This document shows positions 1 through 53,489 of a DNA stretch of 53,489 nt, piece after piece. Origin of the DNA: an uncultured Eubacteriales bacterium (GTDB lineage: Bacteria > Bacillota > Clostridia > Christensenellales > Aristaeellaceae). Below the pieces are notes generated by a model. That model was given only the letters and a program-made list of their open reading frames with translations. It was not told the origin of the DNA and did no database searches. The position numbers and the translations under genes are program-made. The DNA is taken from positions 1 through 53,489 of the forward strand of contig CADAPM010000009.1 of NCBI GenBank assembly GCA_902789795.1, read 5' to 3'. Every line of letters begins with the position of its first letter. The first letter of the stretch is position 1.

Positions 1-97
1 TTTCGTTTGGTTTTGTGTCGCAGCTCAACTATAACCGATTGGCGCTTGCCTTGCACTCTTTTTTATTCAATTGTCCAAGATGTATTGTAATCCTACA
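1..97. repeat. Left copy of 97-bp terminal inverted repeat
   Basis: These 97 bases are the exact reverse complement of 53392-53488. The match stops abruptly at base 97: the left copy continues ATTTGACG and the right copy reads differently. Seen from inside, each copy begins TGTAGGATTAC. No convincing reading frame crosses it. It is either the end of a longer repeat (such as an insertion sequence) that broke the assembly on both sides, or a real inverted repeat. Confidence 0.9.
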
Positions 98-126
98 ATT
101 TGACGTTTTCTATTTAAGCACCATTC

Positions 127-155
127 TTGATATTCACATTGATTTGCTTTATACT
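127..155 (+). promoter_or_regulatory. Promoter of the 225-1103 gene
   Basis: A -35 box TTGATA (127-132) and a -10 box TATACT (150-155) are separated by 17 bp. The GGGGAGG ribosome site lies about 60 bp downstream, directly before the ATG at 225. The box match is good but the start site is inferred. Confidence 0.55.
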
Positions 156-224
156 GTCTTGGAAATGTCGCCATTTTCGTGACAAGAATTCTCGTCGATC
201 CGGAAAAAGAACGGGGAGGCTAAT

Positions 225-1103
225 ATGAAAAAAGCAATATCACTAATTGTAATAATTTGCACTTTAGTTGCATTATGCACAGCAGAAACGCTTCCTTATC
301 AGGAGTCACGTTTTCTCGACTCATTAAGAAATCACTTCAAAGCAGCGACCTACATTAGTGAGGGAGCAATGCTGGAACAAACAATCAAAAACAATGTGTT
401 TCATGAACGCTTTGAAGACCTTGAGATCCGGGTTGCTCATCTTAGCGCAGACATGAATTGCATGATCGCCGAAGTAGTTATTACTTGTGATAAAGAAAAC
501 ACAAAACTGCAGGTATGGGAGGATCCGATACACGATACCATCAACAGCTTGAAGAATACAAGCGACCAAACTGTCTATTATATCAATGCGGATTATGTTA
601 CATCCTGCGAAGCTCGGAGTTATGATACTTTTGATAATGGAATAAGTTTCATCCTGTGGCAGCAAAGGCCTATTCAATTGGAAGGCAGCATTTCTGCCGA
701 AATCATCGTTCAGGTTGGAATCATCTCCCCCAAAGGAAAGAATCGGGAAGTTAAGGAATACCGCCTCCCCGTATCTTATGACTTAATGGAGCCTGTTGCT
801 GTATTCACCTATGATACACAATCAGAACCAATAACAGAAGAAATCACTATTTCTTCTCTGCAAATTATCCAAACAAGACTGCAAGTTGTTGAAGTATTCC
901 AATATGAAAAGACATCAGATGAGTATTATGCAAAACTGGAATATGGTAAGCCGAGGATCGGACCTCCTGAAGAATTTGAATTAAGGATTTATAAGAAAAA
1001 GAAAAATGAATTAGTCAAAATCATCGAATTCAAGCATGAAGGATCATTTTACGATGGGAGATATGTGCCGGTTCGGTATTGGACACCCCATAGTTTTGAA
1101 TAG
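225..1103 (+). CDS. Secreted protein of unknown function
   Basis: A 292-residue protein whose first ~20 residues form a signal peptide (MKKA, then a hydrophobic run ending LCTAE), so it is probably exported. I recognise no family. The rest alternates short polar and aliphatic stretches, as in an all-beta secreted protein, and has no membrane anchor or sortase signal. The ATG follows a GGGGAGG box by a few bases, and a TTGATA/TATACT promoter lies upstream. It is clearly more AT-rich than the next gene (corA), and resembles in composition the two genes at the opposite end of the window. That suggests recent acquisition or a location in an accessory island. Convincing as a gene, not as to role. 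Confidence 0.75.
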   Translation: MKKAISLIVIICTLVALCTAETLPYQESRFLDSLRNHFKAATYISEGAMLEQTIKNNVFHERFEDLEIRVAHLSADMNCMIAEVVITCDKENTKLQVWEDPIHDTINSLKNTSDQTVYYINADYVTSCEARSYDTFDNGISFILWQQRPIQLEGSISAEIIVQVGIISPKGKNREVKEYRLPVSYDLMEPVAVFTYDTQSEPITEEITISSLQIIQTRLQVVEVFQYEKTSDEYYAKLEYGKPRIGPPEEFELRIYKKKKNELVKIIEFKHEGSFYDGRYVPVRYWTPHSFE

Positions 1104-1180
1104 ACAAACATCTTGAGTTATTCTAATATATAAGCATAGCTAAAACGCACAACAACTATTCACACCCGGAGAGAACACCA

Positions 1181-2098
1181 ATGTATTATCTGATCAAAGG
1201 CTCCCTGACGCCCTGTGAACCCGATGAGATCCTCACGGACGGGGCGCCCTATGCCGCGGTGCTGACCGCCGCGGAATGGCAGCAGCAGAAGGATCGCTTC
1301 GCCATGCAGATCGACATGGACATGGACCTGTCCGCGCCGCAGGAGACAAAGGCGGTCGTGAATCTGGATTCGCTGACCGGCTCCTTCTCGATCCCCGACC
1401 GGTCCAACATCAGCGGCCCGCGGCACGACTTCACCTTCGCGCTGGACGAGAAGGGCATCGTGCTGGTGGACGACAGCGGGTACGCGGAAGGGCTGCTCGA
1501 GACCATCAGCCGCACGAAAAAGTGGCGGCTGCCCAGCCTGGAGCGCTTCCTGTACGACCTGCTGGAGCTGACCATCAGCCAGGACCTGGCGCTATTGGAA
1601 AAGTCGGAGCACCGCCTGAACCTGATCGAGGAAAGGATCCTGCGCGGGGAGATCGAGGCCTACCCCCAGGAGATGAACGACATCCGGGGCGACCTGCTGG
1701 ACCTGCGCGTGCACTACGAGCAGCTGATCGACCTGAGCCAGGAGCTGGAAGAGAACGAGAACGGCTTTTTCGCCGAGGAGAACCTGCGCTACTTCCACAT
1801 GTTCACTGACCGCGTCATGCGCCTGCAGGACCTGGTCACCGGCCAGCGCGAGTACGTGATGCAGCTGCGCGACCTGCTGCAGTCCCAGCTGGACGTCAAG
1901 CAGAACCGGATCATGACCCTGCTGACCGTCATCACCTCCATCTTCCTGCCCCTCACCCTCATTGCGGGCTGGTACGGCATGAACTTCCGCTACATGCCCG
2001 AGCTGGAATGGCCCTGGAGCTATCCCGCGGTCATCCTCCTTTCCATCGTGATCGTCATCGTCTGCCTGGTCTGGTTCAAGAAGAAAAAGTGGATGTAA
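1181..2098 (+). CDS. corA: CorA-family divalent metal ion transporter
   Basis: A 305-residue CorA-type channel, expected to be a homopentamer that lets Mg2+ (or Co2+/Ni2+) into the cell. The N-terminal ~240 residues are the cytosolic alpha/beta and long-helix domain, rich in acidic helices. Two C-terminal transmembrane segments follow, with the family signature GMN (in WYGMNF) at the end of the first. The lysine-rich tail KKKKWM closes the protein as expected on the cytosolic side. The length is typical. It appears to be a single-gene unit: ATG after a GGAGAG ribosome site and a strong hairpin terminator just after the stop. No M-box or other riboswitch is visible in the short leader. Confidence 0.93.
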   Translation: MYYLIKGSLTPCEPDEILTDGAPYAAVLTAAEWQQQKDRFAMQIDMDMDLSAPQETKAVVNLDSLTGSFSIPDRSNISGPRHDFTFALDEKGIVLVDDSGYAEGLLETISRTKKWRLPSLERFLYDLLELTISQDLALLEKSEHRLNLIEERILRGEIEAYPQEMNDIRGDLLDLRVHYEQLIDLSQELEENENGFFAEENLRYFHMFTDRVMRLQDLVTGQREYVMQLRDLLQSQLDVKQNRIMTLLTVITSIFLPLTLIAGWYGMNFRYMPELEWPWSYPAVILLSIVIVIVCLVWFKKKKWM

Positions 2099-2105
2099 GA
2101 TATTA

Positions 2106-2134
2106 AACACAGGGATCAAACCCCTGTGTTTTTT
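2106..2134 (+). terminator. Intrinsic terminator of corA
   Basis: A 9-bp perfect stem AACACAGGG / CCCTGTGTT with a 7-base loop, followed by a T run. It begins 8 bp after the corA stop codon. Confidence 0.9.
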
Positions 2135-2145
2135 CTTTCCGTCCA

Positions 2146-2174
2146 TTGACATTATAACGGCATACCGATATAAT
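2146..2174 (+). promoter_or_regulatory. Promoter of the HTH/nucleotidyltransferase pair
   Basis: Consensus -35 TTGACA (2146-2151) and -10 TATAAT (2169-2174) with a 17-bp spacer, 23 bp before the ATG of the HTH gene. A strong constitutive-type promoter placed like this would suit an antitoxin that represses its own operon. Confidence 0.85.
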
Positions 2175-2197
2175 ATCATTGAAGGGAGGGAGGCACA

Positions 2198-2767
2198 ATG
2201 TATCTGGACGATCAGCTTCAGCACAAAAAAATGTCCATCTACCGCCTGTCAAAAGAAAGCGGCATCCCCTATGCCACGCTGAACGACATCTGCAACGGCA
2301 GGACCCGATTGGAAAAGTGCAGCGCTGAAACGGTGTATCGCATTGCCCACGCCCTGGATACCCCGATGGAGGAGCTTCTGTCCCCCTGCATGGAGAAAAG
2401 GAGCGACTTCGAGCTGTACAAAAGCAGCATTTGCCACCGGCTGAAGGAGCTGGGTGATCTCGATTTTATCCTGGACACCTTGCAGCGCGACGAGATCCGC
2501 ACCTATTATCAACGCAAATGGTATCCTGAAAGCCTGTATCTGCTGGCCATGCTGGATTATATCAGCCGTTTGAACGGCGTTCCGCTCTGCAAGGAATACG
2601 ATGACCTGCGGAGCGCAAAGCTGGATCATGCCATTTACCCCGCAAGCGTGCTGGCGATGTGCGCCGTGAGCAAGGACGCTCAGGCGAAAGGCCTTTCCAG
2701 GAGCGGAGCGATCCCCGAGTTCCTGAGGTTCAACATTATTGAAAACGAGGTTCGAAATGTCATCTGA
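2198..2767 (+). CDS. HTH (XRE-like) regulator, putative antitoxin
   Basis: A 189-residue protein. Residues ~10-65 form a Cro/C1-type helix-turn-helix (KMSIYRLSKESGIPYATLND, then a third helix and DTPMEELL). The remaining ~120 residues are a helical domain I cannot assign. The start follows GAAGGGAGGGAGG. It overlaps the next gene, a nucleotidyltransferase-fold protein, by 11 bp, so the two are translationally coupled. The order of a DNA-binding protein before a nucleotidyltransferase under one strong promoter resembles AbiEi/AbiEii or MenA/MenT toxin-antitoxin operons. From that I infer an antitoxin and autorepressor role; family membership is not proven. Confidence 0.8.
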   Translation: MYLDDQLQHKKMSIYRLSKESGIPYATLNDICNGRTRLEKCSAETVYRIAHALDTPMEELLSPCMEKRSDFELYKSSICHRLKELGDLDFILDTLQRDEIRTYYQRKWYPESLYLLAMLDYISRLNGVPLCKEYDDLRSAKLDHAIYPASVLAMCAVSKDAQAKGLSRSGAIPEFLRFNIIENEVRNVI

Positions 2768-3476
2768 GCAGCGGGTAGAATTTACCAGGGACAATGTTGA
2801 TCTTTATTTGAAAGAAGTGGCAAAGGCCTACAGAAAGATCGTGGGCAAGGATTTCCCGGCGGAGATCATATTGATCGGCGGAGCCTCCATCCTGATCAAT
2901 TACGGCTTTCGCGGAATGACCACAGACGTGGACGCGCTGATCCACGCCTCATCCGGCATGAAGGATGCGATCAATCAGGTGGGTGACAGATTCGGCCTGC
3001 CCAACGGCTGGCTGAATTCCGATTTCACGAAAACTCCCTCCTACACCCCGAAGCTGTATCAGTACGCGGTGTATTACAGGACCTATGCCAATGTGCTGAC
3101 GGTCCGGACCATTGCGGCTGAATACCTGATCGCCATGAAGCTGCGCTCCGGCAGGCAGTACAAGAACGATCTGTCCGACGTACTGGGGATTCTGGCAGAG
3201 CACAAGAAGAAAGGCGCGCCTATCACGATGGAGCAGATTAGGACTGCCGTTCAGGACCTGTATGGCTCATGGGACCAGATTTCCGAAAGCTCCCGCCAGT
3301 TTATCGAGCATGCTCTCCTTGATCCCGATCCGGAAGCCCTCTACGCTCAGGTCGCAGCCGCAGAGAAGGAAACGAAGGGCTCCCTGCTCGCGTTTGAGCA
3401 GAAATATCCCGGCGCGGCCAATGAAGCGAATGTGGAGGACATCATCAGGTCCTTGCAGAAAAGGAAACGCGGCTAA
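2757..3476 (+). CDS. Nucleotidyltransferase-fold protein (DUF6036/AbiEii-like), putative toxin
   Basis: From ATG 2757 (preceded by GAGG) this is a 239-residue protein; an in-frame TTG at 2739 is a less likely start. The N-terminal third carries the minimal nucleotidyltransferase core: IILIGGASILINYGFRG followed by MTTDVDALI, giving the GG-x-S turn and a DxD metal pair. A helical substrate-handling region follows (residues ~95-150, YLIAMKLRSGRQYKNDLSD). This layout is typical of DUF6036 and AbiEii/MenT proteins, some of which add nucleotides to tRNA or other targets to stop growth. It follows the HTH gene with an 11-bp overlap and ends in its own terminator. A toxin role is inferred from the family and gene order. 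Confidence 0.8.
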   Translation: MSSEQRVEFTRDNVDLYLKEVAKAYRKIVGKDFPAEIILIGGASILINYGFRGMTTDVDALIHASSGMKDAINQVGDRFGLPNGWLNSDFTKTPSYTPKLYQYAVYYRTYANVLTVRTIAAEYLIAMKLRSGRQYKNDLSDVLGILAEHKKKGAPITMEQIRTAVQDLYGSWDQISESSRQFIEHALLDPDPEALYAQVAAAEKETKGSLLAFEQKYPGAANEANVEDIIRSLQKRKRG

Positions 3477-3515
3477 AACAGCTGAATACGCCGAAGGGCA
3501 AAGGAAGGAAAGCAG

Positions 3516-3546
3516 CGTCCCAGGCTTGTCAGTGGGGCGTTTTTTG
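3516..3546 (+). terminator. Terminator of the HTH/nucleotidyltransferase operon
   Basis: Stem CGTCCCA / TGGGGCG (one G-T pair) with a 10-base loop, followed by six T residues, 40 bp after the stop codon. Confidence 0.8.
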
Positions 3547-3599
3547 TTCTTCATGTATTCTTAAAGCAGCAGAGCTGTGTGTCTACCCGCGTTGGCAGT

Positions 3600-4135
3600 T
3601 GCATGGGAATGCCCTCATCCGTCACGCCTACGGCGCGACACCCTCATCCGACCCGCTGCGCGGCCCACCTTCCCCCCTCTGCGGACGGGGGAAGGCTTTT
3701 GGTGGGCAGCAGTTTTGGATATCTGCAAAATGCCTACGATTGCTGTGAGTTTGTTTTCTCAATCAAGCAAAGAAACGCAACAAAGCCTTCCCCATAGACG
3801 GGGGAAGGTGTCAGGCGCCAGCCTGACGGATGAGGGCGTTCCCATTTTTGGTGGGCTGCAGTTTTGGCAAATGCCTACGATTGCAGTACGTTTGTATTCT
3901 CTATCATGCAAAGAAACGCAACAAACTTTCCCCATAGATAGGGGAAGGCTTTTGATAGGCTGTTGTCATGAGTTGATGAAACTCAAGCGATTGCAAATTC
4001 AGACAATATGCTTCGTTCATTAAAAATAAGGGAGCAGCCAAAAGCCTTCCCCCGTCTGCAGAGGGGGGAAGGTGTCAGGCGTCAGCCTGACGGATGAGGG
4101 CGTCCCGCTTCCGATGACGGATGAGGGCGTTCCCA
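3600..4135. repeat. Field of CCTTCCCC / GGATGAGGGC intergenic repeats (left)
   Basis: The 3477-4286 gap holds no credible gene. Apart from the terminator it is filled with copies of a composite module: CCTTCCCC(C), a short loop with a matching GGGGAAGG, then a GC palindrome (GCCTGACGGATGAGGGCG or its complement). Copies start near 3603, 3781, 3921 and 4039, in both orientations. Between them a less conserved spacer recurs (CTACGATTGC then CAAGCAAAGAAACGCAACAAA), so the array arose by serial insertion or duplication. The units could fold into long stems. Apparent reading frames here are by-products of the repeats. Confidence 0.85.
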
Positions 4136-4175
4136 TTTTTCTTCAATGCACTGCCCTTCCCGCACAAACAGATGA

Positions 4176-4207
4176 AAAGGCCGCTCCCATTGCTGAGAGC
4201 GGCCTTT
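4176..4207 (-). terminator. Terminator of the BspA-like gene
   Basis: On the minus strand an 11-bp stem AAAGGCCGCTC / GAGCGGCCTTT with a 10-base loop runs directly into TTTT, 80 bp beyond the BspA-like stop codon. Confidence 0.85.
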
Positions 4208-4286
4208 GCCGTGCGTCAGCCCAGGTCTCTGCGCAGGTGCCGGGGAAGCCCAGCACATACTCGAGGACATCAGCCCGCGAAAAGCG

Positions 4287-6857
4287 TCAATCTGTGAGCC
4301 TTGCGTACCAGGCGTCGGTCAAGGGAAGGAACGTGAACTGGGCCGGGTGATTCTGGGCCAGGGACTCCGCGGCGGTGCCGGGGAAGCCGTAGACGTACCG
4401 CACGGCGCTGCCCGCGAAGGGATTGCCGGAGATGGACTGGATGCTCTTCGGAATGACCACCGCCTGGGCGGCGATGCCCGCGAAGGCCTCGCTTTCGATT
4501 CCCGTCAGGGCTGCGGGGAGGAAAAAGTCCGGCGCCGGTGCCAGCAGTTCAAAGCCGCAGGGGTTCACGGTGTTGGCCGCGTAAGCCTCCGCCGTGGAAC
4601 CGGGCCAGCCGCGGAGCGTGAAGCCGGAGGCGCACTTCTTGAACACGTCGTAATCGGAGTTTCCGATGGCGCAGTCAGGGTTCAGGACTGTCACGCTGGT
4701 CAGGCCGGTGCAGCGATAGAAGGCATACGCACTGATGCCGGACACGCTGAGTGGGAGGGTGACGCTGGCCAGGCTGGAGCAACCACTGAAAGCATAGTTG
4801 ACGATGGTGGTCACGCCGTTTGTAATGGTGACGCTGGTCAGGCCGGTGCAGTCACTGAAGGCACTGTAGCCGATGCTGGTCACACTGCCGGGGATGGTGA
4901 CGCTGGTCAGGCCGGTGCAGCCGCTGAAGGCGGCCATGCCGATGCTGGTCACCGTGTCTGAAAGGGTCACACTGGTCAGGCCGGCGCATCCATAGAAGTC
5001 AAAGCCGCCGATGCTGGTCACGCCGCTGCCGATGCTCACAGAGGCGATGCTGTCGCGATAGCTGTACCAGGGTACACCTGTATAGCTGCTGTAACCCGAC
5101 ATTGGCCCCGTGCCGCTGATGGTCAGCGTACCGCTCTCTGGATCGAGTGTCCAGGTCACGCTGCTGCCACACTGACCGGAATACAGGAGTTCGAAGTCGA
5201 TGTTTGCCGCAGTCGCATAGTTCTCCGCCGTAGAACCGGGATAACCGCAGATCCTAAAGTCCCCTGCCGTGCACCCTGCAAATACATCGAGATCATCATC
5301 GCCGATGACCGTGTTGGAAGAGAGGAATACGACTCTCGTCAGGCCCGTACAGTTTGTGAATGCCCGGTAACCGATACTGCTCACACTGGTCGGGATCATC
5401 ACACTCGTCAGATCGGCACAGTTATAGAAAGCATATGCGCCAATGAAATCCACACCATTCGGAATGTTCAGTGTACCGGTCAAGCCACAATTCCTGAAGG
5501 ATGAATATCCGATTACTGTCACCGTGGCGGGAATACTGACGCTGGTCAGATCACTGCATCCCTCAAACAGGCATCTTCCGATCACCGTAACGCCGTCTTC
5601 GATCACAGCTGTGCGAATCTTATCGTTATTGTAGAACGGCGAACCGGCATCGGCATAATCCGATATTGCTCCGCTGCCGGTGATAGTCAGCACACCGGTG
5701 ACAGGGTCGAGAGACCACGTCACACCATCGCCGCATTGTCCTGACAAGTTGCCAATAGATACGAAGGGGATGTTTCCCGCCACGGCATATATCTCAGCGG
5801 TCGAAGCGGCATATCCATGGATCGTAAAGCCCGTTGCTGTGCACCCATGGAATACATCGTAATGGTAATCAGCGCTTCCGATGATCACGTTAGGGTTCAG
5901 GAAGGTGATGCTTGTCAGGCTGGTGCAGCTATCGAAAGCTCCCACATTGACGGTGGTCACGTTGACCGGGATCGTCACGTTCGTCAGTCCGGTACAGCCA
6001 TCGAAGGCATAATATCCGATGCTGGTCACGCTGGCCGGGATCGTTATGCTGGTCAAGCCGGTGCAGCGTCTAAAAGCTCTATAAGCGATGCTGGTCACGC
6101 CGTCAGGGATCGTTATACTGGTCAAGCCAGTACAACCATCAAAAGCTTGGTCGCCGATACCGGTCACGCTGGCCGGGATCGACACACTGGTCAGGCCTGT
6201 GCACCCGCAGAAAGCACCTTTACAAATTCTGGTCACACTGCTCGGGATCGCAAATGTCCCTGCTTTTCTGCCCGGACATGCAAGCACCTTGGTCTTCTGC
6301 TTGTCAAATAACACCCCGTCTATGGTTGTAAAAACTGTGTTTCCGCTGTCCACTTCAATTCTTACCATTTTGATGCAATTCGCGAACGCGCCTTCGCCGA
6401 TGCTTGCGACGCTGTTCGGGATCGTCACGCTTGTCAAGCTGGTGCAATCCTCGAAAGCCCATTGACCAATGTTGGTCAAACTGGTCGGGAGGGTCACTCC
6501 GGTCAGAGCGGTGCAGCCGTAGAAAGCGGAGAACCCGATGCTGGTCACGCTGTTCGGGATTGTCACGCTGGTCAGGGCAGTGCAGTCATAGAAGGCATCT
6601 TCGCCGATGCTGGTCACGCCGCTGCCGATGATGACGGACCTGACGCTACTGCGATAGCTGTACCACGGCACATACGATTTGCTTTGATAATCCGTCATCA
6701 TCCCCGTGCCGCTGATGGACAGCACGCCGGTGGCGGAGTTGAAGGTATAGGTCACGTTGTCGCCGCAGGAGCCGCTGTCATCCGCCAGCGCCGACGCGCA
6801 GCCCAGCGCCGCGATCAGCACCGCCAGCGCCAGGATGATCCACCAGTTCCGTTTCAT
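4287..6857 (-). CDS. BspA-type leucine-rich-repeat surface protein
   Basis: From ATG 6857 (after AGGAGGAAGG) this is an 856-residue exported protein with a signal peptide (MKRNWWIILALAVLIAAL, cleavage near ALADD). The body is tandem ~23-residue LRR_5 (BspA/TpLRR) units of the form CTGLTSVTIPxSVTSIGxxAF. These are grouped into three blocks, each opened by the same beta module (SGSCGDNVTYTFNSATGVLSISG and variants SGQCGDGVTW..., SGQCGSSVTW...) and closed by a GxxGSTAExYA turn. Such proteins usually sit on the cell surface and bind host or bacterial ligands. I see no LPXTG, S-layer or choline-binding module, so how it is held at the surface is unclear. It is monocistronic, with its own promoter and terminator, and flanked by repeat fields. 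The internal repetition makes it prone to length variation. Confidence 0.9.
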   Translation of the reverse strand: MKRNWWIILALAVLIAALGCASALADDSGSCGDNVTYTFNSATGVLSISGTGMMTDYQSKSYVPWYSYRSSVRSVIIGSGVTSIGEDAFYDCTALTSVTIPNSVTSIGFSAFYGCTALTGVTLPTSLTNIGQWAFEDCTSLTSVTIPNSVASIGEGAFANCIKMVRIEVDSGNTVFTTIDGVLFDKQKTKVLACPGRKAGTFAIPSSVTRICKGAFCGCTGLTSVSIPASVTGIGDQAFDGCTGLTSITIPDGVTSIAYRAFRRCTGLTSITIPASVTSIGYYAFDGCTGLTNVTIPVNVTTVNVGAFDSCTSLTSITFLNPNVIIGSADYHYDVFHGCTATGFTIHGYAASTAEIYAVAGNIPFVSIGNLSGQCGDGVTWSLDPVTGVLTITGSGAISDYADAGSPFYNNDKIRTAVIEDGVTVIGRCLFEGCSDLTSVSIPATVTVIGYSSFRNCGLTGTLNIPNGVDFIGAYAFYNCADLTSVMIPTSVSSIGYRAFTNCTGLTRVVFLSSNTVIGDDDLDVFAGCTAGDFRICGYPGSTAENYATAANIDFELLYSGQCGSSVTWTLDPESGTLTISGTGPMSGYSSYTGVPWYSYRDSIASVSIGSGVTSIGGFDFYGCAGLTSVTLSDTVTSIGMAAFSGCTGLTSVTIPGSVTSIGYSAFSDCTGLTSVTITNGVTTIVNYAFSGCSSLASVTLPLSVSGISAYAFYRCTGLTSVTVLNPDCAIGNSDYDVFKKCASGFTLRGWPGSTAEAYAANTVNPCGFELLAPAPDFFLPAALTGIESEAFAGIAAQAVVIPKSIQSISGNPFAGSAVRYVYGFPGTAAESLAQNHPAQFTFLPLTDAWYARLTD

Positions 6858-6924
6858 GATATCCTTCCTCCTTCTGTATACGGTCGCGGTCAAAAACGCA
6901 GCATCGCGCCATTTTCTACTTTGC

Positions 6925-6930
6925 ATTATA
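6925..6930 (-). promoter_or_regulatory. -10 box of the BspA-like gene
   Basis: TATAAT on the minus strand, 68 bp upstream of the start codon. No clear -35 hexamer lies 17 bp above it (GGGCTT), so the promoter may be weak or activator-dependent. Confidence 0.5.
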
Positions 6931-6951
6931 TAAGACCAAAAGAGAAAAAGC

Positions 6952-6978
6952 CCCCTCAGAAACAACAGTTTTGAGGGG
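6952..6978 (-). terminator. Terminator-like hairpin upstream of the BspA-like gene
   Basis: On the minus strand CCCCTCA and TGAGGGG pair around a 13-base loop and run into GCTTTTTC. It lies between the sensor-kinase operon (ending at 7773) and the BspA-like promoter, so it would stop read-through from that operon. The reverse strand also gives a modest A/T-rich exit. Confidence 0.65.
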
Positions 6979-7039
6979 AAAAAGGATCATTTTTTGGGCA
7001 CGGAGAGTTACGGAATGACAGAAAGAATCACTCACAGAT

Positions 7040-7566
7040 TGAACGCCATCATCCGACCTCGCATACGCTCGGCCACCTTCCCCCCTCTCTCGACGGGGGA
7101 AGGCTTTTGGACGAGTTTCTTACAGGATAAAGTGACTGTGATTGCAGTGCATTTGTTCGTTCAATCAAGCAGAGGAATCCAACAGAGCCTTCCCCCATCT
7201 ATGGGGGAAGGTGCCGAACGCAGTGAGGCGGATGAGGGCATCCCACGCCGGTGACGGATGAGGGCGTTCCCCTTTTCCTTCAATGCACTGCCCTTCCCGC
7301 ACAAACAGATGAAAACTGCACAAATGCCCGTATCTGCAAGAAGATCGTACGATGATTCAATGAGCAGAAAAGACGGCCCAAAAGCCTTCCCCCGTCCGCA
7401 GAGGGGGGAAGGCTTTTGGTCCGTCTTTTTCGGTTGTTGAGTGAACGAACAGGCACGTTGCGACCACAGGTGTCTACGCAATGGCCAGGCACGCACGCCA
7501 AAAGCCTTCCCCCTTCGTAAAGGGGGAAGGTGGCCGAACGCAGTGAGGTCGGATGAGGGCGTTCAA
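7040..7566. repeat. Field of CCTTCCCC / GGATGAGGGC intergenic repeats (right)
   Basis: This is the counterpart of the 3600-4135 field on the other side of the BspA-like gene. Module copies occur near 7050-7110, 7190-7275, 7378-7422 and 7498-7566, in both orientations, with GGATGAGGGCGTTCC boundaries. The stretch GCGTTCCCxTTTTCTTCAATGCACTGCCCTTCCCGCACAAACAGATGAAAA-type sequence at 7265-7315 is nearly identical to 4126-4176, so both fields share unique spacer as well as the module. From 6979 to 7772 I see no gene. Confidence 0.85.
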
Positions 7567-7772
7567 GCCTTGTGACGCGTAATTTCAATTTGGCAAACGG
7601 TTTCAACTCCATCTTCATCCGGGAATCACAATGTCCGTCTTTACGCCAACAGATCGATCCGGTCGAATGATTGATTGATATGCGACAATAGCGAACTGCA
7701 GTTAATCCCTTTCCATGAAACAAAAAGGTTATTCATTATTCAATTTTCAGTTTTCGGTCTTCAGTATCCATT

Positions 7773-8402
7773 CTACCGGATCCCCGGAATGGTGATCCCG
7801 CTGCGCACGGCCTTCACCGCCAGCTCCGTGCGGGAGGCAAAGCCGGTCTTGCCCATCAGGTTGCCCACGTGATAGCGCACCGTGGTCACGCTGACGAACA
7901 GCTTTTCGGCGATCTCTTTGTCGGTCAGGCCCTCGGCCAGCAGGCGCAGCACCTCCAGCTCCCGTTCGGTAAAGTCCGTGCTCTTCGCCAGGCCCAGCTC
8001 CGTCACCGGCGGGCTGTCGGGCCAGACGCGCTCCCCGGCCATGGTGCGGTCCAGCACCTCCAGCATCGGCGCGGCCTGCACCTCCTTGTGCCAGAAGCTG
8101 TCCACGCCGATCTCCCGGGCGCGCTGCATGAACATGGCGTCCGGCATGGAGGTGACGATGACGATGCGGATCTCCGGGAAGGACTCCCGGATGCGCGCGG
8201 CGGCGTCCAGGCCGGAATAGCCGTCGTTCATCACCACGTCCATCAGGATCAGGTCCACCTTCACCTTCGCGCACCAGGCGTAGGCGACCTTGGCCGTATC
8301 GAGGGAGACCGCGACCTCGTAGCGGTCCGACGCGCCGATGATGCGCTCGAACAGCTGGCGCGGCATCGTCTGGTCATCCACGATCATGACCTGGTAAGCC
8401 AT
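7773..8402 (-). CDS. LuxR/NarL-family response regulator
   Basis: From ATG 8402, chosen because GGAGG lies 6 bp upstream (the ATG at 8408 touches the box), this is a 209-residue regulator. An N-terminal receiver domain starts MIVDDQ and has the phosphoacceptor Asp in DLILMDVVM (~residue 53) and the lysine late in the domain. A C-terminal GerE/LuxR helix-turn-helix follows (FTERELEVLRLLAEGLTDKEIAEKL, then TTVRYHVGNLMGKTG). It overlaps the kinase gene upstream by 29 bp, so the three-gene operon 11276-7773 is one signalling unit. The target promoters are not evident; neighbouring genes such as the BspA-like protein are candidates only by position. Confidence 0.92.
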   Translation of the reverse strand: MAYQVMIVDDQTMPRQLFERIIGASDRYEVAVSLDTAKVAYAWCAKVKVDLILMDVVMNDGYSGLDAAARIRESFPEIRIVIVTSMPDAMFMQRAREIGVDSFWHKEVQAAPMLEVLDRTMAGERVWPDSPPVTELGLAKSTDFTERELEVLRLLAEGLTDKEIAEKLFVSVTTVRYHVGNLMGKTGFASRTELAVKAVRSGITIPGIR

Positions 8403-9669
8403 CCTCATCCTCCTTCGGCAGTTCCAGCGTGATGGAAAAATCGGGCGTTGTCCGCACCTGCATCCTTCCGCCCGCGCGTTCGGCCAGCTCCCGCAGGGAA
8501 CGGAGGCCGCCCCGCTCGCGGAAGGGGCCCTTGGGCTGCTCGCCGTCGTTGCTGAACTCAGCGGTCACCCTGTCCCCCGCCTCGCTAATACGCACATACA
8601 AGGCGCTGCCGTGGGCGTGGCGCAGGGTGTTGGTAAAGCACTCGTGGATGGCCACCGTCAGGATGCGCCGGGCGGGCTCCCATTCGGGCATCCGGCCCTC
8701 CACATGCACAGTCACGCCCAGGGACTGAGCCGTCTCCAGCATCAGGGCGTACTCGTCGCGCCGGGGGGCCGTCTGCCCGCTTTTCAGGAAGCCGACGTTC
8801 AGCCTCAGCCGCTCGGCGATCTCTGCCAGGTCCGCCGGGGAGCCGCTCTCCAGCAGATAACGGCGGATGGCCAGCAGGTTGCCGCCCAGCTCGTCGTGGA
8901 TCTTCACCTTCGCGTTCAGGATCTCCCGGGCCGCGGTCAGGTCGACGATCTCCCGGTTGAAAGCTGTCAGCCGCCGGTTCAGGCGGGTCACCTTCTCCCG
9001 GGCCTCATGGAGGGCGCGGGTCTTTTCATAGAGCTCTGTCACCTCCGAGGCGACCAGCATCCCCACCGTCCGCTTCTGGTCCTGCACCTGCCTGCGGGTG
9101 AAGCTCCAGGCCGTGCCGTCCGGCAGCTCGATCACCGGCCCTTCCCCCGCGGCGGCGCGGCGGCAGCCTTCCGGCAGCGCCCCCGAGCTCAGATGCGCGT
9201 AAAACGCGCCGCCGTTCACCAGCGCTTCGCCCGTCAGGCGGCGGCAGAGGCGCTCCATGGCCCGGTTCACCAGCAGCACGCGGCCGTCCTCCCGATAGAA
9301 GCACACGCCGGAGGGCAGGGAATCCAGGGCCCCCTTGATGGAAGAGGGCGTGATCCGCCGGAAGGCGTTGCGCTTAAGATCCCGCCACACCGCCCAGGTC
9401 CCCGCCGTGAGGATCATACAGAGCGCCGCGGGGAACAGGCCGTCCCCGGCGGTGAAAAGGTCCACAAAGGCCGTCCAGCCCGGCGGCGGCACGATCGCCT
9501 CACAGCGGACAGCGGCGCACTGCAGCACGATATAACTGAGGGCCAGCAGCAGCGCGGCCCCGGCCAGGGCCTTGCCGCGCCGGAAGCGGAAGGCCAGGGC
9601 GAAAAGCGTCACCGCGCAGAAGAACAAAAGCAGGGCGGCGACCCCCAGCAGCGTCCAGATCGGGCTCAT
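8374..9669 (-). CDS. Membrane histidine kinase (HPK7/LiaS-like)
   Basis: A 431-residue sensor kinase. Three hydrophobic segments (~residues 5-28, 36-55, 75-92) precede a PAS-like region (LDSLPSGVCFYREDGRVLLVN), a coiled coil and the phosphoacceptor box KIHDELGG (His ~258). This is the HPK7 type that pairs with LuxR-class regulators. The ATPase domain has the N-box AIHECFTNTLRHA (~345) and a shortened G box (RGGLRSLRELAE). The start overlaps the upstream sensor gene by ATGA and the response regulator follows with an overlap, so this is the kinase of the set. The signal is unknown; the companion sensor protein may supply it. Confidence 0.9.
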   Translation of the reverse strand: MSPIWTLLGVAALLLFFCAVTLFALAFRFRRGKALAGAALLLALSYIVLQCAAVRCEAIVPPPGWTAFVDLFTAGDGLFPAALCMILTAGTWAVWRDLKRNAFRRITPSSIKGALDSLPSGVCFYREDGRVLLVNRAMERLCRRLTGEALVNGGAFYAHLSSGALPEGCRRAAAGEGPVIELPDGTAWSFTRRQVQDQKRTVGMLVASEVTELYEKTRALHEAREKVTRLNRRLTAFNREIVDLTAAREILNAKVKIHDELGGNLLAIRRYLLESGSPADLAEIAERLRLNVGFLKSGQTAPRRDEYALMLETAQSLGVTVHVEGRMPEWEPARRILTVAIHECFTNTLRHAHGSALYVRISEAGDRVTAEFSNDGEQPKGPFRERGGLRSLRELAERAGGRMQVRTTPDFSITLELPKEDEDGLPGHDRG

Positions 9670-11276
9670 ACGTCACCCCCTCCCTTCGCGAGGGTCAGGG
9701 TCACCAGGGTATCCCGGTTGTCGGTGCTGACCGTCAGCTGCCGCGTAAAGCCGGCGTCCTCCGGATGGGGCCGCGCCGCGTACTCGATGGCGTCCGCCTG
9801 CATCAGCATCCGCAGGGTGAGCCGGTCCCCCTCCGCGCGGATCGTCACCAGCAGCCCGGTGAGGGAATCCATCGAGGCCTCCAAAATGTCCTCAAAGTGC
9901 TCGTAGGCGGCGGTGATCATCCCCGCCGGGTATTCGCCGTGCCCCGCGGCCTGCAGGGCGGTGTCCGCCCCGCCAAGGCGGATGTTTTCCAGCGATTCGC
10001 GGATCGCGGCTGCCAGCTCCTCCAGCGGCAGAAGGCCTGCGGCCATGAGCTCCATATTGCTGCGGCGCTTCACATAGGCGCACAGCACGGCGATCCGGGG
10101 CAGCTGCGCCTCAAACCCCTCCGCGGCCCGGGCGCGCGCTTCAATGCTGTCCAGCTGCGGCCGGACGATGTGGGAGACGCGGTCGTACAGGCGGCTGCGC
10201 GTCTCCAGCTCGGCGCGCTCCTGCTGGGTCCTGTTTTCCTCAGCGAGGTAGGCGTTGCGCGCCTCGATCTGCTGGATGGCCTCGGTCAGGCTCTCGTTCA
10301 TCATCCGCAAGGGGCCGACGTCCGTGGTCCAGCGGATGCTGCCGCCGGGGATGGCATGGGCCTGCACCCGCGTATCGGCGTTTTCCGGGAAGGGATACCG
10401 GGTGTTCGCCGTCCGGTAGACGGGCTGCTCCTGCTCGTCCAGGATCACGGCGGGCAGCTCCGCCAGCGAGAACAGGCGCTCGTAATCCCGGTTGGCGGGG
10501 ATCAGGCCGATGCCGATACAGCTCTCCAGGAAGCCGAGGACCCCAAAGGTGAAGATCTGGCCGTCCTTCCAGAGGTCGATCCCGTTCACGCGCGGCCGGA
10601 TGCCCAGAACGCCCAGCAGCAAAAGGAGCGCCATGGCCAGCACCGGCGCCGCGGTCAGCGCCTGCAGGGCCCGGCCGACGCCCCTTGACCCCTTGCGGGA
10701 GACGATGACCAGCGTGGCCGCCATGAGCAGGCCAAACCAGATACAGTACAGGATATACAGCCAGCTGTGGCGCTGCTCTCCTTTGTCATCCATGACGCCG
10801 GAGGGAAAGCGGAAGGCGGAAAAATGGAGATCATTCGTGAGGAAGCCCAGCGCCATCAGCACGGCGAGGACGGTCAAGAACACGCAGACGCGCGGCAGCG
10901 GCTCCTCCTCCGGCCGGTATACGCTGAGGGCTGTGAAAAAACAGCAAAGCGGGATGACGATCATGGGGATATAGTAGGCATACCACAAATAGCGCCCGAA
11001 CACCAGAACGTCGCGGCTCAGGGAGTAACTCACGTATTGCAGGATGCTGTACAGCAGCATGAAAGCGGCCGCCCAGAGCAGCATCCTTCTCAGACGCCTG
11101 TCCGTGACGCGGCGCTGCACGGACAGCGCCCAGACCAGGACGGCCGCGCCGCAGAACAGCTGTGTGATGCTTTCCGTAAAAAATACGCCGTAAAGAGCCA
11201 CGTGAAGCGCGCCGCACAGGAGGAATGCGGCGGCGATGAGCGCGACGGCGCGCCCTGACGAGCTGAAACGCTGCAT
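9666..11276 (-). CDS. 8-TM sensor with degenerate histidine-kinase-like C terminus
   Basis: I place the start at ATG 11276, which has GGGAGGGAGG 7 bp upstream and makes a 536-residue protein. Eight hydrophobic segments fill residues ~10-260. A soluble region with a coiled coil (IQQIEARNAYLAEENRTQQERAEL) follows, then a DHp-like helix RLYDRVSHIVRPQL. The next ~150 residues align in outline with a kinase ATPase domain, but the N-box position reads AAYEHFEDILEAS without the essential Asn, and no G boxes are visible. I infer a pseudokinase sensor that controls the true kinase encoded next (ATGA overlap). A periplasmic 7TM-type ligand domain is not obvious; sensing may occur in the membrane. Confidence 0.8.
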   Translation of the reverse strand: MQRFSSSGRAVALIAAAFLLCGALHVALYGVFFTESITQLFCGAAVLVWALSVQRRVTDRRLRRMLLWAAAFMLLYSILQYVSYSLSRDVLVFGRYLWYAYYIPMIVIPLCCFFTALSVYRPEEEPLPRVCVFLTVLAVLMALGFLTNDLHFSAFRFPSGVMDDKGEQRHSWLYILYCIWFGLLMAATLVIVSRKGSRGVGRALQALTAAPVLAMALLLLLGVLGIRPRVNGIDLWKDGQIFTFGVLGFLESCIGIGLIPANRDYERLFSLAELPAVILDEQEQPVYRTANTRYPFPENADTRVQAHAIPGGSIRWTTDVGPLRMMNESLTEAIQQIEARNAYLAEENRTQQERAELETRSRLYDRVSHIVRPQLDSIEARARAAEGFEAQLPRIAVLCAYVKRRSNMELMAAGLLPLEELAAAIRESLENIRLGGADTALQAAGHGEYPAGMITAAYEHFEDILEASMDSLTGLLVTIRAEGDRLTLRMLMQADAIEYAARPHPEDAGFTRQLTVSTDNRDTLVTLTLAKGGGDV

Positions 11277-11325
11277 GGCTTCGCCTCCCTCCCGAGCGTG
11301 TGAATGGTCTGTTGTTGACCCTATC

Positions 11326-11354
11326 ATTATATACCGGCTGCGGTCGTTTGTCCC
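11326..11354 (-). promoter_or_regulatory. Promoter of the sensor/kinase/regulator operon
   Basis: Minus-strand -10 TATAAT (11331-11326) with a weaker -35 GGGACA (11354-11349) at 17-bp spacing, about 50 bp before the sensor start codon. Confidence 0.6.
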
Positions 11355-11442
11355 CCTCAATTACAACAGGAAATGACGGTTCACCGGGCTGCGCAGAAGT
11401 GTTCTATTCAATTATACACAAATATTGAAGCTCGGGTTGCCC

Positions 11443-11697
11443 TCAGCCGTTCAGTTCTTTCCAGGCCTGCTGCAGGCTTTCGATGATATTCAGGTGCTGG
11501 GGGCAGGCGGCCTCGCAGGCGCCACAGGCGACGCATTTGTCCGCGCCCGCGCCCTTTTCTTTGATCTGGCGCAGGCCCCAGTCCCACTTGGGGTCAGTAT
11601 CATAAAGGGACACGTTGTTCCACACGGAGAAGATGCCGGGGATGTCCACGCCGTTGAAGCGCATGCAGGAAATACAGATATACCTGGACAAGGTCAC
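11443..11697 (-). pseudogene. C-terminal remnant of a ferredoxin-type aldo/keto reductase
   Basis: Only the last ~80 residues of an aldo/keto reductase with a 4Fe-4S tail remain. NGVDIPGIFSVWNN is the usual GVDIP linker, followed by KGAGADKCVACGACEAACPQ, an intact CxxCxxCxxxCP cluster motif. The TIM barrel that would hold the catalytic Asp/Tyr/Lys/His is missing, and the first cysteine cluster (CISCMRF) has lost its usual second half. No sensible ribosome site precedes it. To the right it runs into a plus-strand fragment (11663-11755) that looks like the end of a different gene. Interpretation: a deletion removed the N-terminal part of this gene. It could still be expressed as a small ferredoxin-like peptide, but I consider that unlikely. 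Confidence 0.75.
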
Positions 11698-11755
11698 CTG
11701 GAAGCTGAATTTCTTCAGCGAAAAGCTGCGGGAGTACGAGGAAAATCAGAAATAA
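11663..11755 (+). pseudogene. C-terminal remnant, possibly of a MerR-family regulator
   Basis: A 30-codon plus-strand frame ending IYLDKVTWKLNFFSEKLREY, then EENQK and a stop. It has the look of the C-terminal dimerisation coiled coil of MerR regulators, which are often divergently encoded next to aldo/keto reductases. It overlaps the reductase remnant on the other strand. The two ends are what an internal deletion across a divergent gene pair would leave. The match is by eye on a short helix, so the MerR label is tentative. The stop lies 3 bp from the pgmB stop. Confidence 0.4.
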
Positions 11756-11758
11756 GCA

Positions 11759-12391
11759 TCAAACCTTGAGCAGGTCCGAGAGCCGCTTCAGATGATAAGC
11801 CGCCCGCGGATCGTCCTTCGCGTCGCCCATGGCTGCGCAGTCAAAGCCCCCGGCCGAGGCGGCCTCCACCCCCGCGTGGGCGTCCTCCACCACCAGGCAG
11901 TCCCGGGGCGGGAGGCCCAGCAGCTCCGCCGCCTTCAGGAAGACCTCCGGGTGGGGCTTGGAATGGGTGATGCAGTTGCCGTCCGCCACCGCGTCAAAGA
12001 AGCCGGAGAGCCCCAGGCGCTCCAGGATGAAGGGCGTGTTTTTGCTGGACGAGCCGATGGCCAGGCGCACCGCCGTTTTCCTGAGCTCCCGGAGGGTGCG
12101 CCGCACGTCCTCCGTCAGGTCATCGGGCGACATGCCGCCGAGCAATTGCCGGTAGAGAGCGTTCTTTTCCTCGGCGAAGGCCGCCTTTTCCTGCTCGCTG
12201 TAGGCCCGGCCCGCCTTCTCGAGGATGATGTCCAGGCTCTGCATGCGGCTGACGCCCCGGAGCAGGTTGTTGCGCTCCCGGTCGAAGGGGATATTCAGGC
12301 GGTCCGCCAGCGCCTTCCAGGCGCGGTAATGGTACTCGTCCGTTGAGCAGAGCACGCCGTCCAGATCAAAGATGATGCCCTGATATTTCAT
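11759..12391 (-). CDS. pgmB: beta-phosphoglucomutase
   Basis: A 210-residue HAD-superfamily mutase that converts beta-D-glucose 1-phosphate to glucose 6-phosphate in the cytosol. It follows the Lactococcus enzyme closely: FDLDGVLCSTDEYHYRAWKA (nucleophile Asp and acid/base Asp), the cap segment RNNLLRGVSRMQSLDIIL, the GSSSKN loop, SKPHPEVFLKAA, and the metal-binding VVEDAHAGVEAA. The length is standard. It is the last gene of the operon that begins with the secreted beta-helix glycosidase at 14530. Since GH65 phosphorylases release beta-glucose 1-phosphate, this enzyme completes the pathway encoded at 20.8-25.4 kb. A GC hairpin just upstream (12413-12439) may reduce read-through into it. Confidence 0.95.
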   Translation of the reverse strand: MKYQGIIFDLDGVLCSTDEYHYRAWKALADRLNIPFDRERNNLLRGVSRMQSLDIILEKAGRAYSEQEKAAFAEEKNALYRQLLGGMSPDDLTEDVRRTLRELRKTAVRLAIGSSSKNTPFILERLGLSGFFDAVADGNCITHSKPHPEVFLKAAELLGLPPRDCLVVEDAHAGVEAASAGGFDCAAMGDAKDDPRAAYHLKRLSDLLKV

Positions 12392-12412
12392 ATTCTTGCT
12401 CCTTTGAAAACA

Positions 12413-12439
12413 GCTGCCGGCGCAGAAGTGGCCGGCAGC
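12413..12439 (-). terminator. Hairpin between the F5/8C gene and pgmB
   Basis: Minus-strand stem GCTGCCGGC / GCCGGCAGC (9 bp, 9-base loop) followed by TGTTTTC. It ends 21 bp before the pgmB start codon. It probably attenuates rather than ends transcription, because pgmB has no other visible promoter. Confidence 0.6.
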
Positions 12440-12461
12440 ATTTTAATTTGTTCAATTCTCG

Positions 12462-13052
12462 TCATTCATAGACGCAGATCTCCGCCGCCTGGGCGCCGCC
12501 AGTGCGGGAGGCGCTGCTCATGGTGAAGATCAGCTTGACGTAAGCGGCCTGGACCTGATCAAAGTCGATGCGGATGCGGTTGCCGGTGGCGGCGTCGAAC
12601 TGGTACTTTTCAGGGGCCGCCACCTCGGTATAAGTCTCCCCGTCCAGGCTCACCTGCACGGCGATCTCCTGGATGCGCGGCTCCCAGATGGAGGAGGGAT
12701 TCAGGCACACCGCCGCCGTCGAGACGGCATAGGTGCCCTGCAGGTCGATGACCATTTCGGCGGGCCAGCCCTTGCTCTCCCAGTAGGTATCGGTCTTGCC
12801 GTCGTTCACGTTGCGGCTCACATACACGTCCGTGTGGGCCCCGGCCTGGACGGGCTTGCCCTCGGCCAGGTTTTCGGTCTCGGGCAGGGGGATGAAGTTC
12901 GCGGAAGGATCCGGGAAGCAGGGCGGGCGCTCCGCCTTCGTCTGCTCCGGCGCAGGGACGATGGTCACGACGGTCTCGATCTCTTCCGCGAGACCCATGA
13001 AAGGCAGGACAGCCAGCAGCGCGGCCAGCAGGATAGACAGGGCCTGTTTCAT
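12462..13052 (-). CDS. Secreted stand-alone F5/8 type C (CBM32-like) domain protein
   Basis: From ATG 13052 (GGAG 8 bp upstream) this is a 196-residue protein. A signal peptide (MKQALSILLAALLAVLPFMG) is followed by a short Pro/Glu-rich linker. One discoidin-fold domain then fills residues ~60-196: NLAEGKPVQAG, VNDGKTDTYWESKG, EMVIDLQGTYAVS, the classic F5/8C strands. There is no catalytic domain and no anchor. F5/8C modules normally come attached to glycosidases; here the module is its own polypeptide, 17 bp downstream of a secreted beta-helix glycosidase. It is therefore likely a detached carbohydrate-binding partner. The ligand is unknown. Confidence 0.85.
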   Translation of the reverse strand: MKQALSILLAALLAVLPFMGLAEEIETVVTIVPAPEQTKAERPPCFPDPSANFIPLPETENLAEGKPVQAGAHTDVYVSRNVNDGKTDTYWESKGWPAEMVIDLQGTYAVSTAAVCLNPSSIWEPRIQEIAVQVSLDGETYTEVAAPEKYQFDAATGNRIRIDFDQVQAAYVKLIFTMSSASRTGGAQAAEICVYE

Positions 13053-13069
13053 ACTCGTTCGCTCCTCTC

Positions 13070-14530
13070 TCACTCGATGACGATGCCGTCGCAGTATTCG
13101 TCGGTGCTCAGCTTCAGATCCTTCAGGGTGGCCACGGGCTCGCCCAGAATGCTCACGTTTTTGAGCGTCACGTTGGTGATCCGGTGCTCCTCGTCGTGGC
13201 CCGCCATACGGGAGCGCGGGACCTTGCCGTCCGCCGTGTTGATCACCGTCAGCCCGTCGATGAGCACATCGTCGATGGACCCGAACTCGTCGCGCACCGT
13301 GGACCAGGAGGAGTTCGCCAGCGTCATTTCGATCAGCTCCTTGTTGAAGCCGTTGTCGCCCTGCATGAAGGCGTTCTCCACCACGATGTTGCGGTAGGTG
13401 ATGTTGTGCACGAAGGCGTCGTCGCTGTTGTGGATGCTCAGGACCGGCTTGTGGAAGTTGTACAGCACCGTGATGTCTTCAAAGGTCACGTCCTGGATCT
13501 CCGGGTCCAGGGTCAGGCCCTTGTCCGTCTCGTACCCGATCTCCATGGACTGGGCCAGGTCGGTCCACACCTGCACGTTTTTGAAGGTGATGCCCTTGGT
13601 GGAGCCGGAATAATTCTTGATGACCAGGCTGTCGTCCCAGGTGCGGGCGAAGCAGTTGGTGATCACGTTGTCGGTGCAGGACTGGAGGGTAAAGCCGTCG
13701 CCGTTCTGGCGGCCGGAGATCACCTTCACATTGTCGATGCGCACGTTCTTGGAGGAGTAGGAGTTCACGTTCCAGCAGTTGGAGTTGACGACGCAAATGC
13801 CCTCCACCGTCACGTTCTTGGAGTGGTTCAGGTCGATGGGCACCCGGGCGTAGGATCCGGGCTGGTTCCAGGCCGGGTAGTCGCTGCCGTCGATCAGGCC
13901 GCGGCCGCAGATGCGCACGTTGTTGGCATTGGCCACGGAGATGATGGAGTGTAATACCGCGCCGCCAGAGATATACAAGGTCTGGTTGTCTTCCAGGGCG
14001 ATGGCGTCCATGACCCATTCGCCGGGGCCGATCCAGAAGACGTTGGGGTCGTCCTTGTCCGGCACGTCCGTCTCCAGCGGGTTGGCAAAGATGTGCAAAG
14101 CCTTATTCACGCTGCCGTTGAAGACCACGGTGTACTGGCCGGGCTCCGTGATGACGAAGCTGACCACGCCGTCATTCACCTCCGGCACGATGCCGCAGGC
14201 GTAGGGCTGCACCACGGCGCTCTCCACAGGCTTCGGCAGGCCCGGCATGCGGATCTCCAGGCGGACCTTGCCTTCAAAGTCGAAGTAGGTCATGGGCGTA
14301 TCGGCGGGCTGGGTGTTGGCGTTCCAGATGTGCTCGTGGTTGACCATGACGTCGTACACGAACAGATCGTAGCCGTTGGCGCTGACCTGGGCCGTTTTGG
14401 AGCTTACCATCGTCTTCGGCCCTTCGTAGATGGTGAGCAGCGTCTTTTCCGGCTCCGCCAGAGCAGCCGGCAGGCAGGCCGCGAGGCAGACAGCCAGGAG
14501 CAACATCATAAGAAGCATGTGTTTTTTCAT
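13070..14530 (-). CDS. Secreted right-handed beta-helix glycosidase (GH28/GH49-like)
   Basis: Start ATG 14530 is set by GGAGGACCCTCC directly upstream and by the signal peptide MKKHMLLMMLLLAVCLAACL; the longer frame would swallow the promoter. The 486-residue product has an N-terminal beta-sandwich (~30-165), then the strand-turn pattern of a parallel beta-helix (FWIGPGEWVMDA, NNVRICGRGLIDGSDY, KNVTVEGICVVNS). Acidic residues in NGDGF and ARTWDDSLVIKN match the Asp plus Asp-Asp triad shared by GH28 polygalacturonases and GH49 dextranases. The N-terminal sandwich and the surrounding GH65/pgmB genes favour a GH49-like alpha-glucanase over a pectinase, but this is inference. It is the first gene of a LacI-controlled operon with the F5/8C protein and pgmB. 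Confidence 0.85.
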   Translation of the reverse strand: MKKHMLLMMLLLAVCLAACLPAALAEPEKTLLTIYEGPKTMVSSKTAQVSANGYDLFVYDVMVNHEHIWNANTQPADTPMTYFDFEGKVRLEIRMPGLPKPVESAVVQPYACGIVPEVNDGVVSFVITEPGQYTVVFNGSVNKALHIFANPLETDVPDKDDPNVFWIGPGEWVMDAIALEDNQTLYISGGAVLHSIISVANANNVRICGRGLIDGSDYPAWNQPGSYARVPIDLNHSKNVTVEGICVVNSNCWNVNSYSSKNVRIDNVKVISGRQNGDGFTLQSCTDNVITNCFARTWDDSLVIKNYSGSTKGITFKNVQVWTDLAQSMEIGYETDKGLTLDPEIQDVTFEDITVLYNFHKPVLSIHNSDDAFVHNITYRNIVVENAFMQGDNGFNKELIEMTLANSSWSTVRDEFGSIDDVLIDGLTVINTADGKVPRSRMAGHDEEHRITNVTLKNVSILGEPVATLKDLKLSTDEYCDGIVIE

Positions 14531-14556
14531 GGAGGGTCCTCCTGTTCCGTTGATGA

Positions 14557-14610
14557 GTTTAACGCTAAACCTTTCAACGCTATTATACAGGCAGTTTTGG
14601 AAATGAGCAA
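14557..14610 (-). promoter_or_regulatory. Promoter and LacI-type operator of the beta-helix glycosidase operon
   Basis: Minus strand: -35 TTGCTC (14610-14605), 17-bp spacer, -10 TATAAT (14587-14582). Eleven bp later comes GTTTAGCGTTAAAC (14570-14557), a CG-centred near-palindrome of LacI-family type with one mismatch between halves. The operator overlaps the transcription start region, so repressor binding should block initiation or escape. The identical 14-mer occurs at 14699-14712 and 28825-28838. Confidence 0.85.
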
Positions 14611-14653
14611 GACAAAAATGGAAAATTTTTTCCAAATTTTCTATTTTTCCCCC

Positions 14654-14712
14654 TTGACAGGGCCAGAGGCGGCATGCTATAATCACGTCAACAGATAGGT
14701 TTAGCGTTAAAC
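14654..14712 (+). promoter_or_regulatory. Promoter and LacI-type operator of the secreted beta-sandwich gene
   Basis: Consensus -35 TTGACA (14654-14659), 18-bp spacer, -10 TATAAT (14678-14683), then GTTTAGCGTTAAAC at 14699-14712, inside an 18-bp extended palindrome AGGTTTAGCGTTAAACCT. This copy and the one at 14557-14570 lie back to back 128 bp apart between divergent genes, so a tetrameric or looping repressor could control both. Confidence 0.88.
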
Positions 14713-14742
14713 CTGTCAAATAAAAATCGGAGGAAAGTCACT

Positions 14743-15456
14743 ATGAAGAAATTCCTTGCTATCCTTCTCGCCGCCATGATGCTTCTGGCCGTGGCCGCTC
14801 CCGCTCTGGCGGAAGGCGAAGTCTTCCTGTGGGACAACTTTGACGAGCGTGACCCCAACGCGAAGCCCGAACTGGCTCCCAACGGCGCCCCCATCTGGTG
14901 GGACAACTGGGCCAACCTGCGCGGCAAGAACGATGAAGGCGCTATCAAGCTGGACATGCGCCCCAAGGCCTTCGACACCGAAGACTATGAGAACGAAGAT
15001 GATTACTTTGCTCACGCCGGCGACTGGATGGCCAACTGGGGCGAAGCCATCGACATGTGGCGTCTGGACGGCATCAGCTACTGCAAGTACCTGACCATCC
15101 GCATCAAGGGCGCGGAAGGCGGCGAAGAGAACAAGCTGATCATGGACTGGCATCCGGAAGACAGCAAGTTCTACGCGGCCCGCTTCTCTGACCTCGTGAC
15201 CAAAGACGGCGGCCATCCGCAGATCACCACCGAGTGGCAGGACATCGTGATCGACCTCGAAGCCTCCGGCTTCCCGGGCATGACCAACGCCTTCCACATC
15301 CGCGCTTTCGCCAAGTGCGTCATCTGGCTGGATGAGATCTCCTTCTCCGAGGCCGTTGCGCCCGTGACCGCGAATCCCACCGAGGGCATGACCCTGCCCG
15401 AGACCGGCAAGCCCGGCGACCTGCCCATCAAGGAATACCTGGCTGCTCTCGAATAA
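14743..15456 (+). CDS. Secreted stand-alone beta-sandwich (CBM-like) protein
   Basis: A 237-residue exported protein: signal peptide MKKFLAILLAAMMLLAVAAP, cleavage near ALAEG, then one domain of about 180 residues. The strand pattern ends KYLTIRIKG, QDIVIDLEASGFPG and CVIWLDEISFSE. It resembles the jelly-roll carbohydrate-binding modules in which a final strand carries an Asp/Glu metal-site residue. It has many surface Trp residues (WDNF, WWDNWANL, DWMANW, MWRLDG), as expected for sugar stacking. I cannot name the CBM family. The C-terminal tail contains LPETG but no following hydrophobic segment. It is divergent from the beta-helix glycosidase and carries the same operator, so it belongs to the same regulon. 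A role as an extracellular glycan-binding protein is inferred. Confidence 0.8.
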   Translation: MKKFLAILLAAMMLLAVAAPALAEGEVFLWDNFDERDPNAKPELAPNGAPIWWDNWANLRGKNDEGAIKLDMRPKAFDTEDYENEDDYFAHAGDWMANWGEAIDMWRLDGISYCKYLTIRIKGAEGGEENKLIMDWHPEDSKFYAARFSDLVTKDGGHPQITTEWQDIVIDLEASGFPGMTNAFHIRAFAKCVIWLDEISFSEAVAPVTANPTEGMTLPETGKPGDLPIKEYLAALE

Positions 15457-15466
15457 TCAATGAACG

Positions 15467-15537
15467 ACCGCCTCAGGCGGTACGGACCGCCGCCTGGCGG
15501 TGTGAAGCAAGCATGCTCCGCACCCCAGGCGGTATTT
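15467..15537 (+). terminator. Tandem hairpins after the beta-sandwich gene
   Basis: Two GC-rich inverted repeats in a row, ACCGCCT/AGGCGGT (15467-15481) and ACCGCC/GGCGGT (15486-15501), are followed by a third AGGCGGT with TATTTT at 15533-15537. Any of several pairings would stop transcription before the LacI gene. Confidence 0.7.
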
Positions 15538-15650
15538 TAGTACAGAAAAACTCTTGCACCAACCCCAAAAACCAGTTAAACTATCCTCATCCTTTCTCTT
15601 TCCCCTTCACCCTTCACCCTTCAACCTGTCTTGATGCTCTGGAGCAAACT

Positions 15651-16676
15651 ATGGTCACTTTAAAGGATATCGCCGCCGAAGCCGGCGTAAGCATCACCAC
15701 CGTATCCAACGTGGTCCACAACCGGAAGAGCCGCGTCTCCCCCGAGCGCGTCGCGAAGATCTGGGAGATCATCGAGCGGGAGCACTATGTGCCCAGCATG
15801 TCGGCGCGCTCCCTGGCCAACGACCACTCCTATATCATCGGCGTCATCACGCACCTGACGCCCCAGAACGTGGGCAGCACCATGAGCGACCCCTTCCTGT
15901 CCAGCTTTGTGGACAGTATCGAGCGCCACACCCGCGAGGCGGGCTACTACATCATGATCCGCTCCGTAGAGGACGCCGAGGCCCTGGAGGTGCTGACCCG
16001 CAGCTGGCGGCTGTCCGGCCTGATCGTGACGGGCATGTTTGAGGACGGGTTTTATGACACTACCGTCCGGCTGGACATCCCCTTCGTGCTGATCGACAGC
16101 TATATCAACGACCCCGAGGTCTGCTGCGTGGGCCTGGAGGATGAGAAGGGCGGCTACCTCGCCACCCGGCATTTGCTGGAAAACGGCCACCGCCGGATCG
16201 CCTTCGCCTCCCCGTCCATCCGCCCCGGCGGCGTCATCGACAAGCGCTTCCAGGGCTACCGCCGCGCCCTGCAGGAATTCGGTGTGGCCTACGACCCCGC
16301 CCTGATCTTCACCCAGGAGATGTCCGTGGAGGACAGCCGCCGCCTGGGCAGGACGCTGGCCGAGAAGAAGGACATTACCGGGATCTTCGCCTCGGCGGAC
16401 ATCATGGCCGCCGGCATCATGGCGGGCCTGGCCGAGGCCGGGCTTTCCGTGCCGGAGGACAAGTCCATCGTCGGCTTTGACGATAACTACCTGGCCCAGC
16501 TGACCGTGCCCGGCCTGACCACTGTGCACCAGGACGCGGACCTGAAGGGCGTGCTGGCCACCGAGATGATGATGCAGCAATTGCGTCATGAACCCATCGA
16601 GCAGAAAAAGGTGATCCTGCCGGTGCATTTGGTGGAGCGCGGCAGCGTGCGCAGCATCGCGCCCGCCGAGGGTTGA
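15651..16676 (+). CDS. LacI-family transcriptional regulator
   Basis: From ATG 15651 (GGAG 8 bp upstream) this is a 341-residue LacI-type repressor. The N-terminal helix-turn-helix reads MVTLKDIAAEAGVSITTVSN, with the hinge helix (SARSLANDHSYIIGVI) near residue 55. A periplasmic-binding-protein-like effector domain follows (residues 60-330), including SGLIVTGM, GGYLATRHLLENGHRRIAF and GFDDNYLAQLTVPGLTTVHQ. It sits beside two identical CG-centred operators (14557-14570 and 14699-14712), and a third lies before the ABC importer at 28.8 kb. I infer that it represses all three promoters and is released by an imported sugar. No copy of the operator precedes its own gene, so autoregulation is not apparent. 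Confidence 0.93.
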   Translation: MVTLKDIAAEAGVSITTVSNVVHNRKSRVSPERVAKIWEIIEREHYVPSMSARSLANDHSYIIGVITHLTPQNVGSTMSDPFLSSFVDSIERHTREAGYYIMIRSVEDAEALEVLTRSWRLSGLIVTGMFEDGFYDTTVRLDIPFVLIDSYINDPEVCCVGLEDEKGGYLATRHLLENGHRRIAFASPSIRPGGVIDKRFQGYRRALQEFGVAYDPALIFTQEMSVEDSRRLGRTLAEKKDITGIFASADIMAAGIMAGLAEAGLSVPEDKSIVGFDDNYLAQLTVPGLTTVHQDADLKGVLATEMMMQQLRHEPIEQKKVILPVHLVERGSVRSIAPAEG

Positions 16677-16680
16677 GGCC

Positions 16681-17820
16681 ATGAGCGGCAAAAAGAAGAG
16701 CGCCTACGGCACCCAGTGGGCCGGGGTACTGATCTACGCGCTGGTCGGCGCGGTCTGCGGCTTCCTGATGTTGGACTGGTTCTTTTATCTGGACGGCAGC
16801 TTCCTGCCCACAGTTCTCCTGTACGTCCTGTTTTTCCTGGGCCTGGCGCTGGCGATGGTGATCCATACCGTGATCCACGAGGCCGGCCACCTGATATTTG
16901 GCCTGGCCACCGGCTACCGCTTTATTTCCTACCGCGTGTTCCAGTTCATGTGGATCAAGCAGGGAGGCCGCATCCGCTTCACGCGGATGTCCCTGGCCGG
17001 CACCGGCGGTCAGTGCCTGCTGGCCCCGCCGGAACTGAAGGACGGGAAGATCCCCTTCCTGCTCTCCAACCTGGGCGGAGCGCTCATGAACCTGCTGACC
17101 GGCCTCACGTTTTTAGCGGGCGGCCTCCTCTGCCCGCCCTGGACCATCGGCAGGACCTTCCTGCTCCTGCTGGCGGTGTTCGGCTTCGCCTTCGCGCTGA
17201 TGAACGGGCTGCCGATGAGCAGCGGCCCCGTGCCCAATGACGGCAGGAACATCCTCGACATGCTCCGGCATCCCGAGGCCGTGCGTGCCTTCTGGCTGCA
17301 GATAAAGATCAACGAGCTGACCTCCCAGGGCGTCCGGGTCAGGGACATGCCCGCGGAGTGGTTCGAGATGCCCGCCCCGGAGCAGATGACCTGCGACCTG
17401 ATCACCACCATCGCCGTCCTGTGCTGCGACCGCCTGAAGGACGAGCACCGCTTCGCGGAAGCGGACCGGGAGATGGCCCGCCTGCTGGCAGACGCCCCGC
17501 ATCTGGCCGGCCTGCACCGCGCCTTGCTGACCTGCGACCGGACCTTTATCGAGCTGATCACGGAGAACCGCCCGGAAGCGCTGGCGGAGCTGCGCACCCA
17601 AGACCAGCAGCGGATGACAGCCGCCATGAAGACCAGCCCCACCGCGCTACGGACCGAATACGCCTATGCGCTGCTGCAGAAGAAGGACGAAAAGAAGGCC
17701 GCCCAGCTGAAGCAGCAGTTCGACAAGCTCGCCGCCGTCTACCCCTACCCCGTGGAGATCGAAGCCGAGCGGGAGCTGATCAGGATGGCGGAGGACTTGT
17801 GCACCGACCCAAAATCATGA
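16681..17820 (+). CDS. M50-like membrane metallopeptidase
   Basis: A 379-residue protein starting 4 bp after the LacI stop. Two N-terminal hydrophobic helices lead into IHTVIHEAGHLIFGLATGYR, where HEAGH (~66-70) is the zinc and catalytic motif of M50 site-2-type peptidases. More membrane helices follow (~125-185), with MNGLPMSSGPVPNDGRNI resembling the second M50 motif (normally NxxPxxxLDG); Asn-Asp-Gly supplies the likely third ligand. The C-terminal ~170 residues are helical and look like TPR-type repeats. It is co-transcribed with the regulator and with a glycosyltransferase downstream. The substrate is unknown. A link to the sugar regulon is only positional. Confidence 0.82.
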   Translation: MSGKKKSAYGTQWAGVLIYALVGAVCGFLMLDWFFYLDGSFLPTVLLYVLFFLGLALAMVIHTVIHEAGHLIFGLATGYRFISYRVFQFMWIKQGGRIRFTRMSLAGTGGQCLLAPPELKDGKIPFLLSNLGGALMNLLTGLTFLAGGLLCPPWTIGRTFLLLLAVFGFAFALMNGLPMSSGPVPNDGRNILDMLRHPEAVRAFWLQIKINELTSQGVRVRDMPAEWFEMPAPEQMTCDLITTIAVLCCDRLKDEHRFAEADREMARLLADAPHLAGLHRALLTCDRTFIELITENRPEALAELRTQDQQRMTAAMKTSPTALRTEYAYALLQKKDEKKAAQLKQQFDKLAAVYPYPVEIEAERELIRMAEDLCTDPKS

Positions 17821-17827
17821 GGCAGTC

Positions 17828-18970
17828 ATGCGCATATTGTTTGTGATCAATAACGTCTATACCGAAGGAAACGGCCTGTCCGGCTCCTGCAGGCGCACCG
17901 TGAAGCTGCTCCGCGACGCCGGAGAAGACGTCCGGCTGCTGTCCGCCAGAGGCGGTCATGGCGAGGCCCCTGATTTCCCGCTGCCCGACGGCAGGATCCC
18001 GGTCTTCCAGCCCATCATCCGCAAACAGGGCTACGCCTTCGCAAAGTCCGACGAGGCAGTGATCCGCCAGGCGGTGCGCTGGGCCGACGTCGTCCATCTG
18101 GAGGAGCCCTTCGGCCTGCAGATCCGCGTATGCAGGATCGCCGAAGAGGAAGGCAGACCCCTCACCGCCACCTATCACCTCCATCCCGAAAACCTCTTTT
18201 CCTCTGTCCATCTGCAATGGAGCCTCTGGTTCAACCAGATGACGCTGCTGGTCTGGAAGCGGCAGATCTTCGACCGCTGCCGCATCGTACAGTGCCCCAC
18301 GGAGAACGTGCGGAAAAGGCTGGAAAGCGCCCACTGCCGCAGTGAACTGCGCGTGATCTCCAACGGCATGCTGCGGGATGTCCGGCCCGCCCCGGCCTCC
18401 CCGGTCCCTCGCGAGGATGGGACATTCCTGATCGTTTCCACCGGGCGGTATTCTGTGGAGAAGGACCAGAGCACCCTGCTGCGCGCCATGCGCTATACCA
18501 AATACGCCGACAGGATCCGACTGGTGCTGGCCGGACAGGGGCCCACCGAAAAGCGTCTGCGCCGGGAAGCCGCAAAGCTGCTGCGCGAAGGCGTCCTCAA
18601 AAAGCCGGTGATCTTCGGCTTCCACAGCCTTCCTGAGCTGCTGGCCCTGTACCGACAGGCAGACCTGTACGTGCACTGCGCCAAGGTGGAGGTGGAAGGC
18701 ATGTCGTGCATGGAGGCGGTCCAGACCGGCCTGGTCCCCATCATCGCGGAGGGAAAGCTGACCGCCACAGCACAGTTCGCCCTCCATCCCGACAGCCTCG
18801 ACCCCGCCGGAGACGCCAAAGCCCTGGCGCAAAAGATCGATTTCTGGCTCTCCGACGTCGAAAGACGCCAGGCCGAAGCAGCCCGCTATCCCGCCCTGAT
18901 CGAGGACTACAGCATCGACCGTTCCATCGCCCAGCTGCGGGAAATGTTTAGGGACGCGTTGGAAAGCTGA
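17828..18970 (+). CDS. GT4-family glycosyltransferase
   Basis: A 380-residue GT-B fold retaining glycosyltransferase. The N-terminal half begins MRILFVINNVYTEGNGLSGS, a glycine-rich acceptor-side loop. The C-terminal half has LIVSTGRYSVEKDQSTLLRA, LVLAGQGPTEKRL and the nucleotide-sugar motif EVEGMSCMEAVQTGLVPI (E-x7-E type). The family transfers hexoses from NDP-sugars onto lipids or glycans at the inner membrane face. The ATG follows GAGGCAG, 7 bp after the M50 peptidase stop, so both are in the LacI operon. The acceptor cannot be read from the sequence; a diacylglycerol glucosyltransferase or a wall-glycan enzyme would both fit. Confidence 0.88.
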   Translation: MRILFVINNVYTEGNGLSGSCRRTVKLLRDAGEDVRLLSARGGHGEAPDFPLPDGRIPVFQPIIRKQGYAFAKSDEAVIRQAVRWADVVHLEEPFGLQIRVCRIAEEEGRPLTATYHLHPENLFSSVHLQWSLWFNQMTLLVWKRQIFDRCRIVQCPTENVRKRLESAHCRSELRVISNGMLRDVRPAPASPVPREDGTFLIVSTGRYSVEKDQSTLLRAMRYTKYADRIRLVLAGQGPTEKRLRREAAKLLREGVLKKPVIFGFHSLPELLALYRQADLYVHCAKVEVEGMSCMEAVQTGLVPIIAEGKLTATAQFALHPDSLDPAGDAKALAQKIDFWLSDVERRQAEAARYPALIEDYSIDRSIAQLREMFRDALES

Positions 18971-18997
18971 ACAGCAGGGAGCACCCTGAAAACAAAG

Positions 18998-19040
18998 GCC
19001 CTGACCGCAGGAGCCCGGAAACCCGGGCCAGCGGCAGGGC
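18998..19040 (+). terminator. Terminator-like hairpin after the glycosyltransferase gene
   Basis: Outer stem GCCCTGACCGC / GCGGCAGGGC enclosing an inner stem GCCCGG / CCGGGC, followed by AGTTTGATTTT. The T tract is weak, so efficiency is uncertain. Confidence 0.6.
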
Positions 19041-19108
19041 AGTTTGATTTTAGAGGTCACGCACTGCCTGACTGATAGGAAAAAGCCGCATCTTTCACGT
19101 ATTAGTCA

Positions 19109-19137
19109 TTGCATTTGTATTGTTTTAGTTATATAAT
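19109..19137 (+). promoter_or_regulatory. Promoter of the RelB/RelE-type operon
   Basis: -35 TTGCAT (19109-19114) and -10 TATAAT (19132-19137) with 17-bp spacing, 31 bp before the antitoxin ATG. Confidence 0.75.
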
Positions 19138-19168
19138 AGCACTGAATCTATGATTGGAGGATGAATGC

Positions 19169-19462
19169 ATGTCCAGTACGATCCAGATCCGGGTCGATGA
19201 CGACCTGAAGCAGAAATCCGACACTCTGTTCAAAGAGCTCGGCACGGATACCACCTCCGCTGTGAGGATCTTTTTGACACAGGCTGTGGCGTATAACGGC
19301 TTCCCCTTTGAGATCAGGAAAGCCCCTGCCGATCCTTATGCGGCCATGTCCGAAGAAGAGATCCTGCAAAAGCTGGAGAGAGCAAGGATGCACGCCGGCC
19401 AGGGAATGGTCAGAGGCGCAGATGAAATGATCACCGATATGAGGGAAAAATATGGACTATAA
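19169..19462 (+). CDS. RelB/DinJ-family antitoxin
   Basis: From ATG 19169 (GGAGG 8 bp upstream) this is a 97-residue protein with the ribbon-helix-helix N terminus of RelB/DinJ antitoxins: TIQIRVDDDLKQKSDTLFKE, then LGTDTTSAVRIFLTQAV. The acidic, flexible C-terminal half would wrap around the toxin. Its stop overlaps the toxin gene by 11 bp. It should neutralise the toxin and repress the operon promoter as a dimer. Confidence 0.92.
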   Translation: MSSTIQIRVDDDLKQKSDTLFKELGTDTTSAVRIFLTQAVAYNGFPFEIRKAPADPYAAMSEEEILQKLERARMHAGQGMVRGADEMITDMREKYGL

Positions 19463-19766
19463 AGTGGTGGTCACAAAGGATGCGGAAGAAGACCTGGAAC
19501 GGTTCGTGCAGTATCTGCTGTTTGAAAAGCAGAACAGCCAGGCGGCGGTCAATGTATTGAACGACTTTGAAGAGACCGTTCAGGTCCTGTCCCATGTGGC
19601 GGGAAGCCTGAAGCTTTGCGATCACCCGCGGCTGAACGCCCTCGGTTATTGGAAGATTCATTTTCTGTCCCACCGGTATTTTATGCTGTACAGAATTGCG
19701 GACGGTCTCGCGGTGGTCGACAATATCTTCCACGACCTGCAGGATCACGAAAACAAGATCAGATAG
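19452..19766 (+). CDS. RelE/ParE-family toxin
   Basis: A 104-residue toxin of the RelE/ParE fold. It has the N-terminal strand DYKVVVTKDAEEDLERFVQY and late strands NALGYWKIHFLSHRYFMLYR and VVDNIFHDLQDHENKI. RelE-type members cut mRNA in the ribosome and ParE-type members poison gyrase. The HxxxDxxxH-like ending (IFHDLQDHE) is common in the YoeB/RelE plasmid-stabilisation branch, but I cannot choose the activity. It is translationally coupled to the upstream antitoxin. Confidence 0.9.
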   Translation: MDYKVVVTKDAEEDLERFVQYLLFEKQNSQAAVNVLNDFEETVQVLSHVAGSLKLCDHPRLNALGYWKIHFLSHRYFMLYRIADGLAVVDNIFHDLQDHENKIR

Positions 19767-19784
19767 TTCGCGAACAAGAAAGCA

Positions 19785-19828
19785 GAAAGCCCCCATCCTC
19801 CGGGCTCCGACCGGGGATGAGGGCTTTC
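19785..19828 (+). terminator. Terminator-like hairpin after the toxin gene
   Basis: GAAAGCCC-CCATCC pairs with GGATG-A-GGGCTTTC. The hairpin lies between the convergent toxin and ADP-ribosylglycohydrolase genes and could serve both strands: AAAG on one side and CTTTC on the other. Confidence 0.6.
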
Positions 19829-19849
19829 CCGCTTTCCTGCGGGAGTTAT

Positions 19850-20644
19850 TCATTTCCTGTATTTCTCGAATTCGTCCACCACCGCCAGCATATCCGGGGC
19901 CAGGCGCTGGCGGCACTCGGCCTTGAGGGGCTCCGGCACGCCGTAGAATGCTTCGGCCATGCTCCCGGCGATGCAGGTCAGGGTGTCGCAGTCGCCGCCC
20001 AGGGAAACGGCGGTGCGGATGACGTCCTCGAAGTCCTTTCCCTCCAGGAAGGCGGTGATGGCCTCCGGCACGGTCTCCTGGCAGCTCTCCACGTGGCGAT
20101 AGTCGGGGCGGATCTGGTCGCAGGTCCGGGTCAGGTCATAGCCGAATTCGGCGGTAATATAGGCGCGGATCTCCTCCTTATCGTGCCCCGTCCGGGCCAG
20201 GAAGATGGCGGACGCCGTCGCCTCCGCGCCCTTGATGCCCTCGGGATGGTTGTGGGTCACGTCCGCACTGAGCCGCGCCAGGCGGCGGGTCTCCTCCAGC
20301 GTATCACAGAGCCAGCCGGCGGCGGACACGCGCATGGCGGAGCCGTTGCCCCAGCTGTTGTAGGGCTCCGGGTCCTTCTCCTTCAGCCAGTAGATGAACC
20401 GCGCGCCGTACCCGGCGTAAGGATAGCGCCGGCCCCACTTCTGCATGGAGCGGATGACGGCATACCGCACGGAAACATCGTCCTTCCCCAGGGTCTTCAT
20501 CAGGGCCTCCGCCACCGCAATGGTCATCACGGAATCATCCGTGAACTCCGACTCCCGGACAAACAGCGGGAAGTCCTTCGTCTTTTTGCCCCGGTCGAAC
20601 TCATAGGGGGAACCGATCATATCTCCAAGCAACGCGCCGTACAT
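19850..20644 (-). CDS. ADP-ribosylglycohydrolase-family protein
   Basis: A 264-residue member of the DraG/ARH family, which removes ADP-ribose from proteins or other acceptors using two Mg2+ ions. The metal motifs are present: SEFTDDSVMTIAVAEALM (~30-48) near the N terminus and SLGGDCDTLTCIAGSMAEAF near the C terminus, plus NGSAMRVSAAGW in the middle. The ATG follows GGAGG. No ADP-ribosyltransferase gene is in the window, so the substrate is unknown; free-standing clostridial members may act on ADP-ribosylated nucleotides or serve housekeeping repair. It may be transcribed separately from the GH65 genes, because a long palindrome (20742-20779) separates them. Confidence 0.92.
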   Translation of the reverse strand: MYGALLGDMIGSPYEFDRGKKTKDFPLFVRESEFTDDSVMTIAVAEALMKTLGKDDVSVRYAVIRSMQKWGRRYPYAGYGARFIYWLKEKDPEPYNSWGNGSAMRVSAAGWLCDTLEETRRLARLSADVTHNHPEGIKGAEATASAIFLARTGHDKEEIRAYITAEFGYDLTRTCDQIRPDYRHVESCQETVPEAITAFLEGKDFEDVIRTAVSLGGDCDTLTCIAGSMAEAFYGVPEPLKAECRQRLAPDMLAVVDEFEKYRK

Positions 20645-20741
20645 AGGCTTCGCCTCCTTCCGCCTGGAATGGGACCATTATACACCCAACGCCCGCGCCG
20701 CGGTCGCCCGGCAGGCGACATTTTTATTTCATTATACGATC

Positions 20742-20779
20742 TTCGGCAAAAACGACATAGCTATGTTGTTTTTGCCGAA
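20742..20779. repeat. 38-bp near-perfect palindrome
   Basis: Two 19-base arms (TTCGGCAAAAACGACATAG and CTATGTTGTTTTTGCCGAA) meet with no loop and differ at one position. In RNA of either strand that position forms a wobble or a mismatch. It lies between the second GH65 gene and the ADP-ribosylglycohydrolase gene, with a TATAAT (minus strand, 20736-20731) just beyond it. It could be a terminator or cruciform site ending the importer/phosphorylase operon. Confidence 0.8.
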
Positions 20780-20797
20780 TATGAACGATCTATGCCC

Positions 20798-22972
20798 TTA
20801 TCCCATTTCCGTGACCGAATACTCCGTTTCCCCGCTTTCTGTCCGGCGCACATCGATGACATAGCGCTTCTCGCCCGCCGTGACCGGGAAGGTCAGGCGC
20901 TTCAGCTGCCGGGGCAGGCGCGGATGCACCTCCGGGACGCCGGAGCGCATGCGCAGGCCGGCAAAGCCCAGGGCCGCGATCATCCACGCGCCGCCGTTGG
21001 ACGCGGGATGGGTGCCGCCGATGTAGATCTCCCCCGCCCACTGCTTGCCGCCGCCCACGATGTCGATGGAGGCGGTCTTCATGAACAGCTGCCAGGCCTC
21101 CTCCAGCCGCCCGATGCGGCAGGCGGTCAGGGCATACATGCAGGCGGACAGGCTGGAGCCGTGCTCGGTGCGCGGCTCGTAGTAGGCCCAGTTGGCGCGG
21201 ACGTCCGCGTCGGAAAAGTCCTCCGGGAACAGGGCCAGCATGGCGATGACGTCCGCCTGCTTGATGATCTCCGTGGTCCCCGCCACGCCGTGGTCGCCGC
21301 CCCAGTACTCCTTCGGGTCGCAGAGGCGGCCGCGCACCGTCTGGAGGGAGCAGTCCTCCAGCCGGAAGTAGCCGTCAAACTGCTCGATGACGCTGTCCCT
21401 TGTCTGCGGCGCGCGGATCCTGCCGTACATCCGGGACAGCAGGGCCCAATCCTTCTCGTAATCGAGTTTCTTCATCAGCCCGTCCATCATCCCGGGGTCG
21501 TCGGCAAAGATCTGTTTGAGGCCCAGGGCGCTCTCCACGCAATGGCGGATCATGCGGTTGGTGAAGGCGTTGTTGGTCACCCGCTCGTGGTATTCGTCCG
21601 GGCCGATGACGTCCGCAAAGTCCACGTCCCCGGTGTCCAGGTGCGCGTTGGCTCGGCTCAGATAGAAGCGGGCGCATTGCAGGATCACCTCCGCACCGCC
21701 CTCCTCCAGCAGGGTGCGGTCGCCGGTGATCTCATAGTATTGCCGCAGGGCGTACACGATGTCCGCGCTGATGTGGATCTGCTTGTCCCGGAAATAGGTG
21801 CGCACGGGGCGGTGGGTGAAGACGTCCACCACGTTAAAGTTGGTGCAGCCCTCCTCGCCGCCCTCCTGGCTCTCCCAGGCATAGAACGCGCCGCGGTACC
21901 CGTACTCCGCCGCCTTTTTGAGGGCGCCGGGCAGGGTCTCGATGCGGTAGCGCAGCAGGGAGCGGGCGACGCCGGGCTGGGTGTGCACGAACATGGGGAA
22001 GAAGAAGATCTCCGAGTCCCAGAAGATCGCGCCCTTGTAGGTCTGCCCGGACAGGCCCCGGGCAGGGATGGACATACTGAGGGCGTGGCGCGGCGCGACG
22101 CAGTTCAGGTGGTACTGGCTGGCGTGCAGGGCCCGGGCGGCCTCGTCGTCGCCTTCGATCTGGATCTCGGAGCGCCTCCAAACCCCCTCCCAGGCAGCCG
22201 CGTGCTGGGTCTTCAGGGCCTCATAGCCGGTCAGATGGCGCACCTCGGCGCACCGTTCGAGGGGATCCAACACATCCAGCGAGGTATAGACCGCCGCAAA
22301 AATATCAAGGGTCAGGATCTGGCCCTTTTTCACCGGGCAGTGCAGCAGGCGGAACACGCCCGTTTCGTCCTGCACCTGCCGCTCCTCCGCGTCAAAGTCC
22401 CTCTGCACATACTGGCTCACCGCCACCAAAATGCCCTTCTGGCCGGTAACGGCCCGGGCTGTCAGGACCTCGCCCTCATCCAGCCGGAAGTCAAAGAGGT
22501 GCGGCCCGTTGATATCCCAGATGTCGGTGGAGATGCCGCAGCGGATCACCACCTCCCCGTCCTCATGGGCCGTGACCTGATAGCGGTCCGCCAGCAGGTG
22601 GCACAGGGGCAGGCTGGCAAAGCGCTCACTGCGGACGGTGACGGGCCCGAAGTCCGTCTCCCGGCAGTAAACGCCGTGGCGGTAGTCGAGCCCGCAGCGG
22701 TGCGCCTCGTGCGGCTCCGCGCCCAGGGCATATTCCTTGCCATTGAACGAGGTGCGGGCAAAGAGGGCGTGGGGCGCGTTCACCGGCTCGCGCCATTTAT
22801 CCCGGTACTGATCATAGACGCCCGCCAGCGTCACGGCGGGATACAGCTCCCTGCCCGCCTCCTCCGGCGCGCCGCGCAGGCCCATATACCCGTTGGCGCA
22901 AAGGAAGCGGCTGCCGTCAAGAGCCGCGCGGGCAGGATCGAAGCCAAGTATAGAATAGGACCAGGTATCCAT
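20798..22972 (-). CDS. GH65 disaccharide phosphorylase (second copy)
   Basis: A 724-residue cytosolic glycoside phosphorylase of family GH65. The family inverts an alpha-glucosidic bond with phosphate and releases beta-glucose 1-phosphate. Domain order: N-terminal beta-sandwich (1-~260), linker helices, (alpha/alpha)6 barrel (~300-660), small C-terminal sheet. The substrate-site segment RGLSGQTYKGAIFWDSEIF and the general-acid motif VIGPDEYHERVTNNAFTN (Glu ~458) are both present, as is the phosphate-site motif EHGSSLS. There is no signal peptide. The ATG follows GGAGG. It shares only family-level similarity with the neighbouring copy, so the two probably split different linkages (kojibiose, nigerose, trehalose, maltose or glucosyl-rhamnose types are known). 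Which one cannot be read from the sequence. Confidence 0.93.
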   Translation of the reverse strand: MDTWSYSILGFDPARAALDGSRFLCANGYMGLRGAPEEAGRELYPAVTLAGVYDQYRDKWREPVNAPHALFARTSFNGKEYALGAEPHEAHRCGLDYRHGVYCRETDFGPVTVRSERFASLPLCHLLADRYQVTAHEDGEVVIRCGISTDIWDINGPHLFDFRLDEGEVLTARAVTGQKGILVAVSQYVQRDFDAEERQVQDETGVFRLLHCPVKKGQILTLDIFAAVYTSLDVLDPLERCAEVRHLTGYEALKTQHAAAWEGVWRRSEIQIEGDDEAARALHASQYHLNCVAPRHALSMSIPARGLSGQTYKGAIFWDSEIFFFPMFVHTQPGVARSLLRYRIETLPGALKKAAEYGYRGAFYAWESQEGGEEGCTNFNVVDVFTHRPVRTYFRDKQIHISADIVYALRQYYEITGDRTLLEEGGAEVILQCARFYLSRANAHLDTGDVDFADVIGPDEYHERVTNNAFTNRMIRHCVESALGLKQIFADDPGMMDGLMKKLDYEKDWALLSRMYGRIRAPQTRDSVIEQFDGYFRLEDCSLQTVRGRLCDPKEYWGGDHGVAGTTEIIKQADVIAMLALFPEDFSDADVRANWAYYEPRTEHGSSLSACMYALTACRIGRLEEAWQLFMKTASIDIVGGGKQWAGEIYIGGTHPASNGGAWMIAALGFAGLRMRSGVPEVHPRLPRQLKRLTFPVTAGEKRYVIDVRRTESGETEYSVTEMG

Positions 22973-23019
22973 AATATCCTCCGGGTTTTTAATGAATACT
23001 GAAACTTAAAACCGAAAAA

Positions 23020-23071
23020 TGAATAATACAGAGTTTGTTCATGCGGTGTTCAACACTCTCTGTATTATTCA
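23020..23071. repeat. Inverted repeat between the two GH65 genes
   Basis: A 14-bp perfect stem TGAATAATACAGAG / CTCTGTATTATTCA with a 24-base loop, flanked by looser ACTGAAA / TTTTCAGT arms. It sits inside the operon and could modulate expression or mRNA decay between the two genes. A related ATTCATTATTC...TTTTCAGTTTTC string occurs at 7733-7762, so this may be one copy of a dispersed element. Confidence 0.8.
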
Positions 23072-23089
23072 TGATTCCTTCTTCAGTTT

Positions 23090-25378
23090 TCAGTCATCGG
23101 TTTCAACGATCTGCTCTTCCTCTGTCAGCACATATTCCCTGCCGTACACCTTCACACTCAGAGCCTCCCCGGCAGCCAGCCGAAACCCTGTTCCCTGGTG
23201 GTCCATGCGGACAGCAATGATCCTCCCCTGGTACCGGACCGAGAAGCGCAGGCCCTTCCAGCGCTCCGGCAGGCGGGGCGCGAAGCTGAGGCCTTCGCCG
23301 TCGCTGCGCAGGCCCGCAAAGCCGTACACGATGTTCGCCCAGGTCATGGCGATGCTGGTCACGTGCAGGCCCTCCCGGGTGTTGCGGTTGTAGTTGTCCA
23401 GGTCCAGCCGCGTGGCGAAGCCGAAGAAGCGCACCGCTTCATCCATCCGGCCCAGTTCGGCGGCCAGGATGGAGTGGATGGCCGGGGACAGGGAAGACTC
23501 ATGGATGGTGCGGGGCTCGTAGAACTCGTAATTCACCCGCTTCTCCTGCGGTGTGAAGGAGGTGTTGTACAGGTACAGCATCATCAGCACGTCAGGCTGC
23601 TTGATCATGTCGGAGCGGTAGATGCGGTCGTAGCTCCAGTGGTCGTAGAGCGGGAACTCGCTCACAGGGATGGCGTCGATGTCGGTGTGCGGCAGGTCGA
23701 AATACCCGTCGTGCTGCTCGATCAAGCCGCTTTCGTCCTGGGGTAGATACATGTTCTCGGCGATCTCCCTCCACAGGGCGGGCTCCTCTGCCGCGAGGCC
23801 CGTCTTGCTGATCAGCGCTTCGTATGCTTCGGGCCGGTCCGCGCGCATCTGTTCGAGGGCGTCCGCCGCGTACTGCAGCGTGCGCTGGCCCATATAGTTG
23901 GTGTAGGCGTTGTTGTTCACCATCATGTGGAACTCGTCCGGCCCCATGACGCCAAAGAAGCCGTACTTGCCCGTCCGGCCGCCCTTTTCGGCGCGGCTGG
24001 CCAGGAAGCGGGCGATCTCCAGCAGCATTTCCGCGCCGCAGCTATACAGGAACTCGCGGTCGCCGGTCACGTGCACATAGTGCCAGATGCCGTAGGCCAC
24101 GGCGGTGCTGGGCTGCAGCTGCAGGCTCGCGTGCTGCCACAGGGAGCAGGCCTCGTCGCCGTTGATGGTGGCGATGGGGTAGCACGCGCCCCGGCAATCC
24201 AGCATTTTCGCGCGTTCCCGGGCCTCGGGCAGGGTGTTGTACCTAAACATCAGCAGGTCCCGGGCCGCCCGGGGCTCGGTGAACAGGTAGAAGGGCAGGC
24301 AGCAGGACTCCGTGTCCCAGAAGGCGTGGCCGTTATAGGCCTCGCCCGTCAGACCCTTCGCGCCGATATTGTGGCGCATGCTGCCGCCGCTGTAGATCTG
24401 GGCCAGCTGGAAGCTGCAGAAGCGGATGCCCTGCTGCTCCGCGGCCGTGTCGGCCTCGTTCCCCTCTGCCGCTTCGATCTGGATGTCCGAGCTGCGCCAG
24501 TAGTCCGCCCAATAGGCTTTCTGCGCTTCCAGCGCCGCGTCCAGCGGCACCTTTGCGCTCTCTTCCAGGGCCTTGAGGCCGCTCTGCCACAGGGCGTCCC
24601 CCTCCTGGCCGTCGAACAGGAGCACGACGCGCTTGTCGATGCACACCGGCTTGCCCTGCTCCAGGGCGATAGCCGCGCTCAAGGACACGGTCTTATCCGC
24701 GACCCGCGGCTGCCCGTTCACGTCCAGAACCGCGCCCGCAAAGACCTCCTGCCCCGAGCGCAAGGTGCGCGCCTGAATCATCAGCCGTCCATCCTGGGCC
24801 TCCCCGCGTACGCTGTTCCAGTAGCACTTTTGATAGCCCTCGTGAGTGACGTCAAAGGAGAGCCCCGAGGTCAGCGCGGCCTCGCCCGAGAAGTTGAGCG
24901 CCTCCAGCACGATGCGCTGGTACGCCCGTTCCCGATGGGTCATATCCGTAAAGCGCAGGAAGGTGAGGCGCAGCTCTTTGCCCGAAGCCGTCCGCCAGAT
25001 GAAGCTGCGGGTCAGCACGCCGGAGCGCATATCCAGCTCGCGCCGGAAGTCCCGGAAGCTGACGCGCCCCAGGTCCAGCCTTTCCCCGTCCACGGTGATG
25101 TCCGTCATCAGCCAGTCCGCGGCGGGGATCATGAAATGGGTATGGTCGATGATTCCCTTATAGGAGCGCGGGATCGGCTCAATATCGTATACGCCGTTCA
25201 GGTACGCGCCGCGCAGGGAATCGGCGCTGCCGCCCTCGTCAAAGAAGCCGCGCACGCCGGTGGTCTCATTCGCCAGGGAAAAGACCGACTCGCTCACCCG
25301 GGAATAGGCGGGGTCGAAGCCCTCCTCGACGATCCGCCAGGGATCCACTTTGAAGTAAACATCTGCTGCCTTTGCCAT
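23090..25378 (-). CDS. GH65 disaccharide phosphorylase (first copy)
   Basis: A 762-residue GH65 enzyme with the same architecture as its neighbour: N-terminal beta-sandwich, linker, alpha/alpha barrel and C-terminal sheet. Distinct motif versions are KGLTGEAYNGHAFWDTESCC, the acid motif VMGPDEFHMMVNNNAYTN (Glu ~480) and HESSLSPAIHS at the phosphate site. The GHAFWDTE form is the version I associate with maltose/trehalose-type and related phosphorylases. It lies 14 bp after the second ABC permease gene, so import and intracellular phosphorolysis are encoded together. The product, beta-glucose 1-phosphate, needs the pgmB encoded at 11759-12391. Exact substrate unknown. Confidence 0.93.
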   Translation of the reverse strand: MAKAADVYFKVDPWRIVEEGFDPAYSRVSESVFSLANETTGVRGFFDEGGSADSLRGAYLNGVYDIEPIPRSYKGIIDHTHFMIPAADWLMTDITVDGERLDLGRVSFRDFRRELDMRSGVLTRSFIWRTASGKELRLTFLRFTDMTHRERAYQRIVLEALNFSGEAALTSGLSFDVTHEGYQKCYWNSVRGEAQDGRLMIQARTLRSGQEVFAGAVLDVNGQPRVADKTVSLSAAIALEQGKPVCIDKRVVLLFDGQEGDALWQSGLKALEESAKVPLDAALEAQKAYWADYWRSSDIQIEAAEGNEADTAAEQQGIRFCSFQLAQIYSGGSMRHNIGAKGLTGEAYNGHAFWDTESCCLPFYLFTEPRAARDLLMFRYNTLPEARERAKMLDCRGACYPIATINGDEACSLWQHASLQLQPSTAVAYGIWHYVHVTGDREFLYSCGAEMLLEIARFLASRAEKGGRTGKYGFFGVMGPDEFHMMVNNNAYTNYMGQRTLQYAADALEQMRADRPEAYEALISKTGLAAEEPALWREIAENMYLPQDESGLIEQHDGYFDLPHTDIDAIPVSEFPLYDHWSYDRIYRSDMIKQPDVLMMLYLYNTSFTPQEKRVNYEFYEPRTIHESSLSPAIHSILAAELGRMDEAVRFFGFATRLDLDNYNRNTREGLHVTSIAMTWANIVYGFAGLRSDGEGLSFAPRLPERWKGLRFSVRYQGRIIAVRMDHQGTGFRLAAGEALSVKVYGREYVLTEEEQIVETDD

Positions 25379-25392
25379 CGGTTCGCCCTCTT

Positions 25393-26262
25393 TTACCCTT
25401 TGATGCCTACGGATACCGCGTTTTCAGTCAGCTGTTTCTGGAAGATGAAGAACAGGATGATGGGCGGGATCATGGAGAAGACCACCGAGCGCATCATCGT
25501 GTCGGCGTTCACGGTCTGCTCGGTGCTGAACACGAACAGGCGCACCATGACCGTCTGCAGTGTGCCGCCGCGCAGCACCAGGTACGGCAGCAGGAAGTCC
25601 GACCACGCCGCGTTGACCGCAAAGATGGCGATGACCGTGCAGATGGGCTTGGACAGCGGCAGCACGATGTGGAAGAAGGTCTGCAGCTGGCTGCAGCCGT
25701 CGATGCGGCTGGCCTCCACGATGGAGGAGGGCAGCGACTCGAAGAACTGCACGAACAGGATCACATACATGGCGTTGGCGCCGTAGGACAGCCACAGCGG
25801 GACGAAGGAATTGCCCAGCCCCAGCTTCTGGATGTTCATGAACAGGGGCACGATGCTGATGGTGGTGGGCATGAGCAGGGAGAGCATCACCAGGCGCTTG
25901 ACCACCTTGTGCCCCTTGGGCTTCAGGATGCCGATGCCGTAGCCCAGCAGGCCGTTGAAGATGAGCGCGCAGACCACGCTGCCCACTACGAAAATCAGGG
26001 AGTTCAGGTAGTTCTTGGCGATGCCCAGCTGGGACCAGGTGACGGCGTAGGCGTTCAGATCAAAGGACTTCGGGAAGATCGAGGTGCTGGACACGAACTC
26101 CTTCAGGTCCTTGAACCCGGCCAGCACCACCCAGATAAGGGGGAACACGGCCAGGACCACCATCAGCCCGCAGAGGAACAGGATGAACCCGTAACCGATC
26201 TTCACGGAGGTGGAATGCATGTCATAATCCCGGATCACGCCGGTGCGCTGGATATTTTTCAC
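25393..26262 (-). CDS. CUT1 sugar ABC transporter permease (MalG type)
   Basis: A 289-residue inner-membrane permease with six hydrophobic helices. The EAA loop reads EASRIDGCSQLQTFFHIVLP, followed by SKPICTVIAIF, the contact site for the ATPase subunit. The start is GTG at 26262, preceded by GGGGGAAGG. It pairs with the permease encoded 16 bp upstream. No MsmK/MalK-type ATPase is encoded in this window. CUT1 importers in Firmicutes often share a distant common ATPase, so this one is probably supplied from elsewhere. Confidence 0.93.
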   Translation of the reverse strand: MKNIQRTGVIRDYDMHSTSVKIGYGFILFLCGLMVVLAVFPLIWVVLAGFKDLKEFVSSTSIFPKSFDLNAYAVTWSQLGIAKNYLNSLIFVVGSVVCALIFNGLLGYGIGILKPKGHKVVKRLVMLSLLMPTTISIVPLFMNIQKLGLGNSFVPLWLSYGANAMYVILFVQFFESLPSSIVEASRIDGCSQLQTFFHIVLPLSKPICTVIAIFAVNAAWSDFLLPYLVLRGGTLQTVMVRLFVFSTEQTVNADTMMRSVVFSMIPPIILFFIFQKQLTENAVSVGIKG

Positions 26263-26278
26263 GTGCCTTCCCCCTTCC

Positions 26279-27187
26279 TCAGTCCCAGTCGGATTCTTTG
26301 CGGTTGAAGTAGGAATAAATGGCCGTCATGACCAGCAGGATCAGCGTGACGATGACCGCCACCGCCGAGGCCTTGCCATAGTTCATGCTGCCGCCGAAGG
26401 CGTACTGCCACATAAGCTGCATCAGGGACAGCGAGGCGTTGTCCGGGCCGCCCTTGGTCAGGACCATGGGCTCGTACATGATCTGGAACACGGAAATGAT
26501 CTGCAGGATCAAGAGCGTCCCCGCCAGCTTCCGGATGGAAGGCAGCAGAATGTGGATGATCCTGTGCCAGACGGTGGCGCCGTCGATGGCCGCGGCCTCG
26601 TACAGCTCCGGGCTCACCCCGGCCATGCCCGCCATATAGATCAGCGCCGTCGCGCCCGCGCCCTTCCACGTGGCGATCAGGATGATGATGGGGATGACCC
26701 AGTCCGCGTGCGTCAGGTAGGTCTGGGCCGGGATGCCCAGCCGCATCAGGATGATGTTGAACACGCCGGACTTCTCGCCGGAAAAGAAGGCGGACCAGAG
26801 GATGATAACCGCCAGACCGGGCAGCATGTTGGGCAGGTACACCGCCGTGCGGAAGAAGCCCTTCCCCCGCCGGGTCTCGCCGATCAGCATGGCCAGAATC
26901 ACCGGCAGCGCGAAGCCCAGCAGCAGCGACCAGAAGGTGTAGGAGAAGGTGTTCAGGAGCGCCTGCATAAAATCGTCCTTGCCCACGACGCTCACAAAGT
27001 TATCCAGCCCGATGAACCGCACCAGCTCCACGTTCCGCGTCTTGTACAGGCTCATGCGGATGCTCTCGAACAGCGGCTCCCACACGAAAAACGTCATCAG
27101 GACCAGCCCCGGCAGCATGATCAGCCAGGACTTAAAGCTCTCGCTCCGTTTCGCATGGGACCGGACGCGCTTGGCAGATTGGGACAT
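26279..27187 (-). CDS. CUT1 sugar ABC transporter permease (MalF type)
   Basis: A 302-residue permease with about six transmembrane helices. The EAA loop is YEAAAIDGATVWHRIIHILL, followed by PSIRKLAGTLLIL. The N terminus is basic and cytosolic (KRVRSHAKRSESFKSW). It forms the membrane channel with the MalG-type partner to import oligosaccharides delivered by the lipoprotein-like binding protein encoded just upstream. A heptad-repeat hairpin lies in the 157-bp gap between the binding-protein gene and this one, which may lower expression of the permeases relative to the binding protein. Confidence 0.93.
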   Translation of the reverse strand: MSQSAKRVRSHAKRSESFKSWLIMLPGLVLMTFFVWEPLFESIRMSLYKTRNVELVRFIGLDNFVSVVGKDDFMQALLNTFSYTFWSLLLGFALPVILAMLIGETRRGKGFFRTAVYLPNMLPGLAVIILWSAFFSGEKSGVFNIILMRLGIPAQTYLTHADWVIPIIILIATWKGAGATALIYMAGMAGVSPELYEAAAIDGATVWHRIIHILLPSIRKLAGTLLILQIISVFQIMYEPMVLTKGGPDNASLSLMQLMWQYAFGGSMNYGKASAVAVIVTLILLVMTAIYSYFNRKESDWD

Positions 27188-27212
27188 AGGGATACCCCCT
27201 GGATTAAGAAGT

Positions 27213-27341
27213 TGGAATAGGAGAGAGAGGTTAGGTAGGAAGGAGGAGTTAGGAAGTAGGAAGTAATCAATGTTTCTGCAGTGGCGCTTTATACGCCGCC
27301 TGAACCAGTAGAATTACTTCCTACTTCATCCTTCCTACTTG
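27213..27341. repeat. TAGGAAG heptanucleotide hairpin element, copy 1
   Basis: Left arm of purine-rich tandem heptads (GGTAGGAAGGAGGAGTTAGG, then AAGTAGGAAGTAAT), a ~45-base centre containing GTGGCGCTTTATACGCC, then the complementary arm ATTACTTCCTACTTCATCC. It fills the gap between the binding-protein and permease genes within one operon. The same layout recurs at 34541-34666 and 41239-41407, with a half copy at 32315-32340. Confidence 0.85.
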
Positions 27342-27344
27342 ATC

Positions 27345-28778
27345 TTAGATGTCATTGATCTCATCATCCAGATATTCCTGGAACGACTCTTCGGCCTGGC
27401 GGAGGGCTTTGTTGACGTCAGCGCCTTCGCGGGTGATCATGCGCTGGATCACGGCGGTCAGCTCGCGGTAGAGCTGCTGGGCGAAAACGGGCTCCTCGGA
27501 CTTGAGGGTGATGGTGCCTTCATTGATGGAATCGAAGAAATCGTTGTACAGGCGCATATCCACATTGCAGTATTCGTCGATGATGGCCTGCTTGGCGGCG
27601 TTGTACTCCTCGTCGGTCCAGGCGCTGATAGCGGGCAGCACGGGAGCGCCGCGGTCGCGCTTGGCGGCGTAGTCGGCGCGCATGCCGGCGATGATCTGGT
27701 CATCCAGGAAGGGCAGCTTGCCGATGACCTTCAGGTAAGCCATCAGGGCGATGCCCTGGTCCGCCGTTATGTTGGGCGCGAACATGTAGCAGGTGCCGCC
27801 GGCCAGGGCGTAGCGGCCCGCGTCTCCGGCAGGGAAGGGGATCAGGGCGAAGTCCTCCACGGGCAGGCCCTTGTTGGAGGTGGGCTGGTCCACGGAGTCA
27901 TCCGCGGCAAAGTTCATGGCCGCCTCGCCGGTGCCCAGCAGCGTGTGCGCGCTGGCCCAGTCGGTGGTGGTGGCGTCCACGTTCAGGATATCGTACTTCC
28001 AGCGCAGGTCGCGCATGAACTCCATGGCAGCCACGCACTCGGGCGAGGTAAAGTTGCACACCCAGCGGCCGTCCTCGTCCTGGTATTCCAGGGCGCTCTC
28101 GCCCACGCAGCCAAAGTTCCAGGCGATGTTGGTGAAGAGCCAGCCGCCGTAGGTCTCGCTGGCGGGGAAGACCAGGCCGGCCTTGCCCGTCTTTTCCTTG
28201 ATGATCTTGCCGTACTCGGCCATCTCCTGCAGGGTCTTGGGATAAATCGGCAGGCCCTCGTCATCCACCAGGCCCGCCTGACGGAACAGGTCCAGGTTCA
28301 GGTGCATACCCAGCACGTAGCCGTCCCGGGGCAGGCCGTAGATGCGGCCGTTCTCATCCGCCAGCATCTCTACGTAGGAGGGGCTGAACTTGTCCAGCAC
28401 GCCGAACTGCTTGAGAGCGTCGGTCACGTCGCCCACCAGGTGCTGGCTGATCAGCAGCTGGGGATCGGTGAAGGGGGGCTGGAAAATGCTGGGCGCCGTG
28501 CCGCCTTTGGCCATGGGCACATAGTTGCTCAGCGAGTAGGAGTAGTAATCGGGCACCAGCGTCACGTTGGGATACTGCTTCGCCATGGTGGCCTTGTACC
28601 CCTCGAACAGGTCCTTCTCCGCCTGGGCGGCCGTGTCCGGCGGCCAGTTGCCCAAGGTGAGCGTGCAGGTCAGATTCGCGTCGACCACTTCGTCCGACTC
28701 CGCGAAAACGGCCGGCACCGCGGAAAGCAGGAGGCAAAGCGACAGGAGCAGTGATAAGGATTTGACGAGCTTGTTCAT
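27345..28778 (-). CDS. Extracellular sugar-binding protein of a CUT1 ABC transporter
   Basis: From ATG 28778 (GGAGG 7 bp upstream) this is a 477-residue family-1 solute-binding protein. The signal peptide is MNKLVKSLSLLLSLCLLLSA, but no strict lipobox Cys follows (SAVPAVFAES), so anchoring is uncertain. The body shows typical MalE-like features: WPPDTAAQAEKDLFEGYKA near the N terminus, GRIYGLPRDGYVLGMHLNL at the hinge, and GTCYMFAPNITADQGIALMA late. It should capture the oligosaccharide released outside and hand it to the two permeases. As first gene of the five-gene operon it carries the LacI-type operator in its promoter. Confidence 0.93.
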   Translation of the reverse strand: MNKLVKSLSLLLSLCLLLSAVPAVFAESDEVVDANLTCTLTLGNWPPDTAAQAEKDLFEGYKATMAKQYPNVTLVPDYYSYSLSNYVPMAKGGTAPSIFQPPFTDPQLLISQHLVGDVTDALKQFGVLDKFSPSYVEMLADENGRIYGLPRDGYVLGMHLNLDLFRQAGLVDDEGLPIYPKTLQEMAEYGKIIKEKTGKAGLVFPASETYGGWLFTNIAWNFGCVGESALEYQDEDGRWVCNFTSPECVAAMEFMRDLRWKYDILNVDATTTDWASAHTLLGTGEAAMNFAADDSVDQPTSNKGLPVEDFALIPFPAGDAGRYALAGGTCYMFAPNITADQGIALMAYLKVIGKLPFLDDQIIAGMRADYAAKRDRGAPVLPAISAWTDEEYNAAKQAIIDEYCNVDMRLYNDFFDSINEGTITLKSEEPVFAQQLYRELTAVIQRMITREGADVNKALRQAEESFQEYLDDEINDI

Positions 28779-28824
28779 TTTCAAACCTCCCCAAAACATA
28801 TTCTATGCGTTTCCTATCAACATA

Positions 28825-28875
28825 GTTTAACGCTAAACTCGACTGTATTATAGAGTACTCTTCCCGTTTTGTCAA
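28825..28875 (-). promoter_or_regulatory. Promoter and LacI-type operator of the ABC importer/GH65 operon
   Basis: Minus strand: -35 TTGACA (28875-28870), 17-bp spacer, -10 TATAAT (28852-28847), then GTTTAGCGTTAAAC at 28838-28825, 8 bp below the -10. The 14-mer and its direction relative to transcription are identical to the two copies beside the LacI gene 14 kb away, which ties this operon to the same regulator. Confidence 0.88.
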
Positions 28876-29046
28876 TCCAAAATTTGTTGCGACCGCTATT
28901 TTGGGCAAATGTGACCAACCCTCCGGGGCACGGATGGACAAGCGTCGAGCAGGATTGAGAAGCCCCGCGTCGAATGATACAAGTACGGCCCCATAAGCGT
29001 TTTCGGGCCGGATACCATAAAACCTTGTACTGAGAAAGGAAATCAA

Positions 29047-30342
29047 ATGAAAAAGCTGATCGCCCTCCTGCTGGCCCTCCTCTGCCTCTGCTCCGCCTGC
29101 TGCATGTCGGAATCCCTGACGCCCGACCTGACCCTGGACCGGGTCGTGATCCTCAGCCGGCACAATATCCGTTCGCCGATGTCCGGCAGCGGCTCGCTCC
29201 TGAGCGGGATCACCCCGCACACCTGGTTTCAGTGGACCAGCAAGCCCAGCGAGCTCTCCCTGCGCGGGGCGGTGCTGGAGACCATGATGGGGCAGTACTT
29301 CCGCCTCTGGCTGGAAGGCGAGGGCTTCATCCCGGAAAACTACCGTCCGGCGGAGGGCGAAGTTCGCTTTTACGCCAACGCGAAGCAGCGCACCCAGGCC
29401 ACGGCGCACTACTTTTCCGCCGGCCTCCTGCCCGTGGGGCAGGTGTCCATCGAGACGCACGCGGAATACGACACCATGGATGAGACCTTCAACCCGGTGC
29501 TGCATTTTGTGACCGACGACTATGCCCAGGACGTGATGGAAGAGATCGCTGCCCAGGGCGGCGAGGCCGGCCTGAAGGGCCTGCACGCGGACGTCAAGGA
29601 CGCCTTCTCCCTGCTGATGGACGTGGCGGACATCGACCAGAGCGAGGCCTACAAGGCCGGCGAGTACGGCGACCTGATGTCCGATGAGACCGAGATCGTG
29701 CTGGTGCCCGGCAAGGAGCCGGCCATGAACAGCGCCCTCCGTCGGGGCACCTCCGTGGCGGACGCGCTGATCCTGCAGTACTACGAGGAAGCCGACGCCC
29801 GGAAAGCCGCCTTCGGCCATGACCTGACCGACGAGGACTGGGCGCTGATCCACAGCATCGCGGACAAGTACACCGAAGCCCTGTTCGGCACGCCGCTGCT
29901 GGCCGTCAACGCGGCCCATCCCCTGCTGCAGGAGCTCCGCGCGGAGCTGACCGCGGAGGGGCGGCGCTTCAGCTTCCTCTGCGGGCACGATTCCAACCTC
30001 TGCAGCGTGCTGGCCGCCCTGGGCGTGGAAGAATACCTGCTGCCGGAGGCGGTGGAGCAGAAGACGCCCATCGGCTCCAAGATCGTGTTCGAGCGCTGGA
30101 CGGACGGGACCGGCAAGGCCTGGTACAAGGTCAGCCTGGTCTACCAGACCGTCGCGCAGCTGCGCCAGATGGATCAGCTGACCCTCGCGAATCCTCCGGC
30201 CAAATATCCGCTGAGCTTTGCGGGCGCGGCGGCGGACACCAACGGCCTGATCCCGGAAGAGGACCTGCTGAAGCTGTTCGATGACGCCATCGCTGCCTAC
30301 GACGACCTGCTGGCGGAATACACGATGGACAACGCGGCCTGA
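29047..30342 (+). CDS. Secreted histidine acid phosphatase (phytase/glucose-1-phosphatase type)
   Basis: A 431-residue exported enzyme of the branch-2 histidine phosphatase superfamily. The signal peptide MKKLIALLLALLCLCSACCM contains cysteines that might act as a lipobox. The catalytic signature is VVILSRHNIRSPMSGSG (RHxxRxP type, ~residue 38) and the proton donor lies in LCGHDSNL (HD ~ residue 315). The length fits AppA/Agp relatives, which release phosphate from phytate or sugar phosphates outside the cytoplasm. The start follows GAAAGGAAATCAA. It is divergent from the ABC importer operon but has no copy of the LacI operator. The substrate cannot be fixed from sequence. Confidence 0.9.
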   Translation: MKKLIALLLALLCLCSACCMSESLTPDLTLDRVVILSRHNIRSPMSGSGSLLSGITPHTWFQWTSKPSELSLRGAVLETMMGQYFRLWLEGEGFIPENYRPAEGEVRFYANAKQRTQATAHYFSAGLLPVGQVSIETHAEYDTMDETFNPVLHFVTDDYAQDVMEEIAAQGGEAGLKGLHADVKDAFSLLMDVADIDQSEAYKAGEYGDLMSDETEIVLVPGKEPAMNSALRRGTSVADALILQYYEEADARKAAFGHDLTDEDWALIHSIADKYTEALFGTPLLAVNAAHPLLQELRAELTAEGRRFSFLCGHDSNLCSVLAALGVEEYLLPEAVEQKTPIGSKIVFERWTDGTGKAWYKVSLVYQTVAQLRQMDQLTLANPPAKYPLSFAGAAADTNGLIPEEDLLKLFDDAIAAYDDLLAEYTMDNAA

Positions 30343-30351
30343 CGACAAAAA

Positions 30352-30581
30352 GGGCTGTTGCACAAGTACATGAATGCCCTCATCCGTCACGTCTTCGACG
30401 TGACACCTTCCCCCGAGATCGGGGGAAGGCTCTCACTGCGTTATACACAGAATCTCCTGAATCTGCAATCGTTTCGAGAATTAGTGGTACGTCTGCCAAA
30501 GCCTTCCCCCGATCTCGGGGGAAGGTGGCCGAACGCAGTGAGGTCGGATGAGGGCTGTTCCAAAACAGTGTGCAACAGCCC
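30352..30581. repeat. 230-bp MITE-like element with 13-bp terminal inverted repeats
   Basis: GGGCTGTTGCACA (30352-30364) and TGTGCAACAGCCC (30569-30581) are perfect inverted ends. Inside is a head-to-head pair of CCTTCCCC/GGATGAGGG modules (30373-30430 and 30497-30556), with CCCCCGAGATCGGGGG stems. No coding capacity. It is the cleanest unit of the family that also forms the fields at 3.6 and 7.0 kb. Confidence 0.85.
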
Positions 30582-30607
30582 CACATTTATATAGGCGGAG
30601 CTCAACG

Positions 30608-31519
30608 ATGATGATCTATTTTGCCCCCATGGAGGGGATCACCGACGGCATCCTGCGCCGAACGCATCAGGAGATCTTCGGCGGCGTCGACGTATACTGC
30701 CTGCCCTTTCACAAGCTGACCCATACTCTGTCCCTCACGACCCGGGAAGTACGGGACATCGCCCCGGAGGAGAACCGGGGCCTGACCGTGCTGCCCCAGG
30801 CCCTGACCCGGGACCCCGGCCAGCTGCGGGAGTGGCTCCGCTACGTAGCGGACCTCAGATACCCCTGCGCCGACCTGAACCTCGGCTGCCCCTCCCCCAC
30901 GGTCACCAAGCGGGGCCGGGGCAGCGGGATGCTCCGGGATCCGGACGCCCTGCGGGCCTTCCTGGACAGCGTCTTTTCCGCTCCGCTGCCGATCCCTCTC
31001 TCCGTCAAGACGCGCATCGGAGTCGAGGATCCCGGCGAGTGGCCGTCGATCCTCCAGGTGCTGTCCCGTTATCCCTTTGAACACGTGACCATCCACGTCC
31101 GCACCACCCGGGAGCAGTATACCGGCGGCATCCATCCCGACGCCTTCGCCCTGGCCCTCCGGCAGGGCCTCCCCCGACCCGTGTATAACGGCGACCTGCG
31201 CTGCGTCCGGGATGTGGCCGACCTGCTCAAAGCCTGCCCCGGCACCGACGCCGTGATGCTCGGCCGCGGCCTGCTCGCTGACCCTGCCCTGGCCCGGCAG
31301 CTGCAGGGCGGCAGCCCCGCCTCCCCGGACGAGCTGCGCGCCTGGTATACCGCCCTGTACCGCGGCTGGGAGCAGCGCTTCCAGCACACCATCGCCCTGG
31401 GCAGGATCAAAAAAATGGCCGAACTGGCCGGCCATGACGATATTCAACAAAAGCGCCTCCTCCGCCGCGCGGAGAGCATTGAGGAATGTATTGAGGCGGT
31501 GATGGACAGAAAAGAATGA
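30608..31519 (+). CDS. dus: tRNA-dihydrouridine synthase
   Basis: A 303-residue FMN-dependent enzyme that reduces uridines in tRNA D-loops with NAD(P)H. It begins MMIYFAPMEGITDGILRRTH, the usual Dus N terminus. It carries the active-site motif LNLGCPSPTVTKRGRGSGML with the catalytic Cys, the FMN-binding SVKTRIGV and THIHVR-like strand HVTIHVRTTREQYTGG, and the phosphate-binding VMLGRGLLADP. The size is normal. The ATG lies 8 bp after GGAG; an ATG one codon later is equally possible. It stands alone, ending in a terminator shared with the convergent doc gene. Confidence 0.93.
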   Translation: MMIYFAPMEGITDGILRRTHQEIFGGVDVYCLPFHKLTHTLSLTTREVRDIAPEENRGLTVLPQALTRDPGQLREWLRYVADLRYPCADLNLGCPSPTVTKRGRGSGMLRDPDALRAFLDSVFSAPLPIPLSVKTRIGVEDPGEWPSILQVLSRYPFEHVTIHVRTTREQYTGGIHPDAFALALRQGLPRPVYNGDLRCVRDVADLLKACPGTDAVMLGRGLLADPALARQLQGGSPASPDELRAWYTALYRGWEQRFQHTIALGRIKKMAELAGHDDIQQKRLLRRAESIEECIEAVMDRKE

Positions 31520-31543
31520 CGGCTAAAATGGCCGTACTATAAT

Positions 31544-31602
31544 AAGAGCGGGATCGGCTCTGCGATCCATCATCGCGCAGAGTCCACGATACCCGCTCTT
31601 TT
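31544..31602. terminator. Bidirectional terminator between dus and doc
   Basis: A long stem AAGAGCGGG...CTCTGCG / CGCAGAG...CCCGCTCTT, with TTTT on the plus side and a TTATTATAG exit on the minus side. It overlaps the doc stop codon. Confidence 0.8.
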
Positions 31603-31975
31603 ACTGATGCTCCAGGATCCACACTAGCAGCTCATCATATCCGATACTGCCTGCAGCGGCCTGAAGAATAATATCCGACAATTCCTGCTGCGTGTATTCC
31701 AGCTCGATGCCGTTCAGCAGGAGCAGCGTCAGCATGGCGTGAGCGCCGATCCGCTTGTTCCCGTCAATAAAGGGATGGTCCATGATCAGGCCATAACCCA
31801 GCCGGGCCGCTTTCTGCTGGATCGCCGGATAAGGCGAGTAGCCCTGAAACTCCTGAAACGGCGCAGAAAGCGCCGACTCCAGCATTCCCTCATCCCTGAG
31901 CCCGTGGGTCCCGCCGGTTTCAGCGATCAATTGCTCATGCAGCAGGATGATCTGGCGCTTTGTCAGGCTCTTCAC
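31601..31975 (-). CDS. doc: Doc/Fic-family toxin
   Basis: A 124-residue Doc-type Fic protein. The active-site loop reads MDHPFIDGNKRIGAHAML; the HxFxxGNKR form (not HPFxxGNGR) is typical of Doc enzymes that phosphorylate EF-Tu rather than AMPylate. The N terminus LTKRQIILLHEQLIAETGG and GLRDEGMLESALSAP are also standard. The start is GTG at 31975 and overlaps the antitoxin stop by 4 bp (GTGA), so translation is coupled. It should block translation when free of its antitoxin. Confidence 0.93.
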   Translation of the reverse strand: MKSLTKRQIILLHEQLIAETGGTHGLRDEGMLESALSAPFQEFQGYSPYPAIQQKAARLGYGLIMDHPFIDGNKRIGAHAMLTLLLLNGIELEYTQQELSDIILQAAAGSIGYDELLVWILEHQ

Positions 31976-32214
31976 TTCGCCAGCACCTCGTAAGCATCGC
32001 GGTTTCTTTGCATGAGCCGGGCGGAAACAGCCAGCACTTCTTCATCGGATGCGGCCTGCATGGCTTCTGCCTGGCTGAAGTCGATCAGAAGATACCGGGG
32101 AGCATTGTTTTTCATGATCACGACCGTCCCTTGCTCATCCGCCAACCGCGCCACACGGGAAAAATTCTGATTTGCTTCCGAAATGCTTACCATCGCCTTG
32201 GAATTCACCAGCAT
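31972..32214 (-). CDS. phd: Phd/YefM-family antitoxin
   Basis: From ATG 32214 (GAGG 9 bp upstream; the GTG at 32241 would leave no leader) this is an 80-residue protein. It has the Phd fold: VNSKAMVSISEANQNFSRVA, then TVVIMKNNAPRYLLID. The C-terminal acidic helices (AEAMQAASDEEVLAVSARLM) would occupy the Doc active site. It is the first gene of the pair and likely an autorepressor. Confidence 0.9.
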   Translation of the reverse strand: MLVNSKAMVSISEANQNFSRVARLADEQGTVVIMKNNAPRYLLIDFSQAEAMQAASDEEVLAVSARLMQRNRDAYEVLAK

Positions 32215-32232
32215 CACGATCACCTCGCTCAA

Positions 32233-32261
32233 AGTATACACGAAGTCATCAATAAAATCAA
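32233..32261 (-). promoter_or_regulatory. Promoter of the phd-doc operon
   Basis: Minus-strand -35 TTGATT (32261-32256) and -10 TATACT (32238-32233), 17-bp spacer, about 20 bp before the antitoxin ATG. Confidence 0.65.
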
Positions 32262-32314
32262 CCTAAAATTCATCCTATATGGCATGTTTCAGCTCAAATA
32301 GAAAACACTATATA

Positions 32315-32340
32315 ACTCCTACTTCCTACTTCCTAATTCC
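32315..32340. repeat. TAGGAAG heptanucleotide half element
   Basis: AACTCCTACTTCCTACTTCC then TAATTC: one arm of the heptad hairpin family, abutting the stop codon of the PLP enzyme gene. No complementary arm is close by. Confidence 0.7.
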
Positions 32341-33588
32341 TCACTCCGTTACCAGTCTTTCCACCGCCCGCTTCAGCGCGATCTTGCCGTGAGCGTACGT
32401 CAGTCCGCCCTGCTGGTAGACCACGTAGGGTGCGCGCATGGGGCCGTCGGCGGAGAGCTCGATGGACGCGCCGGCCACGAAGGTGCCGGCGGCCATGATC
32501 ACCTGATCCTGGTAGCCGGGCATGTCCCAGGGCTCGGGCACGGCGTTGCTGTCCACGGGCGAAGCGGCCTGGATGGCCTGGCAGTAGGCCACCATGCGCT
32601 CCGGCGTCTCCATCTGGATGGCCTGGATGATGTCGGCGCGCTTCGCGTCCGAGGCGGGCACAGTCTTCATGCCCAGGTGCTCGAAGACGGCGGCGGTCAG
32701 CAGGCTCACCTTCATGGCCTCGTGCACCGTATGCGGGGCCATGAACAGGCCCTGGTAGAAGGGGCGGTAGCTGCCCGCATAGCTGCCCACCTCACGGCCG
32801 ATGCCCGGGGCGGTCAGGCGGGATTCCACGCGGTGGATGGCTTCTTCCCTGCCGGCGATATAGCCGCCGGTGGGAGCCAGGCCGCCGCCGATATTTTTGA
32901 TGAGGGAGCCGGCCATCACGTCCGCTCCGTACACGAGGGGCTCCTCGTCACAGACGAACTCGCCGTAGCAGTTGTCCACCATCAGGAAGATGTCCGGCCG
33001 CACGGCCTTGACGGCCTTGAACAGCGGCGCCATGTCTTCCGGCGCGACGGTGGGGCGCAGGGCGTAGCCGCGGCTGCGCTGGGTCAGGATGACCCGGGTC
33101 TCGGGCCGGATGGCCGCCAGCACGGCGGGGACGTCGATGCCGGTCTCCGTCATGGGCACGCAGCTGAAGGTGACGCCCATCTCCTTGAGGGAGCCCGGCG
33201 CGTCCCCGGCGATGCCGATGACCTCGTCCATGGTGTCATAGGGCTTTTCCGTGGCGCTCAGCAGGTGATCGCCGGGCCGGAGCAGGCCGAACAGGCACAT
33301 GGACAGGGCGTGAGTGCCCGACGCGATCTGGGGGCGCACGATGGCCGCCTCGGTCTTGAAAAGCTTCGCGTAGATGCGCTCCAGCGTGTCGCGCCCCTGG
33401 TCGTCATAGCCATAGCCGTTGGTGGGGTTAAAGTGGCGGAGGGCCACCTGCTCGTCCGCGAACAGGTCCAATACCCGCGCCGTCAAGCGCTCCTCCCGGG
33501 CGTCCAGGGCGGCGAACTGTTCCTTCAGGGAGGCTTCACATTCCGCGAACAGGGCATTAATATCTTTCATTTCAGTCATGTCTTTCAC
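32341..33588 (-). CDS. ynbB: PLP-dependent methionine gamma-lyase-like protein (aluminium-resistance family, YnbB)
   Basis: A ~412-residue fold-type I PLP enzyme of the YnbB/aluminium-resistance family. Key segments are RHFNPTNGYGYDDQGRDTLE, VRPQIASGTHALSMCLFGLL (cofactor phosphate loop) and MAGSLIKNIGGGLAPTGGYI (PLP Lys ~230). Family members resemble Cys/Met metabolism enzymes, but the physiological reaction is not established. The start may be GTG 33588, which overlaps the miaA stop by GTGA, or ATG 33579/33570. The miaA-ynbB order is conserved in Bacillus and relatives, where ynbB precedes glnR. It is the last gene of the long minus-strand cluster. Confidence 0.88.
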   Translation of the reverse strand: MKDMTEMKDINALFAECEASLKEQFAALDAREERLTARVLDLFADEQVALRHFNPTNGYGYDDQGRDTLERIYAKLFKTEAAIVRPQIASGTHALSMCLFGLLRPGDHLLSATEKPYDTMDEVIGIAGDAPGSLKEMGVTFSCVPMTETGIDVPAVLAAIRPETRVILTQRSRGYALRPTVAPEDMAPLFKAVKAVRPDIFLMVDNCYGEFVCDEEPLVYGADVMAGSLIKNIGGGLAPTGGYIAGREEAIHRVESRLTAPGIGREVGSYAGSYRPFYQGLFMAPHTVHEAMKVSLLTAAVFEHLGMKTVPASDAKRADIIQAIQMETPERMVAYCQAIQAASPVDSNAVPEPWDMPGYQDQVIMAAGTFVAGASIELSADGPMRAPYVVYQQGGLTYAHGKIALKRAVERLVTE

Positions 33589-34505
33589 GCTTTCATTTTG
33601 ATCGTATTCATCATTTCATCATACGCCTGCTCCATCGTCCTGCCCTCGGGCATGGCGATCCAGTGGATGCGCTCATCAGCCCGGAACCAGGTCAGCTGGC
33701 GCTTGGCGTAATTGCGGGAGCGGCGCTTGATCAATTCCACCGCCTCGCTGAGCGGCGCGCCGTCCTGCAGCACGGGGATCAGCTCCTTGTAGCCGATGCC
33801 CTGCATGGCCTGGGCGTCCGCCGGGACGCCGCTGTCCAGCAGACGGCGCACTTCATCGAGCAGGCCGTCGGCCATCATCACGTCCACCCGGGCATCGATG
33901 CGCCGGTACAGCACGTCCCGCGGCCAATCCAGCGCGAACAGGCAGAAGCGCCAGGGCACCTCCTCCGGATCCGGCAGCTTCTGGTCCGAGAACCGGGTGC
34001 CGGTCAACTCATAGACCTCCAGCGCCCGCACCACGCGGCGCAGGTCGTTGGGGTGCAGCCGGTCCGCCGTGACGGGATCCATCGCCCGCAGCCGGTCATG
34101 CACCGCCTGCACGCCCTCTGCCGCCGCCATCGCTTCATAGCGCTCGCGGATGGCCGGGTCGCCGCGCACAAAGCCGTAGTCCATGGGCTGGGACAGGCCG
34201 CGCAGATAGAACCCCGTACCGCCCACCAGGATGGGCGCGCCGATGCTTTCCAGCAGCGGCCTTGCCAGGGCCGTGTACTGCGTGACCGAAAAGGGCTCCG
34301 CCGGGTCCGCCACATCCAGCAGATGGTGCGGCGCCTGGGCGCGCTCCTCCGCCGTGGGCTTGGCAGTCCCAATGTCCATACCGCGGTAGATCTGCATGGA
34401 GTCCATGCACAATATCTCCCCGCCGATCTCCCGCGCCAAGCGCAGGGAAAGCGATGTTTTGCCGCTGGCGGTAGGGCCGACGAGGGCGTAAACCAACTTC
34501 TTCAT
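33585..34505 (-). CDS. miaA: tRNA dimethylallyltransferase
   Basis: A 306-residue enzyme that adds a dimethylallyl group to N6 of A37 in tRNAs reading UNN codons. It has the P-loop ALVGPTASGKTSLSLRLARE, DSMQIYRGMDIGTAKP, the APHHLLDVADP segment, LVGGTGFYLRGL and the C-terminal RNYAKRQLTWFR. The size is normal. MiaB, which methylthiolates the same base, is encoded 8 kb upstream on the same strand. The hfq gene that often follows miaA is absent here; the YnbB-type gene follows directly with a 4-bp overlap. Confidence 0.96.
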   Translation of the reverse strand: MKKLVYALVGPTASGKTSLSLRLAREIGGEILCMDSMQIYRGMDIGTAKPTAEERAQAPHHLLDVADPAEPFSVTQYTALARPLLESIGAPILVGGTGFYLRGLSQPMDYGFVRGDPAIRERYEAMAAAEGVQAVHDRLRAMDPVTADRLHPNDLRRVVRALEVYELTGTRFSDQKLPDPEEVPWRFCLFALDWPRDVLYRRIDARVDVMMADGLLDEVRRLLDSGVPADAQAMQGIGYKELIPVLQDGAPLSEAVELIKRRSRNYAKRQLTWFRADERIHWIAMPEGRTMEQAYDEMMNTIKMKA

Positions 34506-34540
34506 AACTTGATGCTTTCTTTTGAACAGAAATCAAAGCA

Positions 34541-34666
34541 AGGTAGGAAGTAGAAGGTAGGAAGTAGGAGATAATTCTGGTTCTGAAATGATTCGAGTAC
34601 CGTCTGGGCTGCAAAAAAGTATAATTACTTTCTACTTTCTACTTTCTACTTCATACTTCCTAACTT
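34541..34666. repeat. TAGGAAG heptanucleotide hairpin element, copy 2
   Basis: Left arm AGGTAGGAAGTAGAAGGTAG then GAAGTAGGAGATAATT; centre with GATTCGAGTACCGTCTGG; right arm AATTACTTTCTACTTTCTAC, repeated to CATACTTCCTAAC. It occupies the whole mutL-miaA gap and touches the mutL stop codon. Confidence 0.85.
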
Positions 34667-36589
34667 TCATTGCTGTATCCTCCTGAACCTCTTATCCAGA
34701 TCCGTATGCGTGACGGTGATCATCAGGGGGCGGCCATGGGGGCAGGTGGGGGGGATGCGGCTCATCAGGATCTCAGTCACCAGCCAGGTGAGCTCCTCCT
34801 CGGGCACGCGCTCGCCGCCCTTCACGGCGTGCTTGCAGGCCGTGGTGGCGATGCGCAGCTTCTTGTCGTAGTCATCGATCCGGCCGTACTGGGCCAGCTC
34901 GTCCAGGCTGTCGCGCAGGCAGGAGGCCGCCTCCGTCTGGCCCAGGATCACGGGCAGGCCGCGGATCACCAGGGTGTCCTCCCCCATCTGGTCCACATCG
35001 TAGCCCAAGGCCGTCAGCTGGTCCCGGTTGTCCAGGAACGCCGCGTACTCCGTGCGGTCGATGGTCACCGTCTGCGGGATCAGCAGCGTCTGGCTGACCG
35101 GCGCCTGGGCCGTATCCCGCAGCAGGCGCTCGTACAGCACCCGCTCGTGGGCCGCGTGCTGGTCGCAGAACACCAGCTGGTCCCCGTATTCAAAGAGGAT
35201 ATAGGTGCCGAAGGCCACGCCGATGAGCCGCGCCTTCGTCTCCGCCACCTGGGGCATCGCCTGCTGCACGGGCACCATGGGCTCCACTTGCCTTGGCGCT
35301 TCCGCTTTGGGAGCTGGTGCCGGGGCCGGCTTTTCCGGCGCTGCCGGCGTTTCCCGGGCCGGGGCCATTGCCGCGGGCTGCGGCGCAGCGGGCTCATCCC
35401 GCATCTGCGCGGCGGGCGCGTGCAGGGAAGTCACGGGCTTCATCTCGGGTGCTGCCGGTTTTGCCAGAGCCGCCGCACTGACCACCGGCTGCACTGGCGC
35501 GACGGTCACCGTGGGCCGGGCCTGCACCTGGGGCGCGGGCTGCCGCGCGGTGGTCTTCAAGGGATCGGTGAACAGCCGGGGCTTCAGCAGGTCCTCCTGC
35601 TGGGTCTGCTCCAGGGCCGCGCGCACGGCGGATTCCACCGCGTCCCGCACCCCCGCCTCGTTCTGGAAGCGGATCTCCCACTTGTTGGGGTGCACGTTCA
35701 CGTCCGTCTGCTCATAGGGCATGGTCAGGTGCAGGGCGCACATGGGGAAGCGCCCGATCATGACCCGCTGGTGGCAGGCCGTCTCCACCGCGTTGGAGAG
35801 CAGCGCGCTCTTCATCACGCGGCGGTTGATAAAGAAGTACTCCTGGGACCGGTTGCTGCGGGACACATCGCCCACGCCCACGAAGCCTTCCACGATCACG
35901 CCGCTGCTGACCCCTTTGACCGGCGTGAGCATGCGCAGCACGTCCAGGCCGTAGACCGCCAGCAGCGCGTTTTTGAGCTGCCCGTCGCCGGGGCTGAAAT
36001 AGACGTTCTTCCCGTCCGCCAGGTAGCGGAAGCTGATGTCGGGCCGGGACAGGATCAGCCGCGCCATGAGCTCGGTGACGCCCGCCGTCTCGTGGGCCGG
36101 CTTTTTCAGGAACTTCTTGCGCACCGGCGCGTTATAGAAAATATCCTTCACCACTACCGAGGTCCCCAGCGGGGACGCGGCTTCGGTGATGGACGTGATC
36201 ACGCCGCCGTCGTTGAGCACCTGCATGCCGGTCTCGGCGTCCGCGGTGCGGGTGGTCAGCTTCACATGGGCGACCGCCGCGATGGACGCCAGCGCCTCGC
36301 CGCGGAAACCCAGGGTGGCCACCTGCCACAGGTCCTTCGTATCACGGATCTTGCTGGTGGCGTGGCGCTCGAAGGCCATTTTGAGCTCCGACGCGGGGAT
36401 GCCTGAGCCGTTGTCGGTCACGGAAAAGCTGGTGAGACCGCCCTCGCGGATATCCACCGTGACCGCCGTCGCGCCGGCGTCCAGGGAGTTCTCGATCAGC
36501 TCCTTGATGGCCGCCGACGGCCGCTCCACCACCTCGCCCGCGGCGATCTGCCCGATCACCTCCGGGGAAAGACGAATGATTTTCTGCAT
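34667..36589 (-). CDS. mutL: DNA mismatch repair protein MutL (endonuclease type)
   Basis: A 640-residue MutL. The N-terminal GHKL ATPase has IKELIENSLDAGATAVTVDI, DNGSGIP, and TLGFRGEALASIAAVAHV. An Ala/Pro-rich linker covers ~345-450. The C-terminal domain holds the latent endonuclease motif CDQHAAHERVLYERLL (DQHAx2Ex4E) and its companion zinc-site pieces ACKHAVKGG and CPHGRPLM, so this is the nicking type found in bacteria without MutH. Start ATG 36589 follows GGTGGAG. Its own promoter (TTTACA/TATAAT) lies inside the end of the upstream gene. It acts with the MutS encoded at 38601-41189; two unrelated genes separate them. Confidence 0.97.
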   Translation of the reverse strand: MQKIIRLSPEVIGQIAAGEVVERPSAAIKELIENSLDAGATAVTVDIREGGLTSFSVTDNGSGIPASELKMAFERHATSKIRDTKDLWQVATLGFRGEALASIAAVAHVKLTTRTADAETGMQVLNDGGVITSITEAASPLGTSVVVKDIFYNAPVRKKFLKKPAHETAGVTELMARLILSRPDISFRYLADGKNVYFSPGDGQLKNALLAVYGLDVLRMLTPVKGVSSGVIVEGFVGVGDVSRSNRSQEYFFINRRVMKSALLSNAVETACHQRVMIGRFPMCALHLTMPYEQTDVNVHPNKWEIRFQNEAGVRDAVESAVRAALEQTQQEDLLKPRLFTDPLKTTARQPAPQVQARPTVTVAPVQPVVSAAALAKPAAPEMKPVTSLHAPAAQMRDEPAAPQPAAMAPARETPAAPEKPAPAPAPKAEAPRQVEPMVPVQQAMPQVAETKARLIGVAFGTYILFEYGDQLVFCDQHAAHERVLYERLLRDTAQAPVSQTLLIPQTVTIDRTEYAAFLDNRDQLTALGYDVDQMGEDTLVIRGLPVILGQTEAASCLRDSLDELAQYGRIDDYDKKLRIATTACKHAVKGGERVPEEELTWLVTEILMSRIPPTCPHGRPLMITVTHTDLDKRFRRIQQ

Positions 36590-36623
36590 ACTCCACCTGC
36601 TTTACGCGTCTGCTGACAGTATA

Positions 36624-36678
36624 AAACGTGTCCTTCCGGGACACGTTTCATTATACCATTCCGTATTTTATTTGTAAA
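36624..36678 (-). promoter_or_regulatory. mutL promoter with leader hairpin
   Basis: Minus-strand -35 TTTACA (36678-36673, overlapping the 3' end of the upstream gene), 17-bp spacer, -10 TATAAT (36655-36650). Immediately below lies a 10-bp perfect stem AAACGTGTCC / GGACACGTTT (36648-36624) followed by TTATAC. The hairpin would sit at the 5' end of the mutL transcript and could also terminate read-through from upstream. Confidence 0.7.
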
Positions 36679-37885
36679 TCACCCGCACGAGGGGACTATC
36701 GCCCAGACTGCACTCATTGAACCGCGCCAGACGACGCGCCGCGCTCTCGATCTTTTCGGAAAGCTTGCGGGTCTCCCGTACGCCGGGTTCCAGCCAGAGG
36801 TTCCGGACGGTGAGCGTCTTTTCCTGCCTGTCCGCCTTCGGCTCGATTCGTCCGATGAACCGATCCCCGTACAGAACGGGCAGCACGTAATAGCCGTATT
36901 TCCGCTTGTCCGCCGGTGTGTAGATCTCCCAGGAATACCGGTAGCCCCACAGCGCCTCGATCAATTTGCGGTCCCACAGCATCGGATCCAGCGGCGCGAG
37001 GAACTCCAGCCGTTCCTTGAGCGGCGTCCGGTCCGCCATGACCGCTGCCAGCTCCGGTCTGTCAGCGCTCAGCATATACAGCGGGGAGCGCAGGCCCTCC
37101 ACCCGCATCGCCATGACGTCGCCGGCTTTTTCCAGGCGCTCGAACGCAGCGTCCCGCTGCTCCGCAGTCATTTCGACGCCCAGCCAGGCATCAGAGCGCC
37201 GGTTCCACAGCAGGCCCACAGCGCCGATCCGGCGCTTGACCCGCCAGTCCAGAAAGTCCGCTTCGTCCGCACAGGGGTTCGGGGCGTTCAGCAGCTCAGG
37301 CGGCAGGTATTTCTCCGCCAGGTCGTAAAACTTGCGGGAACCGCTCTTGTGGTGGATCAGCAGCATCCCGTCCGTATACAATTGCTCCAGCACAGAGCGC
37401 GCGGCCGGGGATTCCCTGTGCCAGTCGCCGCTCCAGTGCATCGAGGAGTGCCAGAAGATCCGGCCATCGACCGGCAGGGTATCGCTGCTGACGGGGCCGT
37501 GGCGGCGGATATAGTCCACCGCCTGGGCCTCCAGCTCCGGGATCCCCTCGAACCGCCGGCCGTGGGCCATGCTCCGCTCACGATAGCCGGAAAAATAGGG
37601 CCAGTCCTCCGTCGGCCAGATGGACAGCTCTTTATCCGAATAATCCACCAGCAGGCGGTCCCTATAGAGCAGATCGTCCAGCATCCGCTTACGGAAGCCT
37701 TTCACCCGGGACTGCAGCGTCAGCTCGGCATTTTTGCCGCAGGCGTCCACCGGGTCAAACTGGATGCAGCCGGCCTGGCGGACGTACCGGTATGCACCTT
37801 CCTTCCCGATAAAGCGGTGCTCCCCCAGCAAGCCCTGCTTAAGCAGGATGAACCGCCGCGCCTGGTCCTGCGTGACGGTCAGCAT
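36668..37885 (-). CDS. YcaQ-like (HTH_42) DNA glycosylase
   Basis: From ATG 37885 this is a 405-residue protein of the winged-helix HTH_42 family that includes E. coli YcaQ/AlkX and AlkZ, glycosylases that unhook DNA interstrand crosslinks or alkylated bases. The N-terminal catalytic motif QFD in AGCIQFDPVDACGKN is the Q-Phi-D version reported for YcaQ-type enzymes, as opposed to QxQ of AlkZ. Other parts are LYRDRLLVDYSDKELSIWPT and the C-terminal beta domain YGYYVLPVLYGDRFIGRIEP. The ribosome site is weak, and in-frame codons upstream (to 37915) cannot be excluded. It sits between mutS and mutL, which fits a repair role. Confidence 0.85.
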   Translation of the reverse strand: MLTVTQDQARRFILLKQGLLGEHRFIGKEGAYRYVRQAGCIQFDPVDACGKNAELTLQSRVKGFRKRMLDDLLYRDRLLVDYSDKELSIWPTEDWPYFSGYRERSMAHGRRFEGIPELEAQAVDYIRRHGPVSSDTLPVDGRIFWHSSMHWSGDWHRESPAARSVLEQLYTDGMLLIHHKSGSRKFYDLAEKYLPPELLNAPNPCADEADFLDWRVKRRIGAVGLLWNRRSDAWLGVEMTAEQRDAAFERLEKAGDVMAMRVEGLRSPLYMLSADRPELAAVMADRTPLKERLEFLAPLDPMLWDRKLIEALWGYRYSWEIYTPADKRKYGYYVLPVLYGDRFIGRIEPKADRQEKTLTVRNLWLEPGVRETRKLSEKIESAARRLARFNECSLGDSPLVRVIYK

Positions 37886-37985
37886 TGGACGCACCCCGGC
37901 CCGCAGTGCGCCCACCCTTCGCCCGCGTCATTCCAGATGATCCCGCTCATAAGGTCCCTTTCCCCCGGCGTCCGGGACAGGTGTG

Positions 37986-38510
37986 TCATATATATGTCTT
38001 AAACCGTTCCGGCGTCAGCTCGTAATCCACGGAAGACTGCATTTCGCCCAGCTGGTCCTTCCAGGAGTTCTCGTTGACGCGCACTTTCCTGAACCCAAGG
38101 GATTCATACACGTGCTGGGCGCGGAGGTTGTTCAGGTTCGTATCCAGCACGATCTTAGCATAACCCATGCCAAACAAGCGGCTTATGAGCATGCTCAGGC
38201 AGATCCTTCCCAGGCCGCGGTTCTGATAAGCCGCTTCGCAGATCTTGATGCCGATCTCCGCAGTATGATCGCCCAGATTCCGGTAGTTCATCTCCCCGAT
38301 GGGGCAGCCCTCGTATTCAATGAGGAGGATCCGGCCCGCATCCTCGCTGCCGGCCGCAAGCTGCTTTTCGATCTCCCCAGCCGTGGTGTTCAGGCCCAGC
38401 GGGAAGCCGGCGTGGGCCATCACGCGCCCGTCGTTCCACCAGGCGGCCAATTGCCCGCAGTCATCCCGCTCCGCGTTCCGGATGCATATCCGGTCATGGG
38501 TGATTCTCAT
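37986..38510 (-). CDS. GNAT-family N-acetyltransferase (RimJ/RimL type)
   Basis: A 174-residue acetyltransferase from ATG 38510 (two codons further upstream is possible). The GNAT fold is seen in RIRNAERDDCGQLAAWWND-type N-terminal strands (ICIRNAERDDCGQLAAWW), the acetyl-CoA loop EAAYQNRGLGRICLSML, and the late ARG-like segment NNLRAQHVYESLGFRKVRV. The family includes ribosomal-protein and antibiotic acetyltransferases; the substrate is unknown. It lies between the YcaQ-like gene and mutS on the same strand, an unusual insertion in this otherwise conserved neighbourhood. Confidence 0.88.
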   Translation of the reverse strand: MRITHDRICIRNAERDDCGQLAAWWNDGRVMAHAGFPLGLNTTAGEIEKQLAAGSEDAGRILLIEYEGCPIGEMNYRNLGDHTAEIGIKICEAAYQNRGLGRICLSMLISRLFGMGYAKIVLDTNLNNLRAQHVYESLGFRKVRVNENSWKDQLGEMQSSVDYELTPERFKTYI

Positions 38511-38600
38511 CGGCACGCTCCTGTATGTCCGCCCGCGAGGGCTGCATTCTCTATGTCAACCTCCGTCCTGAATTCAGCAATAATACATGAAAGACCGCGC

Positions 38601-41189
38601 TTACAGCTTCAGTGCCTTTTCCTTCAGCACGAACAGGCGGTTCAGGGCGTCCATGGGCGTCATGGAGAGGACATCCAGTTGCTGCATCTCCTCGATAAAT
38701 TCCGTGCGGGTGAAGCCCAGGATGCTCTCCTGCTCGTTCTTGCGCTTGCCCTTGGGGTTCAGGATGCTCTGGCCCAGGCCCTGGTCCGACATATCGTGCA
38801 CGGTCAGCCGGGCCTCGACCTCCTGGGCGCGGGCCACCACCTCCCGGGGCACGCCCGCCAGCCGCGCCACGTAGATGCCGAAGGACTTGTCCGCGCCGCC
38901 GGGCATGATCTTGCGCAGGAAGAGCACCTGCTCGCCCTGCTCCCGGACCGCCACGCAGCAGTTGACCACGCCGGGCAGCTTGCCCTCCAGCTCGGACAGC
39001 TCGTGGTAGTGGGTCGCGAAGAGGGTCATGGCGCCGGACTTTTTCTTGTCCGCCAGGTATTCCACCGCCGCCCAGGCGATGCTCAGGCCGTCGAAGGTAC
39101 TGGTGCCGCGGCCGATCTCATCCATCAGCACCAGGGATTTCTCCGTCGCGTTTTTCAGGATGTAGGCCGTCTCCGCCATCTCCACCATGAAGGTGGACTG
39201 GCCCTGGGCCAGGTTATCCGACGCGCCGATGCGGGTGAAGACGCAGTCGGTGAGCGGGATGCTGGCGCTGGACGCGGGCACGAAGCTGCCCATGTGCGCC
39301 ATCAGCGTGATCAGCGCCACCTGGCGCATATAGGTGGACTTGCCCGCCATGTTCGGGCCGGTGATGATCATCATGTGCCGGTCTTCCCGGTTCATCTCCG
39401 TGTCGTTGGGCACGAAGGGCTCGTCGGTGTTCAGCGCCTCCACCACGGGATGGCGGCCGTCCCGGATCTCCAGGACGCCCCGGTCGTTGAGCTCGGGCCG
39501 CACGTAGCGGTTCATGAGCGCCGCCCGGGCGAGGCTCTGGTACACATCCAGCTGCTTGAAGCCCAGGGCCGTGCGCTGCAGTGCGTCCATATGCGCGGCG
39601 ATCTGCCCGCGCACGCCGTCAAAGAGCTGGTATTCCAGCTTCTGGGCCTGGTCCTGGGCGCCCAGGATCTTGCGCTCCAGTTCCCGCAGTTCGTCGGTGG
39701 TATAGCGCTCCGCGTTGGTCAGGGTCTGGCGGCGGATATACCGGTCCGGCACCTGGGAGAGGAAGGACTTGGTGACCTCGATGTAATAGCCGAACACGCG
39801 GTTGTACTGCACGCGCAGGTTGCGGATGCCGGTCTGCTCCCGCTCCCGGGCCTCCAGGTCCATCAGCCACTGCTTGCCCTCGGCGTCCGCGCGGCGGTAC
39901 TCGTCCAGCTGCGCGTCGTACCCAGCACGGATGACCCCGGAATCGTTGGGCGAAAGCGGCGCGTCCTCCGAAATGGCCGCGTCCAGCAGGTCCAACAGGT
40001 CCTGGACGGGGTCCAGGAGCGCCGCGACCGCGCTCAGCGCCTCCGCGCCGATGAGCTCGCGCACCGGCTGCGCCTGGGAGAGGGAGCGCCGGAGGGACAG
40101 GCAGTCCCGCGGGTTCAGCGACTGGTAGGAGACCTTGGCCAGCAGCCGCTCCATATCATAGACCTGCTGCAGGCGCTCCCGCACCGCCTCGCACAGCACC
40201 GGCTCCTTCGCCAGCGCCTCCACCGCGTCCAGTCGGGCGTTGATCTCCTCCCGGTCCAGCAGGGGCTGCTCCACAAAGGTGCGCAGCAGGCGGCCGCCCA
40301 TGGCGGTGACCGTGTGGTCCAGGACGCTCAGCAGCGTGCCCTTGCCGCCCTGGCCGCGCAGGGTCTGGGTCAGCTCCAGGTTGCGGATGGTGTTCTGGTC
40401 CAGGGGCATGGTATGCCCGGCGGTCACGAACTGGATGCGCGTGATGTGCCCCAGGGTATTCTTCTGCGTATCGTTCAGGTAAGCCATCAGCGCCCCGGCG
40501 GCGCACATGGCGGGCTGGTTGGCGGCGCTGAAGCCCAGCGTCTCCAGGGAGGCCGTCTCAAAGTGCCTGAGCAGGCGTTCCTTCGCGTCCTTGGGCCGGA
40601 AGCGCTCCACCGGGCAGCCGGAGACGGTCATGCCCGCCAGTTCCCGGAGCATTTCCGGCGCGTTGGTGATGATCTCCGCCGGCGCCACCGCCGCGATCAC
40701 GCCGCGCAGGTCGCGCTCGTCCGAGCTGCCCATCCGGGCGTACATCTCGCCGGTGGACACGTCCGCATAGGCGCAGCCCGCCTTCTTCCCGTTCACGCAC
40801 ACGCTCAGCAGGTAGTTGTTGCGCTTTTCCCCGATGGCCGCGCTGTCCGTCAGCGTGCCGGGGGTAATGATGCGGATGATGTCGCGCTTGACCAGGCCCT
40901 TCGCCAGGGCGGGATCCTCCATCTGCTCGCAGATCGCGACCTTGTAGCCCTTCTCCACCAGGCGCGTGACATAGGTATCCACGGCATGGAAGGGCACGCC
41001 GCACATGGGCGCGCGCTCCGGCAGGCCGCAGTCCTTGCCTGTCAGCGTCAATTCCAGTTCCCGGCTGCCCGTCAGCGCGTCGTCAAAGAACATTTCATAA
41101 AAGTCCCCGACGCGGAAAAAGAGCAGCGGCTCCGGATTTTCCTGCTTGATGCGCAGATACTGCTGCATCATGGGAGAAAGGGTGGACAT
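38601..41189 (-). CDS. mutS: DNA mismatch repair protein MutS
   Basis: An 862-residue MutS. Domain I binds the mismatch with the Phe-x-Glu motif in LLFFRVGDFYEMFFDDAL. Connector, lever and clamp domains follow. The C-terminal ABC-type ATPase has GPNMAGKSTYMRQ (Walker A ~610), the signature region GQSTFMVEM and the Walker B MDEIGRGTSTFDGLSIAWA. The C-terminal helix-turn-helix and a short tail are present. The start follows GGAGGCATTAT. Between mutS and the upstream YmcA/YlbF-like gene lies a ~170-bp heptad hairpin. Confidence 0.98.
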   Translation of the reverse strand: MSTLSPMMQQYLRIKQENPEPLLFFRVGDFYEMFFDDALTGSRELELTLTGKDCGLPERAPMCGVPFHAVDTYVTRLVEKGYKVAICEQMEDPALAKGLVKRDIIRIITPGTLTDSAAIGEKRNNYLLSVCVNGKKAGCAYADVSTGEMYARMGSSDERDLRGVIAAVAPAEIITNAPEMLRELAGMTVSGCPVERFRPKDAKERLLRHFETASLETLGFSAANQPAMCAAGALMAYLNDTQKNTLGHITRIQFVTAGHTMPLDQNTIRNLELTQTLRGQGGKGTLLSVLDHTVTAMGGRLLRTFVEQPLLDREEINARLDAVEALAKEPVLCEAVRERLQQVYDMERLLAKVSYQSLNPRDCLSLRRSLSQAQPVRELIGAEALSAVAALLDPVQDLLDLLDAAISEDAPLSPNDSGVIRAGYDAQLDEYRRADAEGKQWLMDLEAREREQTGIRNLRVQYNRVFGYYIEVTKSFLSQVPDRYIRRQTLTNAERYTTDELRELERKILGAQDQAQKLEYQLFDGVRGQIAAHMDALQRTALGFKQLDVYQSLARAALMNRYVRPELNDRGVLEIRDGRHPVVEALNTDEPFVPNDTEMNREDRHMMIITGPNMAGKSTYMRQVALITLMAHMGSFVPASSASIPLTDCVFTRIGASDNLAQGQSTFMVEMAETAYILKNATEKSLVLMDEIGRGTSTFDGLSIAWAAVEYLADKKKSGAMTLFATHYHELSELEGKLPGVVNCCVAVREQGEQVLFLRKIMPGGADKSFGIYVARLAGVPREVVARAQEVEARLTVHDMSDQGLGQSILNPKGKRKNEQESILGFTRTEFIEEMQQLDVLSMTPMDALNRLFVLKEKALKL

Positions 41190-41238
41190 ATAATGCCTCC
41201 GAAAATGGTAGAATTGGAAAAGGGTGAAGGTTTAAGGG

Positions 41239-41407
41239 GGAAGGTAGAAGGTAGGAAGTAGGAGGTAGGAGGTAGGAAGTAGGAAGTAATAATTGTTCGT
41301 GAAGTGGCGTTTGCGGCACCGGGGGCAGAAGTAGAATTACTTCCTACTTCCTAACTCCTACTTCCTACTTTTTAAAAAACTTCCTTACGTTTCTTAAACT
41401 CTACTTC
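41239..41407. repeat. TAGGAAG heptanucleotide hairpin element, copy 3
   Basis: The longest copy. The left arm has about seven TAGGAGG/TAGGAAG heptads (41240-41290). The centre reads GTGAAGTGGCGTTTGCGGCACC. The right arm is ATTACTTCCTACTTCCTAAC, repeated through CTACTTCCTACTTTTT. It fills the gap between the YlbF-like gene and mutS. The centre shares GTGGCG(C/T)TT with copy 1, so the units are related by descent and not just by composition. Confidence 0.85.
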
Positions 41408-41415
41408 CAAACTTA

Positions 41416-41814
41416 TTATTCGCATCCTGCGCACGTACTGCACGCCCCGTTGCATCCTCTCGCCTTGGTGCCTTCGGGGTTCAGGGCTTTTTGCAGGGTG
41501 TTGTTGACCTCGCGCATCATGGCGGCGAAGTCGTTGCGGGACTGCTTGACGGCCTTGGCCAGGGGATGCTCGTTGTACTGCGCCTGCAGCTCCTCGAGCT
41601 CCCGGGTGCGGGCCTTCATCTCCTCGTAGTCGGGGTCGTCCTGCAGGGTCAGCTGCTCCACCTCGGCGCGCAGCTGCTCGTACTGGGTGTAGAGCCCCGT
41701 CAGGTAGGTGTCCTGGTTGGCCGCGTCCTCCGCCGCCCGCATCAGGATGAATTCCGGGCTGAAGCGCAGCGCTTCCGCCAGGGCTCTGGCTTTCTGCATC
41801 ACATTGTCAGACAT
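41416..41814 (-). CDS. YlbF/YmcA-family (Com_YlbF) protein with C-terminal Cys cluster
   Basis: From ATG 41814 this is a 132-residue helical protein. SDNVMQKARALAEALRFSPE and a coiled middle (YEQLRAEVEQLTLQDDPDYE, RELEELQAQYNEHPLAKAVK) match the Com_YlbF fold. It ends CNGACSTCAGCE, a CxxxCxxCxxC cluster. In Bacillus, YmcA, YlbF and YaaT form a complex that carries iron-sulfur clusters and steers RNase Y-dependent mRNA maturation. Its place between miaB and mutS is that of ymcA, so this is the probable counterpart. Iron-sulfur binding through the tail is inferred. Confidence 0.88.
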   Translation of the reverse strand: MSDNVMQKARALAEALRFSPEFILMRAAEDAANQDTYLTGLYTQYEQLRAEVEQLTLQDDPDYEEMKARTRELEELQAQYNEHPLAKAVKQSRNDFAAMMREVNNTLQKALNPEGTKARGCNGACSTCAGCE

Positions 41815-41828
41815 GGTGATGATCTCCT

Positions 41829-42317
41829 TCAGTTCACAAACAGCTCGAGCCGTTTGCTGTAATAGTTCTGGTTGACGAACAGCATCACGATGCTGCCGAA
41901 GAGCGACACCGCGATATCGCTCAGGATGACCCGCAGCGACAGCTGCGTGACGGCGCAGACCGCCAGCATGTAAGCGAGGCTGCAGACCAGGTTCGCGATA
42001 TACAGGATGCTCAGCTTTTTCGGCGCGCCAACGCGGAACCCCGCCAGTTGGAAGCGCACGTAGATCATGTAGCCCGCCAGCCCCAGCAGGGCGATGCCCC
42101 AGAAGAGGTCGATGCCTTTCAGGCTGCCGTACATCCGGTAGAGGGTCTCCGTATTTGCCCCGTACGCCGTGCCGCCGATCAGCGTGACCGCCTGGGAAGC
42201 GTTGATGATTGCCCCGGCCCAGAGGGAAAAATAGATCAGGAACTTGTGCCACTTCAGCTGATAGTTTTCCGGCGAAGAGGCGCTCTGCGGGGTCTCGTAT
42301 CTTCCGAAGTTATCCAT
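41829..42317 (-). CDS. Small four-helix membrane protein of unknown function
   Basis: A 162-residue protein with a polar N terminus (~25 residues) and four hydrophobic helices: FLIYFSLWAGAIINASQAVT, DLFWGIALLGLAGYMIYVRF, LSILYIANLVCSLAYMLAVC and ILSDIAVSLFGSIVMLFV. I do not recognise the family. The ATG follows AGGGGAAAG and overlaps the miaB stop by 8 bp; the next gene (YlbF-like) starts 14 bp downstream. It is therefore co-translated with miaB and the YlbF-like protein. No catalytic or metal motif is visible. Confidence 0.8.
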   Translation of the reverse strand: MDNFGRYETPQSASSPENYQLKWHKFLIYFSLWAGAIINASQAVTLIGGTAYGANTETLYRMYGSLKGIDLFWGIALLGLAGYMIYVRFQLAGFRVGAPKKLSILYIANLVCSLAYMLAVCAVTQLSLRVILSDIAVSLFGSIVMLFVNQNYYSKRLELFVN

Positions 42318-43713
42318 TTCTTTCCCCTTTCAGGGTCGTCCGGCTGGCAGCGGTGATCGTGACGGGCACGATCCTGCCCATGTCCTCCGGCTTCCCCACA
42401 AAGTTGACGCTGATGTTCCGCTCGCACTTGCCCGTCAGCATGGAGAGGTCCCGGCGCGCGTTGTCGGTGACCAGCACGTTGACCGTCTGGCCCACCAGGC
42501 TGTTCAGCACCTTTTCCGTCTGCCGGTCCTGGGCGGCGATCAGGCGCGTGATGCGGTCCGTGGATACCTCCGCCGGCACCTGATCCGGGAACTCCGCGGC
42601 CCGGGTGCCCACGCGCGGGCTGTAGATGAAGGTGAAGGCGCTGTCAAAATGCATTTTCTCCACCAGCGCCAGCGTATCCCGGAACTCCGCCTCGGTCTCC
42701 CCCGGGAAGCCCACGATCAGGTCCGTGGTCAGGCCGATATCCGGCCGCGCCTGGCGCAGACGCTCGGCCCGGTCCATATACTGGGCGATGGTGTAGTGCC
42801 GGTTCATGGCCTGCAGGATGCGGTCGTTGCCCGACTGGGCCGGCAGGTGGAAGTGGGCCATGACCTGCTTGTTGCGGCCGATCTCCTCGATCAGCGCGTC
42901 ACTCAGGTCCTTGGGGTGCGAGGTCATGAAGCGGATGCGCGGGATGCCCGTTTCCGCCACCCGGCGCAAGAGCCCCGCAAAGTCCGTGCCCGTCTCCGGC
43001 ACGCGGCCGTAGGAGTTCACGTTCTGCCCCAGCAGCATGACCTCCTGCACGCCGGCCTTCACCAGGCCCTCCACCTCGCGCACGATGTCATCCGGCTGGC
43101 GGGAGCGCTCCCGCCCGCGCACGTAGGGCACGATGCAGTAGGTGCAGTAGTTGTTGCACCCGTACATCACCGTCACATAGGCCTGCCACGGGCTCGCGCG
43201 GCGGATGGGCACGCCCTCGGCGATGGTGTTCTGCTCCTCGTCCACCTCGATCATTCGCGTCCCGCGCTCCACCGCTTCGTACAAGAGCTCCGGCAGCCTG
43301 TGCAGCGTGCCGGTGCCAAAGGCGATGTCGATGAAGGGGTACTGCCGGCGGATGCTCTCGGCCTTGCCCTGCTCCTGCACCATGCAGCCGCAGACGCCGA
43401 TCAGCATGTCCGGGCGCTCCTTCTTGAGCTCCTTGAGCCAGATCACATTGCCCAGGGCCTTGCGCTCCGCGTTGTCGCGGATGCAGCAGGTGTTGTGCAG
43501 CACGAAGTCCGCTTCCTCCCGCGGCGCTTCGGACAGGCCCATTTCCGTCAGCATACCCGCCAGCTTCTCGGAATCATGGGCGTTCATCTGGCAGCCGTAG
43601 GTCACGATGCAGTAGGTCTTCGGCCGCTTTTCAAGCGTCCTGAACAGGCGCATATACTGCGCCTGGCGGTCCAGTTCGGACTGGGGAACGGGAAGGATGT
43701 GATCAGTGGTCAT
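42310..43713 (-). CDS. miaB: tRNA-2-methylthio-N6-dimethylallyladenosine synthase
   Basis: A 467-residue radical SAM methylthiotransferase acting on i6A37 of tRNA, the product of MiaA. The N-terminal UPF0004 domain has YGCQMNAHDSEKLAGMLTEM, TCCIRDNAERKALGN and GVCGCMVQEQGK (three Cys of the auxiliary cluster). The radical SAM core has VTVMYGCNNYCTYCIVPYVR (CxxxCxxC). A TRAM domain closes the protein (LVGQTVNVLVTDNARRD onward). The ATG is preceded by GGAGGAAGC. It is the first gene of the cluster that runs down to mutS. Confidence 0.97.
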   Translation of the reverse strand: MTTDHILPVPQSELDRQAQYMRLFRTLEKRPKTYCIVTYGCQMNAHDSEKLAGMLTEMGLSEAPREEADFVLHNTCCIRDNAERKALGNVIWLKELKKERPDMLIGVCGCMVQEQGKAESIRRQYPFIDIAFGTGTLHRLPELLYEAVERGTRMIEVDEEQNTIAEGVPIRRASPWQAYVTVMYGCNNYCTYCIVPYVRGRERSRQPDDIVREVEGLVKAGVQEVMLLGQNVNSYGRVPETGTDFAGLLRRVAETGIPRIRFMTSHPKDLSDALIEEIGRNKQVMAHFHLPAQSGNDRILQAMNRHYTIAQYMDRAERLRQARPDIGLTTDLIVGFPGETEAEFRDTLALVEKMHFDSAFTFIYSPRVGTRAAEFPDQVPAEVSTDRITRLIAAQDRQTEKVLNSLVGQTVNVLVTDNARRDLSMLTGKCERNISVNFVGKPEDMGRIVPVTITAASRTTLKGERNG

Positions 43714-43749
43714 GCCGTGAAGCTTCCTCCGAATGGTCGTTAGGGTACA

Positions 43750-43775
43750 GCCTGAAATCAGGCCAGTATATTATA
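43750..43775 (-). promoter_or_regulatory. miaB promoter region with 14-bp palindrome
   Basis: Minus-strand TATAAT (43775-43770) has only a weak -35 (TGGATT) 17 bp above it. Seven bases below lies the perfect palindrome GCCTGATTTCAGGC (43763-43750), in the position of a repressor site or 5' hairpin. Confidence 0.5.
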
Positions 43776-43804
43776 TCATCCTCGTCAAGTAAAATCCATT
43801 GTGA

Positions 43805-45133
43805 TCAGCACTGATAATACGCCGGCAGCTTCCACAGCAGATACAGCGGCAGGCTGATCTCATGGGTGCAGTCTTTCTGATTATCTCCCACGTTTTTTGC
43901 GGAAATCCTGAATCCCAGCGCCGGCCGGTACTGTTTGCAGTACGTCGCAAAGCTCTTGGCGCGGGTGTTATCGGCAGATTTGACTTCCATCGGGATGATC
44001 CTGTTGGCATCATCTTCAAACACGAAATCGACTTCCGCGGTGTTGTCGCTGCGCCAGTAATATGGCCTGATCCCCAGCGTGATCAGCTCGGTCATGCAAA
44101 AGTTTTCCGTCAGCGCGCCCTTGAATGCCGCGTAGCCGTCCGGCTCGGTCAATACGGTCCGGTAGGCTACGCCGGCGCTCCTGCGCAGGATGCCGACATC
44201 GTGGAGATAGGTCTTGAAAAACGTCGCGTCCGCACAGGCAGAGAGCGGGATCTGCGGCGCGGAGACCTTTTCCAGCCGGTATACCAGCCCTGCGTCCACC
44301 AGCCACTGCAGGGCGTCCTCCAGATCCCGCGCCCGCACGCCGGCCTTCACATGGGAAAAGACGAATTTGTTGTTGTCCCTGGCCAGCTGCTTGGGCACCG
44401 AATCCCAGATCCAGCTGATCTTCAGGATGTCCTTTGCCTCGGCGTGATGGGCGAAGTCGCTGCGCACATCCTGGATGATCTGATCCAGGACGTTGTCTAC
44501 CTCCGCCATGTCCTTCGTGTCGATGTACGTCTGGACAGCCGCAGGCATGCCTCCGATCATATAATACAGCTTCAGGTATTGCAGCATCGGTTCCGCGATG
44601 TACTCGGGGATCTCCCGGTAGAGGTCAAACTCCTGCAGCATCTGCAGATATTTGCCGCCGCCCAGGGCCTCGGTGAATTCATAGAAGCTCATGGGGTGCA
44701 GGTTCAGGCGTTCATCCTTGCCCACCGGGAAAGACATATTCTTACGCTTCAGCTCCACTCCCAGCAGCGAGCCCGCGCACAGAAGATACAGATTGAGCCC
44801 GCTTTCCTCAAAATACTTGATGGCGGTGACCGCCTCCGGGCATTGCTGGATCTCGTCGAAGATGATCAGCGTGTTCTCGGGATCGATGGGCCGGCCCTCC
44901 CGGTACATTCCCAGTTCATGCAGGATCCGGACCGGATCCAGATCATACTTGAAGATTCCCGCCAGCGCGGGCTCTTTTTCAAAATTGAACATGAGGCATT
45001 GATCGAAATACCGTCTGCCAAATTCGGTCATCAGCCATGTTTTGCCACACTGCCTGCAGCCCGTGATCAGCAGAGGTTTCCGCTTTGGCTTTTCTTTCCA
45101 GCGGACCAGCGCTTTCATTGCCGCGCGTTCCAT
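43805..45133 (-). CDS. AAA-type ATPase with DUF4143 domain
   Basis: From ATG 45133, chosen for GGAAAGGATGC upstream and because the longer frame crosses the promoter, this is a 442-residue protein. The N-terminal AAA_14 ATPase has the P-loop LLITGCRQCGKTWLMTEF, the Walker B TLIIFDEIQQCPEAV and sensor region LYLLCAGSLLGVELKR. The C-terminal DUF4143 domain has a restriction-enzyme-like core, EVDFVFEDDANRIIPMEVKS (D...ExK pattern). The family is widespread in anaerobes and its function is unsettled; nuclease-like chemistry is possible from the ExK motif. It is a single gene with a repeat-rich leader. Confidence 0.88.
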   Translation of the reverse strand: MERAAMKALVRWKEKPKRKPLLITGCRQCGKTWLMTEFGRRYFDQCLMFNFEKEPALAGIFKYDLDPVRILHELGMYREGRPIDPENTLIIFDEIQQCPEAVTAIKYFEESGLNLYLLCAGSLLGVELKRKNMSFPVGKDERLNLHPMSFYEFTEALGGGKYLQMLQEFDLYREIPEYIAEPMLQYLKLYYMIGGMPAAVQTYIDTKDMAEVDNVLDQIIQDVRSDFAHHAEAKDILKISWIWDSVPKQLARDNNKFVFSHVKAGVRARDLEDALQWLVDAGLVYRLEKVSAPQIPLSACADATFFKTYLHDVGILRRSAGVAYRTVLTEPDGYAAFKGALTENFCMTELITLGIRPYYWRSDNTAEVDFVFEDDANRIIPMEVKSADNTRAKSFATYCKQYRPALGFRISAKNVGDNQKDCTHEISLPLYLLWKLPAYYQC

Positions 45134-45169
45134 TGCATCCGCATCCTTTCCCATGGATTTCGTGCATGA

Positions 45170-45258
45170 ATGGCGATTATTCATATGAAAAATCGCCATA
45201 AAAGGCTTTTTATCATGCCTTCTTTCGCCATTATAGCGGATTTTGAGCCAATATTCAA
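45170..45258 (-). promoter_or_regulatory. Promoter and GGCGAT inverted repeats of the AAA/DUF4143 gene
   Basis: Minus-strand -35 TTGAAT (45258-45253), 17-bp spacer, -10 TATAAT (45235-45230). The leader then has ATGGCGATT (45199-45191) facing AATCGCCAT (45178-45170), a 9-bp perfect stem with a 12-base loop. A third AATGGCGAAA touches the -10. Three spaced copies of one hexamer suggest an operator. Confidence 0.6.
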
Positions 45259-45334
45259 GGGGCATTCACGGCAAAACGATGAAACATCCGTCTTTCATAA
45301 AAACATCGGGGATAATCATAGGATCATAAGCAAA

Positions 45335-45358
45335 CCCCGGCGCACAAAGGCGTCGGGG
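45335..45358 (-). terminator. Terminator-like hairpin after the secreted unknown gene
   Basis: CCCCGGCG / CGTCGGGG with an 8-base loop (one mismatch), 35 bp past the stop of the 45393-46280 gene. The T tract is poor (TTTGCTT). Confidence 0.5.
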
Positions 45359-45392
45359 CCACTTTGATCGGCTGCTGTTTTTACGTTTCCGC

Positions 45393-46280
45393 TCACTCCT
45401 CCGCCGGAGCCAGCAGGGAGGCGAAGTTTGCGCCATACAGCTGATACATCTTCATATACAGGTCGATCATATCCGCGTAATCCGGGTGCTCCGCCTTCAG
45501 CTTTTCGGCGACGCCCTCAAGGTCGGGCTCTTCACCGGGGGCGGCGTTCTGCACGGCTTCAAAGAACTCCGTCATGATCGCGCTGAACTCGGCGAAGGGG
45601 TCCTTCTGCTCCTCCACGGTGCCGTCGGTGTGGAAGCGCTTGTCAAAGCCCCACTCCGTGATGCCCAGCAGGGACATGGACTTCACTTTCAGGCTGCCCT
45701 CATCGTCGTTTTCCTGGGCCAGGTCGTACTGCTCGAGGTCCGCGTCCATGACGCAGTGGTAGTCGAACACGCCATAGCGCAGGTCATAGAAGATATAGGT
45801 TTCGCCGTTTTCGTCGTTATCCGTGCCGCTGGAGCCGATCTCAAAGCCTTCTCCCGTCAGTTCGGCGAGGGTCTTCCCGCTCTTGGCCGCCATTTCCTCC
45901 TTCGTCAGGGGCTCGGCCGTGAACACCTCGGTGTAGGCGATGGGCATCGTCTTCACATACGCGCTGATCTCCTCGGCGGCCGCCTCGAACTTCTCAAAGA
46001 AGTCCTCCGCGTCCGTGTCCAGGCTGTCCTGGGCGAGGTTCAGCTCGCTCAGCTTCTCGTCCCAATAGGCCACGTTGCGGTAGTACTTGCCGTCCTTCTC
46101 GGTGACCACGGCGTAGTATTCGCCCGGTATACCGCCGACGACGGCGCGGCCGTCTTCGGCATCCGCCAGGGCGTCGCCCACGGTGGCGTACAGGGGCGCG
46201 CCATGCTCTTCCTCAGCCAGGACGCCCAGGGAAGCGCACAGCAGGCACAGGGCCATCAGGATCGCCAGGATTTTTTTCAT
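45393..46280 (-). CDS. Secreted acidic protein of unknown function
   Basis: From ATG 46280 this is a 295-residue exported protein with signal peptide MKKILAILMALCLLCASLGV and cleavage near VLAEE. The mature part is strongly acidic. It opens with YATVGDALADAEDGRAVVGG, then has strands GEYYAVVTEKDGKYYRNVAYW and YIFYDLRYGVFDYHCVMDAD, and ends in acidic helices. I recognise no domain. There is no anchor motif. It appears monocistronic, with no functional tie to its neighbours in sequence. Confidence 0.8.
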   Translation of the reverse strand: MKKILAILMALCLLCASLGVLAEEEHGAPLYATVGDALADAEDGRAVVGGIPGEYYAVVTEKDGKYYRNVAYWDEKLSELNLAQDSLDTDAEDFFEKFEAAAEEISAYVKTMPIAYTEVFTAEPLTKEEMAAKSGKTLAELTGEGFEIGSSGTDNDENGETYIFYDLRYGVFDYHCVMDADLEQYDLAQENDDEGSLKVKSMSLLGITEWGFDKRFHTDGTVEEQKDPFAEFSAIMTEFFEAVQNAAPGEEPDLEGVAEKLKAEHPDYADMIDLYMKMYQLYGANFASLLAPAEE

Positions 46281-46312
46281 GCTCGATCTCTCCTTCCTTG
46301 TTCGGTCAGAAA

Positions 46313-46411
46313 TCATTTGACATAGAACAGCTGATTCAGCTTCAAAATCGTTTCAGACGGCGCGGGCAGGCGCTCGATATCCTTAAAGCCCGCCGATGCT
46401 CCGTCCCGCGC
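46313..46411 (-). pseudogene. C-terminal gene remnant (possibly a methyltransferase)
   Basis: Downstream of the RNase G stop, a 32-codon open frame reads ARDGASAGFKDIERLPAPSE, then TILKLNQLFYVK and a stop. It has no start codon and is closed upstream by TGA at 46414-46412. The AGFxDIE...LxxLNQLFxV pattern looks like the C-terminal end of a SAM-dependent methyltransferase, but 32 residues are too few to be sure. The rest of that gene is gone. Confidence 0.4.
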
Positions 46412-46431
46412 TCAAGGGCAAGCATCCTCCG

Positions 46432-47514
46432 TCACGGGCCCGTTCCTCTGCCCGTCTTCTTCCGCGTCATTTCCAGGAGACCCAGGCTCGTGAAGCCGTG
46501 CACCACGCACTTGACGGGGTCCTCGCGCAGAAGGGCGCGGAAGCGGTCGAGGATCTGCTGCCGGGAGGTCTCCTCCTCCATGTCGATGAAGTCGATGATC
46601 ACGATGCCGCCGGTGCCGCGCACGCGCAGGATGCGGGCGATCATGGCCGCGGCCTCCAGATTGGTGCGCAGGAAGAGCTGCTCCTTGTCCGCGCCTTTTT
46701 TGCCCGTGGACTTGCCGGTATTCACATCGATGGCGGTCAGGGCCTCGCAGGGGTCCACCACCAGGAAGCCGCCCGAGGGCAGCCACACCTGGCGGCGGCA
46801 GAGCCTTTCCCGCTGCTCCTCCACCGCGAAGGCGGCGAAGGGATGCTCCAGTGCCTCGTGGGCCGGGGCCTCCGGATCCTCCCGGTCCAGGATCAGGCGG
46901 TCGATGGCCCCGAAGTCCTCCAGGGCCTGCTCCAGGGCGCTGCGGCCCCGCCAGAGCAGCCGCAGGCCGTTGGGAGCCTCCGCGGCCCTTTGGATCGTCT
47001 GCCAGCGCGCCTGCAGGCGGCTGAGCTCCTCAACGAGCGCGGCCTCCCCCGTCTCCCGGGCGGCCTGGCGCATGATCAGGCCCATGCTATCGGGCTTCAG
47101 GCGGAGCGCCAGCGCCTTCAGCGCCTCGCGGTCCCCTTCGTCCTCCACGCGGCTGGATACGCCGATGGACGTGCTCAGCGGCAGCAGGATCAGCCCGCGC
47201 CCTGCCAGGGAGATCTCCTGGGTCAGATAGGGCCCCTTGGTGCCCGTGGCGGGCTTTTTGACCTGCACCAGCACGAAATCTCCGGGACGCAGCGGCTGCT
47301 TAGCCTCGGACTCCGGCAGGAAGCCCACCTGGCCCTCGGGCAGGTTCACGAAGGCCGCGGCCATGCCCCGGGCGTTCTGGCGCACGCGGCCTACTAAGAC
47401 CGTCTCCGCCTGCAGGCCCTGCTCGGGCACGAGCCGCCAGTCCATGAGCTCCCGGCCCTCGAGCAGCGCCAGGGCGGCGCCTTCGGGGCGATGCTCCATC
47501 ATCAGGGTGCGCAT
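46432..47514 (-). CDS. rng: Ribonuclease E/G family protein, C-terminally short
   Basis: A 360-residue RNase G-type endoribonuclease. The N-terminal S1-like domain includes VGRVRQNARGMAAAFVNLPE. The 5' sensor and RNase H-like parts follow. The catalytic DNase I-like core has LTAIDVNTGKSTGKKGADKE and GGIVIIDFIDMEEETSRQQI, with both metal-binding Asp residues. It stops at LLEMTRKKTGRGTGP, just where family members normally go on to a CPxCxG zinc link used for dimerisation; that part is missing. The ATG shares one base with the stop of the upstream DUF2344 gene. The radical SAM, DUF2344, rng order is conserved in Clostridia. Confidence 0.9.
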   Translation of the reverse strand: MRTLMMEHRPEGAALALLEGRELMDWRLVPEQGLQAETVLVGRVRQNARGMAAAFVNLPEGQVGFLPESEAKQPLRPGDFVLVQVKKPATGTKGPYLTQEISLAGRGLILLPLSTSIGVSSRVEDEGDREALKALALRLKPDSMGLIMRQAARETGEAALVEELSRLQARWQTIQRAAEAPNGLRLLWRGRSALEQALEDFGAIDRLILDREDPEAPAHEALEHPFAAFAVEEQRERLCRRQVWLPSGGFLVVDPCEALTAIDVNTGKSTGKKGADKEQLFLRTNLEAAAMIARILRVRGTGGIVIIDFIDMEEETSRQQILDRFRALLREDPVKCVVHGFTSLGLLEMTRKKTGRGTGP

Positions 47515-48188
47515 CAGGCTTCCTCCAGACGCGTGAGGGCACCGTCCTTCATGGCGTACATCTGCAGGCGCGTGATGAAGGCCTCCGGCTTCTCCGCGCC
47601 CGCCAGTCCGGCGAGCACGGTCAAAAACAGATCCGGCTTCAGCGTGCCCGCCTCGCACAAAGAGAGGGTCGCGCAGATGGTGCGCGGGCCCAGGGCCTGG
47701 GCGTCATAGATCATGGGGCGCACGTCGCAGGGCTTTTCCCCCGTCTTGGTCTTGCGGATAGCCTGCAGTTCCTCCGCCGCCAGCATTTGGGGCAGCGCAG
47801 CCATACAGCTTTCGGTGTTCGGGTCGTCCTCGTCCAGCTCCATCAGGTACTGGGCGGCGCGCAGCATGGCCATGGGCGCGGGGTGCTCGTCCGGCAGCGC
47901 GCGCACAGCACGGCAGCGCAGGTCCGGCGGCAGGGCGGCGTTCAGACGCTCCTGGAACTCAGCAGCCGTGATCTCCTCGCCCACCGGCACCTCGATCAGC
48001 TCCCGAAGCCCGGGCATACCCAGGGAGAGGGGCGCGGCGGCGTTCAGCAGCATGTGCGGGTTAAAGCCCTGGGAATAGCGGACCGGCAGCCCGCTGCGCC
48101 TGAGGGCCCGCTGCATAGTGCGCATCAGGTCCAGATGTCCGGTAAAGCGGATGCGCGCGCCCTTTTCCATCGTCAGCCACATCTTCAT
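47514..48188 (-). CDS. DUF2344 (TIGR03936) protein
   Basis: A 224-residue protein of the DUF2344 family. It has the characteristic start WLTMEKGARIRFTGHLDLMR, then LPVRYSQGFNPHMLLNAAAP and GLRELIEVPVGEEIT. Its biochemical role is not known. It nearly always follows a TIGR03960-type radical SAM protein, sometimes as a fusion, which suggests a shared RNA or protein modification function. ATG 48188 is chosen because it overlaps the radical SAM stop by ATGA. Confidence 0.92.
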   Translation of the reverse strand: MKMWLTMEKGARIRFTGHLDLMRTMQRALRRSGLPVRYSQGFNPHMLLNAAAPLSLGMPGLRELIEVPVGEEITAAEFQERLNAALPPDLRCRAVRALPDEHPAPMAMLRAAQYLMELDEDDPNTESCMAALPQMLAAEELQAIRKTKTGEKPCDVRPMIYDAQALGPRTICATLSLCEAGTLKPDLFLTVLAGLAGAEKPEAFITRLQMYAMKDGALTRLEEA

Positions 48189-50032
48189 ACGTTGCACAAC
48201 CCTTCATAGCGCTGCAGGCCGCAGCCGTTGCAGCCCTTGCGGCAGTCCTTCGTGGTCTGGCCCTTCTTGGCGCGCTCGTTCTCCAGCTGCAGGTAGCGCT
48301 GGGTCACGCCCATGTCGATGAAGGCCCAGGGCAGCAGCTCGTCGTAGGAGCGCTCGCGGTTGGCGTAGAAGGCGGGGCTGAGCCCGCACTTCTCGAAGGC
48401 CTTGATCCACACGTCATACTTGAAATGCTCCGACCACCCGTCCAGGATGCAGCCGTCCTTCCACGCGGTGTAGATGACCTCGCCCATGCGCCGGTCGCCG
48501 CGGGAGATGCACGCCTCCAAGAGGGACAAAGACGGGTCGTGCCAGTTGAAGGTGACGCCCTTCATCTTCAGGTATTCCCGCAGATGGCTCTGCTTTTCCA
48601 TGACCGTCTCCAGGTCGTCCTGGGCGGCCCACTGGAAGGGCGTGAAGGGCTTGGGCACGAACACGGAGGCGCTGCAGGTGACGCGCAGGCCCTTGGCCCG
48701 GCGCTCCTTGGGCACGGTATAATAGGCGTTGACCACCTTGCGCGCCAGGTCGCCGATGCCCCGGAGGTCCTCGTCGGTCTCCGTCGGGAGCCCGGTCATG
48801 AAGTAGAGCTTGACCGTGCTGTAGCCGCTGTCAAAGGCGTCGGTGACGGAGCGGAGCACGTCCTCCTCGGTGACGCCCTTGTTGATGACGTCCCTCAAGC
48901 GCTGGGTGCCGGCCTCGGCGGCCACGGTCAGGCCGCTCTTGCGCACGCGGGAGAGCTCCTCCAGGGACTGCTTGACCAGGTTGTCTACGCGCATGCTCGG
49001 CAGGGACACGCTGACCCGCTTGTCCTGGAAGCGGTCCATCAGGGCCGTGATCAGCTCCTTCAGGCAGGAATAGTCGCCGCTGGACAGGGAGGACAGGGAC
49101 ATCTCCTCGTACCCGGTGGCGGCCTCCAGCTTCTCCGCCAGCTCGATGACGCGCTCCATGGAGCGCTCGCGCACGGGGCGGTAGATCATGCCCGCCTGGC
49201 AGAAACGGCAGCCGCGGGTGCAGCCGCGCATGATCTCCAGCACGATGCGGTCAAACACGATATCCGTATAGGGCACCGGGAAGGTATCCGGATAGAACGC
49301 GTTGGAAAAATCCTTGAGGATGCGCTTGCGCACCGTCTCCGGCGCGCGCTCATCCACGCGCTCAAAGGCGCGCAGGGTGCCGTCCTCATTATACTTGGGC
49401 TCGTAGAACCTGGGCACGTACACGCCCTCGACCCGACTCAGCCGCATGAGCGTCTCGTACCGATCGAGGCCTTCCTTTTTGCAGGCGCGCAGCACGTCCA
49501 GGAATTCCACCATCATCTCCTCGCCGTCGCCGATCACGAAGGCGTCGAAGAAAGGGGCCAGGGGCTCCGGATTGCAGGCGCAGGGGCCGCCGGCGATGAC
49601 CAGCGGGTCCTTCTCCCCGCGGTCCGCCGCGCGCACGGGCACGTGGCCCAGGTCCAGCATATCCAGGATGTTGGTATAGCTCATCTCGTACTGCAGCGAG
49701 AACCCGATCACGTCAAACTCCGAGAGGGCCTTCCGGCTCTCCAGGCTGAACAACGGGATATTTTTCTCCTTCAGCCCCGCCCGAAAATCCACCCAGGGCA
49801 TGAAGACGCGCTCGCAGCTCATGTAGGGCAGCGAGTTCATCAGGCTCACCAGGATCTTCATGCCCAGGTAGGACATGCCGATCTCGTAGGTATCCGCAAA
49901 GCAGAAGGCGAAGTGCATCTCCGCCTCGTCCCAGGCCCGCACCTCGGTATTCATCTCACCGCCCGTGTACCGGGCAGGCTTTTCCACCTTTTCCAGCAGC
50001 TTTTCGACCGCTCTTTCCTGTACAGGATCCAC
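48185..50032 (-). CDS. TIGR03960-family B12-binding radical SAM protein
   Basis: From GTG 50032 (GGAGG 7 bp upstream; no suitable ATG) this is a 615-residue protein. The N-terminal region contains a Rossmann-type, B12-binding-like fold (VIGFSLQYEMSYTNILDMLD, LVIAGGPCACNPEPLAPFFD). The radical SAM core has LEIMRGCTRGCRFCQAGMIY (CxxxCxxC) and AAEAGTQRLRDVINKGVTEE. A C-terminal cysteine-rich end (CRKGCNGCGLQRYEGLCNV) may hold another cluster. The substrate is unknown. It opens the three-gene operon with DUF2344 and rng. Confidence 0.92.
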   Translation of the reverse strand: MDPVQERAVEKLLEKVEKPARYTGGEMNTEVRAWDEAEMHFAFCFADTYEIGMSYLGMKILVSLMNSLPYMSCERVFMPWVDFRAGLKEKNIPLFSLESRKALSEFDVIGFSLQYEMSYTNILDMLDLGHVPVRAADRGEKDPLVIAGGPCACNPEPLAPFFDAFVIGDGEEMMVEFLDVLRACKKEGLDRYETLMRLSRVEGVYVPRFYEPKYNEDGTLRAFERVDERAPETVRKRILKDFSNAFYPDTFPVPYTDIVFDRIVLEIMRGCTRGCRFCQAGMIYRPVRERSMERVIELAEKLEAATGYEEMSLSSLSSGDYSCLKELITALMDRFQDKRVSVSLPSMRVDNLVKQSLEELSRVRKSGLTVAAEAGTQRLRDVINKGVTEEDVLRSVTDAFDSGYSTVKLYFMTGLPTETDEDLRGIGDLARKVVNAYYTVPKERRAKGLRVTCSASVFVPKPFTPFQWAAQDDLETVMEKQSHLREYLKMKGVTFNWHDPSLSLLEACISRGDRRMGEVIYTAWKDGCILDGWSEHFKYDVWIKAFEKCGLSPAFYANRERSYDELLPWAFIDMGVTQRYLQLENERAKKGQTTKDCRKGCNGCGLQRYEGLCNV

Positions 50033-50264
50033 CGCAAAACCTCCAAGTCGTATTCGCAAGCATTTTAACATGAAAGAAGGGAATTGTCCATGGAGGACTT
50101 GCGGGAGGCGGGCCTGTTTGTCGTGTAGGGGCGGCACACCGGTCCGCCCGCTTGCTGGGCAATGGGACAAGTGATGAGTGATAAGAGATAAGTGATAAGT
50201 TCAGGTGCGAATCCCGCCGCTGCGCTATGGGATCCGTTTTTATTTGGATGCAGGATATAAACCC

Positions 50265-50380
50265 GGACATGAGGACGCATAAAAAACGTCCATTCAATTC
50301 GGCGCTATAGAAAAAACAACGTGAGCGGAAACAATAACCGCCAAAACTGTAGGGGCGGATCACCCGATCCGCCCGCCCTG
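50265..50380. repeat. ~115-bp direct repeat, unit A
   Basis: From GGACATGAGGACGCATAAAA to GATCCGCCCGCCCTG. It matches 50566-50680 over its whole length with scattered changes, including CTATAGAAAAA, GTGAGCGGAAACAAT and ACCGCCAAA. The 50033-50680 gap has no gene. It also contains a TGATGAGTGATAAGAGATAA heptad run (50173-50200) and a GTAGGGGCGGCACACCGGTC motif (50126-50150) resembling the end of this repeat. Confidence 0.85.
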
Positions 50381-50565
50381 TTGGCGGAAAAGCCCCAGAC
50401 AAAGGCCAAGCCGCCCCTCGCTGTCATCCTGAACAGAACGAGAGAAGCGAGTTCGTCGTGAAGGATCGTTCATCTCGTGCGCGGTGCGCGAGGCGCTGGC
50501 GCCCGCGGTGCGTGCGCGATACAACTGTTGTTCTACGGTCAATTGGGAAATAGACACCATCCGCC

Positions 50566-50680
50566 GGACATATGGACGGATAAAAAGCGTCCGTTCAATT
50601 CGCGCTATAGAAAAACCGGCGTGAGCGAAAACAATGACCGCCAAAGCCGTAGGGCGGAGCACCCGATCCTCCCGATTCTG
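50566..50680. repeat. ~115-bp direct repeat, unit B
   Basis: From GGACATATGGACGGATAAAA to GATCCTCCCGATTCTG, about 300 bp to the right of unit A and in the same orientation. It ends exactly at the stop codon of the PIF1-like gene, so the repeat copy borders the AT-rich island. Confidence 0.85.
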
Positions 50681-52234
50681 TCAGCATACGGGGTAAAGAT
50701 GGATCAGTTCTGCATGGGTCATATAGTCATGAGCCTCCTGACTAACCCTTATATCTTCTGGTTTTAGTTCTTTACAAAAGTATAATGATTCCATACTACG
50801 GCAACGTGATAAAGCGACATAGACCTGACCCGGTGCAAAAGCACCCCCGCTCAAGTCAAGCATAGCAGATTCATAAGTTTGACCTTGTGATTTGTGTATA
50901 GTCACAGCATAAGCCAATTTGACAGGATATTGGGTGAACGTTCCAACGACAATTTTCTTGATTTCTTTTGTCGTATGATCGTATTCATATTGACAACTCT
51001 CCCATGTCTCTTTATCAATAGAATGGTCTACACCGTTAATTCTCACCTTTATATGATCATCCGCTAATTCAGATATTATACCTAATGTACCATTGACCCA
51101 TCTGGCTTTTTGCGGTCTTACGTTACTGCTGTTATCCGTACGATCATTTTTAATCATCATTATATGCGCGTCTACTTTTAACTTAAGATGAAGTTCAGTA
51201 GGCATATCGGTTTGCTTGATATCTCCCTCTATCACTCCATCATATACGAAGAGTTTTCCGGGTAGCTTGTTTAATTCGGTTGTATTAATTTTGCTTGCAG
51301 TTTCATTATTACAAGTCATAGTGATATACTCATTATTCTTTGGAGTAACAACACAACACTTATTAAGGTACTCCAGCTCTTCAGTTTTCAGATGGCCAAT
51401 CCGAATGCTATTAAGAATGTCTAAATACTGTCTCTGCGTTGTTCTATATACCTCAGTTAATTCGATAATTGTAAAAGGATTCTGTCGAATGGCATCAGCA
51501 CCATAGAAAAAAACAGTCTTATAACGATCTTCTATCCAATTTGAAAATGGACCAGCTTTAATGATAGGTGGCAATTGATATAAGTCACCAAATGCAATAA
51601 TGCGGCATCCACCAAATGGTAGCGAATTGCCCCTGACATATTTTAGCTTAGCATCAATTATATCCATAATATCTGCACGTACCATGGAGATTTCGTCAAT
51701 GACTAGTATATCCAGTTTTTCCAGGACTGCCCTTTTTTTGTATCCAATATTTGTTACATGTGCAGTATTACGTTTATCACAAACGTCTCCATAAGGAAGA
51801 TTGAAAAAAGAATGAATGGTCTGTCCCGATACGTTTAGGGCAGCAACACCTGTTAGTGCAACAACTGCAACCTGCTTATCTGTATGACGAACAAAGTATT
51901 GTAATAACACTGATTTACCTGTGCCTGCCTTGCCTGTAATAAACACATTATCATCAGTTTCGGTTAAAAAATCATATACTGCTTGCTGTTCTTTGTATAG
52001 CTTATCAATAGTCTCTGTTCTATTTTTGATACCCGTCGTTTTTTCTATCGGTGGTTGACTTGCTTTAGATTGCTCTGTGGCTCCAATGGGCAAATCCTTG
52101 CTAACAGCAGTATTGGTTTCTCTGTTTTCAGGATATATATTGATTTGTGAAGGGGTACTATTGCGTTCCTTTCTTTTTCCTCGTACGATTATCAAAAGCA
52201 AAACGATAATGATCCCAATCAATAAAGTTTCCAT
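50681..52234 (-). CDS. PIF1/RecD2-like helicase with N-terminal membrane anchor
   Basis: From ATG 52234 (GAGG 9 bp upstream) this is a 517-residue SF1B helicase. Residues ~1-20 (METLLIGIIIVLLLIIVRG) form a transmembrane helix followed by KRKER, a stop-transfer signal, then a ~60-residue polar linker. The helicase core has NVFITGKAGTGKSVLLQYF (Walker A), IHSFFNLPYG, LDILVIDEISMVRADIMDII (Walker B), AFGDLYQLPPI (motif III), VNGTLGIISEL, and YAVTIHKSQGQTYESAMLDL with VALSRCR (motifs V/VI). PIF1 proteins unwind 5' to 3' and remove G-quadruplexes or R-loops; an inner-membrane anchor is unusual. It is AT-rich and follows the ankyrin-like gene after 20 bp. Confidence 0.9.
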   Translation of the reverse strand: METLLIGIIIVLLLIIVRGKRKERNSTPSQINIYPENRETNTAVSKDLPIGATEQSKASQPPIEKTTGIKNRTETIDKLYKEQQAVYDFLTETDDNVFITGKAGTGKSVLLQYFVRHTDKQVAVVALTGVAALNVSGQTIHSFFNLPYGDVCDKRNTAHVTNIGYKKRAVLEKLDILVIDEISMVRADIMDIIDAKLKYVRGNSLPFGGCRIIAFGDLYQLPPIIKAGPFSNWIEDRYKTVFFYGADAIRQNPFTIIELTEVYRTTQRQYLDILNSIRIGHLKTEELEYLNKCCVVTPKNNEYITMTCNNETASKINTTELNKLPGKLFVYDGVIEGDIKQTDMPTELHLKLKVDAHIMMIKNDRTDNSSNVRPQKARWVNGTLGIISELADDHIKVRINGVDHSIDKETWESCQYEYDHTTKEIKKIVVGTFTQYPVKLAYAVTIHKSQGQTYESAMLDLSGGAFAPGQVYVALSRCRSMESLYFCKELKPEDIRVSQEAHDYMTHAELIHLYPVC

Positions 52235-52254
52235 AATTAACCTCTTTAATGGAT

Positions 52255-53253
52255 TTACTTCCACCACATATCTACATGCGGCTGATCATCCTGCTTCAAT
52301 TCATGCTGTCCAAGGTAGAAGTAAGCAGTAGCGGTTTCATCTGGCACCTCTCCAAAGCTGTCTGAAAAAGTCAGAACTTCATTATTGCTGAAATGGATTC
52401 TTGTGATTGGCTGCGTGAAGATAGACATTTTCCATTCCACAGAATTACAGCCAAATTCAATGCTCTCTATCGACGCACCTCTGATCGGTAAGAATAAAGC
52501 AGACACGTCTGTCATCTGGGCATCCGGGATATGATCATCGGTCCAGAACTCAACGTTGGGTGTTGCAATGAGTACACCGCCGTCATATACGAAATACAGT
52601 TTTTCATAGTAGCACCTTGCAAAACAGTTGTTCCTCAGTATAACATCATAAAATATCTTTTTCTCTTTGGGCCTCTCCGATAACACCTTCAGGATCTGTT
52701 TATTATGTGCATCCTCATAACTGTTTATGCCATGGTAGGGTTTGTTTTTCTTCAGAGCCATATAAATTTGATAAGTTGCTTCCTGTATGTTTGCCAAATG
52801 AAAATCATGCTCACACAGCCTTTGATACTGATTCTCAGCAACGAGAAAGCTCAGAGGATTGCCGGATTCTTCTTGGGAAAAGTATATTCCTCTAGCAGCG
52901 GGAGTGATCAATAACTTCGTTGCATCGATGAGTTGCCTATGAGGCATCAGAACAAGTCTGTACAGACACTGTGCACTGAACTGGCCATTGTTCCTGTCAA
53001 TATCGAAGCCATGATCCAGGAAAAAACGGATGATCCCCATCGTCTCCTCCGGATCCCTGTTGTCAGATAGAATGGCAGAGAGTACGTTTTCATTTGTCTT
53101 CTTTCCCTGAGCATTAACATCGGCACCGCTGCGGATGAGTTTCTCGGCGGCCCGATAGTCTGGAACCCCGGATGATCTGAATATCTCAATCATTCGGTTT
53201 TCCAGTTCTCCATAACCATGATCCGGGATCACTGTTTCATTAGTATCATTCAT
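52255..53253 (-). CDS. Ankyrin-repeat-like protein of unknown function
   Basis: A 332-residue AT-rich gene. The N-terminal ~130 residues look like ankyrin units: AAEKLIRSGADVNAQGKKTN, GIIRFFLDHGFDIDRNNGQ, then DATKLLITPAARG. The rest (140-332) is a mixed alpha/beta region with no recognisable motif (KLYFVYDGGVLIATPNVEFW, ALFLPIRGASIESIEF). No signal peptide or membrane segment. It forms a two-gene unit with the PIF1-like helicase, and a promoter lies just upstream. An adaptor or immunity-type role is conceivable from ankyrin proteins in general but is not supported by sequence. Confidence 0.78.
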   Translation of the reverse strand: MNDTNETVIPDHGYGELENRMIEIFRSSGVPDYRAAEKLIRSGADVNAQGKKTNENVLSAILSDNRDPEETMGIIRFFLDHGFDIDRNNGQFSAQCLYRLVLMPHRQLIDATKLLITPAARGIYFSQEESGNPLSFLVAENQYQRLCEHDFHLANIQEATYQIYMALKKNKPYHGINSYEDAHNKQILKVLSERPKEKKIFYDVILRNNCFARCYYEKLYFVYDGGVLIATPNVEFWTDDHIPDAQMTDVSALFLPIRGASIESIEFGCNSVEWKMSIFTQPITRIHFSNNEVLTFSDSFGEVPDETATAYFYLGQHELKQDDQPHVDMWWK

Positions 53254-53331
53254 CGCAACACATGCTCCATTGTCGTGATCGTTGTCTGTTTCTTGATGTC
53301 TTCATACTGGTGATACTATACTCTTGGAAAC

Positions 53332-53361
53332 ATTATAACAGTCAACAGCTTGTTTTGTCGA
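53332..53361 (-). promoter_or_regulatory. Promoter of the ankyrin/PIF1 pair
   Basis: Minus-strand -35-like TCGACA (53361-53356), 18-bp spacer, -10 TATAAT (53337-53332), about 80 bp before the start codon. It lies 30 bp inside the terminal inverted repeat. Confidence 0.5.
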
Positions 53362-53391
53362 GCCATAAGTGAAATAAATGACAAAATAACA

Positions 53392-53488
53392 TGTAGGATT
53401 ACAATACATCTTGGACAATTGAATAAAAAAGAGTGCAAGGCAAGCGCCAATCGGTTATAGTTGAGCTGCGACACAAAACCAAACGAAA
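53392..53488. repeat. Right copy of 97-bp terminal inverted repeat
   Basis: Exact reverse complement of positions 1-97. Only one extra base (G at 53489) lies beyond it. See the left copy for interpretation. Confidence 0.9.
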
Positions 53489-53489
53489 G

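Follow-up and report, generated by a model that had tools for sequence, protein, structure and literature searches.

The window analysed here, a stretch of 53,489 nucleotides from an uncultured Eubacteriales bacterium, holds three putative transcripts, each preceded by promoter-like boxes and by one copy of the same 14-bp element, proposed here as an operator. The features are as follows.

11759–12391, minus strand: beta-phosphoglucomutase (TIGR01990 above its cut-off)
12462–13052, minus strand: secreted protein with an F5/8 type C (galactose-binding-like) domain (scanned as 12462–13073; start set by eye)
13070–14530, minus strand: secreted beta-helix glycosidase of two domains (sequence GH28, predicted fold closest to GH49)
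14557–14570, minus strand: operator GTTTAGCGTTAAAC for the secreted-glycosidase operon, 11 bp downstream of the −10
14582–14610, minus strand: glycosidase-operon promoter, TATAAT at 14582–14587, 17 bp (spacer by eye), weak TTGCTC at 14605–14610
14654–14683, plus strand: 237-aa/LacI promoter, TTGACA at 14654–14659, 18 bp, TATAAT at 14678–14683
14699–14712, plus strand: operator for the transcript of the 237-aa secreted protein and LacI, 15 bp downstream of the −10
14743–15456, plus strand: secreted 237-aa protein, between the operator and the LacI gene
15651–16676, plus strand: LacI-family protein of 341 aa, putative repressor, with recognition helix ITTVSNVV and without a tetramer tail
20798–22972, minus strand: GH65 phosphorylase b (closest solved structure 4ktp)
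23090–25378, minus strand: GH65 phosphorylase a (closest solved structure 6w0p, then maltose phosphorylase 1h54)
25393–26262, minus strand: ABC permease 2
26279–27187, minus strand: ABC permease 1
27345–28778, minus strand: solute-binding protein of the ABC importer (by eye, the ribosome-binding site favours a start at 28778 over one at 28799)
28825–28838, minus strand: operator for the importer/phosphorylase operon, 8 bp downstream of the −10
28847–28875, minus strand: importer/phosphorylase promoter, TATAAT at 28847–28852, 17 bp, TTGACA at 28870–28875

Genes and promoters of the locus

An initial annotation of this DNA had placed each 14-mer 8–15 bp below a TATAAT box with a −35 element spaced at 17–18 bp, and the promoters are as described, with a poor −35 (TTGCTC) at the 14557 copy. 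The TATAAT of the glycosidase promoter is kept in 31 of 32 loci compared. No ATPase was found among the scanned genes of the cluster and seven MalK-type ATPase domains, five of them above cut-off, lie on other contigs, so the importer is probably served by a shared MalK-type ATPase from elsewhere.

The 237-aa protein gave no match to Pfam or NCBIfam, and its model, of low confidence, had weak matches to carbohydrate-binding modules, making the protein a candidate for a new sugar-binding domain. In two related loci, L068 and L065, a single reading frame holds two or three repeats of it. Its LPETG motif was rejected as a sortase signal, as no membrane stretch follows it and the motif varies (both by eye).

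Several further genes surround the three transcripts. Two genes at 16681–18970 begin 4 bp after lacI and separate it from the GH65 operon, one encoding a 379-aa protein with a weak M50-like match below cut-off and the other a GT4 glycosyltransferase; since no match to them was found in the relatives' loci taken, the pair is probably an insertion, and it may be carried on the lacI transcript. An ADP-ribosylglycohydrolase gene (19850–20644) lies directly downstream of the phosphorylase operon, and beside the regulon, at 8374–11360, is a pair of adjoining genes that resemble sensor kinases (GHKL ATPase/PAS; 7TM histidine-kinase N-terminus), with scores partly just under cut-off. A broken ferredoxin-like cysteine stretch was seen by eye beside the mutase gene (11425–11700, minus strand).

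The 14-bp element and its conservation

The three identical copies claimed by the initial annotation were recovered at their exact coordinates, on the minus, plus and minus strands in that order. Scanning the window with up to three mismatches gave the same three places only, each matching on both strands; 100 shuffles gave a mean of 1.18 matches, and six were reached in one shuffle of the 100. The check proposed with the claim, a scan of the organism's own genome (2.59 Mb in 64 contigs, 88% complete) with up to two mismatches, likewise returned three places only, none of them away from sugar genes, with 1 + 4 chance matches for the pattern read backward as a control. The 12-bp core TTTANCGNTAAA has one extra place genome-wide, located on a different contig; read backward as a control, it likewise has one match per strand.

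As had been described, the 14-mer is a CG-centred near-palindrome, its half sites being symmetric except at positions 6 and 9, and the core conserved across 88 sites reads GTTtA[G/A]CG[T/C]TaAAC. The perfect palindrome form, GTTTAACGTTAAAC, occurs in none of the papers searched for it. At 14693–14718 the palindrome runs past the 14-mer, by eye as AGGTTTAGCGTTAAACCT in the window and as ATAG...CTAT in many relatives. The true operator before the 237-aa gene may be 18–22 bp, and two of the three window sites extend, by eye, to 16 and 18 bp. For comparison, most LacI-family motifs measure 16–22 nt according to parts of the survey of Ravcheev et al. 2014 (PMC4052901), the 14-bp core here being shorter. 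The copies had also been said to share one orientation relative to their promoters, which is correct in the window but does not extend to a rule: across the compared loci, window included, copies of the exact sequence divide between the two orientations in ratios of 25:1 at the 237-aa gene, 15:2 at the importer and 10:8 at the glycosidase (50 and 11 when summed), a bias at two promoters only, strongest at the 237-aa gene. A symmetric dimer is enough for the operator.

We then compared relatives. A LacI search of 150 genomes, including the organism's own (E ≤ 1e-40), gave a match in 35, with at least 70% identity in 11 of them. The exact 14-mer occurs 24 times in the 150 genomes, always in those same 11 and, compared by hand with locus maps, always at the three promoters, against three matches for the backward-read 14-mer; the next genome, G040 (LacI 63%), carries operator variants with one or two mismatches. 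Likewise, GH65 a is present in six of eight genomes of the genus, the same six that have a LacI of at least 70% identity.

A whole-family search found the LacI at E ≤ 1e-105 in 33 of 308 genomes, of which 32 were taken together with three public loci, G237 being left out as cut by a contig end. Operators were counted upstream of genes in 37 loci, allowing at most one mismatch of 12 within 150 bp, leaving out cut start regions and first removing three duplicate rows (L063, L066 and L067, equal to L088, L131 and L095). An operator precedes 88 of 89 first genes but 0 of 117 later genes. Among orthologues, it stands before all 33 glycosidase genes (window included) and all 23 genes for the solute-binding protein; of the 33 genes for the 237-aa protein, 32 have it, the exception, L096, having two mismatches; within the same limits it was found before none of the genes for permease 1 (0/23), GH65 a (0/24), GH65 b (0/21), the F5/8C protein (0/30) or the mutase (0/19), although three of the 19 mutase rows (L064, L065 and L068) lie after lacI and outside the glycosidase operon. 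The mutase homologues in those three loci are 58–60% identical. These related loci are not independent, given shared descent, and members of different genera are intermingled in the tree of the locus, a sign of possible transfer. A search for the operator-pair pattern in 396 genomes of the order, a draw holding just three of the 33 LacI genomes (G000, G074 and G169) and so of little weight, found it in the organism's own genome only. In some distant loci, like sites with at most one mismatch are paired, 62–64 bp apart in L076 and L071 and 134 bp apart in L080; the pairs of L076 and L080 lie before the solute-binding protein gene.

The LacI-family regulator and its proposed action

The 15651–16676 protein matches both PF00356 (LacI helix-turn-helix) and PF13377 (sugar-binding core) above cut-off. 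E. coli LacI has the same domain make-up and a palindromic operator just below its promoter; the protein of the window differs in being without a tetramer tail and in the content of its operons. That it is the only LacI gene in the window, as the initial annotation had argued, is correct but weak evidence, since the genome holds eight LacI-type genes. Nor can co-occurrence of operator and LacI name the binder alone, because joint inheritance of the locus also explains it. We therefore surveyed the regions upstream of lacI (51 rows, duplicates still included). In loci whose LacI is 46–53% identical, several of them recorded as Lachnospiraceae, 12 of 17 have a like site (at most two mismatches) 19–148 bp before lacI itself; it was absent in L024, L025, L075, L077 and in L027, where only 90 bp were scanned. 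At 29–42% identity a like site was found in 3 of 16 (L037, L039 and L082). In the 18 rows at 63% identity or above no site lies 400 bp or less from the start of lacI, because there the 237-aa gene sits between operator and lacI, so autoregulation in the window would rest on read-through. A pattern scan of the gap before lacI in the window found no promoter, and read-through from the 237-aa promoter, with autoregulation, is therefore likely.

None of the seven other LacIs of the organism has the TTVSNV recognition helix; six are 22–29% identical and the seventh was compared by its helix alone. Together, the sites before lacI in distant loci and the different helices of the other LacIs name 15651–16676 as the binder in part. 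The claim that the glycosidase operon, the secreted protein and the importer/phosphorylase operon form one circuit held up on these grounds and on the split between first and later genes, and the most likely role of 15651–16676 is local repression of the three promoters, with autoregulation.

From the sites, promoter-like boxes, conservation, gene families and predicted fold that are observed, we infer binding, dimer formation, repression, induction and substrate. The best explanation as a whole, to which we give a probability of roughly 85%, is that a dimeric LacI-family protein, 15651–16676, represses the three promoters and is released by an alpha-gluco-oligosaccharide. Its dimer would bind the near-palindrome GTTTAGCGTTAAAC at each promoter and, because the sites begin 8–15 bp below the −10, would cover or closely follow the transcription start and block RNA polymerase. 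Repression would extend to the secreted GH49-like glycosidase, the F5/8C protein and beta-phosphoglucomutase, to the 237-aa secreted protein with lacI itself via read-through, and to the ABC importer with the two GH65 phosphorylases. The polymer would be cut outside the cell and the oligomers imported, and the imported alpha-gluco-oligosaccharide, or its product, would release the repressor; the GH65 enzymes would release beta-glucose 1-phosphate from the oligomers, which beta-phosphoglucomutase would turn into glucose 6-phosphate.

A DNA loop across the divergent pair could add to this reading. The 128-bp gap noted between the two copies is right (142 bp centre to centre), but the looping proposed with it fared less well, as the spacings are only suggestively grouped and the protein is without a LacI-type tetramer tail: the C-terminal tetramer helix is absent from its 341 aa, the PRK09526 model being matched only to 333 of 358, and looping via a LacI-type tetramer was rejected on this ground. 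There could instead be a GalR-like loop between two dimers, which we consider possible but doubtful. Operator spacings in 32 loci (40 loci minus three duplicates, L084 and L089 without LacI, and L088, L134 and L064 without a glycosidase start) fall into groups about 10 bp apart, at 131–134, 140–145, 150–155 and 158–164 bp plus one at 178, and the −10 to −10 spacing in the same loci is unphased. The raw statistic was reached by 0 of 5,000 nulls, with shared descent among the 32 loci, and with lineages collapsed by hand on the locus tree p was 0.016 for 18 and 0.0045 for 15. Against this, the best period is 9.35–9.6 bp and not 10.5, nine pairs picked by hand as independent depart from multiples of 10 by a mean (taken by hand) of 2.1 against 2.5 at random, and the test is not clean, since with a control distance, from the glycosidase start to the second operator, it gave p = 0.0002 and 0.0006. 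In E. coli, as described in parts of PMC4693257, GalR dimers loop across 113 bp with HU; that repressosome resembles the window in its LacI-family protein and two operators flanking promoters, 113 versus 142 bp apart, and differs in that the window has two divergent promoters, with loop and HU only hypothetical.

Quite improbable is a main binder other than 15651–16676, either a paralogue or a CcpA-like global regulator among the organism's own LacIs, with the neighbouring LacI serving other targets. The eight LacI-type genes would allow it, LacI-family sites resemble one another, and L037 and L039, whose LacIs are 37–39% identical, carry a similar site, so other LacIs can share it; but the helices of the other LacIs argue against a paralogue, and the motif has no further places in the genome, unlike that of a global regulator. 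At 5 of 14 positions, compared by hand, the operator differs from what we take to be the cre consensus of CcpA, and in place of cre sites spread over many genome positions there are three places only. That the 14-mer is a conserved promoter element without LacI binding is very improbable, since its near-fixed distance of 15 bp from the −10 before the 237-aa gene (29 of 32 loci) is set against an offset of 7 to 15 bp before the glycosidase among the 32 loci, a CG-centred palindrome and, in distant loci that yielded no 237-aa gene, a like site upstream of lacI itself.

Enzymes, pathway and related systems

The glycosidase matches Pfam GH28 above cut-off, as do 10 of 10 members of its family, in which D278, D299 and D300, which we take to be the catalytic residues in GH28, are invariant and the N-x-D-G/DD residues are present. 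The GHG and RIK motifs, presumably typical of GH28, are absent; by eye, AQS and LSIHN stand in their stead. Its predicted model combines a beta-sandwich with a beta-helix, the make-up of GH49, but the GH49 sequence model matched only 1 of 10 members, weakly (E 0.37), so that the enzyme differs from GH49 isopullulanase and dextranase in a sequence that matches GH28.

Both GH65 proteins have the N, central and C domains of the family, all three above cut-offs. GH65 specificity can be read from a six-residue fingerprint, according to parts of PMC8537180. By hand, GH65 a reads ?-A-I-S-Q-S (position 416 placed via maltose phosphorylase), agreeing at three of five positions with the alpha-1,3-oligoglucan enzyme FAITQA, and GH65 b reads E-E-Q-T-Y-D; no motif in the text parts of PMC8537180 compared is identical to either. 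The structure closest to GH65 b, 4ktp, is a 2-O-alpha-glucosylglycerol phosphorylase in the portions of PMC8950772 covered. The predicted genes of the regulon, a GH49-like secreted enzyme, an ABC importer, two GH65 enzymes and beta-phosphoglucomutase, fit alpha-glucan use. It is unlikely, taken jointly, that the glycosidase is the first of a new alpha-glucanase family lying between GH28 and GH49, that it would use a branched or mixed-linkage alpha-glucan by an undescribed pathway with the GH65 pair and a 237-aa binding domain, and that the divergent operators stand in register for a GalR-like loop.

Among known systems, the Flavobacterium johnsoniae branched-dextran locus FjDexUL (parts of PMC10316084) is likewise an alpha-glucan locus, with a dextranase, surface binding proteins and a GH65 enzyme, but combines GH66, GH31 and GH97 with TonB-dependent import, whereas the window has a GH49-like enzyme, ABC import and a GH65 pair. 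Literature searches on GH65/GH28/LacI and on GH49/GH65 gave nothing on this locus. In the parts of the LacI-family survey covered (PMC4052901), 1173 of 1303 regulators have a CG-centred even palindrome and 72% are autoregulated, and local sugar regulons there and in RegPrecise resemble the window in this palindrome, in sites near the start codon, in sugar genes and in the autoregulation that is likely here. The window has a helix-turn-helix with a sugar-binding core, a conserved operator before operons and few sites, all at sugar genes; its motif and gene set were not found in the main text parts of that survey. The regulation is of an ordinary, well-known kind, to which this operator, regulon and enzyme set add new members.

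Unnamed genes of uncultured gut-type Clostridia thereby become one testable pathway, whose clean operator lets the regulon be found in other genomes. It also singles out, for expression and assay, a secreted enzyme without an assignment, whose sequence is GH28 and whose predicted fold is GH49, and two GH65 enzymes of unassigned specificity.
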